From assembly GCF_000002425.4 (NCBI RefSeq), contig NC_037267.1, positions 6,027,396-6,091,395 on the forward strand: a stretch of 64,000 nucleotides of DNA, read 5' to 3'. How positions within the stretch are numbered: the stretch's first letter is position 1; every line of letters starts with the position of its first letter. The notes under the pieces were generated by a model. That model had not been told where the DNA came from and ran no database searches. It worked only from the letters and a program-made list of their open reading frames with translations. This document shows positions 1-64,000 of this stretch, piece after piece. The position numbers were made by a program, and so were the translations under genes. This DNA is from Physcomitrium patens (Eukaryota > Streptophyta > Bryopsida > Funariales > Funariaceae).

Positions 1-712
1 TAAATCAATTGAATAATTATAGGATCAATGCTCTAAAATAATAACTACATTTATTTTTTGAAAACATATCAAAAATCTTGATATTGGCTAGGAATATCAT
101 TTAATTTCATTTTATAATAAAAAATAAATATGGCATATATAACAAAAGATGACTATTTTTTTGTCACATGCATGAAAGCTCTTCAACTAAATAGTAAGGA
201 TTTGCATATACTAAGCTTATCTATTTCTACTTCTCTATTGAAATTTTGAATTAAATTATAAGAAAAATTAAGGTTACTAGAAATTTAATCTATTTGAGGA
301 TTATATTTTTTTAACCACAATAATCTTAAAATAAATAGATTAAAAGGAGATCTTATCACATTGAATTTTATTATACTATTATGATCTTTAACTATTATAT
401 CTAACAGAACACTTTTATGAATAATATTTCTAAAAGACAATAAATGACTATCTATGACTTTTACATGTACTAGTTTAGGTTTCTTGATTAAAAATATTTC
501 TTATTTTTTGAAAAAATCTTTGTCTATAAAAGAAGCTAAGGCTCTTAAATCTAATAATATAAAGACTTTATAATTTTTAAGTCCTAAATATACATCTATT
601 GTAAAATAAGATGAGGGATCTGAGGAGAAAATATGAACTTTATTAGATGTTGTACATGATTCTAGGTGCAAAATTCTTATTGTAGCTTCAAAAACTATTT
701 TTTTGACACATT
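1..712 (-). pseudogene. CV-I: decayed chromovirus gag-protease remnant
   Basis: No open frame survives. The minus strand matches, piece by piece, the protease and zinc-knuckle side of CV-A (17.9-18.6 kb) and the equivalent plus-strand part of CV-C (41.4-42.0 kb). The segment at about 300-480 corresponds to the protease stretch that contains the VEVIDG motif in CV-A, and about 590-700 corresponds to the spacer between zinc knuckle and protease in CV-C. The right edge lies near 712, where the sequence switches abruptly into an H-type LTR. The rest of the element lies beyond the left edge of the window. It has no coding potential. Confidence 0.65.
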
Positions 713-1576
713 TGAACTTTGGAGGCTAAAGTCAGCAAGTTTAAGTTTTTGGATACAATTTGGGTGCAAATTTTGTTTGATTTGGAATTTTTAAGAAGGA
801 GTTTTAGGTACTCAAAGTTAAGGTATTAATTTCATACCTACTATCACTCTTCGGGACATAACATATGCTTACAAAGAGCAATAAAGGATTGGTGATTGGA
901 ATTGAAGATAACACTTTCTTCGCTATAATTTTTATATACTATTTGATGAATTCTAAGTTATGATGAAGGATTTATAAGGCATTGACAATAACATATGTAA
1001 TTCAAAGATAGTAAGTGAGTTTTTTTATTGATAGTAATGGTTGGAGCCATATCTTGCGTTTTTGAACAAATTATTAATTCAAAATTTCTATAAATATTTA
1101 TTATTAGGTTAAAAAGCTTTAAATAAAAATTTTATGGTATTTGAGTACTTATTTTGTGAGAAATAAAGAAAATTATATGCATATGTATGTAAGCAAGGGT
1201 TTGAAGCTACTATTAGGATTTTGGTGATATCTCAAGATCCATAATGAATTTGTAGTTGAAATTTGTTTTGGTAGTTGTTGAAAGTATATTAGTACTTTAT
1301 GTAAAATTTTATTTTTTTCAGATAGTTAGATCGTGAGATATAAACTATTGAAGTTCAAGAAAAAATTTCCATAAGGATATATAAGGTTTTAAGATATTTT
1401 ATCATATATTTGGATATTTTTTTTTTATACTTAGGCTTATGTTTTGATGTAATTGCCTTAAAAAAATATATATTATATATATAAACTTAAAACTTTAATA
1501 TATTAGACTTGATTGAGGATTTAGTGGTAACTAGAAGTCCAATGCTTTTTTGAGGCAAACTCTTTCTATCTCAACA
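713..1576 (+). repeat. Truncated H-family LTR
   Basis: This segment aligns along its length with the complete solo LTRs at 9461-10734 and 43875-45132. It shares the block around 'ggttggagccatatctt' and the end block with 'ttttttgaggcaaactct'. The 5' third is missing, so it begins in mid-LTR. It ends in '...caaca' at 1576. It contains the usual AT-rich U3/R/U5-like composition and no ORF. It could be the remains of the 5' LTR of the H-type element whose integrase lies at 4.2-5.5 kb, but the intervening structure is too disturbed to prove this. Confidence 0.65.
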
Positions 1577-2888
1577 ATGTTGAGTCTTTTCTTACTCAGT
1601 GAAGAATTTAAAACATATCATATCAATTTACATAGGTTTTGGCCTTGTGAGCCCAAATTTCACCACTGAATGAAATTGATGCCACACAACAAGTTCAAGA
1701 GATGGAACAGAAGAACTTCTAATTGTATAATTGCTAAGTTGATTTTAATTTTAGTATTAATAAATCAATTAATTTTAAGCCATCTAAGCATAAAATAAAA
1801 ATAAAAATTAAATATAAAAGTTAAAAATAAACATTAAAGGTTAAAAGTTAAAAATTAAAATCTAAAATTTAAAATATAAAAGTTATAAATTATTATAAAA
1901 ATAAAATTAAAAATAGGATTAAGAAAGATAAAAGCAAAGGTATCTTGATAATGTCTAAGAATTAAAAGTAGTAAATCCTTTCTACTCCAAAATTTTCTAA
2001 AAATCATGATTAACTTCAAATTGTATGATTTTTAGTTTGTTGCAAATTTAACTTAAAGGCGTTCTTGCTTCAATAAATTTGAATTTAATCCAATACCTAA
2101 GCCACTAAAAATGCTCCTTCAAAGTTGAGTGACCAAGACTACTGTGGCAGGAAACCTTCTTTCACTTAAAAATTAACCAAAACTTCAACTCATCTTCAAA
2201 TTTAGTAAAATTTATGCTATAAGAAGCTCAGCTTAAAGATGCACTTGTTCTTAAAATTTTACAATAATCCAATTAGGAAGCACTGAGGAATGTATTTTCA
2301 AAGGTGAGTGATTTAAACTGCTAAGGCAACCGACCCCAGCACACTCAAAATTTCGCCCTTATTCCAAAACAAGTGACCCTTACCTTCTTGGAAAGCTAAC
2401 ACCAAAAGCTACAATCACAAAAAAATTTACATCAAAACTCAAGAAAATCAAATGACTAATTGAGGGCCATTTGAGGCTGTTGAATCCTTGGGATATTTGG
2501 AAGGCCGATGGAGCTATCTACCACAATGACCTATGTCTAAAAATCCAATGATAATCATTCACTACTCAAGATCTATGCATATAAAATCACAAAATTCACA
2601 ATTAGATTAAAAATCAAAAAAAAAATTAAGATTAGGATTTAGAGCCAAAATTTGGCATGCCTTTGCCCTTCACCAAAAGAGAAGAGAGACAAGGCTTAGG
2701 GAACCAAGCCACTCTTATACAATTGAGTGGTGGCTTGTGGAGAGGTGGCCACATCTCCACCTTTGATCTCTAAGATTCCTAAAGTAGATCTATAGCCTTC
2801 ATTCATCTAAAAACCAATTTTTTTATTAAGGCTGATGGCTCTTATAAGTGGTTAAGAAAGCACTTTTTAGTAAATCTAACTTCACTTT
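1577..2888. other. Unassigned decayed repeat sequence with A/T-rich simple array
   Basis: No gene is visible. Positions 1740-1930 hold a degenerate array of short units such as 'aaaattaaaa' and 'taaaagtt', like the arrays inside H-type LTRs elsewhere in the window. From 1950 to 2880 the composition is less AT-rich (for example around 2330 and 2680-2760) and includes an imperfect internal repetition ('aagttgagtga' near 2126, 'aaggtgagtga' near 2300). This suggests an old transposable element that I cannot classify. Confidence 0.35.
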
Positions 2889-4237
2889 TGTGTTCAAATT
2901 TCTTGATAAGTTGATTTAAATCTTGAATCAAAAATAATTTTTTAATTAATATTTAATCATCTTGATTTGATAATAATTCAATACATTTAAATATAGCTTT
3001 TATAAAAGCCTTTTAATTTCTTTTCTTATCTTAATAGCTAATAGATTAAAGGTTGATTAGAAATTTAATCTTCTAGGATGTAGAAACTCTTTTATTTCCT
3101 TAGAAAAGCCATAAATTAAAAAAAAAATAAGATAAAAGAAATAAACAATTAATATAATTGATACTAAAGTTAAGTTAATGATAGAATTTAACTAAAAAAT
3201 TCTTAAAATAGATTGAATTGATATCTAAGGATCGACTATTTGTGGAACAAGGTTAAAATCAGACCTCCAGCTATTAGAATAGTTTCCTAAGTTAAAATTT
3301 GGGAGGTATTTGAAGATTGGAAATAAGAATCAAAGAGCTAGTTGTAATCTCATTTGAAATTCATAAGGCTTATTTTCATAGGATTTGCAATGACTTTGTA
3401 ATTATTATTCAAAATCAGGGTTTGTATTGGTGATGTTAGATTTATGCAATACAATTAGGGCTAATACTTTTGGTTAATTTGTGTAATTAGTATCACATCT
3501 ATGATTCAAAATTTGAAAATACTTGGTTGATTAGTTATTCTAAGTAGGCATAAAATTTTATATTAATCTAAAAATCCAATTGAAAGATATCTAGTTTTTG
3601 GTATAAGAGGGTATTGAAAGTTGGCAATTGGGAATTGTGTAGAGTTTCTATGATATCTAAAGATCTTCTTGTTGAAACAAGATGAAATTTGGCATAATGT
3701 TAGAAGATTAAAGATCAATCTATATACCAATTTTGAACTGAAATTAACCATTGGAAAAAGAAAAATTTCTATTAGAACATTTGCATCAACTTTCAAGTTA
3801 GCAGCCAAGTAACAATAGTATAGTTTTTTGGATGTTTTCTCACAATTTGTAAGTTGGATTGGTTTGAATTTTTTTAAACATATAGAAGACTTATAGTAAC
3901 ATTTATTTGCAAAATTTTGTACCAAGTGAACAATCAAATTAGAAGTTATAGCTTACTAAAGCTCACTAATTAGAATTAAGGCTTATAAAAAAAATCAAAA
4001 TTGTCTAATTATAAAAGTAATAAGGCAATTAGAATTTTTATATGATTGAGGTTACTAAAAAGAGAATTTTTGAGTACTTTTAATTAGCAAAAAGTACTTC
4101 TAAATTAAAATTCGAATTGCATTCTTCTTATATGGATGAAACTTATTAAGATTTCTTAATTACTTATAAAATATAAGTTCATCTTTTATAGCCAGGTGCT
4201 TGATGTATTTTCAAATAAAATAACATATAATACAACA
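2889..4237 (+). repeat. H-family LTR, diverged copy (left end approximate)
   Basis: The reverse complement of 22929-24244 aligns with this stretch, notably the block 'acttttataaaagcctttt' near 3000 and the 370 bp around 3560-3940. It ends 'aatacaaca' at 4237, the counterpart of the TGTCGTATT terminus of the 23-kb copy, and is followed by 'ccgt'. The left edge is estimated by alignment only. A 124-codon open frame on the minus strand inside it (3563-3937) is LTR sequence, not a gene. Confidence 0.6.
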
Positions 4238-4241
4238 CCGT

Positions 4242-5580
4242 GACAATAAGTTAAGAAATATTGGTATTTTTTTGAATACCATGAAGAGACAAGAAGGTTG
4301 ATTAGACAAGGTCTTCAAAGACATCAAATATTAGTCTTATGATTATATTTTGAGAGATAATTCTTTGTCGACGAGGCCAAAGAAAAAATATGGGATACCA
4401 TTAAGAGTGGTGGTTGATGCAAAAATCAAGAATTAAATTCTTAAGAAATTTCATGATATATTATGAGTAAGCCACATAGGAGTTTGGACCACCTACCATG
4501 AGATCAAGGAAAGATATTGGTGGAAGGGTCTCTATAAAGATGTAGAAGAATTTGTGGCTTCTTACATTGAATGCCAATTGTAGTTTAAAGTTAGATTTAG
4601 AGATGAGATGCATTCTACCTATTTACTTGCTATATATTTTCAGTAGATGATTGACTTGGTAGCTATGTCATTGAGATTATGGAGCATAAAATATCTTATT
4701 TTGGCAAAAAAAGAGCTCTCAAACTATATTAAAGGAAGAGCTTTGAGGACCAAGATCACAAAAGGAGTGTGTAGATTTATCTTGGAAGATATCTTTAGTA
4801 AATACAGCAACATTAAAAGGATAAGGCTGATCAAAGAGAATTGGATATAATAGAGGCCAAAGATTTGTTTTTCAAAGATACAATGTGAAGTTGAAACTGA
4901 AAATTACTTATAATATTGAAGTTAATGAAAAAGCAAGAGAGGACATCCTTCAATTATTAATGTTCTTATCAAAGCTTGTAGAAATGCATGTGGAAGATTT
5001 TATGTCTATTTAAATGTTGTTGAATTGAAAAGATGACATCTTAAGAGAGAGATTATTGGAGCTCTAAATTTGGCAGCTTAAAAGATTACTTAAAGATCAA
5101 GAGATTATATTGAAAAAATTAAAGATTCTTAGGTTAAGTAATAAAGAGAGGTTTGATGAAATCCACCATTTAAGATTCAAATCAATTGAAGTTGAGAATT
5201 GGATGTTAGTATTTGATAGTAGTTTAAAGCATCAACATAGTATGCTTAGGAAGTTCGCTTAAAGATAGTTTGGACCATATATAGTAGTAGCAATATATAA
5301 AAATACTACTTATTTGTATCATGAGTTGGATGGTATGATGTTAAAATTATCTGTGGCTAAAAAGTGGATTAAAGCATTCAAGAGAAGACATAATAGATTT
5401 ATTTCAAATAATCTTTTAAATTTAAAATATAAAATTTGGACCAAATGGAAGATGTACAAAGAAATAGAAATGATGAAGAGAACAAAAATGATTAGATTGG
5501 CACATATTGGACAATGTATAATTTTAAAAGAAGTAGATATTATGCTAAAAAATAGCATAATATGTAAAAATAATATGAAA
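4242..5580 (+). pseudogene. Gyp-H integrase remnant (Ty3/Gypsy)
   Basis: Translating around stop codons gives the zinc-binding N-terminus of a Gypsy integrase (about 4460-4590: H, then YWWKGLY, then a C-x2-C whose first Cys is now Tyr). The catalytic core follows (4647-4850, open for 67 codons), with an NGKxERGH-like stretch whose remnant reads RGHPSIINVLIKACRN at about 4935-4990. Then comes the C-terminal domain (about 5110-5420), with motifs RFDE, HHLRFKSIEV and FGPYIVVA. Roughly ten in-frame stops are present. This type of integrase core differs from CV-A and from Gyp-D/F, so it is a third Gypsy lineage. The H-type LTR directly downstream makes it likely that this is the parent of the many solo LTRs in the window. 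Confidence 0.6.
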
Positions 5581-6694
5581 TGTTATGGAATTTTGAATTT
5601 TTATTAAAAATAAAATCAAAATCAAAATCAAAATTAAAAAAATAAAATACTTTTTTAATTTGTTTAAATTTATATTTTAAGTTTTATATTTAAAGATAGA
5701 AGTTGTAGGATTTATTTCCATTGATTGAAAGTCATGCTCAATGGACTATAAGATGTTATCTAGGACTATACTAGAGTTTGAAATAATTTTAAAGTGACCC
5801 ATTCAAGATAATACAGATTATTTAAGATAAGATAATCTATTCAAAATTGGAGATTGGATTCAAAAAGGTTGTATTTTGGATTAGAATTTGGATAGAAAAA
5901 TAGATGATTTGAGATTTTAATGAAAGAAATATGGTTGTTTGAAGTTAGGATGTGAATTTGGTACCTACTATTATTCTTTTAAGCATTTAGAGAATTATAA
6001 GAAAGTATTTAGTAATCAAAAAGTGAGATTCAAAAGCTAAATTAAAGAACTAATTTTTTTTTAAAAAAATCAATATATTCTAATTTAAAACAAAGGAAAA
6101 AGATTTATTAGAAGTTAGCAATTTAAAATTAGAATTTATGAATTCTTTTCATAGAGATTTTAATTTGAGCCATATCTTGAGTATTTAGATGAATCTTTAG
6201 CTCAAAATTTGTACAAATATAGATAACTATGTTAAAAAGTTGTATATAAAAATTCATAGAATTTAAGCATTGGATTTATAAGATATGATACTAGTAGTAC
6301 AAAGGTGCCTAAAAATTGACATATTTAGTACTTACTAGAAATTAGGCAATATCCAAAGAGCTATAATGAATTTGTAATTGAATTTTTTTAAGGAGGTATT
6401 TAAAGATATAAGATAACTTGTAAAAAAAATTGAATCTAATTGGATGGTTATATTGAAAGTAATAGGATAATATATATTTGGAAGGAGTTTCAATAAGAAT
6501 AGAAGTAGTTTTAAGATATCTAATTACATCTTGAAAATTCTTGTACATCCTAAAATTTTATATTTGATGTAAATATCTTTGTGAAAAAAAACTATAAATA
6601 AAATTTATATTTTATTAATTTATAATTTGTTTGAGTAATTAGTGGTAGCCAAAGGCCTAACACTTTTTTGAAGCAAATTCTCTCTACTACAACA
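5581..6694 (+). repeat. H-family LTR, probable 3' LTR of Gyp-H
   Basis: Starts TGTTATGG and ends CTACAACA. It aligns with the complete copies at 9461-10734 and 43875-45132, including the end block around 'ttttttgaagcaaattctc'. It follows the integrase C-terminus of Gyp-H by about 160 bp in the same orientation, which is the position of a 3' LTR. Its right neighbour is CV-E RNase H sequence. No clean 4-bp TSD was found for this copy. Confidence 0.55.
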
Positions 6695-7858
6695 ATAGTA
6701 ACTAGACTTAAGATACCTTTTAGATAATGATGCCATTCTTGAAATGAATCCACAATTATAAAAAGTTCTTTGTTATAGATCTCATAGTTAATCTAAGCTT
6801 CTAAAAATTTCTTGGAATGAAAAACTATTGGATGGAGCTTGTTATTTACTCCCATTTGTAACAAAATAGAATATATAGTAAAATCTGATGCATTTGTTTT
6901 TATGAAGAATGTTTTAAAAAAATTGATGCAATATTAGATTGGTACAAAAATAAATAATGTTTTAAATACTTCAAAAGATGCTTCAATTTCATTGCTCTAC
7001 TCAAGTTTTTTTTTACATGACAAATGTATAAGAAGAGCTATTATTTGAAAAAAAAAACTCTTAATAAAGATTTGATAGTAATTAAAAAATTTCAAAAAAT
7101 ATTTTATATCTTTGACTGTTTTTAGAATCTTCTAATGTATGATAGTCTAAATCTTTTTAAGATCTATTATAAAACCATTGTTTGAGATAATACATCCTGA
7201 AAAGTCAACTTGAGTAGTGTAAAATATATACTTTTCTATCTTAGTATATAATCTTATATTTTTTTTAATTTTTATAATACATGATGAATATGAATTTCAT
7301 ATTTTATTATATTCTTAGAATAAATTAAATTATATTTTAAATAATAGACAATAAAATCATTAAAAAACTCACATAAGATATCATTCATTAGATGTTGAAA
7401 AGCAACTAGGATATTTGTGACTCTAAAAGGTATGATATTATATACAAAATATCCATACTTAATTCAAAATATAATTTTCTATTCATCTATTTTTTTAATG
7501 CATACCAAATTATATGCTCATCATAGATCTATTTTTATTTAGATCTTTGTTTGATTTAGTTAATCAAAAAGTCTTGGAATCAAAAGTAGAGGATATCTAT
7601 TTTAATGATGATCTTATTGAGTCTTTGATAGTCTATACATATCTGCAAAGATCTATCTTTTTTCTTTACAAATAAGATAGGAGCCTTGACTGAAGATTTT
7701 GAGTGATCTATGAAGTATTTAGTTAAATTCTCATCAATGTATTCCTTAAACGCAACCAATTCATTCTATAATAGACTATAGGTTGGTCCAAATAGTGGTT
7801 GAGTTTATTTTTAAAAATTGATGGAATAATCATAAGGACAATGCTTTAGAAGAATACC
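6695..7858 (-). pseudogene. CV-E: reverse transcriptase/RNase H remnant
   Basis: The minus strand matches the RT-RNase H part of CV-A (16.8-17.9 kb). The block around 6760-6800 corresponds to the NYEIHDKEL region of RNase H, and about 7700-7790 to the start of RT (IDENLAKN). Stop codons and AT changes are everywhere. The sequence is cut at 7858 by Cop-B and resumes at 20325 in the expected register: 'gaagaata' on the left joins 'atatttatatt' on the right, as in CV-C. Confidence 0.7.
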
Positions 7859-8241
7859 TATTAAAATATAGAAGTAAATGTGGAAGTAGAATAAATAATA
7901 TTATAGAAAATATTATTTTAAATAAGTTACTATTGATTAAACAGTTGGCTCTTGATATATAAAAAAAGTCAAGAGATAAAGTAAATGAATAGACCAAAGA
8001 TCTTAAGAATATAAAAAATATATTAAAAGTATATTTTTATAGTAAATAAGATAATATAGATAGTCTCGATAGAATATTGGATGGATGTATTCATCAAAGG
8101 ATGGAAGTTTTCTATTAGGGCAGCAACGACTACCTATAAGTAATGAATGTTGGAAGTAAGAGACATCTTACTCCATACTCTCTTTGTGTGGAACATTACT
8201 TATTCTAAGTGTTGTAACTTCATAGTACTTATTCTTCAATA
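7859..8241 (+). repeat. Cop-B 5' LTR
   Basis: 383 bp, the same total length as the two pieces of the 3' LTR. It starts TATTAAAATATAG (the 3' LTR has TGTTAAAGTATAG) and ends CTTCAATA. Many differences from the partner are transitions. The preceding five bases, atacc, form the left TSD. Confidence 0.85.
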
Positions 8242-8261
8242 GATTATATGCCCACTCACCT
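8242..8261 (+). other. Cop-B primer-binding site, half-tRNA type (candidate)
   Basis: Directly after the 5' LTR the sequence reads GATTATATGCCCACTCACC. Eleven of its first 14 bases match the complement of the anticodon region of plant initiator tRNA-Met (GGTTATGGGCCCAC), and two of the three mismatches are G-to-A. Drosophila copia and some relatives are known to prime from this internal site of a cleaved initiator tRNA rather than from its 3' end. The assignment is tentative because the element is mutated. Confidence 0.5.
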
Positions 8262-8804
8262 TTAGTTGTGAGTTTTGAAGTACTTTGAAGTCTTACTTCT
8301 TGTAAAAAGTAGAACTTTTGGTTGTTGTTGATGTTAGAATTTGGTATTATCTAATTCCATTGTTGCATCTAATTATTAATGTAGTTTTGTTCTTACTTGT
8401 TGTTAAGTGCATTAATAATCTTGGAGGTTTTTAAATACCTTAAAATAATATTTTAAAATATTAATATTATATTTTTTTTTTGATTTATATCATTTATGAT
8501 TTAACATTGTGATTTATATAATAAACTTCTTTTGATATCTTTTTATTGTGATAAGAAGTGTTTTGTGAGATTAGAAGTATTTTATGAAAAAAGAAGAATA
8601 ATTGGAAAGTAGCAAAGCTTAAGATAGAGTATAAGACTTATAAGAAGTCTTATAAGTGAAATTGAAAGTAATTAAAGAGTGGAATCACTTGTTTATTAAC
8701 AAAGAAGGTATTTTAGGTTTCCAAAGTAACGACACCTTCTTATTGATTTTGAGAGCTCTTTTTTCTTGTTTGTTTATTTTTTTTGATACACCCTTTTTTT
8801 AGAT

Positions 8805-10915
8805 ATGGCTTTAAGTGAAGATAAGAGTTTGACAATAATTGAGAAGTTCAGAGGTGTCAACTTTTACCATTGGAAGAAGAAAATGGAGCTTTTATTGGAT
8901 TCATTTGACCTTTGGAATATTGTCAATAAAAATAAAGAGCCTCTAAATGATGATGTTGATGTCAAGGTGAAGAAAGAGTACAAACATCATAAAAGAAAGA
9001 CTTTTGGCATGATTGCATCAAATTTGGATGATGCCAATTTTTCACATGTAATTGCTTACATAGACCAATAGAAATATGGAAGATTTTTTGTAACATCTAT
9101 GATAGTAGAAACCTTACTAATATTTTTTTGAAAAAAACAAAGTTCTTAATGATAAAGATAGAAAAATCAGATGACTTCATGGCTCATGTCAATAAGATAA
9201 AAGCACTGGCAAACCAACTAATAATTGTTGACAAGCAAGTTGATGATAAGGATATTGTGTTGACATAACTCATGAGCCTTCATGAGTCCTACAACTACCT
9301 CATTGTGTCATTAGAGTCTATCAGCATGAAAGAGCTTACCATGAATTATGTCACATCAAGGCTTGCCCATAAAGTGATCAAGAGGAAAAAAAATAAGCTT
9401 TAAAGTGATGATTTGGTTCTATTTTCAAGATAAAGCAAAAGTAACTATTTTCATCAACATTGTCATATTGTAAATGCTTAAAATATGTAAAAATTAATTA
9501 GAACATATAATATGTTCATAAGTCTCAATGTGTGTTAAAATAATTAATAGATTAATTTAAAAAAAGTATATATAAGAAATTTTATTTTGAATTTTATTTA
9601 TTTTGATTATGGCATATAAAAAATATATACAAAAATATATAGGACCTAAATGTTTAGTATGAAGCCTTGAAAAAAGGTAGAAGCCTAAGGATGAAAATCT
9701 AAAATAGTAAGAGGCTAATTGGGAGGGATGAAAACAAGGCATGGTTGGATGAAGGCAAGGAATTGAGAACTTCATCCCTGTTAGTCGAATATCATGCCTA
9801 ATGGGCTTTGAAGAGGCTTTGAGGAGGCTGTCTACAACCTTAATAAGGATTTTGGCAACCTGAAAGAAGGCATTTAGGAATTAGAAGCTAAGATTGTAAG
9901 GTTTAGGATTTGAACTATAATTTGTATATAAAAATTAAAAGATTTGGAATTAGGATGAAGAAATTATAGTCATTTGAAATTAAGGTATTAATTTAAGATA
10001 TACTATTATTTTTTTGTAAATACAAGGAGTTGTACGGTAGTTTTTGAAGATCGAAAGATGCAGTTGGAATGGTGATTTCAAGGCCTATATCTTTTACGAA
10101 AGAATTTTTTCTTTTAAAGTTTATATAAAAGAGATATAAGAAGTTATAGGTGATGCTTCCAAATCAAAGGCAATAAATGAATAGTTTTATTTATAGTAAT
10201 AGTTAGAGCCATAACTTGAGTTTTTGGACAAATTTTTGGTTCAAACTTTTGGAGAATAAAATTTTTTTTGTTATAAAGCTATACATATAAATTTCGTGGC
10301 ATTTGAGCTTTTATTTTGTGAGATATAAAGAAACTTGCATGTTAGTATATAATGACAAGGATTTGAAGTGATTGTTAGGATTTTCAAGATATTTCAAGAT
10401 CCGCAATGAATTTGTAGTTGAACTAACTTGTAAAATTTGATAAGAATACATTAGTACTTCATATAAAATTTGAATAAGTTTGGACAGTTGGATCAGGAAT
10501 TATGAGGTATTGAAGTTCAAGAAAATTTCCACATAAGGATATATAAGGATTTAGAGGATTTTATCATATTTTAGATGTTGTTGGTTAATAAAGCTTATGT
10601 ATTTGATATAATTGCTCCAAAAGAGAAATTTTATATATAAACTTAGGACTTTCCTTATTTTGAAGTTTGATTGAGTAATTAGTGATAGCCAGGAGCCTAA
10701 TACTTTTTTGAGGCAGACTCTCTCTATTCTGATAATATGATAATTTCAAAAGTAATATAAGAAATTACTATATTTATAAAAAAATTATGTCACTTTGCTA
10801 GGAATTGCTATAAAGCTAAGAAAGAAAATAGAGAGAATACAAAAAATACTTGTAATAACTTTGATGGAGATGACTATGCCTTCATGACAAATAAAAGAAC
10901 CTCTATAACTACCAT
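8805..10915 (+). pseudogene. Cop-B gag (split by a solo LTR)
   Basis: An ATG at 8805 opens an 88-codon frame beginning MALSEDKS. It has the typical Copia gag N-terminus: a KFRGVNFYHWKKKMELLL stretch, in which the FxGxNFxxW motif is clear. After a stop at 9069 the frame continues to about 9456, where an H-LTR (9461-10734, TSD acat/atat) is inserted. After it the gag C-terminus resumes with a CCHC-type zinc knuckle (LCHFARNCYKAKK, about 10785-10825, first Cys lost). It is broken by stops and by the insertion. Confidence 0.75.
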
Positions 10916-10919
10916 GTCT

Positions 10920-11340
10920 AAGTAGATTATAGATTCGGGTGCTACTAAACATATGACACCATATAAGTATTCATTTGATACTTATGAAGAAATTTCAACA
11001 ATCTAAGTTTGGTTGGGAGACAATGATATAGTACAAGCCATTGGAATTGAATCTATTATTTTTGAAATTGTTGTGAAGGACTAAATCAAGAGAATCAGGT
11101 GGAAAGAGGTCTTACATGTGCCAAAAATGAAGAAAAATCTCTTTTTGGTAAGCAAACTTATATCACATAGTTTTAAAGTTTAATTTGATAAGAATGGATG
11201 TTTTGTAAAGACATTGACTAGACAACATATTGCCAAAGGCCTTAGAGATAGCAACCTCTATTTCATCAATTATAAAAAGGTGAATAGAATAAAAGTTGCA
11301 ATATTTTCTGATTTTCTACAAGATCAAGTTAAATTTGGAC
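10920..11340 (+). pseudogene. Cop-B protease
   Basis: The aspartic protease signature IDSGATKHMT is readable at about 10930-10960. It is followed by the usual Copia protease sequence up to the GAG-pre-integrase zinc motif near 11340 (LWNLRLSHLN). The active-site DSGA is intact, but in-frame stops flank it (TAG at about 10923, TAA at about 11005), so no functional polyprotein can be made. Confidence 0.7.
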
Positions 11341-12200
11341 TTTGGAATCTAAGACTTAGTCATTTAAATGCCAAAATCATGAAAGAGTACTAATTCATAA
11401 TAAGTGGCTTAGATCTTGGTTAATTCAGCCATAATGCCTTAATACTTACTTGTAAAGGATGTATATAAGATAAACAACAAAAGGCTTTATTTCTAAGAGG
11501 AGTTGCAACACATACTACCAAATTATTTGAAATTGTGCATTCTGATGTTTGTCAAACAATGAAGACACCATCAATTGGAAGAGCAACATACTTTGTCTCA
11601 TTTGTTGATGATTTTTTAAGAAAAGTATGGTTTTATATTATTAAAAGTAAGAATGAATGTTTCTTAAGATTTAAGAAATTTAAGGCTCTTATAAAAAAAG
11701 AATGTGAGTGTAAGTTCAAATTATTATACATAAATAATAGAAATGAGTATATGTCAAAATATTTTGATGGATTCTTGAATATTCAAGGTGTTGTAAGACA
11801 ATCCTCTACTCCCTACATTACACAATAAAATGGAGTTATTGGAAGAACAAATTACACCATTGTAAAGATGACAAAGAGTATGTTTTATGTACAAAAACTT
11901 GGGCATAAATATTAGGCAAAAGCATTAATAGATGCAGTATATACAAAGAATAGATATCCAATAAGTGCACTCACATTAATGACTCCAGAAGAAGCTTGGA
12001 ATAGCAAGAAACCTTATATTTTACACATGAGGATTTTTGGATGCATTAATTATATAAACATACTAGATTATATGAGATCCAAACTTGATGCAAAAGGTAC
12101 AAAATATATGTTTCTTGGATATTGTGAAGGTACCAAGGCATATAAGCTTATGTATTTGTTTAGAAATCAAAAAAATCATCAAAAATCGTAATGTAGAGTT
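11341..12200 (+). pseudogene. Cop-B integrase
   Basis: The frame contains the HHCC zinc-binding part (RLSHLN, CKGCI) and then the DDE core. The first Asp is in VHSDVCQTM (about 11535-11562). The second should lie in the DNGxEY motif, which here reads NNRNEY with Asp replaced by Asn. The third acidic position, normally in NGVxER, reads NGVIGR, with Glu replaced by Gly. Two catalytic residues are therefore lost and several stops occur. Downstream is the typical MTPEEAWNSKKP and FLGYCEGTKAYKLM sequence, shared with Cop-K. Confidence 0.75.
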
Positions 12201-12299
12201 TTTAAAGCATAAGAGTGATTTTGAGCACTCAGAGATGTATTCAAATGGGAATAATGGTATATTTGTAGATACATCTTTACTTTGAAAACATGGGAACTA

Positions 12300-13205
12300 A
12301 CTTAACTTCTACCAAATTGATCTTCAATTGGTTGTAAGTCAGTGTTTAAAACCAAAAAAAATGCAATAAGAAATGTTGTGAGATACAAATCTAGATTAAT
12401 TATTAAAGGCTACTCATAAGTTGTTGGAGTGGATTTCAATGAGATATTTGCTCCCATGGCCAAATTCACCACCATTAGAACTATAGTTGTAATTGAGGCA
12501 GCAATGGACTTAGAGATACATCAAATAGATATAAAAATCGCTTTCTTAAATAGAAATCTAAAAGAAGATATTTACATGGAGCAACTTCAAGGATTTATAG
12601 AAGAAAGCAAATAACATCTTGTTTGTAAGTTGGAGAAAGCCTTGTATGGGCTCAGGAAATCTCTAAGGGTATGGCACCAATATATTGATACATTCTTTGT
12701 GAATGAAGGATTTTTAAAGAATGAATCTGATCATTCTTTGTATGTAATGCAATCAACTGAGTTCAATTTGATTGTCATCTTCTATATTGATGATTTGATC
12801 ATCTTAATCAATACTATGAAGATGATGGATTGGTTGAAGGCAAAGTTAGAAAAAGAGTATCAGATGAGTGATTTGGAAGAGCTTCACTATTGTTTAGGAG
12901 TAGAATTTATGAGAGATTGTGCTAAAAAGACCATTATAATGAATCAAAGCAAGTACATTGATGAAGTATTGAAACAATTCAACATAGAAGAGTGTAAACC
13001 TATTGAAACACCTTTGGATGCCAATTTAAAGTTAATGAAGTTCACAAATGAAGAATTTATTAAAGTTGAAGGTGAAATACAAGGTGTTCTATATAAGACA
13101 GCAATGGATTTACTTATATATGCAATAGTTGGTACAAGGGTGGATCTTGTATATGCAGTGAGTGTTGTGAGTCAACACATGTCAAAGGTTGGACCAATCT
13201 ATTAG
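12300..13205 (+). pseudogene. Cop-B reverse transcriptase
   Basis: Two long open pieces (12429-12614 and 12630-13205) carry the Copia RT. Motifs include DFNEIFAPMAKFTTIR, VIEAAMDLEIHQIDIKIAFLN, KALYGLRKSLRVWHQ, and the catalytic box FYIDDLIIL near 12781-12807. A single stop separates the two pieces. The YxDD box is intact. The sequence groups with Cop-K, which has the same 'MDW(L/M)KA(K/I)LEKEY(Q/E)MSDL' stretch. Confidence 0.8.
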
Positions 13206-13768
13206 GCAACCATTAAAAAGATTATGAGATACTTAAAAGAAACTTTCCATTTCAAATTATGCCTTGGATGTAATAATATTAATTTGCCTGATTATTGTAA
13301 TGTAGATTGGACTAAAGATACAAATGATAAAAGATTAATAATGGCATATGTATTCTTTATTGGAATGGGAGCTATTTTATGGAATTATAAGAAACAACCA
13401 AAATTTGCAAGATCAACAATAGAGGTGGAGTACATGATAGCAAGCTATAATGCAATAGAAAGAATATGGCTAAAACAACTTTTAGAGGACATTGAAGTAT
13501 TATAAATGAAAGCAATTCCAATGGAGTGTGAAAATTAAAGATGTCTTATATTTACAAAGAATCCAAAGCATCATTCAAGGATCAAGCACATTGACATTCA
13601 ACATGACTTCATAAGAGAGAAGATTAAAATAGAAGTGATTAATATGAAGTATTGTGCAATAGAAGACATGCTTGCTGATTTGTTGTTAAAAGCATTAATA
13701 AAGGATAGACATTACATCTTCACAAAGGCATTAGAATTGAAAGATTTTGACTAATAACAAAGTAGAAG
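13206..13768 (+). pseudogene. Cop-B RNase H and 3' end of pol
   Basis: An open piece at 13224-13505 shows Copia RNase H motifs (DWTKDTNDKR, STIEVEYMIASYNAIERIWLKQLL). The C-terminal KHHSRIKHIDIQHDFIRE and DMLADLL stretches follow to about 13745. Next to the 3' LTR lies a purine-rich tract, 'aacaaagtagaag', which is the likely polypurine tract (13756-13768). Cop-K has 'agcaaagtaggag' at the same place. Confidence 0.75.
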
Positions 13769-14108
13769 TGTTAAAGTATAGAAATAAATGTAGAAGTAGA
13801 ATAAGTAATAGTGTAGAAAATATTATTTTAGGTAAGTTGTCATTGGTTAAAAGATTAGCTCTTGATATGTAAGAAGGTCAAGAAATAAAGTAGATGAACG
13901 GACCAAGGATCTTAAGAGGATAAAAAAAAAAGCTAAAAGCATATTTTTATAGTAGATAAAATAATATACATAGTCTCAATAGAATATTGGATGGATGTAT
14001 TTATCTAAGGATAGAAGTTGTCCATTAAGATAGCAACCACCACCTACAAGTAACAAGTGTTGGAAATGAAAGACATCTTATTCCATATTCTCTTTGTATG
14101 CAACCTTG
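13769..14108 (+). repeat. Cop-B 3' LTR, first part
   Basis: Starts TGTTAAAGTATAG and matches 7859 onward. It is broken at 14108 by CV-A and continues at 20277-20319. The total, 340 plus 43 bp, equals the 383 bp of the 5' LTR. Confidence 0.85.
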
Positions 14109-14541
14109 TGTCACGGACACAAAATACAGACTTGAAATCTAACAAGAAGTTCAAGAAGAAGTGGCAGAACTAGATTAAACAGATGAGTACAAGAACAACA
14201 CCAGAAAGGTGAGCTAGAACTCCAAGAGATGTGTTGTCGAGACTGAAGAACCCTTCAGCCTCGACTCCTATATATACTACTGAATAGGAAGCTTCTCGAG
14301 CTACTTCCGCTAACTAGGATGCTTCTCCAACAACTTCTACTAATTAGGAAACTTCTCGAGCAACTTTCTAGAATCTATCAAAATATTCTAGAACCTTCTA
14401 AGAATATTCTAGAACCTTCTAACAGAATCTTTAGAGAATATTCTAAGAATCTTCTAGAACCTTTTATAGGAATCTTTAGAGAATCTTTAGAGAATATTCT
14501 AGAAGAATATTCGAAGAATCTTCCAATGTATGTCCATGACA
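14109..14541 (-). repeat. CV-A 3' LTR
   Basis: 433 bp, TGTCAC...CATGACA. Compared with the 5' LTR it has an 8-bp difference near 14155-14165 and a few substitutions. It contains the same heat-shock-element cluster (14381-14523) and TATA motif (14268-14277) as its partner. Confidence 0.92.
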
Positions 14542-14556
14542 TCACCTCCTCTTTTA
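14542..14556 (-). other. CV-A polypurine tract
   Basis: On the minus strand 'aaaagaggaggtga' abuts the 3' LTR. This is the standard position of the plus-strand primer in an LTR retrotransposon. Confidence 0.75.
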
Positions 14557-14591
14557 ACTTCGAGGTCTCCGAGAAGCAATGTTGTTATCAA

Positions 14592-14939
14592 TCAATACCA
14601 ACAAAAGAAAATGAAAATCTGTCGCATCACATCCGCTATGAATTCCAATTGTTGTTCGCGAGGCAAATGATTCATCGGCCCTTGGAGCCAACGGTAGTGA
14701 CCAACACCTTCAATCTTTGACCAAGCGTGGACTTCTGTGTCTTCATTGTGAAACTGTCCTCCAAACACACCTTCTGGCTGACCGTCGTAGGCAGGCTCGA
14801 CCTCAAATACAATTACTAGCGATCTGTTGCTCGGTATCCTCCGACATCGTCGTGGTGCAGGCGGTTCTTCATCTTGCGGTCGTCTTCGTGAGCTAGTCGC
14901 TTGAGATGACATAACAAGTGTAGTATCTTGACTATCCAT
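14592..14939 (-). CDS. CV-A extra ORF (ORF3), 115 aa, function unknown
   Basis: An uninterrupted ATG-to-stop frame lies between the end of pol (15066) and the 3' LTR, in sense with the element. The N-terminal third is polar, with a basic Arg/Pro stretch (SRRRPQDEEPPAPRRCRR). The rest looks like a folded domain (VIVFEVEPAYDGQPEGVFGG, then WSKIEGVGHYRWLQGP, then an amphipathic end). I do not recognise the family. It has no obvious signal peptide or membrane segment, so it does not look like an envelope protein. It is intact while gag-pol has four stops. CV-C has only about 70 bp here and lacks the ORF. The segment lies between two polypurine tracts (15020-15034 and 14542-14556), which suggests a captured cassette. 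It could be spurious. Confidence 0.5.
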   Translation of the reverse strand: MDSQDTTLVMSSQATSSRRRPQDEEPPAPRRCRRIPSNRSLVIVFEVEPAYDGQPEGVFGGQFHNEDTEVHAWSKIEGVGHYRWLQGPMNHLPREQQLEFIADVMRQIFIFFCWY

Positions 14940-15019
14940 GTCTAAAGGCTAAAATGATGAGAGCAAACTATAGTTGCTAACAAAGTTCTACACTATCGAA
15001 CTATGGGTTTTAGAGGTGC

Positions 15020-15034
15020 CCTCCTCCTTTTTTA
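15020..15034 (-). other. Second, internal polypurine tract of CV-A
   Basis: The minus strand reads 'aaaaaaggaggaggg' about 30 bp downstream of the pol stop codon. The equivalent place in CV-C ('agaagaaggagtaa') directly abuts its 3' LTR. This suggests it was the original 3' polypurine tract and that the following roughly 480 bp were added later. Confidence 0.5.
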
Positions 15035-15065
15035 TGCTACTTGATGAGCAAGCTTCAACAAGAAG

Positions 15066-16253
15066 CTATCGTTGAATCGGCTTAGGTTTATGAGGATATC
15101 GTTGATGAAATTCTTGTACCTTTTTTGGCGCATTGGCAAGATTTTCGGCACGCTCCCACGTTCGTTCATTGATGTCGTATCCACTCCAATGCACTAAATA
15201 TTCCAATTTTCTCCTATTACGCCGTGAATCTAGTACCTTTTCTACCTCGTATTCCTCATGGTTTTCAATTTCGATACTTGGTGGCAGACTTTGTACTCTT
15301 TGGAGAAAAGCTGACTCTCGATAAGGTTCCAACAAAGACACGTGAAAGACTGGATGTACCTTCATAGTAGCTGGTAATTCCAGACGATATGCCACCGGAT
15401 TGATCTGCTTCCCGATAAAAAATGGCCCTAATCTCCGATAGTCCAATTTGTCACATGGCCGCTTGGTCTTGATATTTTGTCGAAGAAGCCATACTTTACT
15501 TCCAACTTTAAAAGTAGGCGCCTCATTTCGATATTTATCTGCAGATGCCTTGTAACTCTCTTGGGTAGATTGCAATTGAAGCTTCAACGTCGCTTGAAGC
15601 TCCGATAGTTGCTTCACAAATCCTTCAGCTGCTGGGTTGTTATTTGCTGAAGAACTCAATAAATCGAGCTTGGGGTGGTATCCGTAGTTGGAGAAGAATG
15701 GTGTTTGTTGAGTTGACGCATGAAGAGTGTTGTTGTATGCGAACTCAGCAAGCGGTAGATATGGAGTCCAATTGTCTTGTTGATAGTTGATGGTGCATCG
15801 TAAATATTGCTTCAAAACTTGATTCACCCGCTCCATTTGACCGTCAGTTTGAGGATGAAAAGCCGAAGAGAGCTTAATATCCACCTTCAATATCTCAAAG
15901 AGGGACCTCCAAAACTTGGATACAAACTGAGTACCTCGATCCAACACAATATCATCTGATAGGCCATGATAACGATATATGTTATCAAGAAAGAGTCTTG
16001 CGGTGTCTTCACTTGACGATGTTTTCTTGCAAGGCACAAAATGCGCCATCTTTGTAAATCGATCCACCACAACAAAGATGCTGTCAAATGAATTCGATGG
16101 CGGTAGGTCCGTAATGAAGTCCATAGAAACTGAAGACCATGGTCGATGCGGAATAGACAATGGCTGGAGAAGTCCATATGGACGATGTCGAGGGATCTTG
16201 GATCTTGAACAAACATCACAAGAAAGGACAAATTCCTTCACATCCTTCCACAT
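15066..16253 (-). pseudogene. CV-A integrase with C-terminal chromodomain (3' part of pol)
   Basis: An open frame of 395 codons in the same frame as RT, separated from it only by TGA at 16272-16274. The HHCC zinc domain straddles the stop (HDFPAAGHFGF before it, C12 and C15 after it). The DDE catalytic triad is complete: D45 in SMDFITDLP, D105 in LDRGTQF and E141 in QMERVNQ, 35 residues between the last two as in active integrases. The GPF-type C-terminal module is RRLGPFFIGKQINP (about 273-286). The chromodomain (334-382) reads EYEVEKVLDSRRNRRKLEYL, then VHWSGYDINERTWE, with aromatic cage positions present. In known chromoviruses this domain binds histone marks and guides integration. The true stop is at 15066-15068. 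Confidence 0.92.
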
Positions 16254-16271
16254 TTGGGGCCACCAAAAATC

Positions 16272-17879
16272 TCATGAAATGAGCTCCAAAGTCTTGTTGA
16301 ATCCAAAATGTCCCGCAGCTGGAAAGTCGTGGCAAGATTGAAGTACTCGGAGTCGAGTTGGTCCTTTTGGGATATACAACTGCTCCTCAAAATACAGAAG
16401 ATCTCCCTCCACCTTAAACTTGTCATTATCGACACGTTGTTTGATGTCAAGAGCTATAGAATCCTCAATGGTCGCAGTACGTACCTCGCTGAGGAAGCCG
16501 TCATCGATAGTTGCAACAGTAGCAAAAATCCTAAATTTTTCTGGTTTCAACAATGTTGTACATTGTTGATCAAACGCTGCTTCTCCAGCCTTTGGCGCAA
16601 GATACGATCTCCTCGATAATACGTCAGATAATCCTTGCTGTTTTCCAGGGCGGTAGGTGATAATAAAGTCAAATCGTGATAGAGACATATTCCATCGAGC
16701 TTGACGACGATTCAAAATTCGAACTGTCATGAAGTACTCCAAATTCTTGTGGTCCGTATAAACAGTCACTGGATGTGCAACTCCTTCGAGGAAGTGACGC
16801 CACTCTTGGAAGGCATCCACTATAGCAAGCAGTTCTTTGTCATGGATCTCGTAGTTGATCTCAGCAGCAGAGAACTTCCGTGAATAGAACGCAACTGGGT
16901 GAAGCTTCTTGTCTATGCCCATCTGTGAAAGCACAGCTCCCAAAGCAAAATCTGAAGCATCGGTCTCTAAATAGAAAGCCTTTGTAAAGTCAGGGTGTAT
17001 CAAGATTGGAGCCGTAGTGAATGCCGTCTTGAGATCTTGAAATGCTTTTGCTACTTGTGATCCCCATTCGAGCTTGTCTTTGCTTGTTAGACGCGTGAGT
17101 GGTGCAGCAACTTGAGAATAATTCTTGATGAAGATCCGATAGAAGTTAGCAAATCCAAGAAAACACTGAACATCTCTAACCGTCTTCGGAACTTTCCAAG
17201 ATATAATTGCTTCTACCTTTTTTGGATCCATCTTCAAGCCCTCTGTAGTCGCAATGAAACCCAAAAATTCCATCTCATTCTGGTGAAATTGACACTTCTC
17301 CAACTTGGCGTAGAGTCCTCGTTCGCGTAGTTTTTCAAGAACCAAACAAACGTGCTTCTCATGTTCTTCTTCATTCTTGGAAAATATCAAAATATCATCC
17401 AGATAGATGACAACAAAGTCATCGAGGTACTCCCGAAAGATGTCATTCATCATATGCTGAAAGACCGCTGGAGCATTGGTAAGACCAAAAGGCATGACAT
17501 TGTACTCAAAATGGCCATACCTTGTACGAAAGGCTGTCTTCCATTCATCTCCTTCTTTGATTCGCACAAGGTTGTAGGCTCCTCTTAAATCAATCTCTGT
17601 AAAAATCCTTGTACGTCCAAGTTGATCTAAGAGGCCGGAGATCAAAGGTAAGGGATAGCGATTTTTCTTGGTCACCTTGTTGAGTCCTCGGTAGTCCACG
17701 CACATCCGCAGTGAGCCATCCTTTTTCTTCACGAATAGGATTGGTGCTCCAGCTGGCGACTTTGAATGTCGAATAAAATTCTTGGCTAGATTCTCATCGA
17801 TGTACTTCCGCAATTCTGCCAACTCTGTCTGCGATAGGTTGTATATTGGACCAAAAGGTGGTTGCGCTCCTTCCTCCAA
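16272..17879 (-). pseudogene. CV-A reverse transcriptase and RNase H (middle of pol)
   Basis: A 535-codon open stretch. RT motifs: KKKDGSLRMCVDYRGLNKVT (51-70), EIDLRGAYNLVRI (95-107), MPFGLTNAPAVFQHMMN (129-145), catalytic box YLDDIL (159-164), and KCQFHQNEMEFLGF further on. RNase H begins at about residue 305 with ETDASDFALGAVLSQ and continues with INYEIHDKELLAIVDAFQEW and YTDHKNLEYF. The start of the stretch is not a real start codon: the same frame continues upstream into protease across TAG 17928-17930. The end is TGA 16272-16274 inside the integrase zinc domain, where CGA (Arg) is the likely original codon. Confidence 0.93.
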
Positions 17880-17927
17880 GTCTATGGCGCAATCATATGG
17901 TCGATGTTCTGGCAGTATATCGGCGTT

Positions 17928-18590
17928 CTACTTCTGAAACACGTCTTCAAAATCCCTATATTGCTCTGGTATATTCGATGTTGAGATATTCTCGTCGCTA
18001 GTTGGAGCTGCATAAATGACAAATGGTGCGCCTTCCTTGGACGATCTTAGGAACGCTCTCGCTCCAATAAACATGGATTTCTTCATGTAGGTTCTACCAA
18101 CAGGTTTATTATTATTTTTTTCAGGAAATGTTATCCTTCGTAGCCTCCAATCAATGGACGGATTATGATCTTCTAACCAAGAAAGACCAAGGATAACAGG
18201 GCTTGATGGGGTTCTAATAATATTAAAAACAACGTGACTACTATGGTCCTTAAACACCACTTCTATAGGTTCTGATTCGTGGGTAACGTTGCCTGACAAT
18301 AAGGGTCGTCCATCTATCACCTCTACGTGAACAGGTTTGGACTTCTGTACTAAACGGATCTTGTGGCGTTTAGCAAACTCTTCATCTAAAAAATAAGTAG
18401 ATGCCCCCGAATCCAATAAAGCTAAAGTTTTTTGTTTTTGAGGGCCCAAAAACAAATGAATTGTAAAACAACGGGCAGGTTGGACAGAGAAGGAGGAACC
18501 TGATTGTTGTCGTGATATTAGATTGTCCAGCCGCACGGTTCCTACTGTGGCTGGGCGTCGTCGTTTTCCGGAATCATCGCACTTCTAGTC
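17928..18590 (-). pseudogene. CV-A retropepsin-like protease (5' part of pol)
   Basis: This frame is shared with RT and is offset by -1 from gag. The active-site motif LLDSGAST (near 18410) is intact. VEVIDGRPL and a C-terminal VILGLSWL flap-proximal motif follow. The frame is open upstream to about 18582, past the gag stop near 18541, so the two overlap by some 40 nt. The 18536 position is only the first GTG-type start in the frame. The frame ends with TAG 17928-17930 between FQK and N, probably once CAG. Confidence 0.85.
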
Positions 18591-19543
18591 TTGACAGGGT
18601 GCCAATTTTGCTTCTTTGGGCAATTTCCAACCTTGTGACCTTCTTCTCCACAGTACAAACATAACCCTTCCTCCATACGCCGTTTCTTCTCTGTTGGAGT
18701 AAGAGATCAGACATGCGTCGTGTCGATTTGCATGTCTGTTGCCTCCGAATGTGAGTTTAAGCTATTTGCAGACATAGTCACGTCGTAACGAGTCATTTGG
18801 TGTCTTGGACGTTGGTCTTGGCGACGCTGGAATAGGCAGTTGTCACACTTTGCAGCTTGGCTAATGGCTTCGTTGAGCGTTTGAGGATCAGGAAGAGATA
18901 ACAGCAAGTCCTTCACATCATCCTTCAAGCCCCAATAAAACTGACTCACCAACGCCTCTTCACCCCAATTAATGTCACTTGCCAATTTTCTGAAATCCGA
19001 GGCATAGACTGATGCAGAGCGTGTTCCTTGTCGTAGCGATCGGATCTTTGTTGTAGCCCATCGAACTTTATCATGCTCGCCAAATGCCTCTACAAACGCC
19101 TCCAAGAACGTTTCAAAGTTGCTCAGGATTGGCGATCGCTTCTCGAACAAGGGAGTAAACCAAGACAGGGCTTGTGCTGTAAGCAAGGTTCCAACAAGCC
19201 CAACACGCGCTTCCTCCGTCGGATAACGTTCGGGCTGTAAAATTGTTATCAACCTGATTTGGTTGACAAAACCTCGAAACTTGGAACGAGTTCCATCAAA
19301 CTTATCCGGAAGACTAACTCGAGGCTCCTTTCGTTATAGGACTACTCGATCTTGTTGAACTGAAGGTAGAACTGCTTCTTCTGGCGCAGAAGTTTGAGGC
19401 TGATATGCTTTAGATGGCGCTATCCCAGATGCTCCATTGTTATGGAGTCCTACCATGACTCCTTCGATCTCTGTTGTCCTATGTGACAATGAGGCAAGAG
19501 CATTTATGATGGCGTCTAGTTTGGATTCCAAACTTTCAGCCAT
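18541..19543 (-). pseudogene. CV-A gag
   Basis: The ATG at 19543 starts MAESLESKLDAIINALASLS. The frame continues, with TAA at 19334-19336 (between VVL and RKEP) and TGA at 18707-18709, into the zinc knuckle. The central part (19252-18760) is a Ty3-type gag domain (SLPDKFDGTRSKFRGFVNQ before it, then ALSWFTPLFEKRSP and FEAFGEHDK-like motifs). The CCHC zinc knuckle CLYCGEEGHKVGNC lies at 18621-18662 and is intact. The frame ends near 18541, where protease takes over in the -1 frame. Both internal stops are explained by CAA-to-TAA and CGA-to-TGA changes. Confidence 0.88.
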
Positions 19544-19811
19544 ATTAACGTCTTAACCTTCGGCTAACCTTCAGAAAGAAGAAAAAAGAGTTTTGACAAG
19601 AGGACAATATTGGTTCAGAGGAGAGTACTCCGCAACCTCTAAAACGCCTTAAGACTCCAAGATGAGGGGTAATCCACTCTCTCCAAGAAGAATAAGGCTC
19701 CAATATTGAGAAAGAAGAGATATCAGTTTAGAGGAGGGTAATCCACAACCTCTAAAACACTAGCACACCTTCAAGAAGAGGGGTAATCCACTCTCTAACA
19801 AGAAGGAACTA

Positions 19812-19823
19812 GCTCTGATACCA
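19812..19823 (-). other. CV-A primer-binding site, initiator tRNA-Met
   Basis: The minus strand reads TGGTATCAGAGC, the exact complement of the 3' end of plant initiator tRNA-Met. It lies 23 bp inside the LTR boundary given by the TSD and the second LTR, which is further than the usual 0-5 bp. Confidence 0.8.
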
Positions 19824-19997
19824 GTGAAAATGCAGTCTCGACAAACTGTCACAGATACAAAATACAGACAAGAAAATTAGACAAGAAGTTCAAGAAGAAC
19901 TGGATTAATCAGATGAGTACAAGAACAACACCAGAAAGGTGAGCTAGAATTCCAAGAGATGTGTTGTCGAGACTGAAGAACCCTTCAGCCTCGACTC

Positions 19998-20007
19998 CTA
20001 TATATAC
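19998..20007 (-). promoter_or_regulatory. TATA box of the CV-A 5' LTR
   Basis: The minus strand reads TATATATAGG within 'agtagtatatataggagtc'. It is the only strong TATA motif in the LTR and lies about 100 bp downstream of the heat-shock-element cluster. Transcription would be expected to start about 30 bp further, near 19965-19970. The same motif is at 14268-14277 in the 3' LTR. Confidence 0.7.
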
Positions 20008-20110
20008 TACTGAATAGGAAGCTTCTCGAGCTACTTCCGCTAACTAGGACGCTTCTCCAACAACTTCTACTAATGAGAAAACTTCTCGAGCAACTTCCTA
20101 GAATCTATCA

Positions 20111-20253
20111 GAATATTCTAGAACCTTCTAAGAATATTCTAGAACCTTCTAACAGAATCTTTAGAGAATATTCTAAGAATCTTCTAGAACCTTTTATAGG
20201 AATCTTTAGAGAATCTTTAGAGAATATTCTAGAAGAATATTCGAAGAATCTTC
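20111..20253 (-). promoter_or_regulatory. Heat-shock-element cluster in CV-A U3
   Basis: Alternating GAA and TTC blocks with 2-bp spacing, the binding pattern for heat-shock transcription factor trimers. Two identical four-block arrays, GAATATTCTAGAACCTTC, lie at 20111-20128 and 20132-20149. A further array (GAAtcTTCtaGAA) is at 20177-20189. Another is at 20222-20234, continuing with GAAtaTTC at 20235-20242 and GAAtcTTC at 20246-20253. The cluster lies upstream of the TATA box in element sense. It is repeated at 14381-14523 in the other LTR. Older relatives keep only weak traces (for example TTCTTAGAAGCTTC near 39900). Confidence 0.75.
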
Positions 20254-20276
20254 CAATGTATGTCCATGACACCTTG

Positions 20277-20319
20277 TTGATACTAAATGTTGTGATCTCA
20301 TAATGCTTATTCTTCAATA
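20277..20319 (+). repeat. Cop-B 3' LTR, second part
   Basis: 43 bp after the CV-A TSD, matching 8199-8241 of the 5' LTR and ending CTTCAATA. It is followed by the right TSD atatt. Confidence 0.8.
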
Positions 20320-20324
20320 ATATT

Positions 20325-20683
20325 TATATTTTTTAAAAAAATATCTTGATAATCTTGGTATTGGCTAAGAATGCTACTTGAAATCTTTTCTCCATGAACA
20401 ATAGATATGGCATATATAATAAATAAGACTTAACTTATTACAAAAATCTTCAGAATTTTGATCGTGTTCCATCAAACTTCACAGGCATACTAATCCTTTC
20501 CTCTCTTATACTTATAAAAGTAAGACTTTATGAATTTGTTATGAAGTTGATCTACTTACTTACTTCAACTATATAATTTTTTAGCATAAATTCTAGACTT
20601 TTTTTATATGTATAGAAATAGTACCTCTATAATTTATGTTAGAAATATGTGAGATTTTTACTCTTAGAATGTTGATAAGCTTG
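20325..20683 (-). pseudogene. CV-E: protease end joined to gag fragment
   Basis: The minus strand at 20325-20425 matches the end of the chromovirus protease. Immediately after, 20430-20520 matches gag (the KFDGTR region; compare 40640-40690 in CV-C). Most of gag and the first part of protease are therefore deleted. The sequence is cut at 20683 by Gyp-D (TSD gcttg) and resumes at 28083. Confidence 0.65.
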
Positions 20684-21446
20684 TGTGATTGATCGTTTTA
20701 CTTATTCCAAATTAATCTAATGGAAATAAATCATATAGGAGGATTCGAACATGGAGAATGACTAGTTGCTTAAGCGTTCATGTTAGGGTCACACAATCAA
20801 TTACCTCTTGAATGTATCATCTCTATTTCTAATATCTGAACACACAAAGAAACTATAATCTCCTCCTTCACCTTATCGGTCTCTTCCTTACAACAATTCA
20901 ATCATATCAATAACTGCTATTTCCACCAATATATTCACCCTCATAATCTCCAACTGTAATATTGTGCCCTCATAGCTTTCACCACACAATTACCATCATT
21001 CCAATCACTGGAATTCTTCACATAGAACTGCCATTCACATTACGGTGTTTCACACAAACACATACTCATTCTCTCTGCTAAACTACAATCAGATTTTAGC
21101 ATTCAATCTTTCTTCTTCTGAAATAATACCAATCACATTTCCATTCCATAATTCACTTCACAATATTCAGCAACTCTCAATCTTCTTATTCAAAAAAAAT
21201 AACAAACAAAAGAAAAGAGGTAGTACCAAGCTTACCCCGGCTCACAACTATCACAACGATGGCACCCTAATTAACTTCTACAATTTCTATATACTTTCCC
21301 CTGATTCTCCACATTCTAACCGTAATTCTATAATTAACCACTTTTAAGAACTAAATCACTCATCCATCTTCCTGAATTTCCTATTTTATGGACTATTAAT
21401 ATATTTTACTAATATCTTTCAAAAATGAATTAATATCTGTTCTACA
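20684..21446 (-). repeat. Gyp-D 3' LTR
   Basis: TGTGATTGATCG...CTGTTCTACA on the plus strand, closely matching 27319-28082. Two small ORFs within it are shadows. A polypurine tract (minus strand, ...ggagtggggcta) adjoins at 21447-21458. Confidence 0.85.
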
Positions 21447-21539
21447 TAGCCCCACTCCTATCTATGCAGCGTCCTCACAAACACTCAATTGATTCCTATC
21501 GTAAAATTATCTAACAAATCTCCACAAAATTATTAGTTC

Positions 21540-21835
21540 CTCTGGTCCACCCAATTAATCATTTGCTATATTATCTAATGTGTGTTCCATCAAATTTGGT
21601 TCCAATTGCACATCTTCTTCCTCTTCTTTCAGTCTATCCATCGACTCTTTCCTCAATTGATTTGATAGATCTTCATTATACTCACCCAGTACACGGACTT
21701 AAGCTTCCAAATTCAAGATCTGAACATCCCGAAGTTCCAATTGTTGTTGCTGCTGACTCATCCATTCTAGAATATCTTCAATCAATACTTCTAATCAATT
21801 CCTCACTGTTAACTCTTAACTCCAACTACTACTCT
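21540..21835 (-). pseudogene. Gyp-D: C-terminal remnant of the extra ORF
   Basis: The minus strand encodes IEDILEWMSQQQQQLELRDVQ and then a Glu/Asn-rich stretch, matching the end of the Gyp-F extra ORF (47.39-47.58 kb). The N-terminal and coiled-coil parts are missing. The sequence jumps at a shared 'aactctt' to the region just upstream of the ORF start. Confidence 0.65.
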
Positions 21836-21889
21836 CGAAAATACAAGAAATACAAGAAAATGGCACTCCAGCCAACCCAAAACAACACC

Positions 21890-22147
21890 ACAAAATGACT
21901 TTAACTGGTGCCCCACTCCTATTCTTTTACTACTTGGTAATAATGACAACATGTTATCCATACTGTCCATGAAAGGTAATCGAAAGTAATCTTTTTTGGT
22001 GGCCAAGTTAAGTTTCCAGAAATCCTGACAAATTCGGATTTTTCCATTCTTTTTCGGCACCATCACGATTGGAGAAATCCACTCACTATTTGGTACTGGA
22101 TAAATAAAACCAACTGTAAGAAGCTTGTCCAATTCCTCCTTCACCAT
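21890..22147 (-). pseudogene. Gyp-D: N-terminal part of reverse transcriptase
   Basis: Reads [20 protein letters not shown], then SEWISPIVMVPKKNGKIRIC, then QDFWKLNLATKKDYFRLPFM. These are RT blocks 1-2 of a Gypsy element. It stops just after DNML and joins sequence from beyond integrase near 21950. The catalytic YxDD box is absent. Confidence 0.8.
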
Positions 22148-22264
22148 GAAGGAATATTTAGGATTAAGGCGATGTTGCTTCTACCGTACCGATTTAGTGT
22201 TCTCCTCTAAAATAATATGATGCTAACAGACTTCAGAGGGAATATCTTTCAAATCATCAAGAAT

Positions 22265-22925
22265 CTACGTAAAAGCAGATTCATGATGCAAGAAAAATTC
22301 AATCCAATAGGTCAACTCTTGTTCCTTAATACCTTCATAGACCTTAATTGTCCGAGGTTCTGCTGTGGTCGCTAAGTTGATAGTTTGACATAAAGATGCA
22401 ATGACAATATTCTGTTTCAATCCCCGCACTGGTTTAAAGTCAATCAATAAGTTTGACATGTACGAAGTACTGAATCCTGTGTCCAGGGCACTAACATGGT
22501 ACACATCATACTTGGTCATCCAATCAGTACTAACATAATCCGAGTTTTCTGAGTCCGTCGGGTATATCAAGTATTCCCTCGGACCTCCACATTGGTACAC
22601 CACTCCAGGGTATAGTGCTGCCTCCACGGGCGCCTCCGTAATTGGTACTACTGCGTCGTCATCAGAGCTAAGCTCATCGTCTGACATTAATTCAGATGGT
22701 GGCAATTGAGACTCCCCATGATAGTGTACTGGGTACATTTGTATCACCATTTTATCTCCACCCTTGCCAATTGTCAAAGTATTCCCATCCCAATCGTTTT
22801 TGGCCTTTTCTTGATAAAGCTAGAGTCGTCTCAATAAAATTAGATACAATAAAGTCGAATGTTGTAACCGAAAGACAATATAGTTGATTTCATATGCAAT
22901 ACCGGTAAACACAGTTTGAACACTC
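22265..22925 (-). pseudogene. Gyp-D: C-terminal part of protease and spacer to RT
   Basis: After the solo LTR the frame continues TVFTGIAYEINYIVFRLQHS and LLYLILL, the region that usually leads to LGRPWL. A 170-codon acidic spacer (22777-22265; ELMSDDELSSDDDAVVPITE) leads to RT. The split site fits the 24.24-kb end exactly once the insertion and its 4-bp duplication are removed. Confidence 0.7.
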
Positions 22926-22928
22926 TGT

Positions 22929-24244
22929 TGTCGTATTACGTGTTGTCTTGTTCGGGAATACACTAGGTATCTGGCTGTGGAAGGTATAGTTATTTTTGCA
23001 AATAACAAAGAAACTCTAATAGGTTTTATCCATGTATGAAGAATATAATTGAAATATCAATTTCCAAGTATTTAAAAACACTCCTCATAGTCATTTTAAC
23101 CATACAATATTCCAATTGCTTTATTTCTTTTATAATTAAGTTGTTTTTGTTTTTCTTAACAAGCCCTAACCCTAGCCAGTGAGCTTTGACAAGCTGTAAC
23201 TTTTGATCCAACCATCCACTTAGTGTGAAATTTTGCACCCAAATACCAGTATAAGCCTTCTATATGCTCAGAAAATTTCAGCCCAATCCAACTTACAGAT
23301 TGCAAGAAAACGCCCAAAAACCGCACTGATGATACTTGGCCGCAACCTTGAAATTTGATGTAGAAACTCCAGAAGTGATTTCTCCTTTGTCAACCGTTAA
23401 CTCCAGCTCAAAATTGAATAGCCGCTTGATCTCCAAATCTTCTATTAACAAGCCAAAAATTACGTCGATCCAACTAGTAGATCTTTAGATATCACAGAAA
23501 TCCTATCCAACCCTAGACTGCCAACTTCTGACAACCCTTTGTACTAAAACCCAGATATCTCTTGATTGCCTCATTAGATTAACACAAATTTTTGTATACA
23601 CTTAGCACACCCAACTATCCAGACAATACCAAATTTTGACCCATAGAATGCTACACGACTTGCACAAACCGATTGAGAATGTAAACCATCAATGTTTTAT
23701 ATAAAATCCGAAACACCAAAATAAACACTGACTTTGAGCAGCAATTGCTCTCCCCTCACAAACCCTAATGAAACCAAACTAGTGATCTTGAAAAGAGCTT
23801 AAAGCTAACTCTTCGATCCAAAAACCCAATCTGAAAAAACCCCCGTATTTTGCCTTAGTTTTAGTGGCTGGAGGTCGGATTTCGACCCTGTCTCATATCC
23901 GGCCGACCCCCGGATATCAATCTAATCTATCCTAGTGGTTTTACAGCCCGATCCTACCCTCAACTTAACCCTAGTATCAACCATGCTAATAAATTATCTT
24001 TTTTATCCTTTTTTTACCATTTTATGGCCTTTCTAAGGCAATAAAAAAGTTACTACAACCTAGAAGGTAAAATTACTAACTAGTTTTTATCTACTAGCTA
24101 TTAAGTGAAGAAAATAGGATTAGAGGCTTTTATAAAAGCCTTGTAAAATATATTGAATGCTTGTTGAACCATGATAATAGAATATTAATTAAAATATCTT
24201 TTTTTTGTCATATTTTCACCATATAGTCATGTCACAACACGACA
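22929..24244 (-). repeat. Solo H-family LTR in Gyp-D
   Basis: 1316 bp, TGTCGTATTACG...CACGACA. TSD ctgt (22925-22928) against ccgt (24245-24248). It carries the family-specific block 'tctggctgtggaaggta' near 22970 and the block around 'tttcgaccctg' near 23880. No gag or pol sequence is attached, so it is a solo LTR left by recombination. Unlike other copies it has no long internal tandem array. Confidence 0.8.
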
Positions 24245-24248
24245 CCGT

Positions 24249-24745
24249 AAGATATCCATTGGTTTAACCCGACTATAATCTGCCATCCATAATACTAATG
24301 TCATGGATACTAAGTGTTCCAAATCTAAAGCATCCATTGTATCAACATTCATTAAATTGATGCTGGAACCACCATCCACCATAACACTCGAGATCATAAC
24401 ACTGTCAATCGAAACATCGATGGTTGGTGCACCTAGGTCAGGGTTCAAACTTACTTCACAAACTTCTTTATTACGGTACCTATGCCGTGTTAACAATGAA
24501 TTCAATATAGAACAATACTCTGGTGTAATCGCTAGAAGTTGCTTCATAAAAATAGAAGGCTGAATAGCGTCTAGATCCTTCAAAATATCATAGGATTCCA
24601 TATTTAGGATAATTCTCAATGCCCTCTTTCTTTTCATTCGTTTAAGTTTAACTCCATGAGGTAAGATATTCTTCTGCCTTAGACATGGAATTGGAACAGC
24701 AATCGGGGCTTCCTTGGAATTCCTGCCCCCGAGAGGATCTTTCAA
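24249..24745 (-). pseudogene. Gyp-D: N-terminal part of aspartic protease
   Basis: A 172-codon frame. SVMISSVMVDGGSSINLMNV is the retropepsin-like active site of plant non-chromovirus Gypsy elements, written here DGGSS. MADYSRVKPM follows just before the insertion point. The first 100 residues are basic and link to the gag zinc-knuckle region. Confidence 0.75.
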
Positions 24746-25032
24746 TGGATAGGACGTTTCTCAAAACTGTGTAGAGATCGAAACTGCTTGGAACGGAACC
24801 GAAGCCTCCGTAATTGGAACCTCATTGGGTTGTGCCACCGAGTCAGGTCTCATACTGGATACGAAGTCCGTAATAGGACCTGGATTAGATAGTCCTTTAA
24901 TTGGGTGAAATTGGTCTTTCGCATCGAGATTATCCAAATGTTGAATTGGTCCTTTTTTCTTTTGCTGACTCCAGATAAGAATGGCTTGGATACATTCTAT
25001 CCGATTTATCGGAGAATCTTGAGGACCTCGAT

Positions 25033-25849
25033 TTATCTCTTCAATTTTTTCTTGGCTTTGGATCTGCTGATCCCAATTATTGAAATTGAACGGAGCATTA
25101 CATTGTTAATACGTATGCCCTGATTGCTTGCAATTCCTACAAACTGGCACATAATCATCATTCGCTCTGGGATTGAAACATTTATTGGCATAATGACCAA
25201 TCTGTCTGCAACAAAAACAATGAAGTGATCTTCTTGCATCTCCATCAGGCATATTGGATGTCTCCATCGGTATATACTTACTAGGCTTGTTCCATGTAGG
25301 GTTAAGAAATGTTCCTGGTTGTTCCGTTGGTACTGAGGAAACTTGCTTTGATGACGTTGGTGGAGCATATTGCTGATATCTGTACTACTCCTTACCGTAG
25401 TTCTGTGGGTTTGATGAAGATCCCTGATTAAAATTGAAACTTTGAAAGTTATTGAATGCTCGATTTTGTCGATTAAATCGATTTCCATTCCATCCAAACA
25501 TATTTCCCATTTGTACTTGATTGACATCCCATTGAGTTGGTGGGATCATGGTCTGATTACTAAATTATTGTTGTTGTCTTTGCTAATTTCAATAATTTGT
25601 TGTTAAGTGCTTTCCTCCGTAAAATGTACATTGACCCATTATTTGTGAGGGTGAGGGGTATTTTGTTACAAAATGACCCTGGCCCTTACAATTACTGCAC
25701 CATACATTGGTCCTAGTATTGGTAGGCTTTTGCCTCTTCTCCTTATCTTTGGCCATATTGACAGCCATTTCTTCCATTTTCTTCGTCAAATTCAATAACA
25801 AGGTTTCATTGGAATCTTTTAGAGTTGGCATTATTGGTATCTCTGCCAT
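25033..25849 (-). pseudogene. Gyp-D: gag zinc-knuckle region
   Basis: 25849-25589 (86 codons) contains WCSNCKGQGHFVTKY, a CCHC knuckle with its last Cys changed to Tyr, and a second imperfect one (CTFYGGKHLTTNY). Downstream, between 25280 and 25130, are further Cys/His clusters in other frames (for example CNYCRQIGHYANKC-like). Several knuckles in a row are common in this group. Stops and shifts break the frame. Confidence 0.65.
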
Positions 25850-25858
25850 AGTTAACGC

Positions 25859-27058
25859 TTATTGTTGATACAAAAAATATGGAGCATATGTTGTTGTCAC
25901 GTTTGGTGGTATAGTTTGCAATAGGCTGATATTAACTGGCCCCTGAATATTGGTATTGGAATTAGCCCCTGTTTCTAACATTTGTGGATAACTACCCACT
26001 GATTCGTTCCAAGTCGGATTTTGATATCTACTTTGAACTGGAATCATTGTGGCTCCCATAGTTAAAAACTGATCATAATGGCATTCCTGCCAAACCTTGG
26101 CTCTATTAAGGGACGCAGCCACCGTAACAGTTTGAGCTTCTTTTACAAACATTTTTAGCTCTGGTGGGTGCAAACCATTGATTAATATGGATAAGATGAA
26201 TGCCTCCGACATTTGGTGATTTGGCCACTTACTAAGTATATCAGCCACTCGACCATAGTACGATTCCACTGCCTCCCCTAGGATCATTTTGTTGTTCATT
26301 AATCTCTCTCAAAGGCGGTCTTCAAAATCAATTGGCCGAAAATGAGATAAAAATGTATTCTTCAATGCTTCTCAATTCGAGAATTGACCCACTGGTTGAC
26401 AATTGTACCATTCAAACGCCATGTCTTTTAAGGTCAATGGCAGCCATCGCAACCAAATATCTTCAGTTCTGCCATTATTAGCTATACATGTTGTAAGAAA
26501 CTAAGACAAATATTGATAGGGATCCGCATCCGAAAATCTCCAAAAAGTAGGTAGTCGCACGACACTAGTTGTACGATCACCTACTGCACCCATTTGTATT
26601 GCAATCGGAACGGCTGGTCCTCCTGACGCCATTGATTTTCTTGTTCCACTAAACTCCATTTTAAAATAATCTTTGCTTTCCCTTATTCTAATTTTCGAGC
26701 TCTCAGTGCTCCTCGATTTACTGTTATTTTTTACAAATAATTTTATTGGTTGAATTGCAGGTGAAAACGTCAAATTTTGAAATATAATATAGTTATCTTT
26801 ATTGGCGACTAATTTGTGCCAATCTGAAGAGCCACTATTGCTCGTTTCAGCAGTACCCTTTACTAGAAAAATACCCAATGGAGTACCAAATTCTTCTACA
26901 CCTCCTTCTCTTTCAGTTAACGGCCTCAAGATTTCCACTGGAATGTTAACAAAATTTCCCGTGAGTGTTCTTGGCAATTTTTCTAACGATACATATGACT
27001 GCAGAATTAACAGTCTGTCTAGTTCTTGATATGTTTGGATGCGTCGATAAGCTTGCAA
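25859..27058 (-). pseudogene. Gyp-D: gag capsid region
   Basis: Two open pieces, 27058-26501 (185 codons) and 26299-25859 (146 codons), with a damaged stretch between. The second has typical gag features: MNNKMILGEAVESYYGRVAD, ILSKWPNHQMSEAFILSILI and NGLHPPELKMFV. These match the retrotransposon gag domain pattern (…F.NGL…). It is followed by a Gln/Pro-rich linker to the knuckles. The first piece holds the N-terminus, with a Ser/Lys-rich stretch and PTFWRFSDADPYQYLS at its end. Confidence 0.75.
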
Positions 27059-27297
27059 CCATGGTTTAATCCAATTCTATCGATGCTTCTTTTTAAGATT
27101 ATGTTCTTGCTCCTCTCTAAGCAAGTTCCTTCCTTATGCTCTTTTCTATCTTTCTCTCAACTGATTTATTTTCCTCGATGCAATGCTCTCGTTCTTATTA
27201 ACCATAATCTTGCTTCAAACACTACTAAAATCGTCTTCCATTGCCAATTTTCTCACACGTTTGGTAATTAATTCCTAATACTCAAAGGTATTATCAC

Positions 27298-27315
27298 TCC
27301 CCGTCAGCGACGCCA
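27298..27315 (-). other. Gyp-D primer-binding site
   Basis: The minus strand reads TGGCGTCGCTGACGGGGA three bases after the 5' LTR. It is close to the complement of the 3' end of tRNA-Asp (TGGCGCCGTTGCCGGGGA), with three mismatches. Only 18 nt match, the normal length, in contrast with Gyp-F. Confidence 0.65.
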
Positions 27316-27318
27316 AAA

Positions 27319-28082
27319 TGTGATTGCTCGTTTTACTTATTCCAAATTAATCTAATGGAAATAAACTTGTATTCGGGGATTTGAACACAAAGAATGACTA
27401 GTTGCTTAAGCGTTCACGTTAGGGTCACACAATCAATTACTTCCTGAACATATCATCTCTATTTCCAATATTTGAACACACAAGGAAACTATAATCTCCT
27501 CCTTCACCTTATCGAACTCTTCCTTACAACAATTCAGTCATACCAATAACTGCTATTTCCACCAATATATTCACCCTCATAATCTCCAACTGTAATACTG
27601 TGCCCTCACAGCTTTCAGCACACAATTACCCTCATTCCAATCACTGGAATTCTTCACACAGAATTGCCATTCACATTACAGTGTTTCACACAAACACATA
27701 CTCATTCTCTCTGCTGAACTACAACCAAATTTCAGCATTCAATCTTTCTTCTTCTCAAATAATACCAATCACATTTCCATTCCATAATTCACTTCACAAT
27801 ATTCAGAAACTCTCAATCCTCTTATTCAAAGAAAATAACAAACAAAAGAAAAGAGGTAGTACCAAGCTTACCCCAGCTCACAACTATCACAACGATGGCA
27901 CCCTAATTAACTTCTACAACTCCTATATACTTTCCCCTAATTCTCCAGATTCTAACCGTAATTCTGTAATTAACTGCTTGTAAGAACTAAATCACTCATC
28001 CGTCTTCTTGAATTTTCTATTATATGGACTATTAATATATTTTACTAATATCTTTCAAAAATGAATTAATATCTATTCTATA
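27319..28082 (-). repeat. Gyp-D 5' LTR
   Basis: 764 bp, TGTGATTGCTCG...CTATTCTATA, the last CA having become TA. It is followed by the TSD gctcg. Confidence 0.85.
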
Positions 28083-28402
28083 GCTCGTAAAGATCTGCAA
28101 TAATTACAAATCTATTCTCACTTTTGCTGAAAGTAGCATCTATAATCTTACCTTCTATAGATAACTCAAACAAATTCAAAAAGTTAAATTAGAGGAAGGT
28201 AATTTTTAATTTCTAATATTAAATGAAAATTTCTACAATGAAGGATAATCTACTCTCTTTAAGAAAAAAATCAATGTTAGAAAATTAAATTATTTATTTA
28301 AAGGTGGATAGTCTACAATCTTCAAAATATAATAATAGAAGTAAAATAATCCACTCACTTTTAAAATAAGACAAGAACAATAATTTGGCACTCTTATCAA
28401 AT
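28083..28402 (-). pseudogene. CV-E: gag start and leader
   Basis: 28083-28180 matches, on the minus strand, the first codons of gag in CV-C (40352-40480). 28180-28390 matches the leader with its 'ggtggatagtctac'/'aatccactc' blocks, also seen at 19.57-19.80 and 40.17-40.33 kb. A decayed primer site (TGATAAGAGTGC, minus strand) lies at about 28389-28400 beside the LTR. Confidence 0.65.
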
Positions 28403-28934
28403 TATCAAGGATATGAACCTCAAAGAACTAAAAAATCAATACACTCTTATGTCACTCAAAAAGACTAAAAAATCACTCAAAGATGATATAGTCTTAAATT
28501 AGAATGGCTATTGCCAAAGACAAGAAGACTAAAAAGTCTCGAAATAAGACTTAAGACTAAAAATATATTGATAAAAGTTAAGGTTTCACTCTTACCTCTA
28601 TATATACTCTTTAACTAGAAGTTACATGGCAATATGCTATATAATCTCCAACACATGTTGTCTTTGCTACAAATATGTCTTAACTTGTAAGGCAAGTTAT
28701 CTATATGTAGGCCACATAGTTAGCTTGTTCCACAAGCTAGTAACACATGTAATACTTGGTTAATTTTTTTTATTAAGTTTATAGTCTACTAATTAAATAC
28801 AAACACAAGTCAAAGCAACATCTATGAAGCTTATAAGAAATTTTTTTAGAAGATATTATGAAATTAATTTATTTTTATCTATTTTTATATAATTATATAG
28901 GTAATTATTGGAGTAAATATGTATGTCTATGTCA
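28403..28934 (-). repeat. CV-E 5' LTR
   Basis: 532 bp, in element sense TGACATAGACATACATATTT...CCTTGATA. It matches the LTR of CV-C (39807 onward and 55.1-55.46 kb), including the 'aacttgtaaggcaagtt' hairpin-like block near 28690. Confidence 0.7.
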
Positions 28935-29807
28935 CCATCCTCTTTCTCCAACCTAAAAATCTTTTCATACAATTTTTTCCTTGTTAAACTATTCAATTGC
29001 TTCAAAAATTAGTTGATATGTAGATTTCTAAGTCTAAATTTCTTTCACTAATTTTTTTTTTAAATGAATTAGTGAATTTTTTAGGATCATAAAAACCCTC
29101 ACTAATCCTAATTTTTAAAAATCTAACACTTTAATTCAATAAAACTCTCATATTCTTTAATCTAACCTTTTGATTGATATCAAATCTTTCAAACACATTA
29201 AAGACAAGCACAATTACAAATTCACAATGTATCACTTGTAAATATGCTACGACACTCAAAAGATACTCAAAATTATAAACCTCTTCTAATTTCTCAAAAT
29301 CCAAAACCACAAAGTACATCTTTCATTTTGAATAGCCCTCAAAATTCAATGTCTTTAAATCACATGAAACCAACTCTCAAAAAACCCCTCACTAGTCTAT
29401 TCTCAAATTTCATTCTTCAATCAACAAAAGAATCTTAGAATTGCTGTAGATGCATGGTTTTGTGCCTTGGGGTCTGATTTCAACCCTGGTTCATAATTGG
29501 TCCTCTCCAAGTACCAATTCTTGCTATTTTGGAATAATTTTTTTCTAAACCCTATTCTTAACTTCTTCCTAAAGATGTCATATGATTTATTTTTTTAATC
29601 TATTTTATTTTTTCTTATTTATAGCCTTAGAAAGTAAATAGAAGCCTCTCTTAATAGAAGGCACCATCAACACTTATTAATTTTACTGCCTCCTTGTTTG
29701 TTATCTATATTTCTAAACTAATTTGCTGAAATATTTTTATTTAAGCTCCTCTATAATATAATCTCTCTTTTCTTCTTTTATCTAATAGATGTGTTACAAC
29801 ATTATAA
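28935..29807 (-). repeat. Truncated H-family LTR
   Basis: Shares the block 'tttgtgccttggggtctgat' near 29460, and the surrounding 350 bp, with 53.8-54.17, 61.6-61.97 and 23.86-24.24 kb. It ends 'gtgttacaaca' at 29807. The left part is cut off by CV-E at 28934. Confidence 0.65.
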
Positions 29808-31030
29808 TATAAAAACATATTGATTATAGATCAATATTAAATATAATAGTCAATTACCATTTATATGTTAATGAATTAAAGGAGCATTATTTTATAACTA
29901 TAATTACTAAAAGAAAAAAAAATTAAAAAAATTAAAATATCTTTAAAGTACTTGTAGCAATCTTAAAATTTTGGGCTAAATTTATTAATCAATGTTAATA
30001 TTTTCCAGCATTGCAAACAACACAATAAAACAACAATGTAGATTGACTTTTGACTATGCAAATGATAATATTTTTTAAAAAGCTATATATTTAATATTTT
30101 ATTATTATCAATTCTACAATATTTATTGTATATTAGATATAATAACTATTTTATTTTTAAAAAAAAGTTACAAAGCATTAAAAACTATGAAAACATTAAA
30201 CAAACTATTGATTTTATATTAAACCTTCATCATTTTTAATATTAATAATTTAACAACAATATAGATGTTGATGATTTTATTCCAAAAAATCATATTCCTA
30301 TTGAAGATTAGACTAGCTATTAGATACTCTTAGAATACAATTAGCAAAGAAGTCATACCAATCAATTGGAGCCAATTACTACCATTCATTTATAGTTTTA
30401 AGCTTTGGTAGATGCCAATGATTGATTGCAATATCTAGATTCAAAATATTCTATGGTATACCTCATTTGTGGTTGTACTTTTACTTACCAATAAAGAGTA
30501 GATTCTACAACAAATCTTTTATAACATTAATGGCTACATTTGAATCTTCTTTTTTTAAATCTCTTTTTGTATAAAGATTATTGTAGAAAAAGCTTTTAAT
30601 TACTTTTTTGTATTAGTAATAAATAAATAAATAAATAAATAAAATCATACAATTCCAACTATTTCAAATGTGCATGATAGGCATCAAAATATTGTTGTAT
30701 TATACATGGTATTTACAATCTACAAGCCAGAGTTTATGTACTTAAAAATTAAAGGAAAAGAATTAGATCTCAACTTACATTGTAATATTCAAAAAATTAA
30801 TATAAATTACTTTATTGATTCATTCACATAATGAGAATTTGATTGCAAATTATTTCAACCTAGTATAAAAAAATAATAAAATCCGACAAAAAATACTATA
30901 AAAAGACACTTAACAAAATACTTATTTTAGACTTAATCATCATACAAGTGGTGTTTATTGTCATATTTTAAAATTAAGAGGTTTAGTTGATATAGTTTAC
31001 ATATTTTACATTTCACACCCAAAGCATTAC
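29808..31030. other. AT-rich intergenic sequence
   Basis: I see no gene or repeat family here. A short (TAAA)n microsatellite lies at 30626-30645. Composition becomes less AT-rich from about 31030 as the host gene's transcribed region is approached. Confidence 0.5.
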
Positions 31031-31737
31031 ATTACCCAAATCTTGTAAAATAACCACTCGTAATATATCACCTGTTATATGACGGGATACTTAAGAATTT
31101 CGATCACTATATCCCAATAATTATTGTCTCTGTCTACAACACTTCGGTTTGAAGAACAAATATTATTTTGAAGAGATTGTGTGTGTTAACAGGTTACAAA
31201 TAAATCAAAATTATAGTGATAACAACGATTCTGAGAATAATAACATCATCCAACCCAGCATAGAATGTTGTGATTCAACTTCATCTCAGTGCACATTAGC
31301 CCAGCAGACTAAATTGAACTCAGCAATTACGTGGTGGCTTCGAATAAAATGAGCCAGAGACATCGCTCCAAACGCAATGCTTTCTCCTCTGCTCCCATAG
31401 CATGGACTGCCGTGAACTAATGCAGATCAGGAAATGGATCTGTCGCCTTCTTGCTTAGGTATGATCCAAGGTCTAGTAACTTGATGATTGATCCTCAACT
31501 TTCTCTACAAGCTCAGCCTGCCTACTCAAAATATGACAAGAAATCTTACCTATACCATAAAGTACACCGTGTCTATTATTAGACGACCCTGCTAGAAATC
31601 TTACAACAGGCAAGCTTCACACGACGTAAAATGGTGGGGACCTAAAACCCTCAAATTGCTCCCACTAAGAAAAGAAAAAAAATTCTGATCTTCAAGCTAT
31701 GTGGTAGATTTCAAACCAAAAACCAAAGGGACAATGG
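31030..31737 (-). other. Probable 3' UTR and downstream flank of the AP-2 sigma gene
   Basis: The composition is clearly less AT-rich than the repeats on the left and like the gene's introns. There is no protein similarity in either strand. The 67-codon frame at 31149-31352 looks fortuitous. The poly(A) site cannot be placed from sequence alone. Confidence 0.4.
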
Positions 31738-33668
31738 TTAATCCTGCTTCTCCAGCTCGCCCATTCTTTCAATAATCGCCTGCAGCAGACGCTTTTACTA
31801 TCAATTTTTTATACAACACACGATGAAAGACCGAGGCACAGAAAATTAGAAAGGAAAGCGCGAACTGTGCAAACCAATGTTTCGAAAGGCATTTAAATAA
31901 GAATCTGTTTTTTATCTCAAATTATCAAGATCAGTTCTTTAATATCTTTACCTTTTTGCTGGTTTCTTGCAATTCTCCAGCGAGAATGAATTCGTCTAAT
32001 ATCAGATACACCTGTCAACCATAGCATGAAAACGTTATTTTCACACCACCACAATACAAACATTCGACATGCATCCTACAATCCACCATGAATCTTAATA
32101 CGGAGATCTAGATGTCAACAGATGTAAGTTACTGTGCAAAAAGCTTGATGACGTATGTTCCAAATGTCAAGAGAAGAAACGCAATTAAACCTTGTGGAAG
32201 TTGAAGACCAAATCCAGCTCACAGACGTTGCTGAAGAAATGGTCCAATATCTCCACAAACAAATGAATGCTTTCAAGATAGGCCAGCTCGTTGTCTGTGA
32301 TATCAACGCACATTGAAAAGAAAAGGCCAGCATAACGTCGATAAATGACCTTGTGTGTTCGGAACTGTTCCACAATATGTTAAATGAGAATCAGCGCAAG
32401 ATTAACGAGTTCCATTTTACACAGGACTAATCACTGGTAAAAATGATAAAGAGTTTTCAAGCTTAAGGACCTCACAGACTCAAAATCAATTACTAATCAT
32501 TTCTTGAACAAACTGGATACAACACGGAAAACATGTAACCACGAGACACGTCAAAGCGACAAGACACTTACCTCTACGAAATTAGTGAACTTCGGATCCC
32601 TATTAACAACCAGCCTATGAACCTGCACAAAGACTGGAAAGATCAATACAACTCCAAATATGCTCCGAAGTAACATTTTCTTAATTTAAAAAATGCAGTT
32701 GAACATGTGGTCTAAACAGATGCTGACTTCCGAAGCAGCGATCAGGAATCTAACGAATTTACAGAAACATATAATTCAAAAGAAAAAACATCTTCAAAAG
32801 AAAATCTTCCCGATCAATGCTTGGACCTACCACTTCTGCAGCTTTCTGAAAAGATACATTCCAAAAGTAATTAAAATATTCTGATGAGCGGAAGTTAAAA
32901 TAAAACCGCAGAATACTCTCTAGTATCAAAAATCACTACCTCATACTCCAGCTTGTGCTTTTCAGAATCCTCCAGTGGAATGTAATACTTGGCAAGGCGA
33001 GTTTTTCCCTGCCGATTCTGCAGAAGTATAAACCGAATCTGCTCCAAGCAAGCGTCGTCAATGGTCAATACTTTTACTTTCATCCCACCTTTGTTCTCCA
33101 TATCTTAGCATTTACCAAGCATCAGGTACACGTGATATCCCTAATCTCTAAATAAAAAGAATGAACGGTACTCATCCTTAACTCAGAAATCAAACAGAAC
33201 CTCGCTGACTTAAATCCGATCAGCTCCTACACACGTCCAAGAACAACCCTAAATTTCCTCCCGTGAAAACTGCTACCAAGACAGTCAACTACATCAAATT
33301 CCAAGTCCACCACGTTCCTAAAACGCGCGTAACATCGAGCTCCGACACTGCTAATTCGATAGTAACACTACTCGAAACTAGACAAGCACCAAACTCGACC
33401 TACATTCACAATATACACTCCTCTAACTCCCCATTCCTCCAAAACTTCTATCCTCCTGACATTACCTTATGTCCTCCAAAATAGAAAACAACAATACCGC
33501 TCATCCCAAACCTCAAAATCCAGAGATCTAAACTCTGGAAGCATTCAAATCCAACCAATACAAGCTACTTAGTACTATTCCCCACGATCTCTGAAGAAAA
33601 AAACCAAGTCCCGAATCCTGACGTCCGCGATTTCAGTTTCTTCGAGAAAATGAAAAGACACCTACCAT
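31738..33668 (-). CDS. AP2S: AP-2 adaptor complex, sigma subunit (small chain)
   Basis: Six exons on the minus strand give a complete 142-aa protein, the usual plant length. Coding parts: 33666-33668 (ATG only), 32940-33038, 32572-32622, 32191-32364, 31952-32011 and 31738-31779 including TAA. All introns are GT-AG and in phase 0 (627, 317, 207, 179 and 172 bp). Every exon is a multiple of three, and the joins reproduce the conserved family sequence: [19 protein letters not shown], then [17 protein letters not shown], then [20 protein letters not shown], then [19 protein letters not shown], then [20 protein letters not shown] and [12 protein letters not shown]. The protein is a longin-like small subunit of the clathrin adaptor at the plasma membrane, where it helps recognise dileucine cargo signals in endocytosis. 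No damage is seen. It is the only confident host gene in the window. Confidence 0.97.
33661..33668 (-). other. Start codon followed at once by an intron donor
   Basis: The minus strand reads ATG|GTAGGTGTC. The second coding exon begins after 'gagcag' at 33038 with ATTCGG, giving Met-Ile-Arg-Phe as in all family members. No in-frame ATG in the second exon could replace it. Confidence 0.9.
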
Positions 33669-33960
33669 GATTCTAGAAACGTTACGCGGGCCGAGAGCAG
33701 CTCGTCCTGCATAAGCGCCGCTGGGAATTGCGCGTGAACACGAGATGCAGAGGAAGATTGCAACAACGTCGAGCAAAGCCTGATTCTGAAGAAAGAGCCA
33801 AGCTTGGAGAAGCGTTGAGCAAGGAGAGGTGTTGGATGCACGATTGAGGTTGTTTCATCCATCTTGAGCATTCGTTTCTCATTCATCTCTCACCTATAAT
33901 TTCATCCACTTCTCGCATCCATTTTTCATCCCTTTGCTTCTCCCATCCGACCTTCCTCTC
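33669..33960 (-). promoter_or_regulatory. 5' UTR/promoter-proximal region of AP2S with upstream ORF
   Basis: This is a less AT-rich segment with several CG dinucleotides, ending sharply near 33960 where AT-rich sequence begins. An ATG at 33886 opens a frame (MNEKRMLKMDETTSIVHPTP...) that runs through the whole region. After splicing it ends in TGA formed across the first splice junction, overlapping the AP2S ATG as ATGA. Whether transcripts start upstream of 33886 is unknown. I see no clear TATA box. Confidence 0.5.
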
Positions 33961-36041
33961 TCGTTGCATTGATCTCGATTTTTGCAAAAAATAAACAAAC
34001 ATTTAAAATTTTCATTTCAAAGGTATCATAACACCAATAGGATTTTGGATTTTATTCCATTTTTATATTAAATCATTCATGAAGTCAATACAAAGATAGA
34101 GCTATTTAGAATTATATAATTATTTTATTATATCACCTATTTTTTTTAAAAAAAACCTCAATCACCTAAAAGATAGAATAAAAATGATGCCACCAAAATT
34201 TCAGCTATTGCCATTACCTTGCCATTCACTTAATATAATAGCAAAAATTGTGGTGGCATTAGCAAGTCCCTAAAGGTATATATCTAATAAAAACAAGGAT
34301 TTACATCCTATTAAAATCTACAATTATGTAAAAAATTGAAAAAAAATTAGATTTTAATAATGTTAAGTCACATAAAATTTTAAGTCTAGTATGATTGATC
34401 TTCATTTAAACAATAATAATAAGATGTAAATATTTTATTACGTTTAAATTATGAATATTATAATTTTTACATATTAATATTTTTATTATTATAGTTGAAA
34501 TAACAACATTATAGAGAATATTTTTAATGTACAATAAATATTAAATTCCAAATTTTTTATTATAATATATACTTAAATATACATGCATTGAATATATATA
34601 TATATATATATATATGTTATGATTTCTTTTTATGATATATAATTATAAAAATGGTTCTTTTTTTCTTCCTTCAATTATTTGCCTATGATAATAAGATTGA
34701 ATATATAAAGACAGGATTATTTTCAATGATTTAGACTATTGATTAACAATAGTTTTAAGTTTTAACCAAATGGGTAGTATTGCCTTTAAGATTGGTCATT
34801 AAAATTTATTTTATCATAATTATCTTTCTAATTTTTTTATTATTAGTATTTTTTACTTTTTATAAATTAATAAATCCCTTTTATTATTATTTTCTTTCTT
34901 TCTATTTGAATCTAAATCCTTTTAGCATATTGTGTTCAAATTTCTTATTTAAAAACTTTGTTCTTCTTTATTGTGCAATTCTAGAATTTTTATTTTATTT
35001 ATTTGATTTGTATCCAATTTTAGAAGTATATATTTATTTTTATTTTATTTTTACTTTATTATGATACTTCATAGTTGATTCTTACTACCATCTTTATTCT
35101 TTCTTGATGTATCCCTTCTTGTAGCTAGCATTTAATTAAATTATCTATTTTTGAATAATTCTTATTATTTTTAATAATCTTTTTTATTCTTCTATAGTCT
35201 ATTATTATATAATAATTTTCTTCCAACTTCACTTCATACTTATTATATTTTTGTTATTTTTTACTTTAATTTTTTTATTAACCTTTATTTATGTACTACG
35301 CTTATTCTTTTGTAGATTTTGGAATTATTTATCTTGTTATAGTTGTCTTTTGTTCTTTCTTGCTCATAGAATATTTGCTAAAAATGTTGTTGTTGTCAAT
35401 CTGTTTCATCTCCTATTGTTGATTTAATTTTTTTTTCTAATTCATTTTTTTTTAAGTAAAAAATATTTTCAAAACTAAATTTTTTTATCAAATAGCTTTT
35501 TTCTTATTCATCTCTTTAGTATTCAATATTGAATAACATCAACCAATTGTTTTGCTAGATTTGTTCTATATGTGCTCTTTGCTTCCATTTTTTTGCCTAT
35601 TAAAAATACTTCTTATCTAAATTTGTTTATTTACTCATATTTTGCCTAAAATATATCTTCTTTGCCTATAATTTAAGTTTGACACTTGAAAAGTATAAAA
35701 ATATAAAAATATAAAATTATACATAATTTTATCCTCAATGTAAAAACTTTGAAATTCTTAGAAAAAAATAATAAACAAAGAAAAAGAGATCATCTTCCTT
35801 TTTATTATAAAGAGTCTTTACTATTGCTACCTTCACCAACTAACTTCTAATTTTTACAACTATTGATGTACTATCCTAAATTATTTATATTTTAGCATAT
35901 TTAAACTAAATATCTTTTAAAAAAATTCAATGTAACTTCCAAATTTATTTTTTGAATTATTTTTTTACAATATTTATTTTTAAATTAATTATACTATTAC
36001 AATAATAATAGATACTTATTCTACAACTAATTTATATTATA

Positions 36042-36102
<61 letters not shown>

Positions 36103-36808
36103 TTCAATTAATTAAAAAAATTATAACTTTTTATAAATTTAAACTATTAATATTACAACAATAGAACCATTTCATTACTAGATTAGGATCTATAGTTTTG
36201 GATATAAATGAAAGATTGGCTTTAATTCATACTTCATTTTAATGATTGGTAAGCATTTAATTGGTATTTTAACATTTAAAATATAATTTTCTAAAAATAT
36301 ATGGATAGTACATCAATGTTTTTTAAGATGAACTTGATAAGTTAAAATAGTATTAAAAGACTTGTGCCAAACTTATTTCATCTTTTAGAATGATGTAGTA
36401 GTTGCTTTGGTCGTTCATTTTAATGATTAATTAAATAATTAATTAATCAAGAAATGATTTAAATTAAATGCTTACCAATCAATCATTAAATTATTAAAAT
36501 AATTTGGTCTAATTAAAAAAGAAAGATTCAATAAAAGATAATGGTATCTAAGAAGTAATTTTAGCAATTAGACCATCATCAATAAGTGGTTGTCTTCTCC
36601 CATTTTCCATATTAAATATAAGCCAATAAGTAGAATTGACTTTAATAGGTCTACTTCCATCATTTAACTCATTATGTGTATTAATAGTTCATTTAAAGAC
36701 CATAAATATAGATATTATAAGCAACTAAATATAAAAAATTTAAAACTTTAGATATACAAATAATGACGTGTTATATATAATATATAATTTGTTAATATAG
36801 TTTGTTAT
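33961..36808. other. AT-rich intergenic sequence with microsatellites
   Basis: No gene or element could be identified. (AT)n microsatellites lie at 34592-34615 and 36045-36099. Long pyrimidine-rich runs on the plus strand (34.8-35.7 kb) create a 94-codon frame of Phe/Leu/Ile/Tyr codons, which I regard as noise. Confidence 0.5.
36045..36099. repeat. (AT)n microsatellite, about 27 units
   Basis: An uninterrupted run of alternating A and T. Confidence 0.95.
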
Positions 36809-36916
36809 TGTCACAAACATACGTATTTATCTTAATTAAAAGAATTAAATAGAAGTAAATAGAAGTAAATAAATTTGATATTATCTTATAGATAAGCTTT
36901 TTAGAAGCTTAATAGA
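36809..36916 (+). repeat. CV-G 5' LTR, first part
   Basis: Aligns with the first 110 bp of the CV-C LTR: 'agaattaaatagaagtaaat', then 'aagctttttagaagcttaat' near 36895 against 'aagcttcttagaagcttcat'. It is cut at 36917 by an H-type LTR. Confidence 0.6.
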
Positions 36917-37480
36917 TGCAGTATTATATTCCAAGAACTTTGCTTGAGAATGCATTGGACATTTGGTAGTAGAAGATAAAATAGAATTTGTAATAATAAG
37001 GTCTTAAGAACTTTAATATAATTTTAAACAAAATCCAATTAAATCTTAATGATGCTACTCAAACTTTAATCGAATCCAAAAGAAGTCGTAAAGAAATTAC
37101 AAAAGAAATATAAAGAAATAATAAAATAATCTTTAAAATATATATATATATATATATAAAATAAAAAAATCCTAAAGAAATTTAAAAAATAGAATTCCTA
37201 AAGAAATATCAAAGAAATGTTTTTTAAAATATTCAAAATAAAAATCCTAAAAAAATCCTAATGAAATTTTAAACCAATTTTAATCAAATTCTAATCAAAT
37301 ATTAATCAAAATCTTAATCAAATCTTAATCAAATCTTAATCAAATCTTAATCAAATTCCAAATCCTAAATAAAATCCTATCAAATCATAAAATAAATTCT
37401 ATTCAAATCTTAATCAAATTCTAAATCAAATCCAAAGAAATCCTAAAACTCTAAGACTAAATGCATCTATGTACTACACC
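36917..37480 (-). repeat. H-family LTR fragment with internal array
   Basis: The family block 'tttgcttgagaatgcattgg' is at 36951. From about 37020 to 37450 an imperfect tandem array of 'aatcttaatca' and 'aaatcctaa' type units follows, corresponding in position to the telomere-like array at 52.56-53.13 kb. The rest of the LTR is missing and gag-like sequence follows directly. Confidence 0.6.
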
Positions 37481-38485
37481 TTCCTTTGAACCTGATTTTT
37501 ATCTTGTTGATATTCTTGATGTTTGACCCTTCTCTTCAAGTTTTGAAAATTTTATTTGAAAATTTTTCATTCCATATACAATTTCATCAATGATTATTTC
37601 TTCTTTCTTTGATATAGACATTAAAGATTAAATTATAGATATATAATGGTGAATAGGTATTTTTACTATAGATTCTTGTAATGGTCTTTGAATATGCACC
37701 ATGTCTTTTTTTCTTTCTCATTTTGCAAGTAATCCTATTGCTTCTTCTACTTCTTTTTAATTTATTGTCAATCATTTTTTTCTTCTTCTTTATCTTTAAG
37801 CAAAATTTCCAACTTCTATTAGCTACTTAAAGAAAAAGACCCATTTTATTTGGATCTAATTATTATTTTTTATTTTTTGATAAACAAGAATTTTTTCTTT
37901 TAAACTCTCTTAATAATTCTATTTCTTAAAGATCCTTCTTAGGCCTTTCAATTCATTCAAAAAATAACTCCTTTGTAATTCGGTACCTATCTTCCAAGAA
38001 AAATTTATCTTTCAATGCTTGAAAAAAATTCTCCCATGAACCTCCAAAACATCTTATATTGGACTTTCCATGATTTCTTATTTTTGAAGAAAAAGCTAAT
38101 TCAAATAATTGAACCATCTCTTTCTCGAAAACAAGCTTCAATTCTATTTCTTTAATATAATATTTTAAATATTTTATAATGTCTTTTTTTTGAATTAATC
38201 AATCTTATCAACAATCACTTATAAAACTTTATTTGTCTTATCCTCTTTGTAAACTTTAACTTGTTGTTGTTGCATAAATAAAGCAAAGATTTCAAAAATA
38301 CTTTTCAAAATTAGGTTCAAAATATATATCTTGTCTTCTATTAATAGTTCCATTTGTAATTCTACTTGAAGCTCCAATTAAAGTACCACGTATAGTTCTT
38401 CTTTTTATTGTCTTTCCTTCTTTCTTTATAATTCAAATAAACTAAGAAATCCAAATATCTTCTATCTCAAGTTTTTCATGTGAGA
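37480..38485 (-). pseudogene. H-type Gypsy gag remnant
   Basis: On the minus strand, 38141-37953 encodes MKLVFEKEMVQLFELAFSSK, then GKSNIRCFGGSWENFFQALK and DKFFLEDRYRITKELFFE, a gag-like capsid stretch with a conserved Trp and many acidic/aromatic residues. Flanking sequence holds more of the same in broken frames. It lies between two H-type LTR pieces in the same orientation, as expected for a shrunken H element. The element sits inside the LTR of CV-G. Confidence 0.5.
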
Positions 38486-39609
38486 TTTATTAAATATGTT
38501 GTATACCGTGGAGTTTGCTTAAGAATGCACCATGTATTTGGATGTGGAAGATAAAATAGAATCTAAAATAATAAAATTTTAATAATTCTAATAAAATCTT
38601 AAATAAATTCTAATTAAATTATAAAATTTTAATCAAATTTTAATCAAATTTAAACAAAGTCTTAAAAAAACTACAAAAAAAATATAGAGAATTGATAAAT
38701 TATTCTTATAAAAATACATATAATAAAGAGATCATTAAAAAATAATAAAATAAAAATTCTAAAGAAATTTCAAATAATTTTTAAAAAAATATTAGAAAGA
38801 TAAATATAAATGAATTCTAATCAAATCCTAATTTAATCCTAAAAAATACTAATAAAAATCTAAAAAATAAAAAAATAAAAAACCAATAATAAAAAACCAA
38901 TCCTAACCAAATACTAATCAAATCCTAAAATAAATTCTATTCAAATCTCAATCAAATTTTAAATTAAAGACAAAAATTCTTAAATAAATCTAACTAATTC
39001 TTCTAGCCATTTTAAAATCTCAATAATTATTAATTAAACCATTGATCTCAACTAAAATTTGACTCACATTTCAATCTATAAGCAAAAATTAGGCACTAAT
39101 GTTTTTTGAAAAATTATATTCACTAATGAAAAATAAAGTTCATAAAAATTTTAGATGTTGATAATACTTCTTCTTCACCTTATATGTCAATCTTTCAATA
39201 GTAATTTTTGCTTGTTGAACTATTCAATTATTTTACAAATTAAAAAATATGTAGAAACATAAATTTTTAAAAAATTCACCAAATTTTGATTTAATTGAAA
39301 TGAATTTTTTTTCAAAATTACAAAAATCTTTATTGATCCTAAATTTCAAATATCCAAGATCCTAATGCAATAAAGTTCTTACACCTTTCAATATTACTAT
39401 TTGATTGACCTCAAATTTATTAAAAAAAATTAAAAAAAATACAATGAAAATCTTTAAAAAAATTACTTGTAAATATGCTATAATACTTACATAATCTTCA
39501 AATTTTTAAACTTTTTTATTTTTTAAAATCTGATATCTTTGAATATATCTCTCAATTTGAAAAGCCCTCAAAAACTCAATATGAATTTAAATTATTTAAA
39601 ACTAATATC
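38486..39609 (-). repeat. H-family LTR (5' LTR of the shrunken H element), truncated
   Basis: Starts at about 38486 with 'tgtataccgtggagtttgc', the same terminus block as 36917, 52324 and 60648. It contains an array of 'aatcctaatcaaat'-like units (38570-38990) and the 'ttgatctcaactaaaatttg' block at 39044. It ends about 39609 without the GACA terminus, where CV-G LTR sequence resumes. Confidence 0.6.
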
Positions 39610-39806
39610 CAAAAAATATTCATAACTTGTGATACAAATTAAAAATGTCTTGCATATGTTGGTGACTTATAATACAAGTTATCTACATAATGTAGATATA
39701 AGAAATTTGTCTTATAAGTTTGACATGTATTTTGTAAGTTGAACACATATTAAAGGTGCTATAAAATATTGTTATGTAGCTCTTATTTAGATAGTATATA
39801 TTAAGG
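39610..39806 (+). repeat. CV-G 5' LTR, second part
   Basis: Aligns with the later half of the CV-C LTR: 'aaggtgctataaaatattg' at 39755 against 'aggtcctataaaatatcgc' at 40108. It ends in taagg, the TSD created by CV-C. Confidence 0.65.
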
Positions 39807-40173
39807 TGTCACAAATATATACATTTACTTCAATAGTTACTTATATGATTAGGTAGAAATAGGTAAATATAGATTAATTTCATAAAGTCTTTTAGAAAAG
39901 CTTCTTAGAAGCTTCATAGATGTGGTTTTGACTTTAGATGTCTTTGTAGATTAGAAACTTGGCAAACAAGCTAATTATGTGTTCATAACTTGTCAAACAA
40001 GTTAACTCCATGTAGTAGCTTGTAGAACAAGCTAACTGTGTGGTGCATACATAGATAATTTGCCTTGCAAGTTAAGACATGGAAATAGCAAAGTCAACAT
40101 GCTTTGGAGGTCCTATAAAATATCGCTATGTAGCTCCTAATTATAAGTACATAAAGAGGCAAGAGTGAAGCCT
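39807..40173 (+). repeat. CV-C 5' LTR, 3' end deleted
   Basis: Matches the 3' LTR as far as 'gcaagagtgaagccttctt' (about 40170). It then passes directly into leader sequence ('taagtggattactccact'). The final roughly 170 bp of the LTR and the primer-binding site are missing. Confidence 0.75.
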
Positions 40174-40339
40174 TCTTTAGTAAGTGGATTACTCCACTTC
40201 TATTGTTGTATTTGAAGGTTGCGGACTACCCATCTTTTAAATAAAAAAATCTTATTTTTTAACAATGATCTTTCTTTAAAGAAAGTAGATTATTCCTCTT
40301 TGTAGAAATTTTTATTAGAGGTTGTGAATTACCCTCCTC

Positions 40340-41420
40340 TAATTTAACTTTTTGGATTTGTTTGAATTGCCTATGGAAAGAAAGATTATAGATGCTATAT
40401 CTAGTGGAAGTAACAATAGATTTGTAACCATTGCAGATCTTCATGAGCTTGTTAACACTCTTAGAGTAAAAATCTCATGTATTTCTAACGTGAATCACGG
40501 AGGTACTATGCCTACACATATGGAAGAAGTTCAGAGTGTGTGGCAAAAAATTGTGCAATTCAAAGAAGCAAGTAGATTGACCTCACAACCAAATCCAAAG
40601 AGTTTTACTTCTATAAGTATGACGAGATAAGGATTAGTATGCCTGAGAAGTTTGATGGAACAAGATCAAAATTTTGACGATTTTTGCAACAAGTCAAGCT
40701 CTATCTAAGGTTGCACTCTTTTCAATATCTTGATGGATTTACTCAAGTTGGATTCATAGGCGCACTTCTATTAAGAAGTGCTTTCTCTTGGTTTGCATTT
40801 TTAATGGAAAAAGATATGCGACTCTTTTATGATTTGAATTCATTCTTAGAAGTGTTTATGGTAACATTTGGAGAAATTAATCAAGAACAAGTAACAGAGA
40901 CCAAACTCTTATCTTTACGATAAGAATCATAATACGCCACCATATATGCTACTAAATTCTAAAACCTTGCTTGCGATGTGAATTAGAATGCAAAGCACTC
41001 ATCAATCAATTTTGATATAGATTAAAGGATAGTATCAAAGATTTATTATTAATAATGTCAAAAACGAAATCTTTGGAATAATTTATTATTCAAGCCATTG
41101 CATGTGACAATCAATTATTTGAAAGGCATCAAGATCAAAGACTTGACTGGAGAGAAATAAATTAAGTAATGGCAGTAGATTCTAAGTTTTTTGAAACATA
41201 TTCATTAAAGTTGAAACTAATGCAAATTGATACGATACGTTTTAAAACTCTCACAAAGCAAGAAAAGACTCGACGTTGCTAAAAGAATTTGTGTTTATAT
41301 TGTGGAAAAGCTAAACAAACTGCTAAATATTATTCAAAGAAGCAACACAATTACAAAATGAGGAGCACAATTATCAAAAAAGATAATGTGTTGAAAAAAA
41401 AGTTTCTCCTGCTATAATAG
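40340..41420 (+). pseudogene. CV-C gag
   Basis: Frame pieces at 40352-40630 (starting at ATG 40352, MDLFELPMERKIIDAISSGS) and 40684-40923. They correspond to CV-A gag: PEKFDGTRSKF, then ALLLRSAFSWFAFLMEKDMR. The zinc knuckle at about 41287-41335 reads CLYCGKAKQTAKYYSKK, with His and the last Cys lost. About ten stops. Confidence 0.8.
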
Positions 41421-41499
41421 AGACCATGTGGCTGGAATCATGTGCAACACCTAGTAAAGGTCATATTTTCTCTTCAGACCCTTTACCATATTTTACAAT

Positions 41500-42060
41500 A
41501 GATGTACGTTTAGGACCTAAAAATCACAAAGTCCTTGCCTTATTAGATTCATAAGTCTCAGCCTCTTTTATAGATGAAGATTTTATCAAAAATCAAAAAA
41601 TACCTTTAGTCAAAAAAACTAAACCCATACATGTAGAACTCATAGATGGTCATTTAGTGTCTTCTAGAATTGTTACCTATGAGATAGCTTCTTTAGATAT
41701 AATAATTAAAGATCATAAAAGTGTAGTAGTATTTAATGTAATAAGATCTCCATTTAATTCGATTATTTTAGGATTATCATAGCTAGAGAAATACAACCGT
41801 CAAATAGATTGAATTTCTTGTAACCTTAACTTTTTTGGTAGTATAATCGAAGTTCGAGTTAGTGAAGTAGAAGTACAAAAGTCTAGTACTTCTAAACCTT
41901 TACTAATAATTGTAAGAGATTTCATGCATATTGCAAAAGAAGGATCATCTTTTGTTATATATGCTATGTATATTTCTAAAGGTGAAAAAATGTCAAGTGA
42001 TATTCATAGCCAATATGAAGAATTTCAAGATGTCTCTGAAAAAAAAAAGAATACACATAT
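41500..42060 (+). pseudogene. CV-C protease
   Basis: Readable motifs are ALLDS-stop-VSASFIDEDF (active site DSG now disrupted by TAA), HVELIDGHLVSSRIVTYE, VVFNVIRSPFNSIILGLS. It aligns codon by codon with CV-A 18.4-18.0 kb. Confidence 0.75.
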
Positions 42061-42089
42061 TCTTCTAGAGCATTGATCTTATGATCGTT

Positions 42090-43400
42090 CAATTGATTTG
42101 CAAAAAGAAGCTCAACTACCATTTGGATCAATCTATAACTTATTGCAGAATGAGTTGGTTGCACTAAAAGAGTACATTGATAAGAACTTAGCAAAGAATT
42201 TCATACTCCATTTTATATTCCCAACTGGAGCTCCTACTTTATTTGTGAAGAAGAAAGATAGATCTTTGTGAATAAGTGTGGATTATCGAGGACTCAATAA
42301 GATCAAAATCAAGAATATGTATCCTTTGCCTTTAATTTAAAGACTTCTTGATCAACTCAATCAAGCAAAGATCTATACCAAAATAGATCTACAAAGAGTA
42401 TACAATTTAATTCGTATCAAAAAAAAGAGATGAATGGAAGACTATTTTTTGAACTAAGTATGGAAATTTTGAATATAATGTCATGCTTTTTGGACTCACA
42501 ATTACATCAACCGCTTTTCAACATCTTATGAATGATGTTTTTTTTGAGTTTTTGAATGATTTTATCATTTGTTATTTAGATGATATTCTAATATATTCTA
42601 AGAATATAGAAAAACATGAATTTTATATTCATCATGTATTACAAAAACTTAAAGATGTAGGATTATAAGCCATGTTGGAAAAGTGTGTATTCTATACTAT
42701 TCAAGTTGACTTTTTAAGATACATCATTTCCAACAAAGGCCTTATAATCCCAAGAAGGTCCAAATTATCATAGAATAGAAGATTTGAGATGTACAATGCT
42801 TTTTAGGCTTTTCTAATTACTACCAAATCTTCATCAAGAACTTTTTTTTAGTTGCAGCTCTACTTACACAATTGACTTGTGAAGACAAACTTGAGTGGAA
42901 TAAAGAAGCAAAAGCATCATTTGTTGCTTAAAAGAAGGAATTTACTTTTGTACCAATCTTATATCACGTTGACTTTTTTAAGGTATTTTTTATGAAAATA
43001 GATGCATCAGATTTTGCTATAGGTGCCATATTGTCACAAATGGAAATAAATGATAAATTCCACCCAGTAGCATTTCATTCTAAAAAAACTTTAGCAGTCA
43101 AAATTAATTATGAGATTCATGACAAAGAGCTCATTGCAATCATCGATTCATTTCAAGAACGGCATCATTATCTAGAAGGCGCTTCAAGTCTAGTTACCAT
43201 GTATACAAATCATAAGAACCTCAAGTATTTCATGTCAACACATGTTTTGAATCATCATCAAGCCTATTGGAGCATGTCCTTATCCAAATTCAATTTCAAG
43301 TTCACTTATCAACTTGAAAAACAACAAGGTCTATTAGCCAATCCTTTCTAAATGTTCTTATCTTGCACCAAAAGAAGGAGATGCATCTTTTGATCAACAA
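42090..43400 (+). pseudogene. CV-C reverse transcriptase and RNase H
   Basis: RT block at 42230-42480 in broken frames. An open piece at 42483-42668 contains MLFGLTITSTAFQHLMNDVF and the intact catalytic CYLDDILIYSKN. RNase H is open at 42992-43351 (MKIDASDFAIGAILSQMEIN, NYEIHDKELIAIIDSFQERH). Stops and small shifts separate the pieces. Confidence 0.82.
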
Positions 43401-43496
43401 AGAACGATTCTCTTGAAGTTCGAGCATTTTTATCTTTGAGCAATAAAATCAACATTGACTGTTGATTCAACCTTTATCAAGTAAATCCAATTAATT

Positions 43497-43874
43497 ATGT
43501 CCTCTAATCCTTTTGTTCATGATATCAAGAATCTTTCTTCTAAGTCTCATGTTATTTTAAAGTTTGAATTCAAAAAAAATATTCTTTATTTCAAAGGACT
43601 CCTATATGTTCAAGAAAGAAAAGCACGTCTATGTATTCTTCAAGCACGTCATGACTTTCCAGCCATAGGGTATTTTGGATACAATAAGACTTTAGAGTTT
43701 ATATCTAGAGATTTTTGGTGGCTACAAATGTAGAAGGTAATAAAAAAAACTTTGTACAATCATGCAATACTTGTTCATGATTCAAAACTCCTCGCCATCC
43801 ATCTTATTGACTTCTGTAACTGTTACCAATTCCAGAACAACCATAAACTTTCGTTTCTATAGATTTTATTACGG
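43497..43874 (+). pseudogene. CV-C integrase, N-terminal part
   Basis: 43497-43733 is open and contains the integrase zinc-domain start (ARHDFPAIGYFGYNKTLEFI, then SRDFWWLQM). The last residues before the inserted LTR are the FIDFIT-like start of the catalytic core, split at 43870 between acg and the duplicated acgg. Confidence 0.78.
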
Positions 43875-45132
43875 TGTCATACTGTAATTGTTTATAATAT
43901 GTAAAAATTAGTTAGAACATATAATATTTTTATAAATATTGGTGTATATTAGAATGGCTAATAGATTAATTTCAAGAGAGTGGATATAAGAAACTTTATT
44001 TTTAGACTTATCTTTTTTTGATTATAACATTTAAAAAAATTATAAGACCTAAATATTTCGTATGAAGCCTTGACAGAAGATTAGAGCCTAAAGATAAAAA
44101 TCTTAACTAGTAAGAGGCTTATTGGAAGGAATGAAAGTAAGATATAGATGGATGAAGGCAAGAAATGGGAATCTTCATTCTTATTGATCGAAGGCTATAT
44201 CTAATGGACTTTAAGGAGGCTGCCTGAGGCCTTATTAGGAATTAGAATTTTTTTTTCGAGGTCATTCAAGCTTTAGAGGCTATAATCATCAAGTTCAAGT
44301 TTTTGAATATGGATTGAGTACAAATTTTGTGTGATTTGGAGTTTTTATGAAGGAGTTATTGGTGCTCAAAATTAAGGTATCAATTTCACACCTACTGTCA
44401 CTCTTTGGAGCATAACATGCGTTTATAGAAAGCAACGAAGGATTGGTGATTGGAATTGGAGAGAGCATTTTCTTCATTATACTTTTTATATACTATTTGA
44501 TGAATTTGGAGCTTAAATGAAGAAGTTATAGAGAGTTAAAATCAGTGCATCCAAATCAAAGGCAGTAAGTAAGTGATTTTATTCATAGTAATGGTTGGAG
44601 CCATATCTTCAATTTTTGGACGAATTTTTAGCTCAAATCTTTTAAAAAAGTTAGATTATTGTGTTAAAAAGTTATACATATGAATTTTATGATATTTGAA
44701 TATTTATTTTGTGAGATATGAAGAAAATTATACATAGATGTATAAAAACTAGGATTTGAAGCTGCTATTAGAACTTTGGTGATATCTTAAGATCTCCAAC
44801 AAATTTGTAGTTGAAATTTATTATAGTAGTTTTTAGTATATCAATATTTCTTATAAAATTTGAGTGTGTTTGAACAATCCAATTAGAAGATATAAGTTTT
44901 TAAAGTTTGGAAAAAATATCCCATAAGGATATTTAAGGATTTAGAGGTTTTATCATATTTTGGATGTTTTTATGAACTTAAGACTTATATGTTTGGTGTA
45001 ATAGCACCTAAAAGTATTATATATATATATATATATATACAATTGATCTTTCTTATCTCAAGACTTGATTGAGCAATTAGTGGCAACTAAGAGCTTAGTG
45101 CTTTCTTAAAACAAACTCTCTCTATCCCGACA
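43875..45132 (+). repeat. Solo H-family LTR in CV-C integrase
   Basis: 1258 bp, TGTCATACTGTAATT...CTATCCCGACA. TSD acgg (43871-43874) against acaa (45133-45136), both differences G-to-A. It has an (AT)n run at 45018-45039 near its 3' end. No internal retroelement sequence is attached. Confidence 0.82.
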
Positions 45133-45136
45133 ACAA

Positions 45137-46236
45137 ATCTTCTAATCTCAGGTTCATATGACTCTATATTCATAATTTTAGATTGCTTCACCAAAAAGAC
45201 ACATTTTGTACCATGTACAAAATCTATTTCAAGTGAAAAAAAAAGCTAAGTTTTTTTTTGACAATGTCTATAGCTATCATGGATTGCCAAATAATATTAT
45301 ATTGCATAGAAGGACTCAATTTGTATCAAGATTTTAGAAAGTTCTATTCAAGATTCTAGAGTTAGATATAAAATTTTCTTTGAATTTTTAACTTCAAATT
45401 GATGGACAAATAGAACAAGAATATCAAGTTTTGGAGCAGTATTTGAGGTATACCATCAACTATCATCAAGATGATTGGATATTTCTTTTATCATTGGTAA
45501 AATTTACGTACAATAATTTGGTGCATTTTTCTACTCAATAAACACCTTTCTTTGCCAATTATGGTTATCATCCACAACTTGATACTCTTGACTTTTCAAA
45601 AGTTGATAATCTTGCGGCAAAAGATTTACCAAATCAATTGTCAAAGCTACATGCAACAATGAAGATACAATTAAAAGAAGCTCAAGAATGGTAAAGGATC
45701 AATACGGATGCCTATTGCAAGGAGCAACCATAATTCAATATAGGTAACATGGTATGGTTACTTCATTGAAATATCAAGACTACTAGCCCTTGTAATAACT
45801 TAAACTATCGTAACTTGGGACCTTTTTTTATTTGTAAACAAATCAATCATATTGCTTATTGATTATATCTATCGGAGTCTATGAAGATTCATCCTATATT
45901 TCACATATCTCTTTTCAAGCCGTATAAGACAATGAATATCTTGGAAAGAAGACAAATCCCACTTCCTCCTATAGAAGTGGATAATAATAAAAAAATTGAA
46001 ATAGAAGAAGTCTTAGATTCAAGGTAGCATCAAAATAGGTTGGAATATCTTGTTCATTGGCATGGGTATGATCTTAGCAAATGCACATTGGAGCCAACAA
46101 AGAATCTCATAAATACAACAAAAAATATTGAAGCCTTTCGTCAACGACATCCATCAAAATTAAGATAAAGAATTTCAAAGATCTATGAAAGATGATGACC
46201 GCTCCTTGTAGAACTCGTCTCTAGAAGAAGGAGTAA
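45137..46236 (+). pseudogene. CV-C integrase core, C-terminal domain and chromodomain
   Basis: Continues with the equivalent of VVVDRFTKMAHFVPCK (LDCFTKKTHFVPCTKS, about 45180-45225). The second catalytic Asp is lost (LHRRTQFVS). The Glu region reads QIEQEYQVLEQYLRYTINYH. The chromodomain at about 45985-46110 is well preserved: EIEEVLDSR, then RLEYLVHWHGYDLS. Ends ...RQRHPSKLR and stop near 46168, then a polypurine tract 'agaagaaggagtaa' at 46223-46236. Confidence 0.8.
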
Positions 46237-46449
46237 TATCATGGACATATACATTTACCTCAATAGTTACTTATATGATTAGGTAGAAATAAATAAATAT
46301 AGATTAATTTCATAAAGTCTTCTAAAAAAGCTTTGTAGAAGCTTCATAGATGTGGTTTTGACTTTAGATGTGTTTGTAGATGAGAAACTTGGCACACAAG
46401 CTAATCACATGTTGGTAGCTTCAAGAATAATTTAACTCTATATAGTAGC
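46237..46449 (+). repeat. CV-C 3' LTR, first part
   Basis: TATCATGGACATATACATTT, aligned with 39807 onward. It is interrupted at 46449 by Gyp-F and continues at 55129. Confidence 0.8.
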
Positions 46450-47240
46450 TGTGATTGTCATTTTACTTATTCTATAATTCCTTCCACAATAAACATGTAT
46501 AGGAAAATTTGAACACAGCAAAAGACTAAGTGCATGAGTTTCACTTATTAGGGTCACACAATTAACTATATTCCGAACCACTAAAATACTAAAAAATACT
46601 ACAATGCTTCCTCCCAGTAACAATACTCCTTCATCAATTGATAACCACAATGTACAACCCTGCACTCTCAAAAGACCGCTCAAAACTCAATAAATTCCAT
46701 CCAACACCAAGAATAACAAACTTCACTCCAACCAATCTGAATTCACAGAATTCTTATAATCATAGACATCCTTTGTTGAAACATACACACACAACTCTCA
46801 ATAAACAACAATCATAATCTTCCATCCATAATCAATCTTCCAATAACTTCTCATATAATTCAATCACTCAGTACTCCAATTACATAATCAATAATTCATA
46901 AATCAATCTCTGATTTATTCCACACACTCACTTCTAAGTATTCACAAACTATCCATTACTCTTCAACAACAAAGAAAACAAAAAAAAAATAAAAAATAAA
47001 AACAAAAACAAAGAGGAGGTACCAAGCTTAACCCCGGCTCATGACTATCACTGTCTAGCCCCCCGACAAACTTCTACAACTCCTATATAATTGCTATTAA
47101 TTTCCAGATTCTAACCGTAATCTTATAATAATCACTTTTAATAACTGAATCAATCATCTGTCTTCCTAAACTAACTGTTCTATGGACTATTTGTTTATTT
47201 TACCAATATCTTACAAAAACAAACTAATATCTATTCTACA
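46450..47240 (-). repeat. Gyp-F 3' LTR
   Basis: 791 bp, nearly the same as 54350-55123. The next bases (47241-47253, minus strand ...ggagtggggcta) are the polypurine tract, identical to that of Gyp-D. Confidence 0.87.
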
Positions 47241-47379
47241 TAGCCCCACTCCTATCTGTACAGCATCCTTGCAAACACACAATTGATTCCTATTTAAAAA
47301 CTATTTAACAAAATTCTATAAAATTACTAATTCCTCTGGCCCACCCAATTAATCATTTGTTGCATTATCAAATGTAGGT

Positions 47380-49022
47380 TCCACCGATTTTGGTTCTAAA
47401 TTCAAATTCTCCACCTCTTCTAATCCGTCTATCGATTCTTTCTTTAGCTAGTTTGATAGATCTTCATTATACTCACCCAATTCATGGACTTGAGCCTCCA
47501 GTTTCAAGATCTAGGCATCACGAAGTTCCAACTGATACTGTTGCTAACTCATCCACTCTAGAATATCTTCAATTGACACTTGAGATTGACTTCTCACTGT
47601 TAACTCTTCCGTCAATTTTGTCACCTCAACTTGTAAAACTTCGATTTCAAACCTCAACTTTTCTATTTTACATCTAGATTGGTCACTCAATACTTCTTTC
47701 TCTTTCGTCAATAACTTAGCCTTGTCTCCTTCCGCCTGCAACTGGCATTTGAGTTTCTCCCATTCCAAATCCCATGTCTTGTGATTCTGGATCAATTCGT
47801 CCTGTTGTCCTTCCACAATTCGTAAGATGTGTTTTTTTTCTTTCGTCCAAGACTCATATTGGTGAACCCATTTTTGCTCCAATACCAGCTTGGATTTTCC
47901 AATTTCATTTATCATCCATTCTTGCTCTTCAATTCTTTGATTTTGCTTTGATATCACCTTCTTACTGTCCTCTAAATCCCGTTTGCTACTGCCTTCTACA
48001 TCCAATGTTTGCACCATACAATGTATTTATGAAATATGCTTCAATAAAATATTCTTAAGAAGTATTCCTTTGGATAATTGACCTTGTGGAAATGCCAACT
48101 GATTAATATCCATCGAAATTGGGGTTTCATTCTCCTCCTCTACTGCTAAACAAATTCCAACCCATTCTGATTCAATAACTGGAACGACTCCTTCTGCCAC
48201 TGTACGACTTCACTCTCCAATTTTATATATTACATCCACGGTATTGATATTTTATACCAACAAATTTCGTTCTCTCTATGGAGACACTAGCACTGGTACA
48301 TGACTGTCCTCTACTGGCGTTGTTTGATGCAATGTGTGCACGATCACAGCATATACATAATTAAAACAAAGCAAATAAGTGAATTTCTCCAATTTCTACT
48401 TGGCTCCTATCTCCGAATGAATACAAGTGACTACGTATGTAGCCTATTTGAACACCATCCCTTCCAATGCCCCTACCGCTGCATACAATAACCGTTTGGA
48501 CATATATGTGGGATGTCAGTACAATCCTAACCGCTTCACTAAAAAACGAAACCATTCCACGAGTTTTGGTGAAATTACCTCAGTAGTCCGCCAACCTTGG
48601 CTTCTCTCAAAGGCCGACATACCTTCCTTGAAATATCTTCCTAGATTGAAGTTGCTTGAGTCATCAGCTCCTATCACAATTTCTCCAATGAGAAGACACA
48701 GCACTTTTTCTAAGATTGTTCTATCAATCCCGATAATTTGTCCTTGTACCACACTCGATCCATCCTTCGGGTCGTAATTCGTAATATATTCCTCCACTAA
48801 TGACACATTAATTGATGGTAAGTAATTTGACAGGTGTAAAAATTGGAACAACTGTGCACTCCAAAAGTCTTTTATTCTTTTCGACGTCCAGCAGATATCC
48901 AATTTCATCGGCTCCATATTGGTAACAATTATCACAGAAGGTGGTTTTGATGCGCGTCTAGCTCTGACATTTTGGCCATTGTCCTCTTTATTTGTAGCTC
49001 GCTTTGTACTTTCAATTGCCAT
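47380..49022 (-). pseudogene. Gyp-F extra ORF downstream of integrase, coiled-coil protein
   Basis: Starts at ATG 49022 (MAIESTKRATNKEDNGQNVR), open to 48516 and then, after stops, 48017-47544 and a tail to about 47385. That is some 540 codons in all, sense with the element and between integrase and 3' LTR. The first part (about 60-168) looks globular: TSKRIKDFWSAQLFQFLHLS, then VVQGQIIGIDRTILEKVLCL, similar in feel to capsid-like or plant transposon-associated domains, but I cannot name it. 48017-47600 is a strong coiled coil rich in Glu, Lys, Gln and Leu, ending EDILEWMS. Gyp-D keeps the tail of the same ORF. It lies in the env position but has no signal peptide or membrane segment. Confidence 0.6.
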
Positions 49023-49480
49023 GATGCTCCCTCTCTCAAACTCTTAACTAGAACTACTACGCTCAAAAACGTAAGAAATACAAGAAGTAGCAATCTCAGA
49101 AAACAACTAAGAATGACAATATAGAATGACCTCTAACTGGTGCCCCACTCCTATTCTCTTACTATCGGTGATCATGACAACATATTACCCATATTGTCCA
49201 TTTCTCACCTCCGTCCCATCTGACACATTAATAATTACTAACTATCTTTTCAGTTGCTTCTACACCCTAACGCACTTATACCATATTTAGGTCTACCTTG
49301 TATCCATTCGAAGTCACTCCTCAAAAAAAAAATGAAAATCCATCTCGAGTTTTATGTATTATATAAACGTAATTGGTTCCCGTTAATGCGAGTACTAAAG
49401 CGATGGCCTATAAAATCCTCCAATTGAACAGACCTATTGGAAAAACCTTCAATCATCCGATACGGCCTATGCCAACAAAC

Positions 49481-50683
49481 TTAAAAAATTTTCGAAAAAT
49501 AATTAAATCGGCTATCGTACAGTAATACCAAATCATTGGGCATAAAAATCTTTGGACGTAGTTTACTATCATAGTAACTCTTCCTCCATTGTTGAATTGC
49601 CTCTATGTAGAAAAGAGTTGTAGCCCATATTTCATCCAATTCTTCCAATTTTGCCAACCGAGAATGTAATGACTCTTTGTCATTGAGTCGTTTATCCAAG
49701 GCAATCCATAAACTTTGAACCTCTAACTCGATGGATAAAATTACCTCTTGACCGTAAACTAGTTGAAACGGAGTAGAGTTGGTAGTTACTTTATATGCGG
49801 TGCAATATGCCCATAAAGCCGCAAAGAGTTTGGGCTCCCAATCGATACCTGTCCCCGAAATTGTCTTAGTCAAGACCTTGCACAAAATTCCGTTAGTCTT
49901 TTTCATTTGTCCATTAGCACGAGGATGATATGGAGTGATTTTTTGATGCTTAATCTCATATGTGTTCGTCAAGGCAGCTATGGTAGCATCTAGGAAATGG
50001 GTGCCGCGATCGCTAATCAATTCCTTCGGACACTCAAATCGAGTTATAATATTCTCGTATAGAAACGTAGCCACCATATTGGCATTATCATGGCGGGTAG
50101 TAAGAGCCTCTGCCCATTTTGTTACATAGTCCGTGGCGACTAAAATATATCACTTCTGGCCAAGTTTTGATGTTGGTGCGATGGGACCGACAAAATCAAT
50201 ACCCCATTTTTTGAATGGTGCATATGTCAAGATTAGAACTAATGGTATGGTGGAAATACCTGTTGGTCGACCAATTTGTTGATAGGGATCACAACGATGA
50301 ACGAATTGGTGTGCATCAAAAAACATTGTAGGCCACCAATATCCGGCCATTAAAGCCTTGCGAGCAGTACTATCTCTCGTAAAATGACCACCACAACTAT
50401 CCAAATGGCAACCTTTGAGAATCGATTGTACTTCACTTGAAAAGATACAGCGACATAAAATGCCATCTTTACCTTGTTTATACAAAGCATCGCAAATCAT
50501 TGTATATGGGGTACTCTTTAGAATGAGTCGCTTCTTAAGCTTCTCAGTGAAAGTCAGCAAAAAAGTGTGGAAGGTCAGAAATTGAATGATTTTACTATAT
50601 TCACGGAAAATCACATCCACCACAAATAATTCGACGTCAGGAAGAGCATCCGAAACAAGCTCGTTGCCGAGAATATTAGACAA
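49481..50683 (-). pseudogene. Gyp-F integrase
   Basis: 50683-50150: zinc domain (H...H, then a C-x2-C of which one Cys is CDPYQ) with GYWWPTMFFDA, and the first Asp in KWGIDFVGPI. 50077-49481: second Asp in ELISDRGTHFLDA, third position ANGQMKKTNG where the usual Glu of ERTNG is Lys. Then LWAYCTAYKVTTNSTPFQLV and YGQEVILSIE. The catalytic Glu is lost and a stop lies between the two pieces. No chromodomain follows. The WAYxTxYKxTT...TPFxLVYGxE string is typical of plant non-chromovirus Gypsy integrases. Confidence 0.85.
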
Positions 50684-50722
50684 CCGGGATAAATGATCAG
50701 CATTGGCATGTTTCTTCCCAAG

Positions 50723-51016
50723 TCATACGACAATCGTAAAATTAAACTCTTGTAAGAGTAAGATCCATCGAGCAATGTGCCCACTCAATTGAGGCTTATT
50801 AATCATATATTTGAGGCCATCATAATCCACATAAAAAATAAATGGATACCCAAGCAAATAGTACTGAAATTTTTGAACTGAATATATTATACCCAACGCT
50901 TCTCGTTCAGTAGTAGTGTAATTGTGTTCAGTAGCCACCAATTGCCGATTGGCATAATAGATAGAATGATTCAGATCCTTGTCATTCTTCTGACTTAACA
51001 CCGATTCAATAGCCAC
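50723..51016 (-). pseudogene. Gyp-F RNase H
   Basis: 97 codons: SVLSQKNDKDLNHSIYYANR, then NYTTTEREALGIIYSVQKFQ, then YYLLGYPFIFYVDYDGLKYM. These are the classical Gypsy RNase H motifs. The preceding catalytic Asp region lies upstream in a broken frame near 51040-51060. Confidence 0.8.
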
Positions 51017-51059
51017 ATTGGATGCATCAATGTATAGATGAAAGGGCTCTGTCTAACGA

Positions 51060-51932
51060 GGAGCCACCAATATTGGTGCAGAGACCAATTTTGACTTCAA
51101 TGCTTCAAAGACTATGATACACTCCATGGTCCAGATGGAACTAGTCCTATCTCACGGAGGTTTTTTTAGTAAGTTCGTTAAAGATTGACAAATAACTGCA
51201 AACAAATGAATGAATCTTCCATAATAACTGACATGGCCCACAAATCCATGAGCATTAGAGACCGTCTCTGATAGGGGCAAGTTCATTATATACTGCACTT
51301 TGTCAGGATCTATAGCAATACCATGGCTGGAGACGATATGTCCTAATAATTTACTGGACGGAACACCAAATTGATTCTTCTCCGAGTTCAATGATATTCT
51401 AAACTTAACGCACCGAGCCAAATATTTGCTCAAATAATTAAGATGATCATATTTTGTACTGAATGCACAAAAGTAATCTAAAAAGATCTCCATAAACGAC
51501 CGGATATAGTCTTAGAAGGCCTGAGTCATCACTCTCTAAAATGTGGTTGGGATATTATATAACCCAAAAGGCATCATGCGATAAGCAAATGTGCCTCAAT
51601 TCGTAGTAAAGGTTGTCTTAAGCTGGTCTATCGTTGCAAGTTGAACTTGATTATATCCGAAAAATCCATTGAGAAACAAATAACATTCGTGACTAGTTAC
51701 GGCATCCAATATACTATCTGTGAAGGGCAACGAAAAGTAATCCTTCTTGGTGGCTATATTAAATTTCCGGAAATCTTAACAAATGTGGATTTTTTCATTC
51801 TTTTTTGGCACCATCATGATTGGAAAAATTCACTCGCTATTCGATATCAGGTAAATAAAACCAATCGCAAGAAGCTTGTCTAATTCCTCCTTTACCATGA
51901 GGGAATATTTAGGATTAAGGCGATGTTGCCTA
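51060..51932 (-). pseudogene. Gyp-F reverse transcriptase
   Basis: Begins with [20 protein letters not shown] at about 51895 and downward, matching Gyp-D. It continues with stops through MMPFGLYNIPTTF and the catalytic region near 51495-51450, where FLDYFCAFS replaces the usual YLDDFxVFS (second Asp lost). Open piece 51493-51152 ends with RFIHLFAVICQSLTNLLKKP. Stops at several places. It joins directly to the desaturase fragment. Confidence 0.8.
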
Positions 51933-52323
51933 TGTCAGCTACATAGTGATCCTCTTTAAAACTTTGGAGAAGTCGATCCAGCAAATGCAACAAAATGGGC
52001 CTCGACTTCATCGGATTCCTATAGTACTCCCCTAGCAAAGGCTTGACAACTTCGATTGCCTCAATTAAGTGATAATGAGGAATCTGGGGAAACAATTGGT
52101 GCACAATATGTGTACCAATATCATGATGAATGATGTTAAAGATCCCGTAATCCCTATCAATTGTGGACAGCCCACCACGCATGTAATTCCACTCCTTGCC
52201 ACGGTACCAAGGAACCTTCTTTTTGTAACTATGATGGTGCATATACGTTATAGTGTCTAGTCACACTACATTTACCTAGTACGGCACCACATACAGCTTG
52301 AGTATCCACATCAGTCCCACCGC
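51933..52323 (-). pseudogene. Captured omega-3 fatty-acid desaturase fragment, C-terminal part
   Basis: On the minus strand: VGLMWILKLYVVPY, stop, then [60 protein letters not shown], then [13 protein letters not shown]. These are diagnostic for plant omega-3 desaturases of the FAD3/FAD7/FAD8 group. The third His box, normally HVxHH, reads HIVHQ, so one iron ligand is lost. The segment has no introns although the plant genes do, so it came from spliced mRNA. It is fused at about 51933 to Gypsy sequence upstream of RT, and continues across the solo LTR at 54170-54272. It is sense with Gyp-F. Confidence 0.9.
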
Positions 52324-54169
52324 TATCATAATGTGTGAAGTCTTGCTTGAGAATGCTCCGGGCACCTGGGTGTAGAAGGAAGAATAGAAATTTCGATAAC
52401 AAAATCCTAAATAGAATACTAACAATGCTCTAATTAGACTATAATAATGGTAAACAAACGGAATCAAATTCAAAACAACTCAAAGAAATTTCAAACAAAC
52501 AATAAAATTCTTAAAGAAATATTAGAATGATCACAAATTTTACTCAAATATATGTCAATTCAACCTTAATTTAATTCTAGTTAAAACCCTATTGAATTTT
52601 AGTCAACTTTAGACCAAACCTAATTAAATCTTAAACCTTAATAATTCCTAAATCCTAAGTCAAATCCTAAACAAATCTTAAATTAAACCCTATTCCAAAC
52701 CCTAAACCCTAAACCAACCCTAAATCAAATCCTAACCAAATCCTAATCCAAACCCTAAATCAAACCCTAACCGAACCTTAAATCCTAATCCAAACCCTAA
52801 TTCAACCCTAAACTCTAATCCAAATCCTAAACCCTAAACCAAACCTTAAATCAAACCCTAACCAAACCCTAGTCCAAAATCTAATCCAAATCCTAAATCA
52901 AACCCTAATCCAAACCCTAATCCAAATCCTAAACCCTAAACTAAACCTTAAATCAAACCCTAACCAAACCCTAATCCAAACCCTAACCAAATCCTAAATC
53001 CTAATCCAAACCCTAATCCAAATCCTAATCCAGACCCTAAACCGAATCCTAGCCAAATCCTAACCAAACCCTAAACCCTAATCCAAACCCTAAACCGAAT
53101 CCTAGCCAAACCCTAATCCAAATCCTAGTAATTCCTATGATAGATTTAAACCTCAATATGTAATGAATAAACCGTTGATCTCAATTCAAAATTTGCACAC
53201 TTCTTAAAAATCAAGTTCAAAACGAGTAAAAATATTTTGAAAAGGATCAAAGTTACCAAATTGACGAAAACCTCAAAAATGTGTTTGGGTATTAGCTGGC
53301 CTTCTTCTCCAATCTTGTTGCCAACCTTCCAGAGCCAATTTCTCTTCTTTGCGCCGTTCGATTGGTTTTAAATTTCTTACACATATAGAAAAACAAGTTT
53401 AATATCCTCTCACATAAGTTTTACTCCAATCCAACTAGTAGATTGCATGAAATCTTAAAAACCCTCACTGGACCTAAAATTCTACTTTTTGAGACCTTGA
53501 CTCACTTAAACCTCAATATCTCTCAGTTCAACCATTAGATCAAGCTCGAATTCACAACATGTATTCAATACAACTATAACCCAAAAAACTTCACCCGTAG
53601 ATCTACAACAAAACTCTCGAAATCACTCAAAACATAAATCCTATTTTATTTCATAAAATCCAAATCATCCGAAAAAAAAACTCAACTTTGCAAAGCTCTT
53701 ACAAATTCATATCAACTCCAAATCACCCAAAATCAATGCTTATAGAAATTCTATCCAACCTTCTCTCCAATCCCACTCTTTGATCTGCCAAAGAGTCTTG
53801 GAGTCGTCGTTGAGACTTGGTTTTGTGCCTCAGGGTCTAATTTCGACCCTGATTCATAACCGGCCCTCTCCGGGTATCAATATCTAGTTTTTCTAAGTAA
53901 CTTTTTTCTAGAATTTACTCTTAACTTTCTTCTAAAGATTCCTATATCATTTTTTTTCCCAATCTACTTTGATTTGCCTTACTTATGGTACTACAAAGTA
54001 AGTAGAAGTCACCTTTCTAAAAGGCAGTATTGATACCTTTTAATTTTTCTACCCCTTTGGCTATTAACTATATTTCTAAGATGATTTTTTCTAATACTTT
54101 GAACTAAGATCTCTTAAATTATAATAATCTCCATACTCTTTCACCTATTAATTGTATTACATCACGACA
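52324..54169 (-). repeat. Solo H-family LTR with telomere-like internal array, inside the desaturase fragment
   Basis: 1846 bp, TATCATAATGTG...CATCACGACA with a perfect 4-bp TSD ccgc at 52320-52323 and 54170-54173. Removing it and one TSD restores the desaturase reading frame exactly (...LSFA then VGLMW...). It is longer than other copies because of the array at about 52560-53130. Confidence 0.88.
52560..53130. repeat. Degenerate telomere-like array (CCCTAAA/CCCTAATCCAAA type)
   Basis: Mixed units 'aaccctaa', 'ccctaaaccctaa', 'aatcctaatccaaa' without strict periodicity. It occupies the same place within the LTR as arrays with other units at 37.02-37.45, 38.57-38.99 and 60.72-61.31 kb, so it is a part of this repeat family and not a former chromosome end. 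Confidence 0.75.
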
Positions 54170-54272
54170 CCGCGAAGCTGAGAGCTACAAGGCCTGCAAG
54201 CATTGCTGCCCAGCATGTTGTAGAAGTGATCTCATCCTTCGCCTCGCTACGAACAAATAGGTCACTCTTAGA
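54170..54272 (-). pseudogene. Captured omega-3 fatty-acid desaturase fragment, N-terminal part
   Basis: The minus strand encodes SKSDLFVRSEAKDEITSTTC, then WAAMLAGLVALSFA, the region before the last transmembrane part of plastid-type omega-3 desaturases (the SDLF...K(D)xxTSTxCWxAM pattern). No stop codons. It begins immediately beside the tRNA-Asp copy at 54273. Together with 51933-52323 it covers about 165 codons of the desaturase C-terminal half. Confidence 0.85.
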
Positions 54273-54343
54273 ATCGTTGTAGTATAGTGGTAAGTATTCC
54301 CACTTATCACGCGGGTGACCGAGTTTGTTCCCCGGCAACGGTG
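54273..54343 (+). other. Full-length tRNA-Asp-derived sequence at the primer-binding site of Gyp-F
   Basis: The plus strand reads as a plant tRNA-Asp(GTC) from its first to its last base. The acceptor stem TCGTTGT, D-arm AGTATAGTGGTAAGTA and acceptor 3' side GCAACGG match; CTA (for CCA) at 54344-54346 is followed by three bases and then the LTR at 54350. Differences from the family consensus are mostly G-to-A or C-to-T, with one base missing in the T arm. The anticodon region reads TTATCAC instead of CTGTCAC. In element sense only the first 18 nt should be present. It is not a functional tRNA gene. Confidence 0.85.
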
Positions 54344-54349
54344 CTAAAA

Positions 54350-55123
54350 TATGATTGTCGTTTTACTTATTCTACAATTCCTTCCAAAATAAACTTGTAT
54401 AGGGAAATTCGAACACATGGAAAGACTAAGCGCATGAGTTTCACTTATTAGGATCACACAATTAACTGTATTCCGAACCACTAAAATACTAAAAAATACT
54501 ACAATACTTCCTCCGAGTGACAATACTCCTTCATCAACTGATAACCACAATATACAACCCTGTACTCTCAAAAGACCGCTCAAAATTCAATAAATTCCAT
54601 CCAACACCATGAATAACAGACTTCACTTCAACCAATCTGAATTCACAGAATTCTTGTAATCACAGACATCCTCTGTCGAAACACACATACACAACTCTCA
54701 ATAAATAACAATCATAATCTTCCATCCATAATCAATCTTCCAATAACTTCTCATATAATTTAATCACTCAGTACTCTAATTACATAATCAATAATTCATA
54801 AATCAATCTCTGATTTATTCCAAAGATTCACTTCTCAGTATTCAGAAACTATCCATTACTCTTCAACAACAAAGAAAACAAAAAAAAAAAACAAAGAAGA
54901 AGCATCAAGCTTAACCCCGACTCATGACTATCACAATCTGGCCCCCCGACAAACTTCTACAACTCCTATATAATTGCTACTAATTTCCAAATTCTAACCG
55001 TAATCTTATAATAATCACTTTTAATAATTGAATCAATCATCCGTCCTCCTAAACTGACTATTCTATGGACTATTAGTTTATTTTACCAAGATCTTACAAA
55101 AACGAACTAATACCTATTCTACA
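54350..55123 (-). repeat. Gyp-F 5' LTR
   Basis: 774 bp, TATGATTGTCG...CTATTCTACA, partner of 46450-47240. The junction 'ctaaaa|TATGATTG' parallels 'ccaaaa|TGTGATTG' of Gyp-D. Confidence 0.87.
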
Positions 55124-55128
55124 CTAGC

Positions 55129-55464
55129 TTATAGAATAAGCTAACTGTATGGCACATACATAGATAACTTGCCTTGCAAGTTAAGACATGGAGATAACAA
55201 AGTCAACATGTTTTGGAATTCCTATAGGACATTGCCACATAGCTTCTAGTTATAAGTATATAAGGAAGCAAGAGTGAAGCCTTCTTCACTCTTGTCAATG
55301 CCGATCTAGTCTTTAGACTTGTTTCAAGTCTTTCTAATCTTCTTATTTTTGGCAATAGCCATTCTAGTTAATATTACATTACCTTTTGAGTGACTTTCTA
55401 GTTGTCTTCAATGACACAAGAGTGTATCAAGGATTCTCTTTTTTTGAGATTCATATCCTTGACA
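55129..55464 (+). repeat. CV-C 3' LTR, second part
   Basis: Continues the LTR from 'ttatagaataagctaac' and ends CCTTGACA, then the TSD taagg. It contains the R/U5 part that is missing in the 5' LTR. Confidence 0.8.
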
Positions 55465-55469
55465 TAAGG

Positions 55470-55643
55470 TAAGAATGAAGCCTATTTTATTTGACTAATG
55501 TCTTTTTTATTTTTAGTTTTATTTTAAGAGTTTCTTTTTTTTTAACTTTGACAATAGTCATTATAAATTAATATTATATATTCTTTTTTAATAAAAGAAG
55601 AGTGCATTAATCTCTTGGTATTTTATAATTTATGACCTTGATA
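55470..55643 (+). repeat. CV-G 5' LTR, third part
   Basis: Resumes with 'taagaatgaagcc', parallel to 'caagagtgaagcc' in CV-C, and ends 'gaccttgata'. The decayed primer site TGACAAGAAT follows at 55647. Confidence 0.65.
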
Positions 55644-58600
55644 ATTTGACAAGAATTTTAATTTACTATTCTTCTTTTTTTTAAAACGAGTAGATTATTC
55701 AAATTCTTTTGTTGTATTTTAAAGGTTACAAATTATCCATTTTTAAACTATATTTTTTATTTTTTAATATTATTTTTTTATTTTAAAATATATATATATA
55801 TATATATTTTTATAAAAAAAATTATATATTATTAGAGATTTTGAATTACTTTCTTTTAATTTTATTAGTAGATTTTTAAAAGTCATATGTTATAGATATA
55901 AAAAAATTATGGATATTATACTTCATAAAAGTGAAAATAGATTTAAAACTATTAAAAAAAAATTATAATCATGTTAACACTTTTGAAGTGGAAATCTCAC
56001 CAATTACTAATGTCAACTATAAAAGTCATATTTCCATACCTATCAAAGATGTTAATAATAAATTTTAATGTCTATGATAAAAAAATTAAGTAATTAAGAG
56101 AAGCAAGTAGATTAACCTCATAATTAAATCTAAAAAGTCCTCCTGTTATAAATACAAGATATGTAAGGATCAATATGCCAAAGAAGTTTGATGGAAAAGA
56201 TCAAAATTCTAAGGATTTTTATAATAAGCTAACTTCTATATAAAGTTGCATCCTTCTCAATATTTTAGTTGATTTACTCAAATTAAATTTATAAGCGCAT
56301 TCTTGTTTAAAAGTACTCTCTCTTAGTTTGTAGCTTTGATGGAAAATGATTTATGATTCTTCTATGATCTAAATTCATATTTGGAAGTATTTATGGCTAC
56401 ATTTTTAAAAAGTGATTAAAAAAAAGTTAATAAAATTTAAATTTCTATTTTTTTTTATAAGAATCATATTCATCTAATATATATGTTACTAAATTATAAG
56501 ACTTTGCTTGTAACATAGATTGAAATGACAAATTATTTATCAATAAATTTTAATATGGATTAAAAGTTAATATCAAAGATTTATTATTGACAATCTTGAA
56601 AGTAGACTTATTAAAATAATTTATTACTCAAGCCACTACTTGCAACATATGATTTTTTGAAAGACATCAAGAACAAAGATTTGGTTGAAAAAGAATAAGT
56701 CAAGTCACAATAATAACTCTTGAGTTTTCAAAAACTTATTTATCAAGACCAAAACTTATACAAATTAATATAGTACATTTTAAATCTCTCATCCAGAAAA
56801 AAAAAGATTTAATATTACCAAGAAAGATTATATTTATATTATAGAGAATCTAAGCACATTGCTTAACATTATTTTAAAAAAAAATAATGCAATTACAAAT
56901 TAAAAAGCATAGTTGCTAAAGATGAAAATATATTGAAAAACAAATTTATTTAGCTAAAATAGAGTTCATGCGGTTGGAATCTTATATAATATTTGGTAAA
57001 GGTCATATTTTCTTTTAGATCTTTCAACTTGCTTTATAATAGATATTTATTTAGGACCAAATAAATAAATTAAATCCATATTAGATTTAAGAGACTTAGC
57101 TTATTTAAATAAAAAATATTTTGTTAAAAAATAAAAATATTTTTAATCAAAAAATTAAGCTATTATATATAGAAGTCATAGATAGTCATTTATTATCTTT
57201 TAGAGATATTATCTATGAAACTATTTCTTTAGATATAGCAACTAATAGACATAATAGCTTAATAATATTTAATATTATTAAATCTCCATCCAACTTAATT
57301 ATTTTAGATTTATTGTGGCTAAAAAAATATAATCTTTGAATATATTAATTTTTTTATAACCTTAAATTTTTTATGACATAATCCAAATTTTTATATATAA
57401 ATAAAAAGTCATAAGTTCAAATCTTCATTGATAGGTATAATAACTTTCATACAAGCTGCAAAAAAAATATCACCTTTATCTATTTATATCATATATATTT
57501 TTTATAGTAAAAAGATTTTAAATAGCATTCCAAGTTGGTATTAAAATTATTAGAATATTTTTTTTAAAAGAAGAATGCAAATATTCTTTTAAAGTATTGT
57601 TCTTAGGATTTTTCAATTGATCGTCAAGAAGGAGTTCAACTACTATTTAGACCATTTTATAACTTATTACAAAATGAGTTGGTTTCACACAAGAAATATA
57701 TTGATAAGAATTTGGCTAAAAACTTCATATGTCATTCAAAATTTCCAATAAGAGTTGCAATCTTGATTATAAAGAAAAAAGATAGATCATTGTAGATGTA
57801 TGTAGTTTATGAAAGACTTAACAAGATCACCATTCAAAAATAAATATCTCCTATTCTTAATTTTAGGACTTTTTGATTAACTAAATCAACTTATAATATA
57901 TAAAAATATAGATCTACAAAGAATATATAACTTAATATGCATTAAAGAAAGAGATGAATGGAATATTGTATTTTGAATCAAGTATGGACGTTTTGAATAA
58001 ATGATATCATGCCTTTTAGAATGACAAATGTATCAACTACTTTTTAACATCTTATAAATGATATTTTTTGATAATTTTTAAATTATTTTATTTTCTATTA
58101 TTTAGATGAAATCTTAATCTATTTTAAGAATATAAAAGATCATGAACTTCATATTTTTTGTATATTACAAAAACTTAGAGATGCAATATTATACATCAAG
58201 ATAGAAAAGTTTTAAGTTAAATTAAGTTGAATTTTTATAATAAATAATTTAAAATGATGGCCTTATAATAGATTCTAAAAAAGTTCAAACTATCATACAT
58301 TAAAAATTTTCAAAAAAATAAAATATGTCTAATATTTTTTAAAATTTTTCAATTACTCTCAAATTTTCATTAAGAACTTTTTATAAGTTGCAAATCTATT
58401 TATACAATTGACTTGTAAAGACAAACTTGAGTAGAATAAAAAAACTAAAGCATCATTTGAAGCTTAAAGATAATTTTGATTTTTGCACCAATCTTGTATT
58501 GCATCAATTTTTCTAAGGTATTTTTTATAGAAATAGTTGCATCAAATTTTTCCTTAAATTTAATATTTTCACAAATGGAAAAAAATGTCAAACTGCACTT

Positions 58601-59759
58601 AATAGCTTTTTATTGTTGAAAATATTTAATATCACAAATCAACAATAAGATTCACAAGAAATAACTTTTTAAAAATATGGATTTTTTTTAAGAATAGCAA
58701 TAATATTTAGAAGGTACTTTAAATTTAATGGCTATTTATATAAATCACAAGAATCTCAAATATTTTATATTAATATATATTTTAAATTATTGTCAAGCTT
58801 GTTAGAGCATGTCTTTGTTAAGGTTTGAATTCAATATCACTTATTGACCATAAAAGCAACAAGATTTGTTAGATGCCATTTATAAATATTCTTATCTTCT
58901 ATCAAAAGATAAAAATATAGATTTTGATTAATAATAAATAATTCTTTTGAAACCAAAATAATTTTATCTTTAAAAAATGAAATCAACATTGACTATTTAT
59001 TCAACTTTTCTTCAGTAAGTTCAATCCAATATGTATTTAGATCCCATTGTTTATGATATTAAGAATAATTATTCTAAATCTCATGATACTTCTAAGTTTG
59101 AGTTTAAAAATAATTTATTCTATTTTGAGAGATACTTATATATTCCAAAAGGTAAAATATAATTTTGTGTTCTTCAAACTTATTATGATTTCTTAGCTAC
59201 ATGAAATTTTAGATACAACAAGACCTTGAATTAATATCTAATGATTTTTGGTGTCTTCAAATTTAAAAGCCAGTTAAAAAAAAATTATAAGTATGTGATA
59301 TTTATTTAAAGTCAAAACTTCTTTGTTATTAATCTTATAGACTTCTTTAACTATTACTTATATCAAAACAATGATATTCTTTTATTTCTATATATTTTAT
59401 TATAAATCTTCTAATCTCAAGTTCATATAATTTTATATTTGTAATATTAGATTATTTTACAAAGACCTTTTTTATGTATAAAAATTATTATAAGTAAAGA
59501 AATAATTAATTTTTTTTAACAATATATAATACTATTGTAGATTATCAAAGAATATATCATAAAATAGAAGAATTTAATTTGTATCAAGATTTTAAAAAAT
59601 CCTTTTTTAAATATTAAAAATAGATTTAAAACTATCTATGGTATATTATTGTCAAATCAATTTGAAAATAAAAAAGATGAATTAAATTTTACAATAATAT
59701 TTGAAATATACTATCAATATGATTAGATAATTTTTTTGCTATTAGCAAAGTGTACTTAT
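55644..59759 (+). pseudogene. CV-G gag-pol remnant
   Basis: Collinear with CV-C. Gag is near 56.1-56.9 kb ('atgccaaagaagtttgatgg' at 56176, the PKKFDG region). Protease is at 57121-57339 (the only open scrap, with LLYIEVIDSHLLSFRDIIYE and FNIIKSPSNLIILDLLWL). RT is at 57.6-58.3 kb, RNase H at 58.5-58.8 kb, and the integrase zinc domain and core at 59.1-59.76 kb. It is saturated with stops and extremely AT-rich, the oldest chromovirus in the window. Cop-K interrupts the core after CTY at 59759. Confidence 0.72.
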
Positions 59760-60087
59760 TATTGAAGAAAGAGAAGTTAGAAGCCACAACACTCAACATC
59801 AGTAAGGTTGTACATAAAGTAAAGTATGGAATAAGATGACTCTAACTTCCAACACTCTTTACTTATAGCTAGAAATTATATTTATTGTAGATGAATTTAG
59901 TCATTTTCATCCTTCTTTCTTTCATCCATCTAAATCCTAATTTTTTCTTACTCACTTGCCACCTAAAAATCCTAGTTTCTACTATAATAATATCTTTTAA
60001 TCTTTTATTATCTTTTGACTATTAGAAACTTACTATAGTTTAATTCTATGTGGTGGCAACCATACAAGATCTTACTGATCTTCAACA
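59760..60087 (-). repeat. Cop-K 3' LTR
   Basis: 328 bp. In element sense TGTTGAAGATCAG...CTTCAATA, matching the shorter right copy. Next to it is the polypurine tract (minus strand 'agcaaagtaggag') at 60088-60100. Confidence 0.8.
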
Positions 60088-60099
60088 CTCCTACTTTGC

Positions 60100-60643
60100 T
60101 AATTGCCAAAAGACTTTCAAACCTAATGCCTCTATCAACTCGTGGTGTCTATCCTTTATCAATGCTTTTGTAAGTACATCAGCAAGCATGTCTTTTGTAG
60201 CATAATACTTCATACATATTACTCTATCTTCAATTTTTTCTTGTATGAAATGATGTTAAACATCAATGTGCTTGGTTCTTGAATGGTGCTTTGGATTCTT
60301 AGCAAATGCAAGACATCCTTGATTGTCACACATTATAGGAGTTGCTTCCAATTGCAGTAGTCCAATGTCTTCTGAGAATTGTCTTATCTAATATGCTTTC
60401 ATTGCACAATGACTTGCTGCCATGTATTCAACCTTCATGGTTGATCTTTCAATAGTAGGTTATCTCTTATAATTCCATAAAATGGCTCCTACTCCAATAA
60501 AGAACACATATTCTATTGTGGAATTTCTATCATTTGCATCTCCAACCCAATTAAAATCACAATATCCTTGCAAAACAATATTATTACATTTAAGGTACAA
60601 TTTGAAGTTCTTTATACCTTTTAAGTACCTTGATTTTTTTTTA
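60100..60643 (-). pseudogene. Cop-K RNase H
   Basis: The minus strand shows the 3' end of Copia pol: KHHSRTKHIDVQHHFIQEKI, then CMKYYATKDMLADVLTKALI (about 60140-60290). Upstream of these (60.42-60.56 kb) is the RNase H core with its SNYSCGYTG- and STMKVEYMAASH-like stretches. There are a few stops. It aligns with Cop-B 13.2-13.75 kb. Confidence 0.7.
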
Positions 60644-60647
60644 CCAT

Positions 60648-61971
60648 TGTCATATTATGTAGCGTTTAGCTTGAAAATGCATCAGGCACCTGGCTATGGA
60701 AGATAAAAGAAAAATTATAATAACAAATAACTAATAACAGTAATTGACTTTGGTAATAGTAATCAGTAGTAGCAACCAATAATCAATAATAGTGACCAAT
60801 AACTAATTGCACTAGCCAATAACCAGTAGCGGTAATCAAAAATCAATAATAGTAATCAATATTCAATATGAATAATTAGTATCTACTAGTAGTAACCAAT
60901 AATTAGTAGTGATAACTAAAAATCAATAGCAATAATCAATATTTAATAGCAATAATCAATATCTAATAGCAAAAACCAATATCTAATAGTAACAACCAAT
61001 TTTCAATAGCAATAACCAATATCCAATAGTAATAACCAATTTCCAATAGTAATAACCAATATCTAGTAGCAATAACTAATATCCAGTAGCAATAACCAAT
61101 ATCCAGTATCAATAACCAATATCCATTAGCAATAATCAATATCCAGTAATAATAACTAATATTCAGTAGCAATAACCAATTTTTAGTAGCAAAAACCAAT
61201 ATCAAGTAGCAAAAACCAATATCTAGTAGCAATAATCAATATTCAATAGCAAAAACCAATATCCATTAGCAATAATCAATATTCAATAGCAAAAACCAAT
61301 ATCCTTCAAAAATATAGAACTTTAGCACTCAATTTCTTCCAATCCAATTGTTGGATTGAGCTCAAAATTTCTTAGGAGCAAGATAATATTCTTAACTTCA
61401 AATAGATGATAATCACAAAAATGTGCTTGGATGTGGATCAGCCTTCTTCTTCAATCTGAATGCTGAATTTCCAATACCAATTTCTTGACTTTGTAAAGCT
61501 CTTACAAACTCATTACAAATCCAAATCACACAAAAACAATGCTCATCAAAATCCTATCTAATTTGCTTTCAAATCCCACTCTTTGATGTGCCAAAAAATC
61601 TCGAAGTTCTCATAGGTGCTCAGTTTTATGCCTTAGGATCTGATTTCGACCCAGGTTGATAACCGACCCTTCTTAGGTATCAAATTTTGTCTCTTTTAAA
61701 TTAATGCTTGTTAAAATCAACTCCTAACTTCTTCCTATAAAATGCTCATATTCTTTATTTTCCTAATCTACTTTATTTTACCTTATTCATGGTTCAACAA
61801 AATAAATAGAAGGCCATTTGTAAAAGGCAGTATTGATACTTTTTAGTTTTACTACCTTTTGACTATTAATTATATCTCTAAGATAATTTTTTCTAATACT
61901 TTGAACTAAGATCTCTTATATTATAATAATTTTTATACTCTTTTACCTATTAGTCGTCTTACATCACAACA
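60648..61971 (-). repeat. Solo H-family LTR in Cop-K, with a 20-bp-unit array
   Basis: 1324 bp, TGTCATATTATG...CATCACAACA. Perfect 4-bp TSD ccat at 60644-60647 and 61972-61975. Between about 60720 and 61310 lies an array of roughly 20-21-bp units, consensus near 'aataaccaatatccagtagc'. Confidence 0.88.
60720..61310. repeat. Minisatellite, about 20-21-bp unit
   Basis: Nearly 30 imperfect copies, most regular at 61000-61290. The 89-codon minus-strand frame over 60963-61232 (repeating 'LLLDIGYCYWILVIA') is only the translation of this array. Confidence 0.9.
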
Positions 61972-61975
61972 CCAT

Positions 61976-62820
61976 TGTCCAATATAAAGATCTTGCCTTA
62001 GACATGTGTTGACTCACAACACTCATACTAAATGCAAGATTCACTCTTGTAGCCATCATTACATACATAATTGAGCCTATTATTTCCTCATATAGAATAT
62101 TTTATATTTCACTTTTAACTTGTACATACTCTTCATCCGTGAGCTTTATCAACTTCAAGTTGGCCTTCAAAGGTGTTTCAATAGACTTGCACTCGTCCAT
62201 GTTGAATCATTTCAACACTTCTTCAATGTACTTGGTTTGATTCATTGTAATAATCTTGTTGCCATGATCTCTTACAAACTCCACTCCTAAGCAATAGTGG
62301 AGCTCTTTCAAATCACTCATCTCATATTCTTTTTCTAATATGGCCTTCATCCAATCCATCTTTTCTATATTGTTAGCAAAGATGATCAAATTATCAACAT
62401 AGAGGATTACAATCAGTAAGAACTCCTTAGATTGTATCACATATAATGAATGATCAGCCTCACTCCTTACAAATTCTTTATTGATAAAAAATATGTCAAT
62501 ATGTTAGTACCATGCTCTTGGTAATTTTTTCAATCCATACAAGAATTTCTTCAACTTGCATACAAGGTGTTCTTTGCCTTGTTGTACAAATCCTTGAGGT
62601 TGGTCCATATAGATGGCTTCTTATAATTTCCCATTCAAAAAGGCCGTCTTCACATCTATTTGATGTATTTCCAAGTTCATTACTATCTCAATTGCTACAA
62701 TACTTCTAATAGTAGTTAATTTAGCAACGAGTGTATAAGTCTCATTGAAGTCAATTCTAGTAACTTATAAATATCCTTTGGCAACTAATTTTGTCTTGTG
62801 CCTCACCACCATATCCATTG
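61976..62820 (-). pseudogene. Cop-K reverse transcriptase
   Basis: 62440-62207 is open: SKEFLLIVILYVDNLIIFAN (catalytic YVDD changed to YVDN), DWMKAILEKEYEMSDLKELH and YCLGVEFVRD. Upstream, 62480-62820 in broken frames gives the KALYGLKKLPRAWY- and VVTKFTTIR-like N-terminal motifs. Downstream of 62207 is the thumb region up to the solo LTR. Confidence 0.75.
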
Positions 62821-63245
62821 CATGTCTTTTAGTTCTAAATATCCCTTTACAAACAACATTTGATTGATTTGCTGGAAGAAGTGTCAATTTCTATGTACCA
62901 TTCTTTATAAGAAATTAGTATTCTTCTTTTATAGCCTTTTTTCACTTCATTGCATCTTAAAACTTTATAGCATCATACAAAGACAACGGATTAGCAAAGA
63001 AAGCAACACTTGCATGTTCTTCACTTACTTGACAAAAGATGTAGTTCTTCTACTATTCACTACGAGGTTTTCTTTCTCTCAAGGAATATCTTCTTTTATT
63101 TGAAGGAGATTCAACTTGTTTTACTTCAAGCTCTCTTCTAAGCTTTTTTTTTTCTTAAAACTTATCTTTTTTGACTTAAAGGTTGATATTCTTCATCATC
63201 ATCATCATTATAATCTTCAATATCTTCATTACTTGTCTTTGAAAT

Positions 63246-63740
63246 TTATAAGGCCTTCTTTTTTATCTTCTTTGAATCTTCATCTTTATTCAAACTTTTA
63301 ACTTCATTTTCTTCATCTTCTTCTTTTGTTGTTGGAATTGGAGATGTATCCATAAACACATCATTACTCTCACTTAGACACATCTCCAAAAGCTTACAAG
63401 TACTTTTATGCTCTAAAAATTCAACATCACAACTTTTGATGATCTTTTTGGTGTCCAAACACATTAGCTTATATGCCTTGGTACCTTCACAATATCCTAA
63501 AAAAATACGCTTTGTATCTTTTGCATCAAGTTTGGACCTGATACAATTTGGTATCTTTGCATATATAATACATCTAAAGGTCCTTATATATAAGATACAA
63601 GGTTGTCTTCCACTCCAAGCTTCTTGAGGTGTCATTGATGCAAGAGCACTTATTGGACGCCTATTTCTTGTATATACTGCATTCACCATAGCTTTCGTCC
63701 AAAATTCATAACCTAGCTGCCATCTAAAAATCTTAGCCAT
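63246..63740 (-). pseudogene. Cop-K integrase C-terminal part
   Basis: A 164-codon frame: AKIFRWQLGYEFWTKAMVNA, VYTRNRRPISALASMTPQEA, then LGYCEGTKAYKLMCLDTKKI and an acidic/basic tail (EEDEENEVKSLNKDEDSKKI). It covers the end of the integrase core and its C-terminal extension, with the DDE residues missing because of the deletion. It aligns with Cop-B 11.9-12.2 kb. Confidence 0.8.
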
Positions 63741-63848
63741 TATTATAGTTACATCTTTTAATCCTTTTTTATCTTTTGACTATGAGCAACTTACTATGAT
63801 TTAACTTTATGTGGTAGCAACTATGGAAGATCTTATTAATCTTCAATA
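63741..63848 (-). repeat. Cop-K 5' LTR, remaining outer part
   Basis: About 110 bp matching 59980-60087 of the other LTR, ending 'cttcaata'. The junction to integrase lies near 63737-63745, where both partners share a short 'attatagt'/'actataat'-like stretch. Confidence 0.7.
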
Positions 63849-63853
63849 CTTAT

Positions 63854-64000
63854 AATAACACAATACATTCTTTTATTTAATAAATATTTTTTTAATTATA
63901 ATTATCATCTATGAATTAATACTTTAAATTTTTCAAAAATTGATCATCTTTAGAAAAAATATTTAATAAATCATTTATTAAAGTTGTACACAACAAAAAA
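63854..64000 (+). pseudogene. CV-G integrase core continuing
   Basis: 'aataacacaatacattctt' reads NNTIHSF, the direct continuation of ...KCTY before Cop-K and the equivalent of AYNNTLHAS in CV-A. This shows that Cop-K sits inside this integrase. Confidence 0.65.

What the first reader, a model, noticed from the sequence alone, without database searches (positions are those of the whole stretch)
51933..54272. Retrotransposon Gyp-F carries a captured, intronless omega-3 fatty-acid desaturase fragment in place of gag and protease
Seen: about 165 codons of a FAD3/7/8-type desaturase C-terminal half ([24 protein letters not shown]) lie in sense orientation between the primer site and RT of an LTR element, with no gag or protease left. 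Removing a later solo LTR and one ccgc duplication restores the frame. Known: LTR elements occasionally transduce host mRNA by template switching, as maize Bs1 did, and plant FAD genes contain introns. Inferred: a spliced desaturase mRNA was co-packaged and recombined into the element, giving a non-autonomous gene-carrying retrotransposon.
Basis: partly seen in the sequence, partly recalled or inferred. Interest (0 to 1): 0.9.

Follow-up and report, generated by a model that had tools for sequence, protein, structure and literature searches.

The report
Jumping gene with stolen desaturase piece
In a moss genome, a retrotransposon copy carries part of a plant fat-making gene plus a full copy of the tRNA that primed its synthesis, so both joints of the accident that picked up the gene can still be read.

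Summary
A 490-nt piece of an omega-3 desaturase lies between the LTR/primer site and RT of a Ty3/Gypsy element, in place of gag and protease. It is split by a later 1,846-bp solo LTR (4-bp repeat CCGC). The host genome (470 Mb, Physcomitrium patens by its genes) holds the likely parent gene on another contig: 447 of 490 bases identical, with two GT-AG introns exactly absent from the fragment, so the donor was spliced mRNA. Between LTR and desaturase lies the complement of a complete tRNA-Asp including CCA, not only the 18-nt primer site; none of 37 other scored element copies matches more than 5 nt past that site. The tRNA's 5' end shares 5 nt with the desaturase; the desaturase-RT joint shares 10 nt with the element. 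Best reading: minus-strand synthesis switched to the mRNA; plus-strand synthesis overran the primer tRNA, and its run-off end made the second strand transfer. Decay of the fragment resembles that of the LTRs, and no second copy was found among scored matches: a one-off, now broken. Gene capture by LTR elements is known; this junction type I did not find reported.

The parts
46450..47240 (-). 3' LTR of the element (791 bp)
   Evidence: TG...CA ends read
46445..46449 (.). target-site repeat GTAGC (other side CTAGC, 55124-55128; 4 of 5)
   Evidence: with an uninterrupted paralog of the flanks at 39870-40180 as empty site
47544..49043 (-). extra ORF region after integrase (second ORF: weak Transposase_32; its 4 named relatives are P. 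patens)
49481..51052 (-). integrase and RNase H reading frames, with breaks
51152..51920 (-). broken RT (Pfam RVT_1 only E 0.017 on one piece)
   Evidence: DNA matches 37 other element copies from 51931-51937 leftward (36) or a little before (1)
51921..51930 (-). 10-nt stretch GGCAACATCG shared by element copies and desaturase parent: first switch point
51930..52323 (-). desaturase fragment, 3' part (parts of three parent exons, two introns absent, two stop codons)
52324..54169 (.). later solo LTR of another family, CCGC repeat at 52320-52323 and 54170-54173
54170..54272 (-). desaturase fragment, 5' part
54273..54346 (-). complement of complete mature tRNA-Asp including CCA; the 18-nt primer site is 54329-54346; its last 5 nt (54273-54277) coincide with a stretch of the desaturase parent (ACGAC, here decayed by one base)
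54350..55123 (-). 5' LTR (774 bp)

Best explanation
A Ty3/Gypsy (Tat-like) element was reverse-transcribed in a particle that also held a spliced desaturase mRNA. Minus-strand synthesis ran through U3, integrase and into RT, then switched to the desaturase mRNA at a 10-nt identical stretch, so gag, protease and the element's own primer site were never copied. Plus-strand strong-stop DNA overran the normal stop at nucleotide 58 of the primer tRNA-Asp and copied it to its 5' end. With no primer-site complement to pair with, this run-off end paired over 5 nt with the desaturase minus strand, completing a 5'LTR-tRNA-desaturase-RT-IN-3'LTR molecule, which integrase inserted. Shown: parts, parent, intron loss, both shared stretches, LTRs and target repeat, uniqueness among scored copies. 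Inferred: the order of events, co-packaging and that the joins were made by RT. It now has no plausible protein function (two stops, lost histidine, out of frame with RT).
For: Parent gene on C14: 447/490 identical, introns of 116 and 141 bp (GT-AG) exactly absent. RT joint: parent and normal element copies share GGCAACATCG (chance of an overlap of 9 or more about 3e-5 in a simple model). tRNA: 64 of 75 identical to the mature tRNA-Asp implied by 14 identical genes; CCA is not encoded in any of the 15 genes found; the next best place in the window matches the first 32 nt at 18 of 32 against 29 of 32. tRNA 5' end and parent share ACGAC (chance of 5 or more about 0.005). 37 of 37 other scored LTR-side matches end at query 75-97, the primer site ending at 92. 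C/G transition decay 25/252 in the fragment, 22/265 per LTR (p=0.54). The only transversion in the tRNA is at A58, the m1A stop. Unmodified tRNA is known to be copied to its 5' end (PMC13191261, passages).
Against: The A58 sign is weak: 3 of the 10 normal copies displayed (of 37), including the best LTR match, have the same base after the primer site, so it may be inherited; in plant tRF reads spanning this place (PMC6852985, passage) A is commonest (468), U 338, G 109; and wild-type HIV RT gave no misincorporation at untreated m1A in one study (PMC11019740, passages). The tRNA copy is more decayed than the LTRs (9/47 C/G sites, p=0.014). Only 40 of 1170 and 40 of 1566 candidates were scored in the genome DNA searches. 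A DNA end-joining step by host enzymes is not excluded.
Confidence: 0.78

Rival explanations
1. The two joins were made by host microhomology-mediated end joining of incomplete extrachromosomal cDNAs (plus-strand strong-stop DNA with its tRNA copy, and a desaturase-RT cDNA), and integrase then inserted the product.
For: 5- and 10-nt shared stretches fit polymerase-theta-type joining (recalled) as well as RT template switching.
Against: The join falls on the tRNA's last nucleotides, as expected of a run-off end used directly. Not decisive.
Confidence: 0.15
2. A desaturase retrocopy was pasted by a LINE into an already integrated element, with loss of gag and protease.
For: Intronless fragment.
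Against: No poly(A) is seen, the fragment begins and ends inside coding sequence, and it joins the primer tRNA and RT directly. A target repeat of the fragment was not searched for as such.
Confidence: 0.03
3. The capture is older than this insertion: a gene-carrying lineage retrotransposed several times and this is a survivor.
For: tRNA copy more decayed than the LTRs; fragment transversions 8/490 against about 7/778 per LTR.
Against: No other copy among the scored matches of protein and DNA searches; C/G decay alike (p=0.54) and transversions not significantly different (p=0.29).
Confidence: 0.12
4. The tRNA match is a tRNA gene or pseudogene that sat there before, not a primer copy.
For: ARAGORN calls it a tRNA gene.
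Against: It carries CCA (decayed to CTA), not encoded in 15 of 15 genes, and abuts the LTR with the spacing of ordinary primer sites; none of 37 other scored copies has it.
Confidence: 0.04

Closest known systems
Maize Bs1 (transduction of H+-ATPase and two other gene pieces); as told in PMC13317346 (passages)
   Same: LTR element carrying internal, partial host coding segments
   Different: Bs1 holds three segments and gave a transcribed and translated chimeric gene; here one segment, broken, with a full primer tRNA at the 5' joint
Abnormal template switching in plant LTR elements (Veju TRIM, BARE-2; PMC13317346, passages)
   Same: chimeras between co-packaged RNAs
   Different: partner is a spliced host mRNA and the second strand transfer is visible
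[quoted passage not shown]
   Same: same kind of event; capture as such is not rare
   Different: I saw only the review's passages; the word tRNA does not occur in its main text; the original papers were not read
Full-length primer tRNA copying in HIV-1 reverse transcription (product P1) when tRNA-Lys3 is unmodified; PMC13191261 (passages)
   Same: plus-strand strong-stop DNA runs past nucleotide 58 to the tRNA 5' end
   Different: there a product of in vitro reactions (and overextension in methyltransferase-mutant cells) that does not serve the normal transfer; here an integrated genomic copy that did a different transfer

Membership tests
LTR retrotransposon transduction of a host mRNA (Bs1 kind) | host coding segment inside two LTRs and a target-site repeat | tested here: met
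   (repeat 4 of 5 nt, empty-site paralog)
LTR retrotransposon transduction of a host mRNA (Bs1 kind) | segment derives from spliced RNA of an intron-containing gene | tested here: met
LTR retrotransposon transduction of a host mRNA (Bs1 kind) | chimera multiplied as an element (not required for the capture itself) | tested here: inconclusive
   one copy only among scored matches; 40 of 1170 and 40 of 1566 candidates scored
Ty3/Gypsy, Tat-like lineage | RT-RNase H-integrase order | tested here: met
   (RT only weakly, E 0.017, being broken)
Ty3/Gypsy, Tat-like lineage | tRNA-Asp primer site; extra ORF after integrase (recalled features) | tested here: inconclusive
   primer site yes; extra ORF only weak Transposase_32 (E 0.0017, 18.7 bits, cut-off 45)
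Ty3/Gypsy, Tat-like lineage | RT phylogeny | not tested
   no tree was built
LINE-made processed pseudogene | poly(A) tail at the 3' end of the copy | tested here: not met
   fragment ends inside coding sequence, directly at RT
LINE-made processed pseudogene | target repeat around the copy | not tested
   not searched for as such
solo LTR (52324-54169) | TG...CA-type ends, target repeat, second copy with same ends | tested here: met
   (TG decayed to TA at the left end)

The most novel reading that the evidence does not exclude
Overrun of the primer tRNA past m1A58 is a route of host-gene capture: strong-stop DNA that cannot make the normal second strand transfer finds a host cDNA instead, so incompletely modified primer tRNA would raise the rate at which LTR elements pick up genes, and full tRNA copies mark such events in genomes. 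(Odds lowered from 0.45 to 0.42 after a recount of the tRF reads weakened the A58 sign.)
Probability: 0.42. Interest if true: 0.78.

Novelty: new variant of a known kind. Interest (0 to 1): 0.62.

Why it matters
Host-gene capture by LTR elements is often inferred from a fragment alone. Here parent gene, introns, primer tRNA and both joints are readable, so the steps of one capture can be reconstructed, and a simple genome-wide test (full primer-tRNA complements next to LTRs) follows. It also suggests a link between tRNA modification and the origin of gene-carrying elements.

Tried and rejected
Intron reading of the 1.85-kb interruption: rejected, because the parent is continuous there and a second copy with the same ends and its own repeat exists. 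Intronless parent: three desaturase matches with long open frames (C26, C13, C3; 439, 416, 448 codons) exist in the genome but match the 3' piece's DNA at only 67-70%; the intron-bearing C14 gene at 91-94% is the best parent. A tRNA-Asp reference from viral and prokaryote collections: none found; fragments printed in plant small-RNA papers were used first (passages), then the genome's own genes. PDB gave no relative; NCBIfam gave only weak matches far under its cut-offs. Pfam puts the desaturase piece below its cut-off (23.8 of 29.7 bits), since only profile positions 180-247 of 253 are present. A genome count of partial tRNA overruns (a longer primer-site pattern) did not complete. Script 68 summed only three of the four tRF rows of PMC6852985 that span nucleotide 58; the recount with the fourth row (289 reads with A) is used in this report.

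Full report
Observation. On the minus strand the window holds an LTR element: 5' LTR 54350-55123, 3' LTR 46450-47240 (90.8% identical; K2P 0.078 over 778 columns, 44 transitions, 13 transversions). Its flanks have an uninterrupted paralog at 39870-40180, which shows the empty site and a 5-bp target repeat (GTAGC / CTAGC, one mismatch). RNase H and integrase are recognisable and RT weakly; the integrase region has an in-frame stop and RT is broken. The space between primer site and RT is filled by a tRNA complement, two pieces of an omega-3 desaturase and a solo LTR, so gag and protease are gone.

The desaturase. The piece 51930-52260 finds 202 of 204 candidates at E<=0.001, best E 2e-50; with full-length relatives the best is the P. 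patens chloroplast enzyme, 79%, and among the next named hits are Sphagnum, Ceratodon, Marchantia and Adiantum (best 120 of 833 listed). The genome that holds the window (470 Mb, 101 contigs; window = C15:6027396-6091395) is taken as P. patens because the named relatives of the element's extra ORF are P. patens (4 named among 7 hits) and because P0122, a P. patens protein, matches one of its loci (L008) piece by piece at up to 100%. The genome gives 13 rows of desaturase matches, some being exons of one gene; the surroundings of the C14 gene were examined, those of the others were not looked at for elements.

Parent and introns. The nearest gene is on C14: three exon pieces 90.8, 93.5 and 91.0% identical, 5' piece 90.1%. 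Over 490 positions there are 43 differences. The parent has introns of 116 and 141 bp with GT-AG ends inside this stretch; both are exactly missing from the fragment. Blocks of the whole gene suggest six introns. Polarised with two paralogs, 33 changes fall on the fragment, 2 on the parent, 8 are unresolved. The fragment has two TGG-to-stop changes, a lost histidine in HVVHH, and lies out of frame with RT.

The solo LTR. 52324-54169 ends like a second copy at 60648-61971; each has a 4-bp repeat (CCGC, CCAT, coordinates of the second copy read). Joining only the flanks gives a continuous desaturase frame, and the parent is continuous there.

The tRNA. ARAGORN finds one tRNA in the whole window, tRNA-Asp at 54273-54344; Rfam matches 54273-54343 to model 1-71 of 71 at 28.8 bits (gathering 29, E 0.00065), and nothing at E<=1 at the primer-site end of the second related element, 27000-27600. 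The genome has 14 identical tRNA-Asp genes, one variant gene and this copy within 3 mismatches of a 31-mer (16 places); more decayed copies would be missed. None of the 15 genes encodes CCA and all 15 have A at position 58 (numbering is my count). The copy is 64 of 75 identical to gene plus CCA: nine C/G transitions, one deleted C, and one transversion, A58 to T. Of 40 matches to 54174-54420, one is the window, two are desaturase genes and 37 are other element copies; these 37 end at query 75-97, the primer site ending at 92 (40 of 1566 candidates scored). Ten of the 37 were displayed: their sequence leaves the tRNA after the primer site.

The joints. RT side: parent ...CACGGGCAACATCGTTTAC, element copies ...AGAGGCAACATCGCCTTAATCC, chimera ...ATAGGCAACATCGCCTTAATCC: 10 nt shared with copies such as L020-L025 (9 with the window's second element). 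Of 42 matches (40 of 1170 candidates scored) to 51860-52323, one is the window, four are desaturase exons and 37 are element copies; 36 of these begin at query 387-393 and one at 363. tRNA side: the complement of the tRNA ends ...CAACGAC; the parent reads ...CTACGACCCTAAG; chimera ...CAACGATTCTAAG: 5 nt shared at the very end of the tRNA. Under a simple model, overlaps this long by chance have probability 3e-5 (9 or more) and 0.005 (5 or more).

Mechanism. Normally plus-strand strong-stop DNA ends before m1A58 and its 18 nt pair with the primer-site copy on the minus strand; unmodified tRNA is copied to its 5' end, a product said not to serve (PMC13191261, passages; that text is on HIV-1). Here the minus strand had no primer-site copy, because it left the element inside RT. 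The run-off end of the tRNA copy made the transfer on the desaturase strand. The single transversion at A58 would fit misreading of m1A58, and m1A58 misincorporation is described as ubiquitous in nuclear tRNAs of Arabidopsis (PMC11658184, passages), but it is weak evidence alone: plant tRF reads spanning this place show A 468, U 338, G 109 of 915 (my sum of four rows in PMC6852985, passage; script 68 had left out one A row); A-to-T is the main m1A error type in one study of chemically reduced m1A, while wild-type HIV RT gave none on untreated m1A (PMC11019740, passages); and 3 of the 10 ordinary copies displayed, including the best LTR match, carry the same base right after the primer site, 7 carry T.

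Timing. C/G transitions are 25 of 252 in the fragment lineage and 22 of 265 per LTR copy (p 0.54); transversions 8/490 against about 7/778 (p 0.29). Capture and insertion are thus not distinguishable in age, and no second chimera was found among scored matches: most simply a one-off. The tRNA copy is more decayed (9 of 47, p 0.014), perhaps from its density of methylatable sites (inference).

Known and new. Capture of host segments by LTR elements and abnormal template switching are established (PMC13317346, passages). I found no report of a full primer-tRNA copy at such a joint in searches (listings only, except passages of PMC7472051, PMC5371799 and PMC13191261 and of PMC13317346); the library lacks most subscription journals, so this is weak evidence of absence. 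Seven introns with identical phases are described for omega-3 FAD genes of chia, perilla and Arabidopsis (PMC5774782, passages).

Noticed in passing
L045, L049, L050 against L046-L048, L051-L054: The base right after the 18-nt primer site is T in 7 and A in 3 of the 10 related copies displayed; it faces tRNA nucleotide 58, so it may record one-base overruns onto m1A58 with misreading.
   Followed up: partly
52650-53127 and 60774-61302: Two solo LTRs of one family carry different tandem arrays: a degenerate CCCTAAA-like array in one, a 20-bp unit in the other.
   Followed up: no
20684-28080: A related element with an ordinary primer site and about 5 kb before its RT joint, but most of pol deleted (21811-21970 matches 49039-49201, and 21960-22169 matches 51711-51920) and the extra ORF region missing.
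   Followed up: partly
15066-19333: Long open Ty3/Gypsy gag-pol-like reading frames on the minus strand, apparently a younger element (its LTRs were not compared).
   Followed up: no
L005 (G000:C4:18758895-18759197): A 64% desaturase-like match with one TAG in a 157-codon frame, possibly another pseudogene.
   Followed up: no
L002, L003, L004: Three desaturase matches in long intron-free frames (439, 416, 448 codons) beside intron-bearing paralogs; they may themselves be old retrocopies.
   Followed up: no
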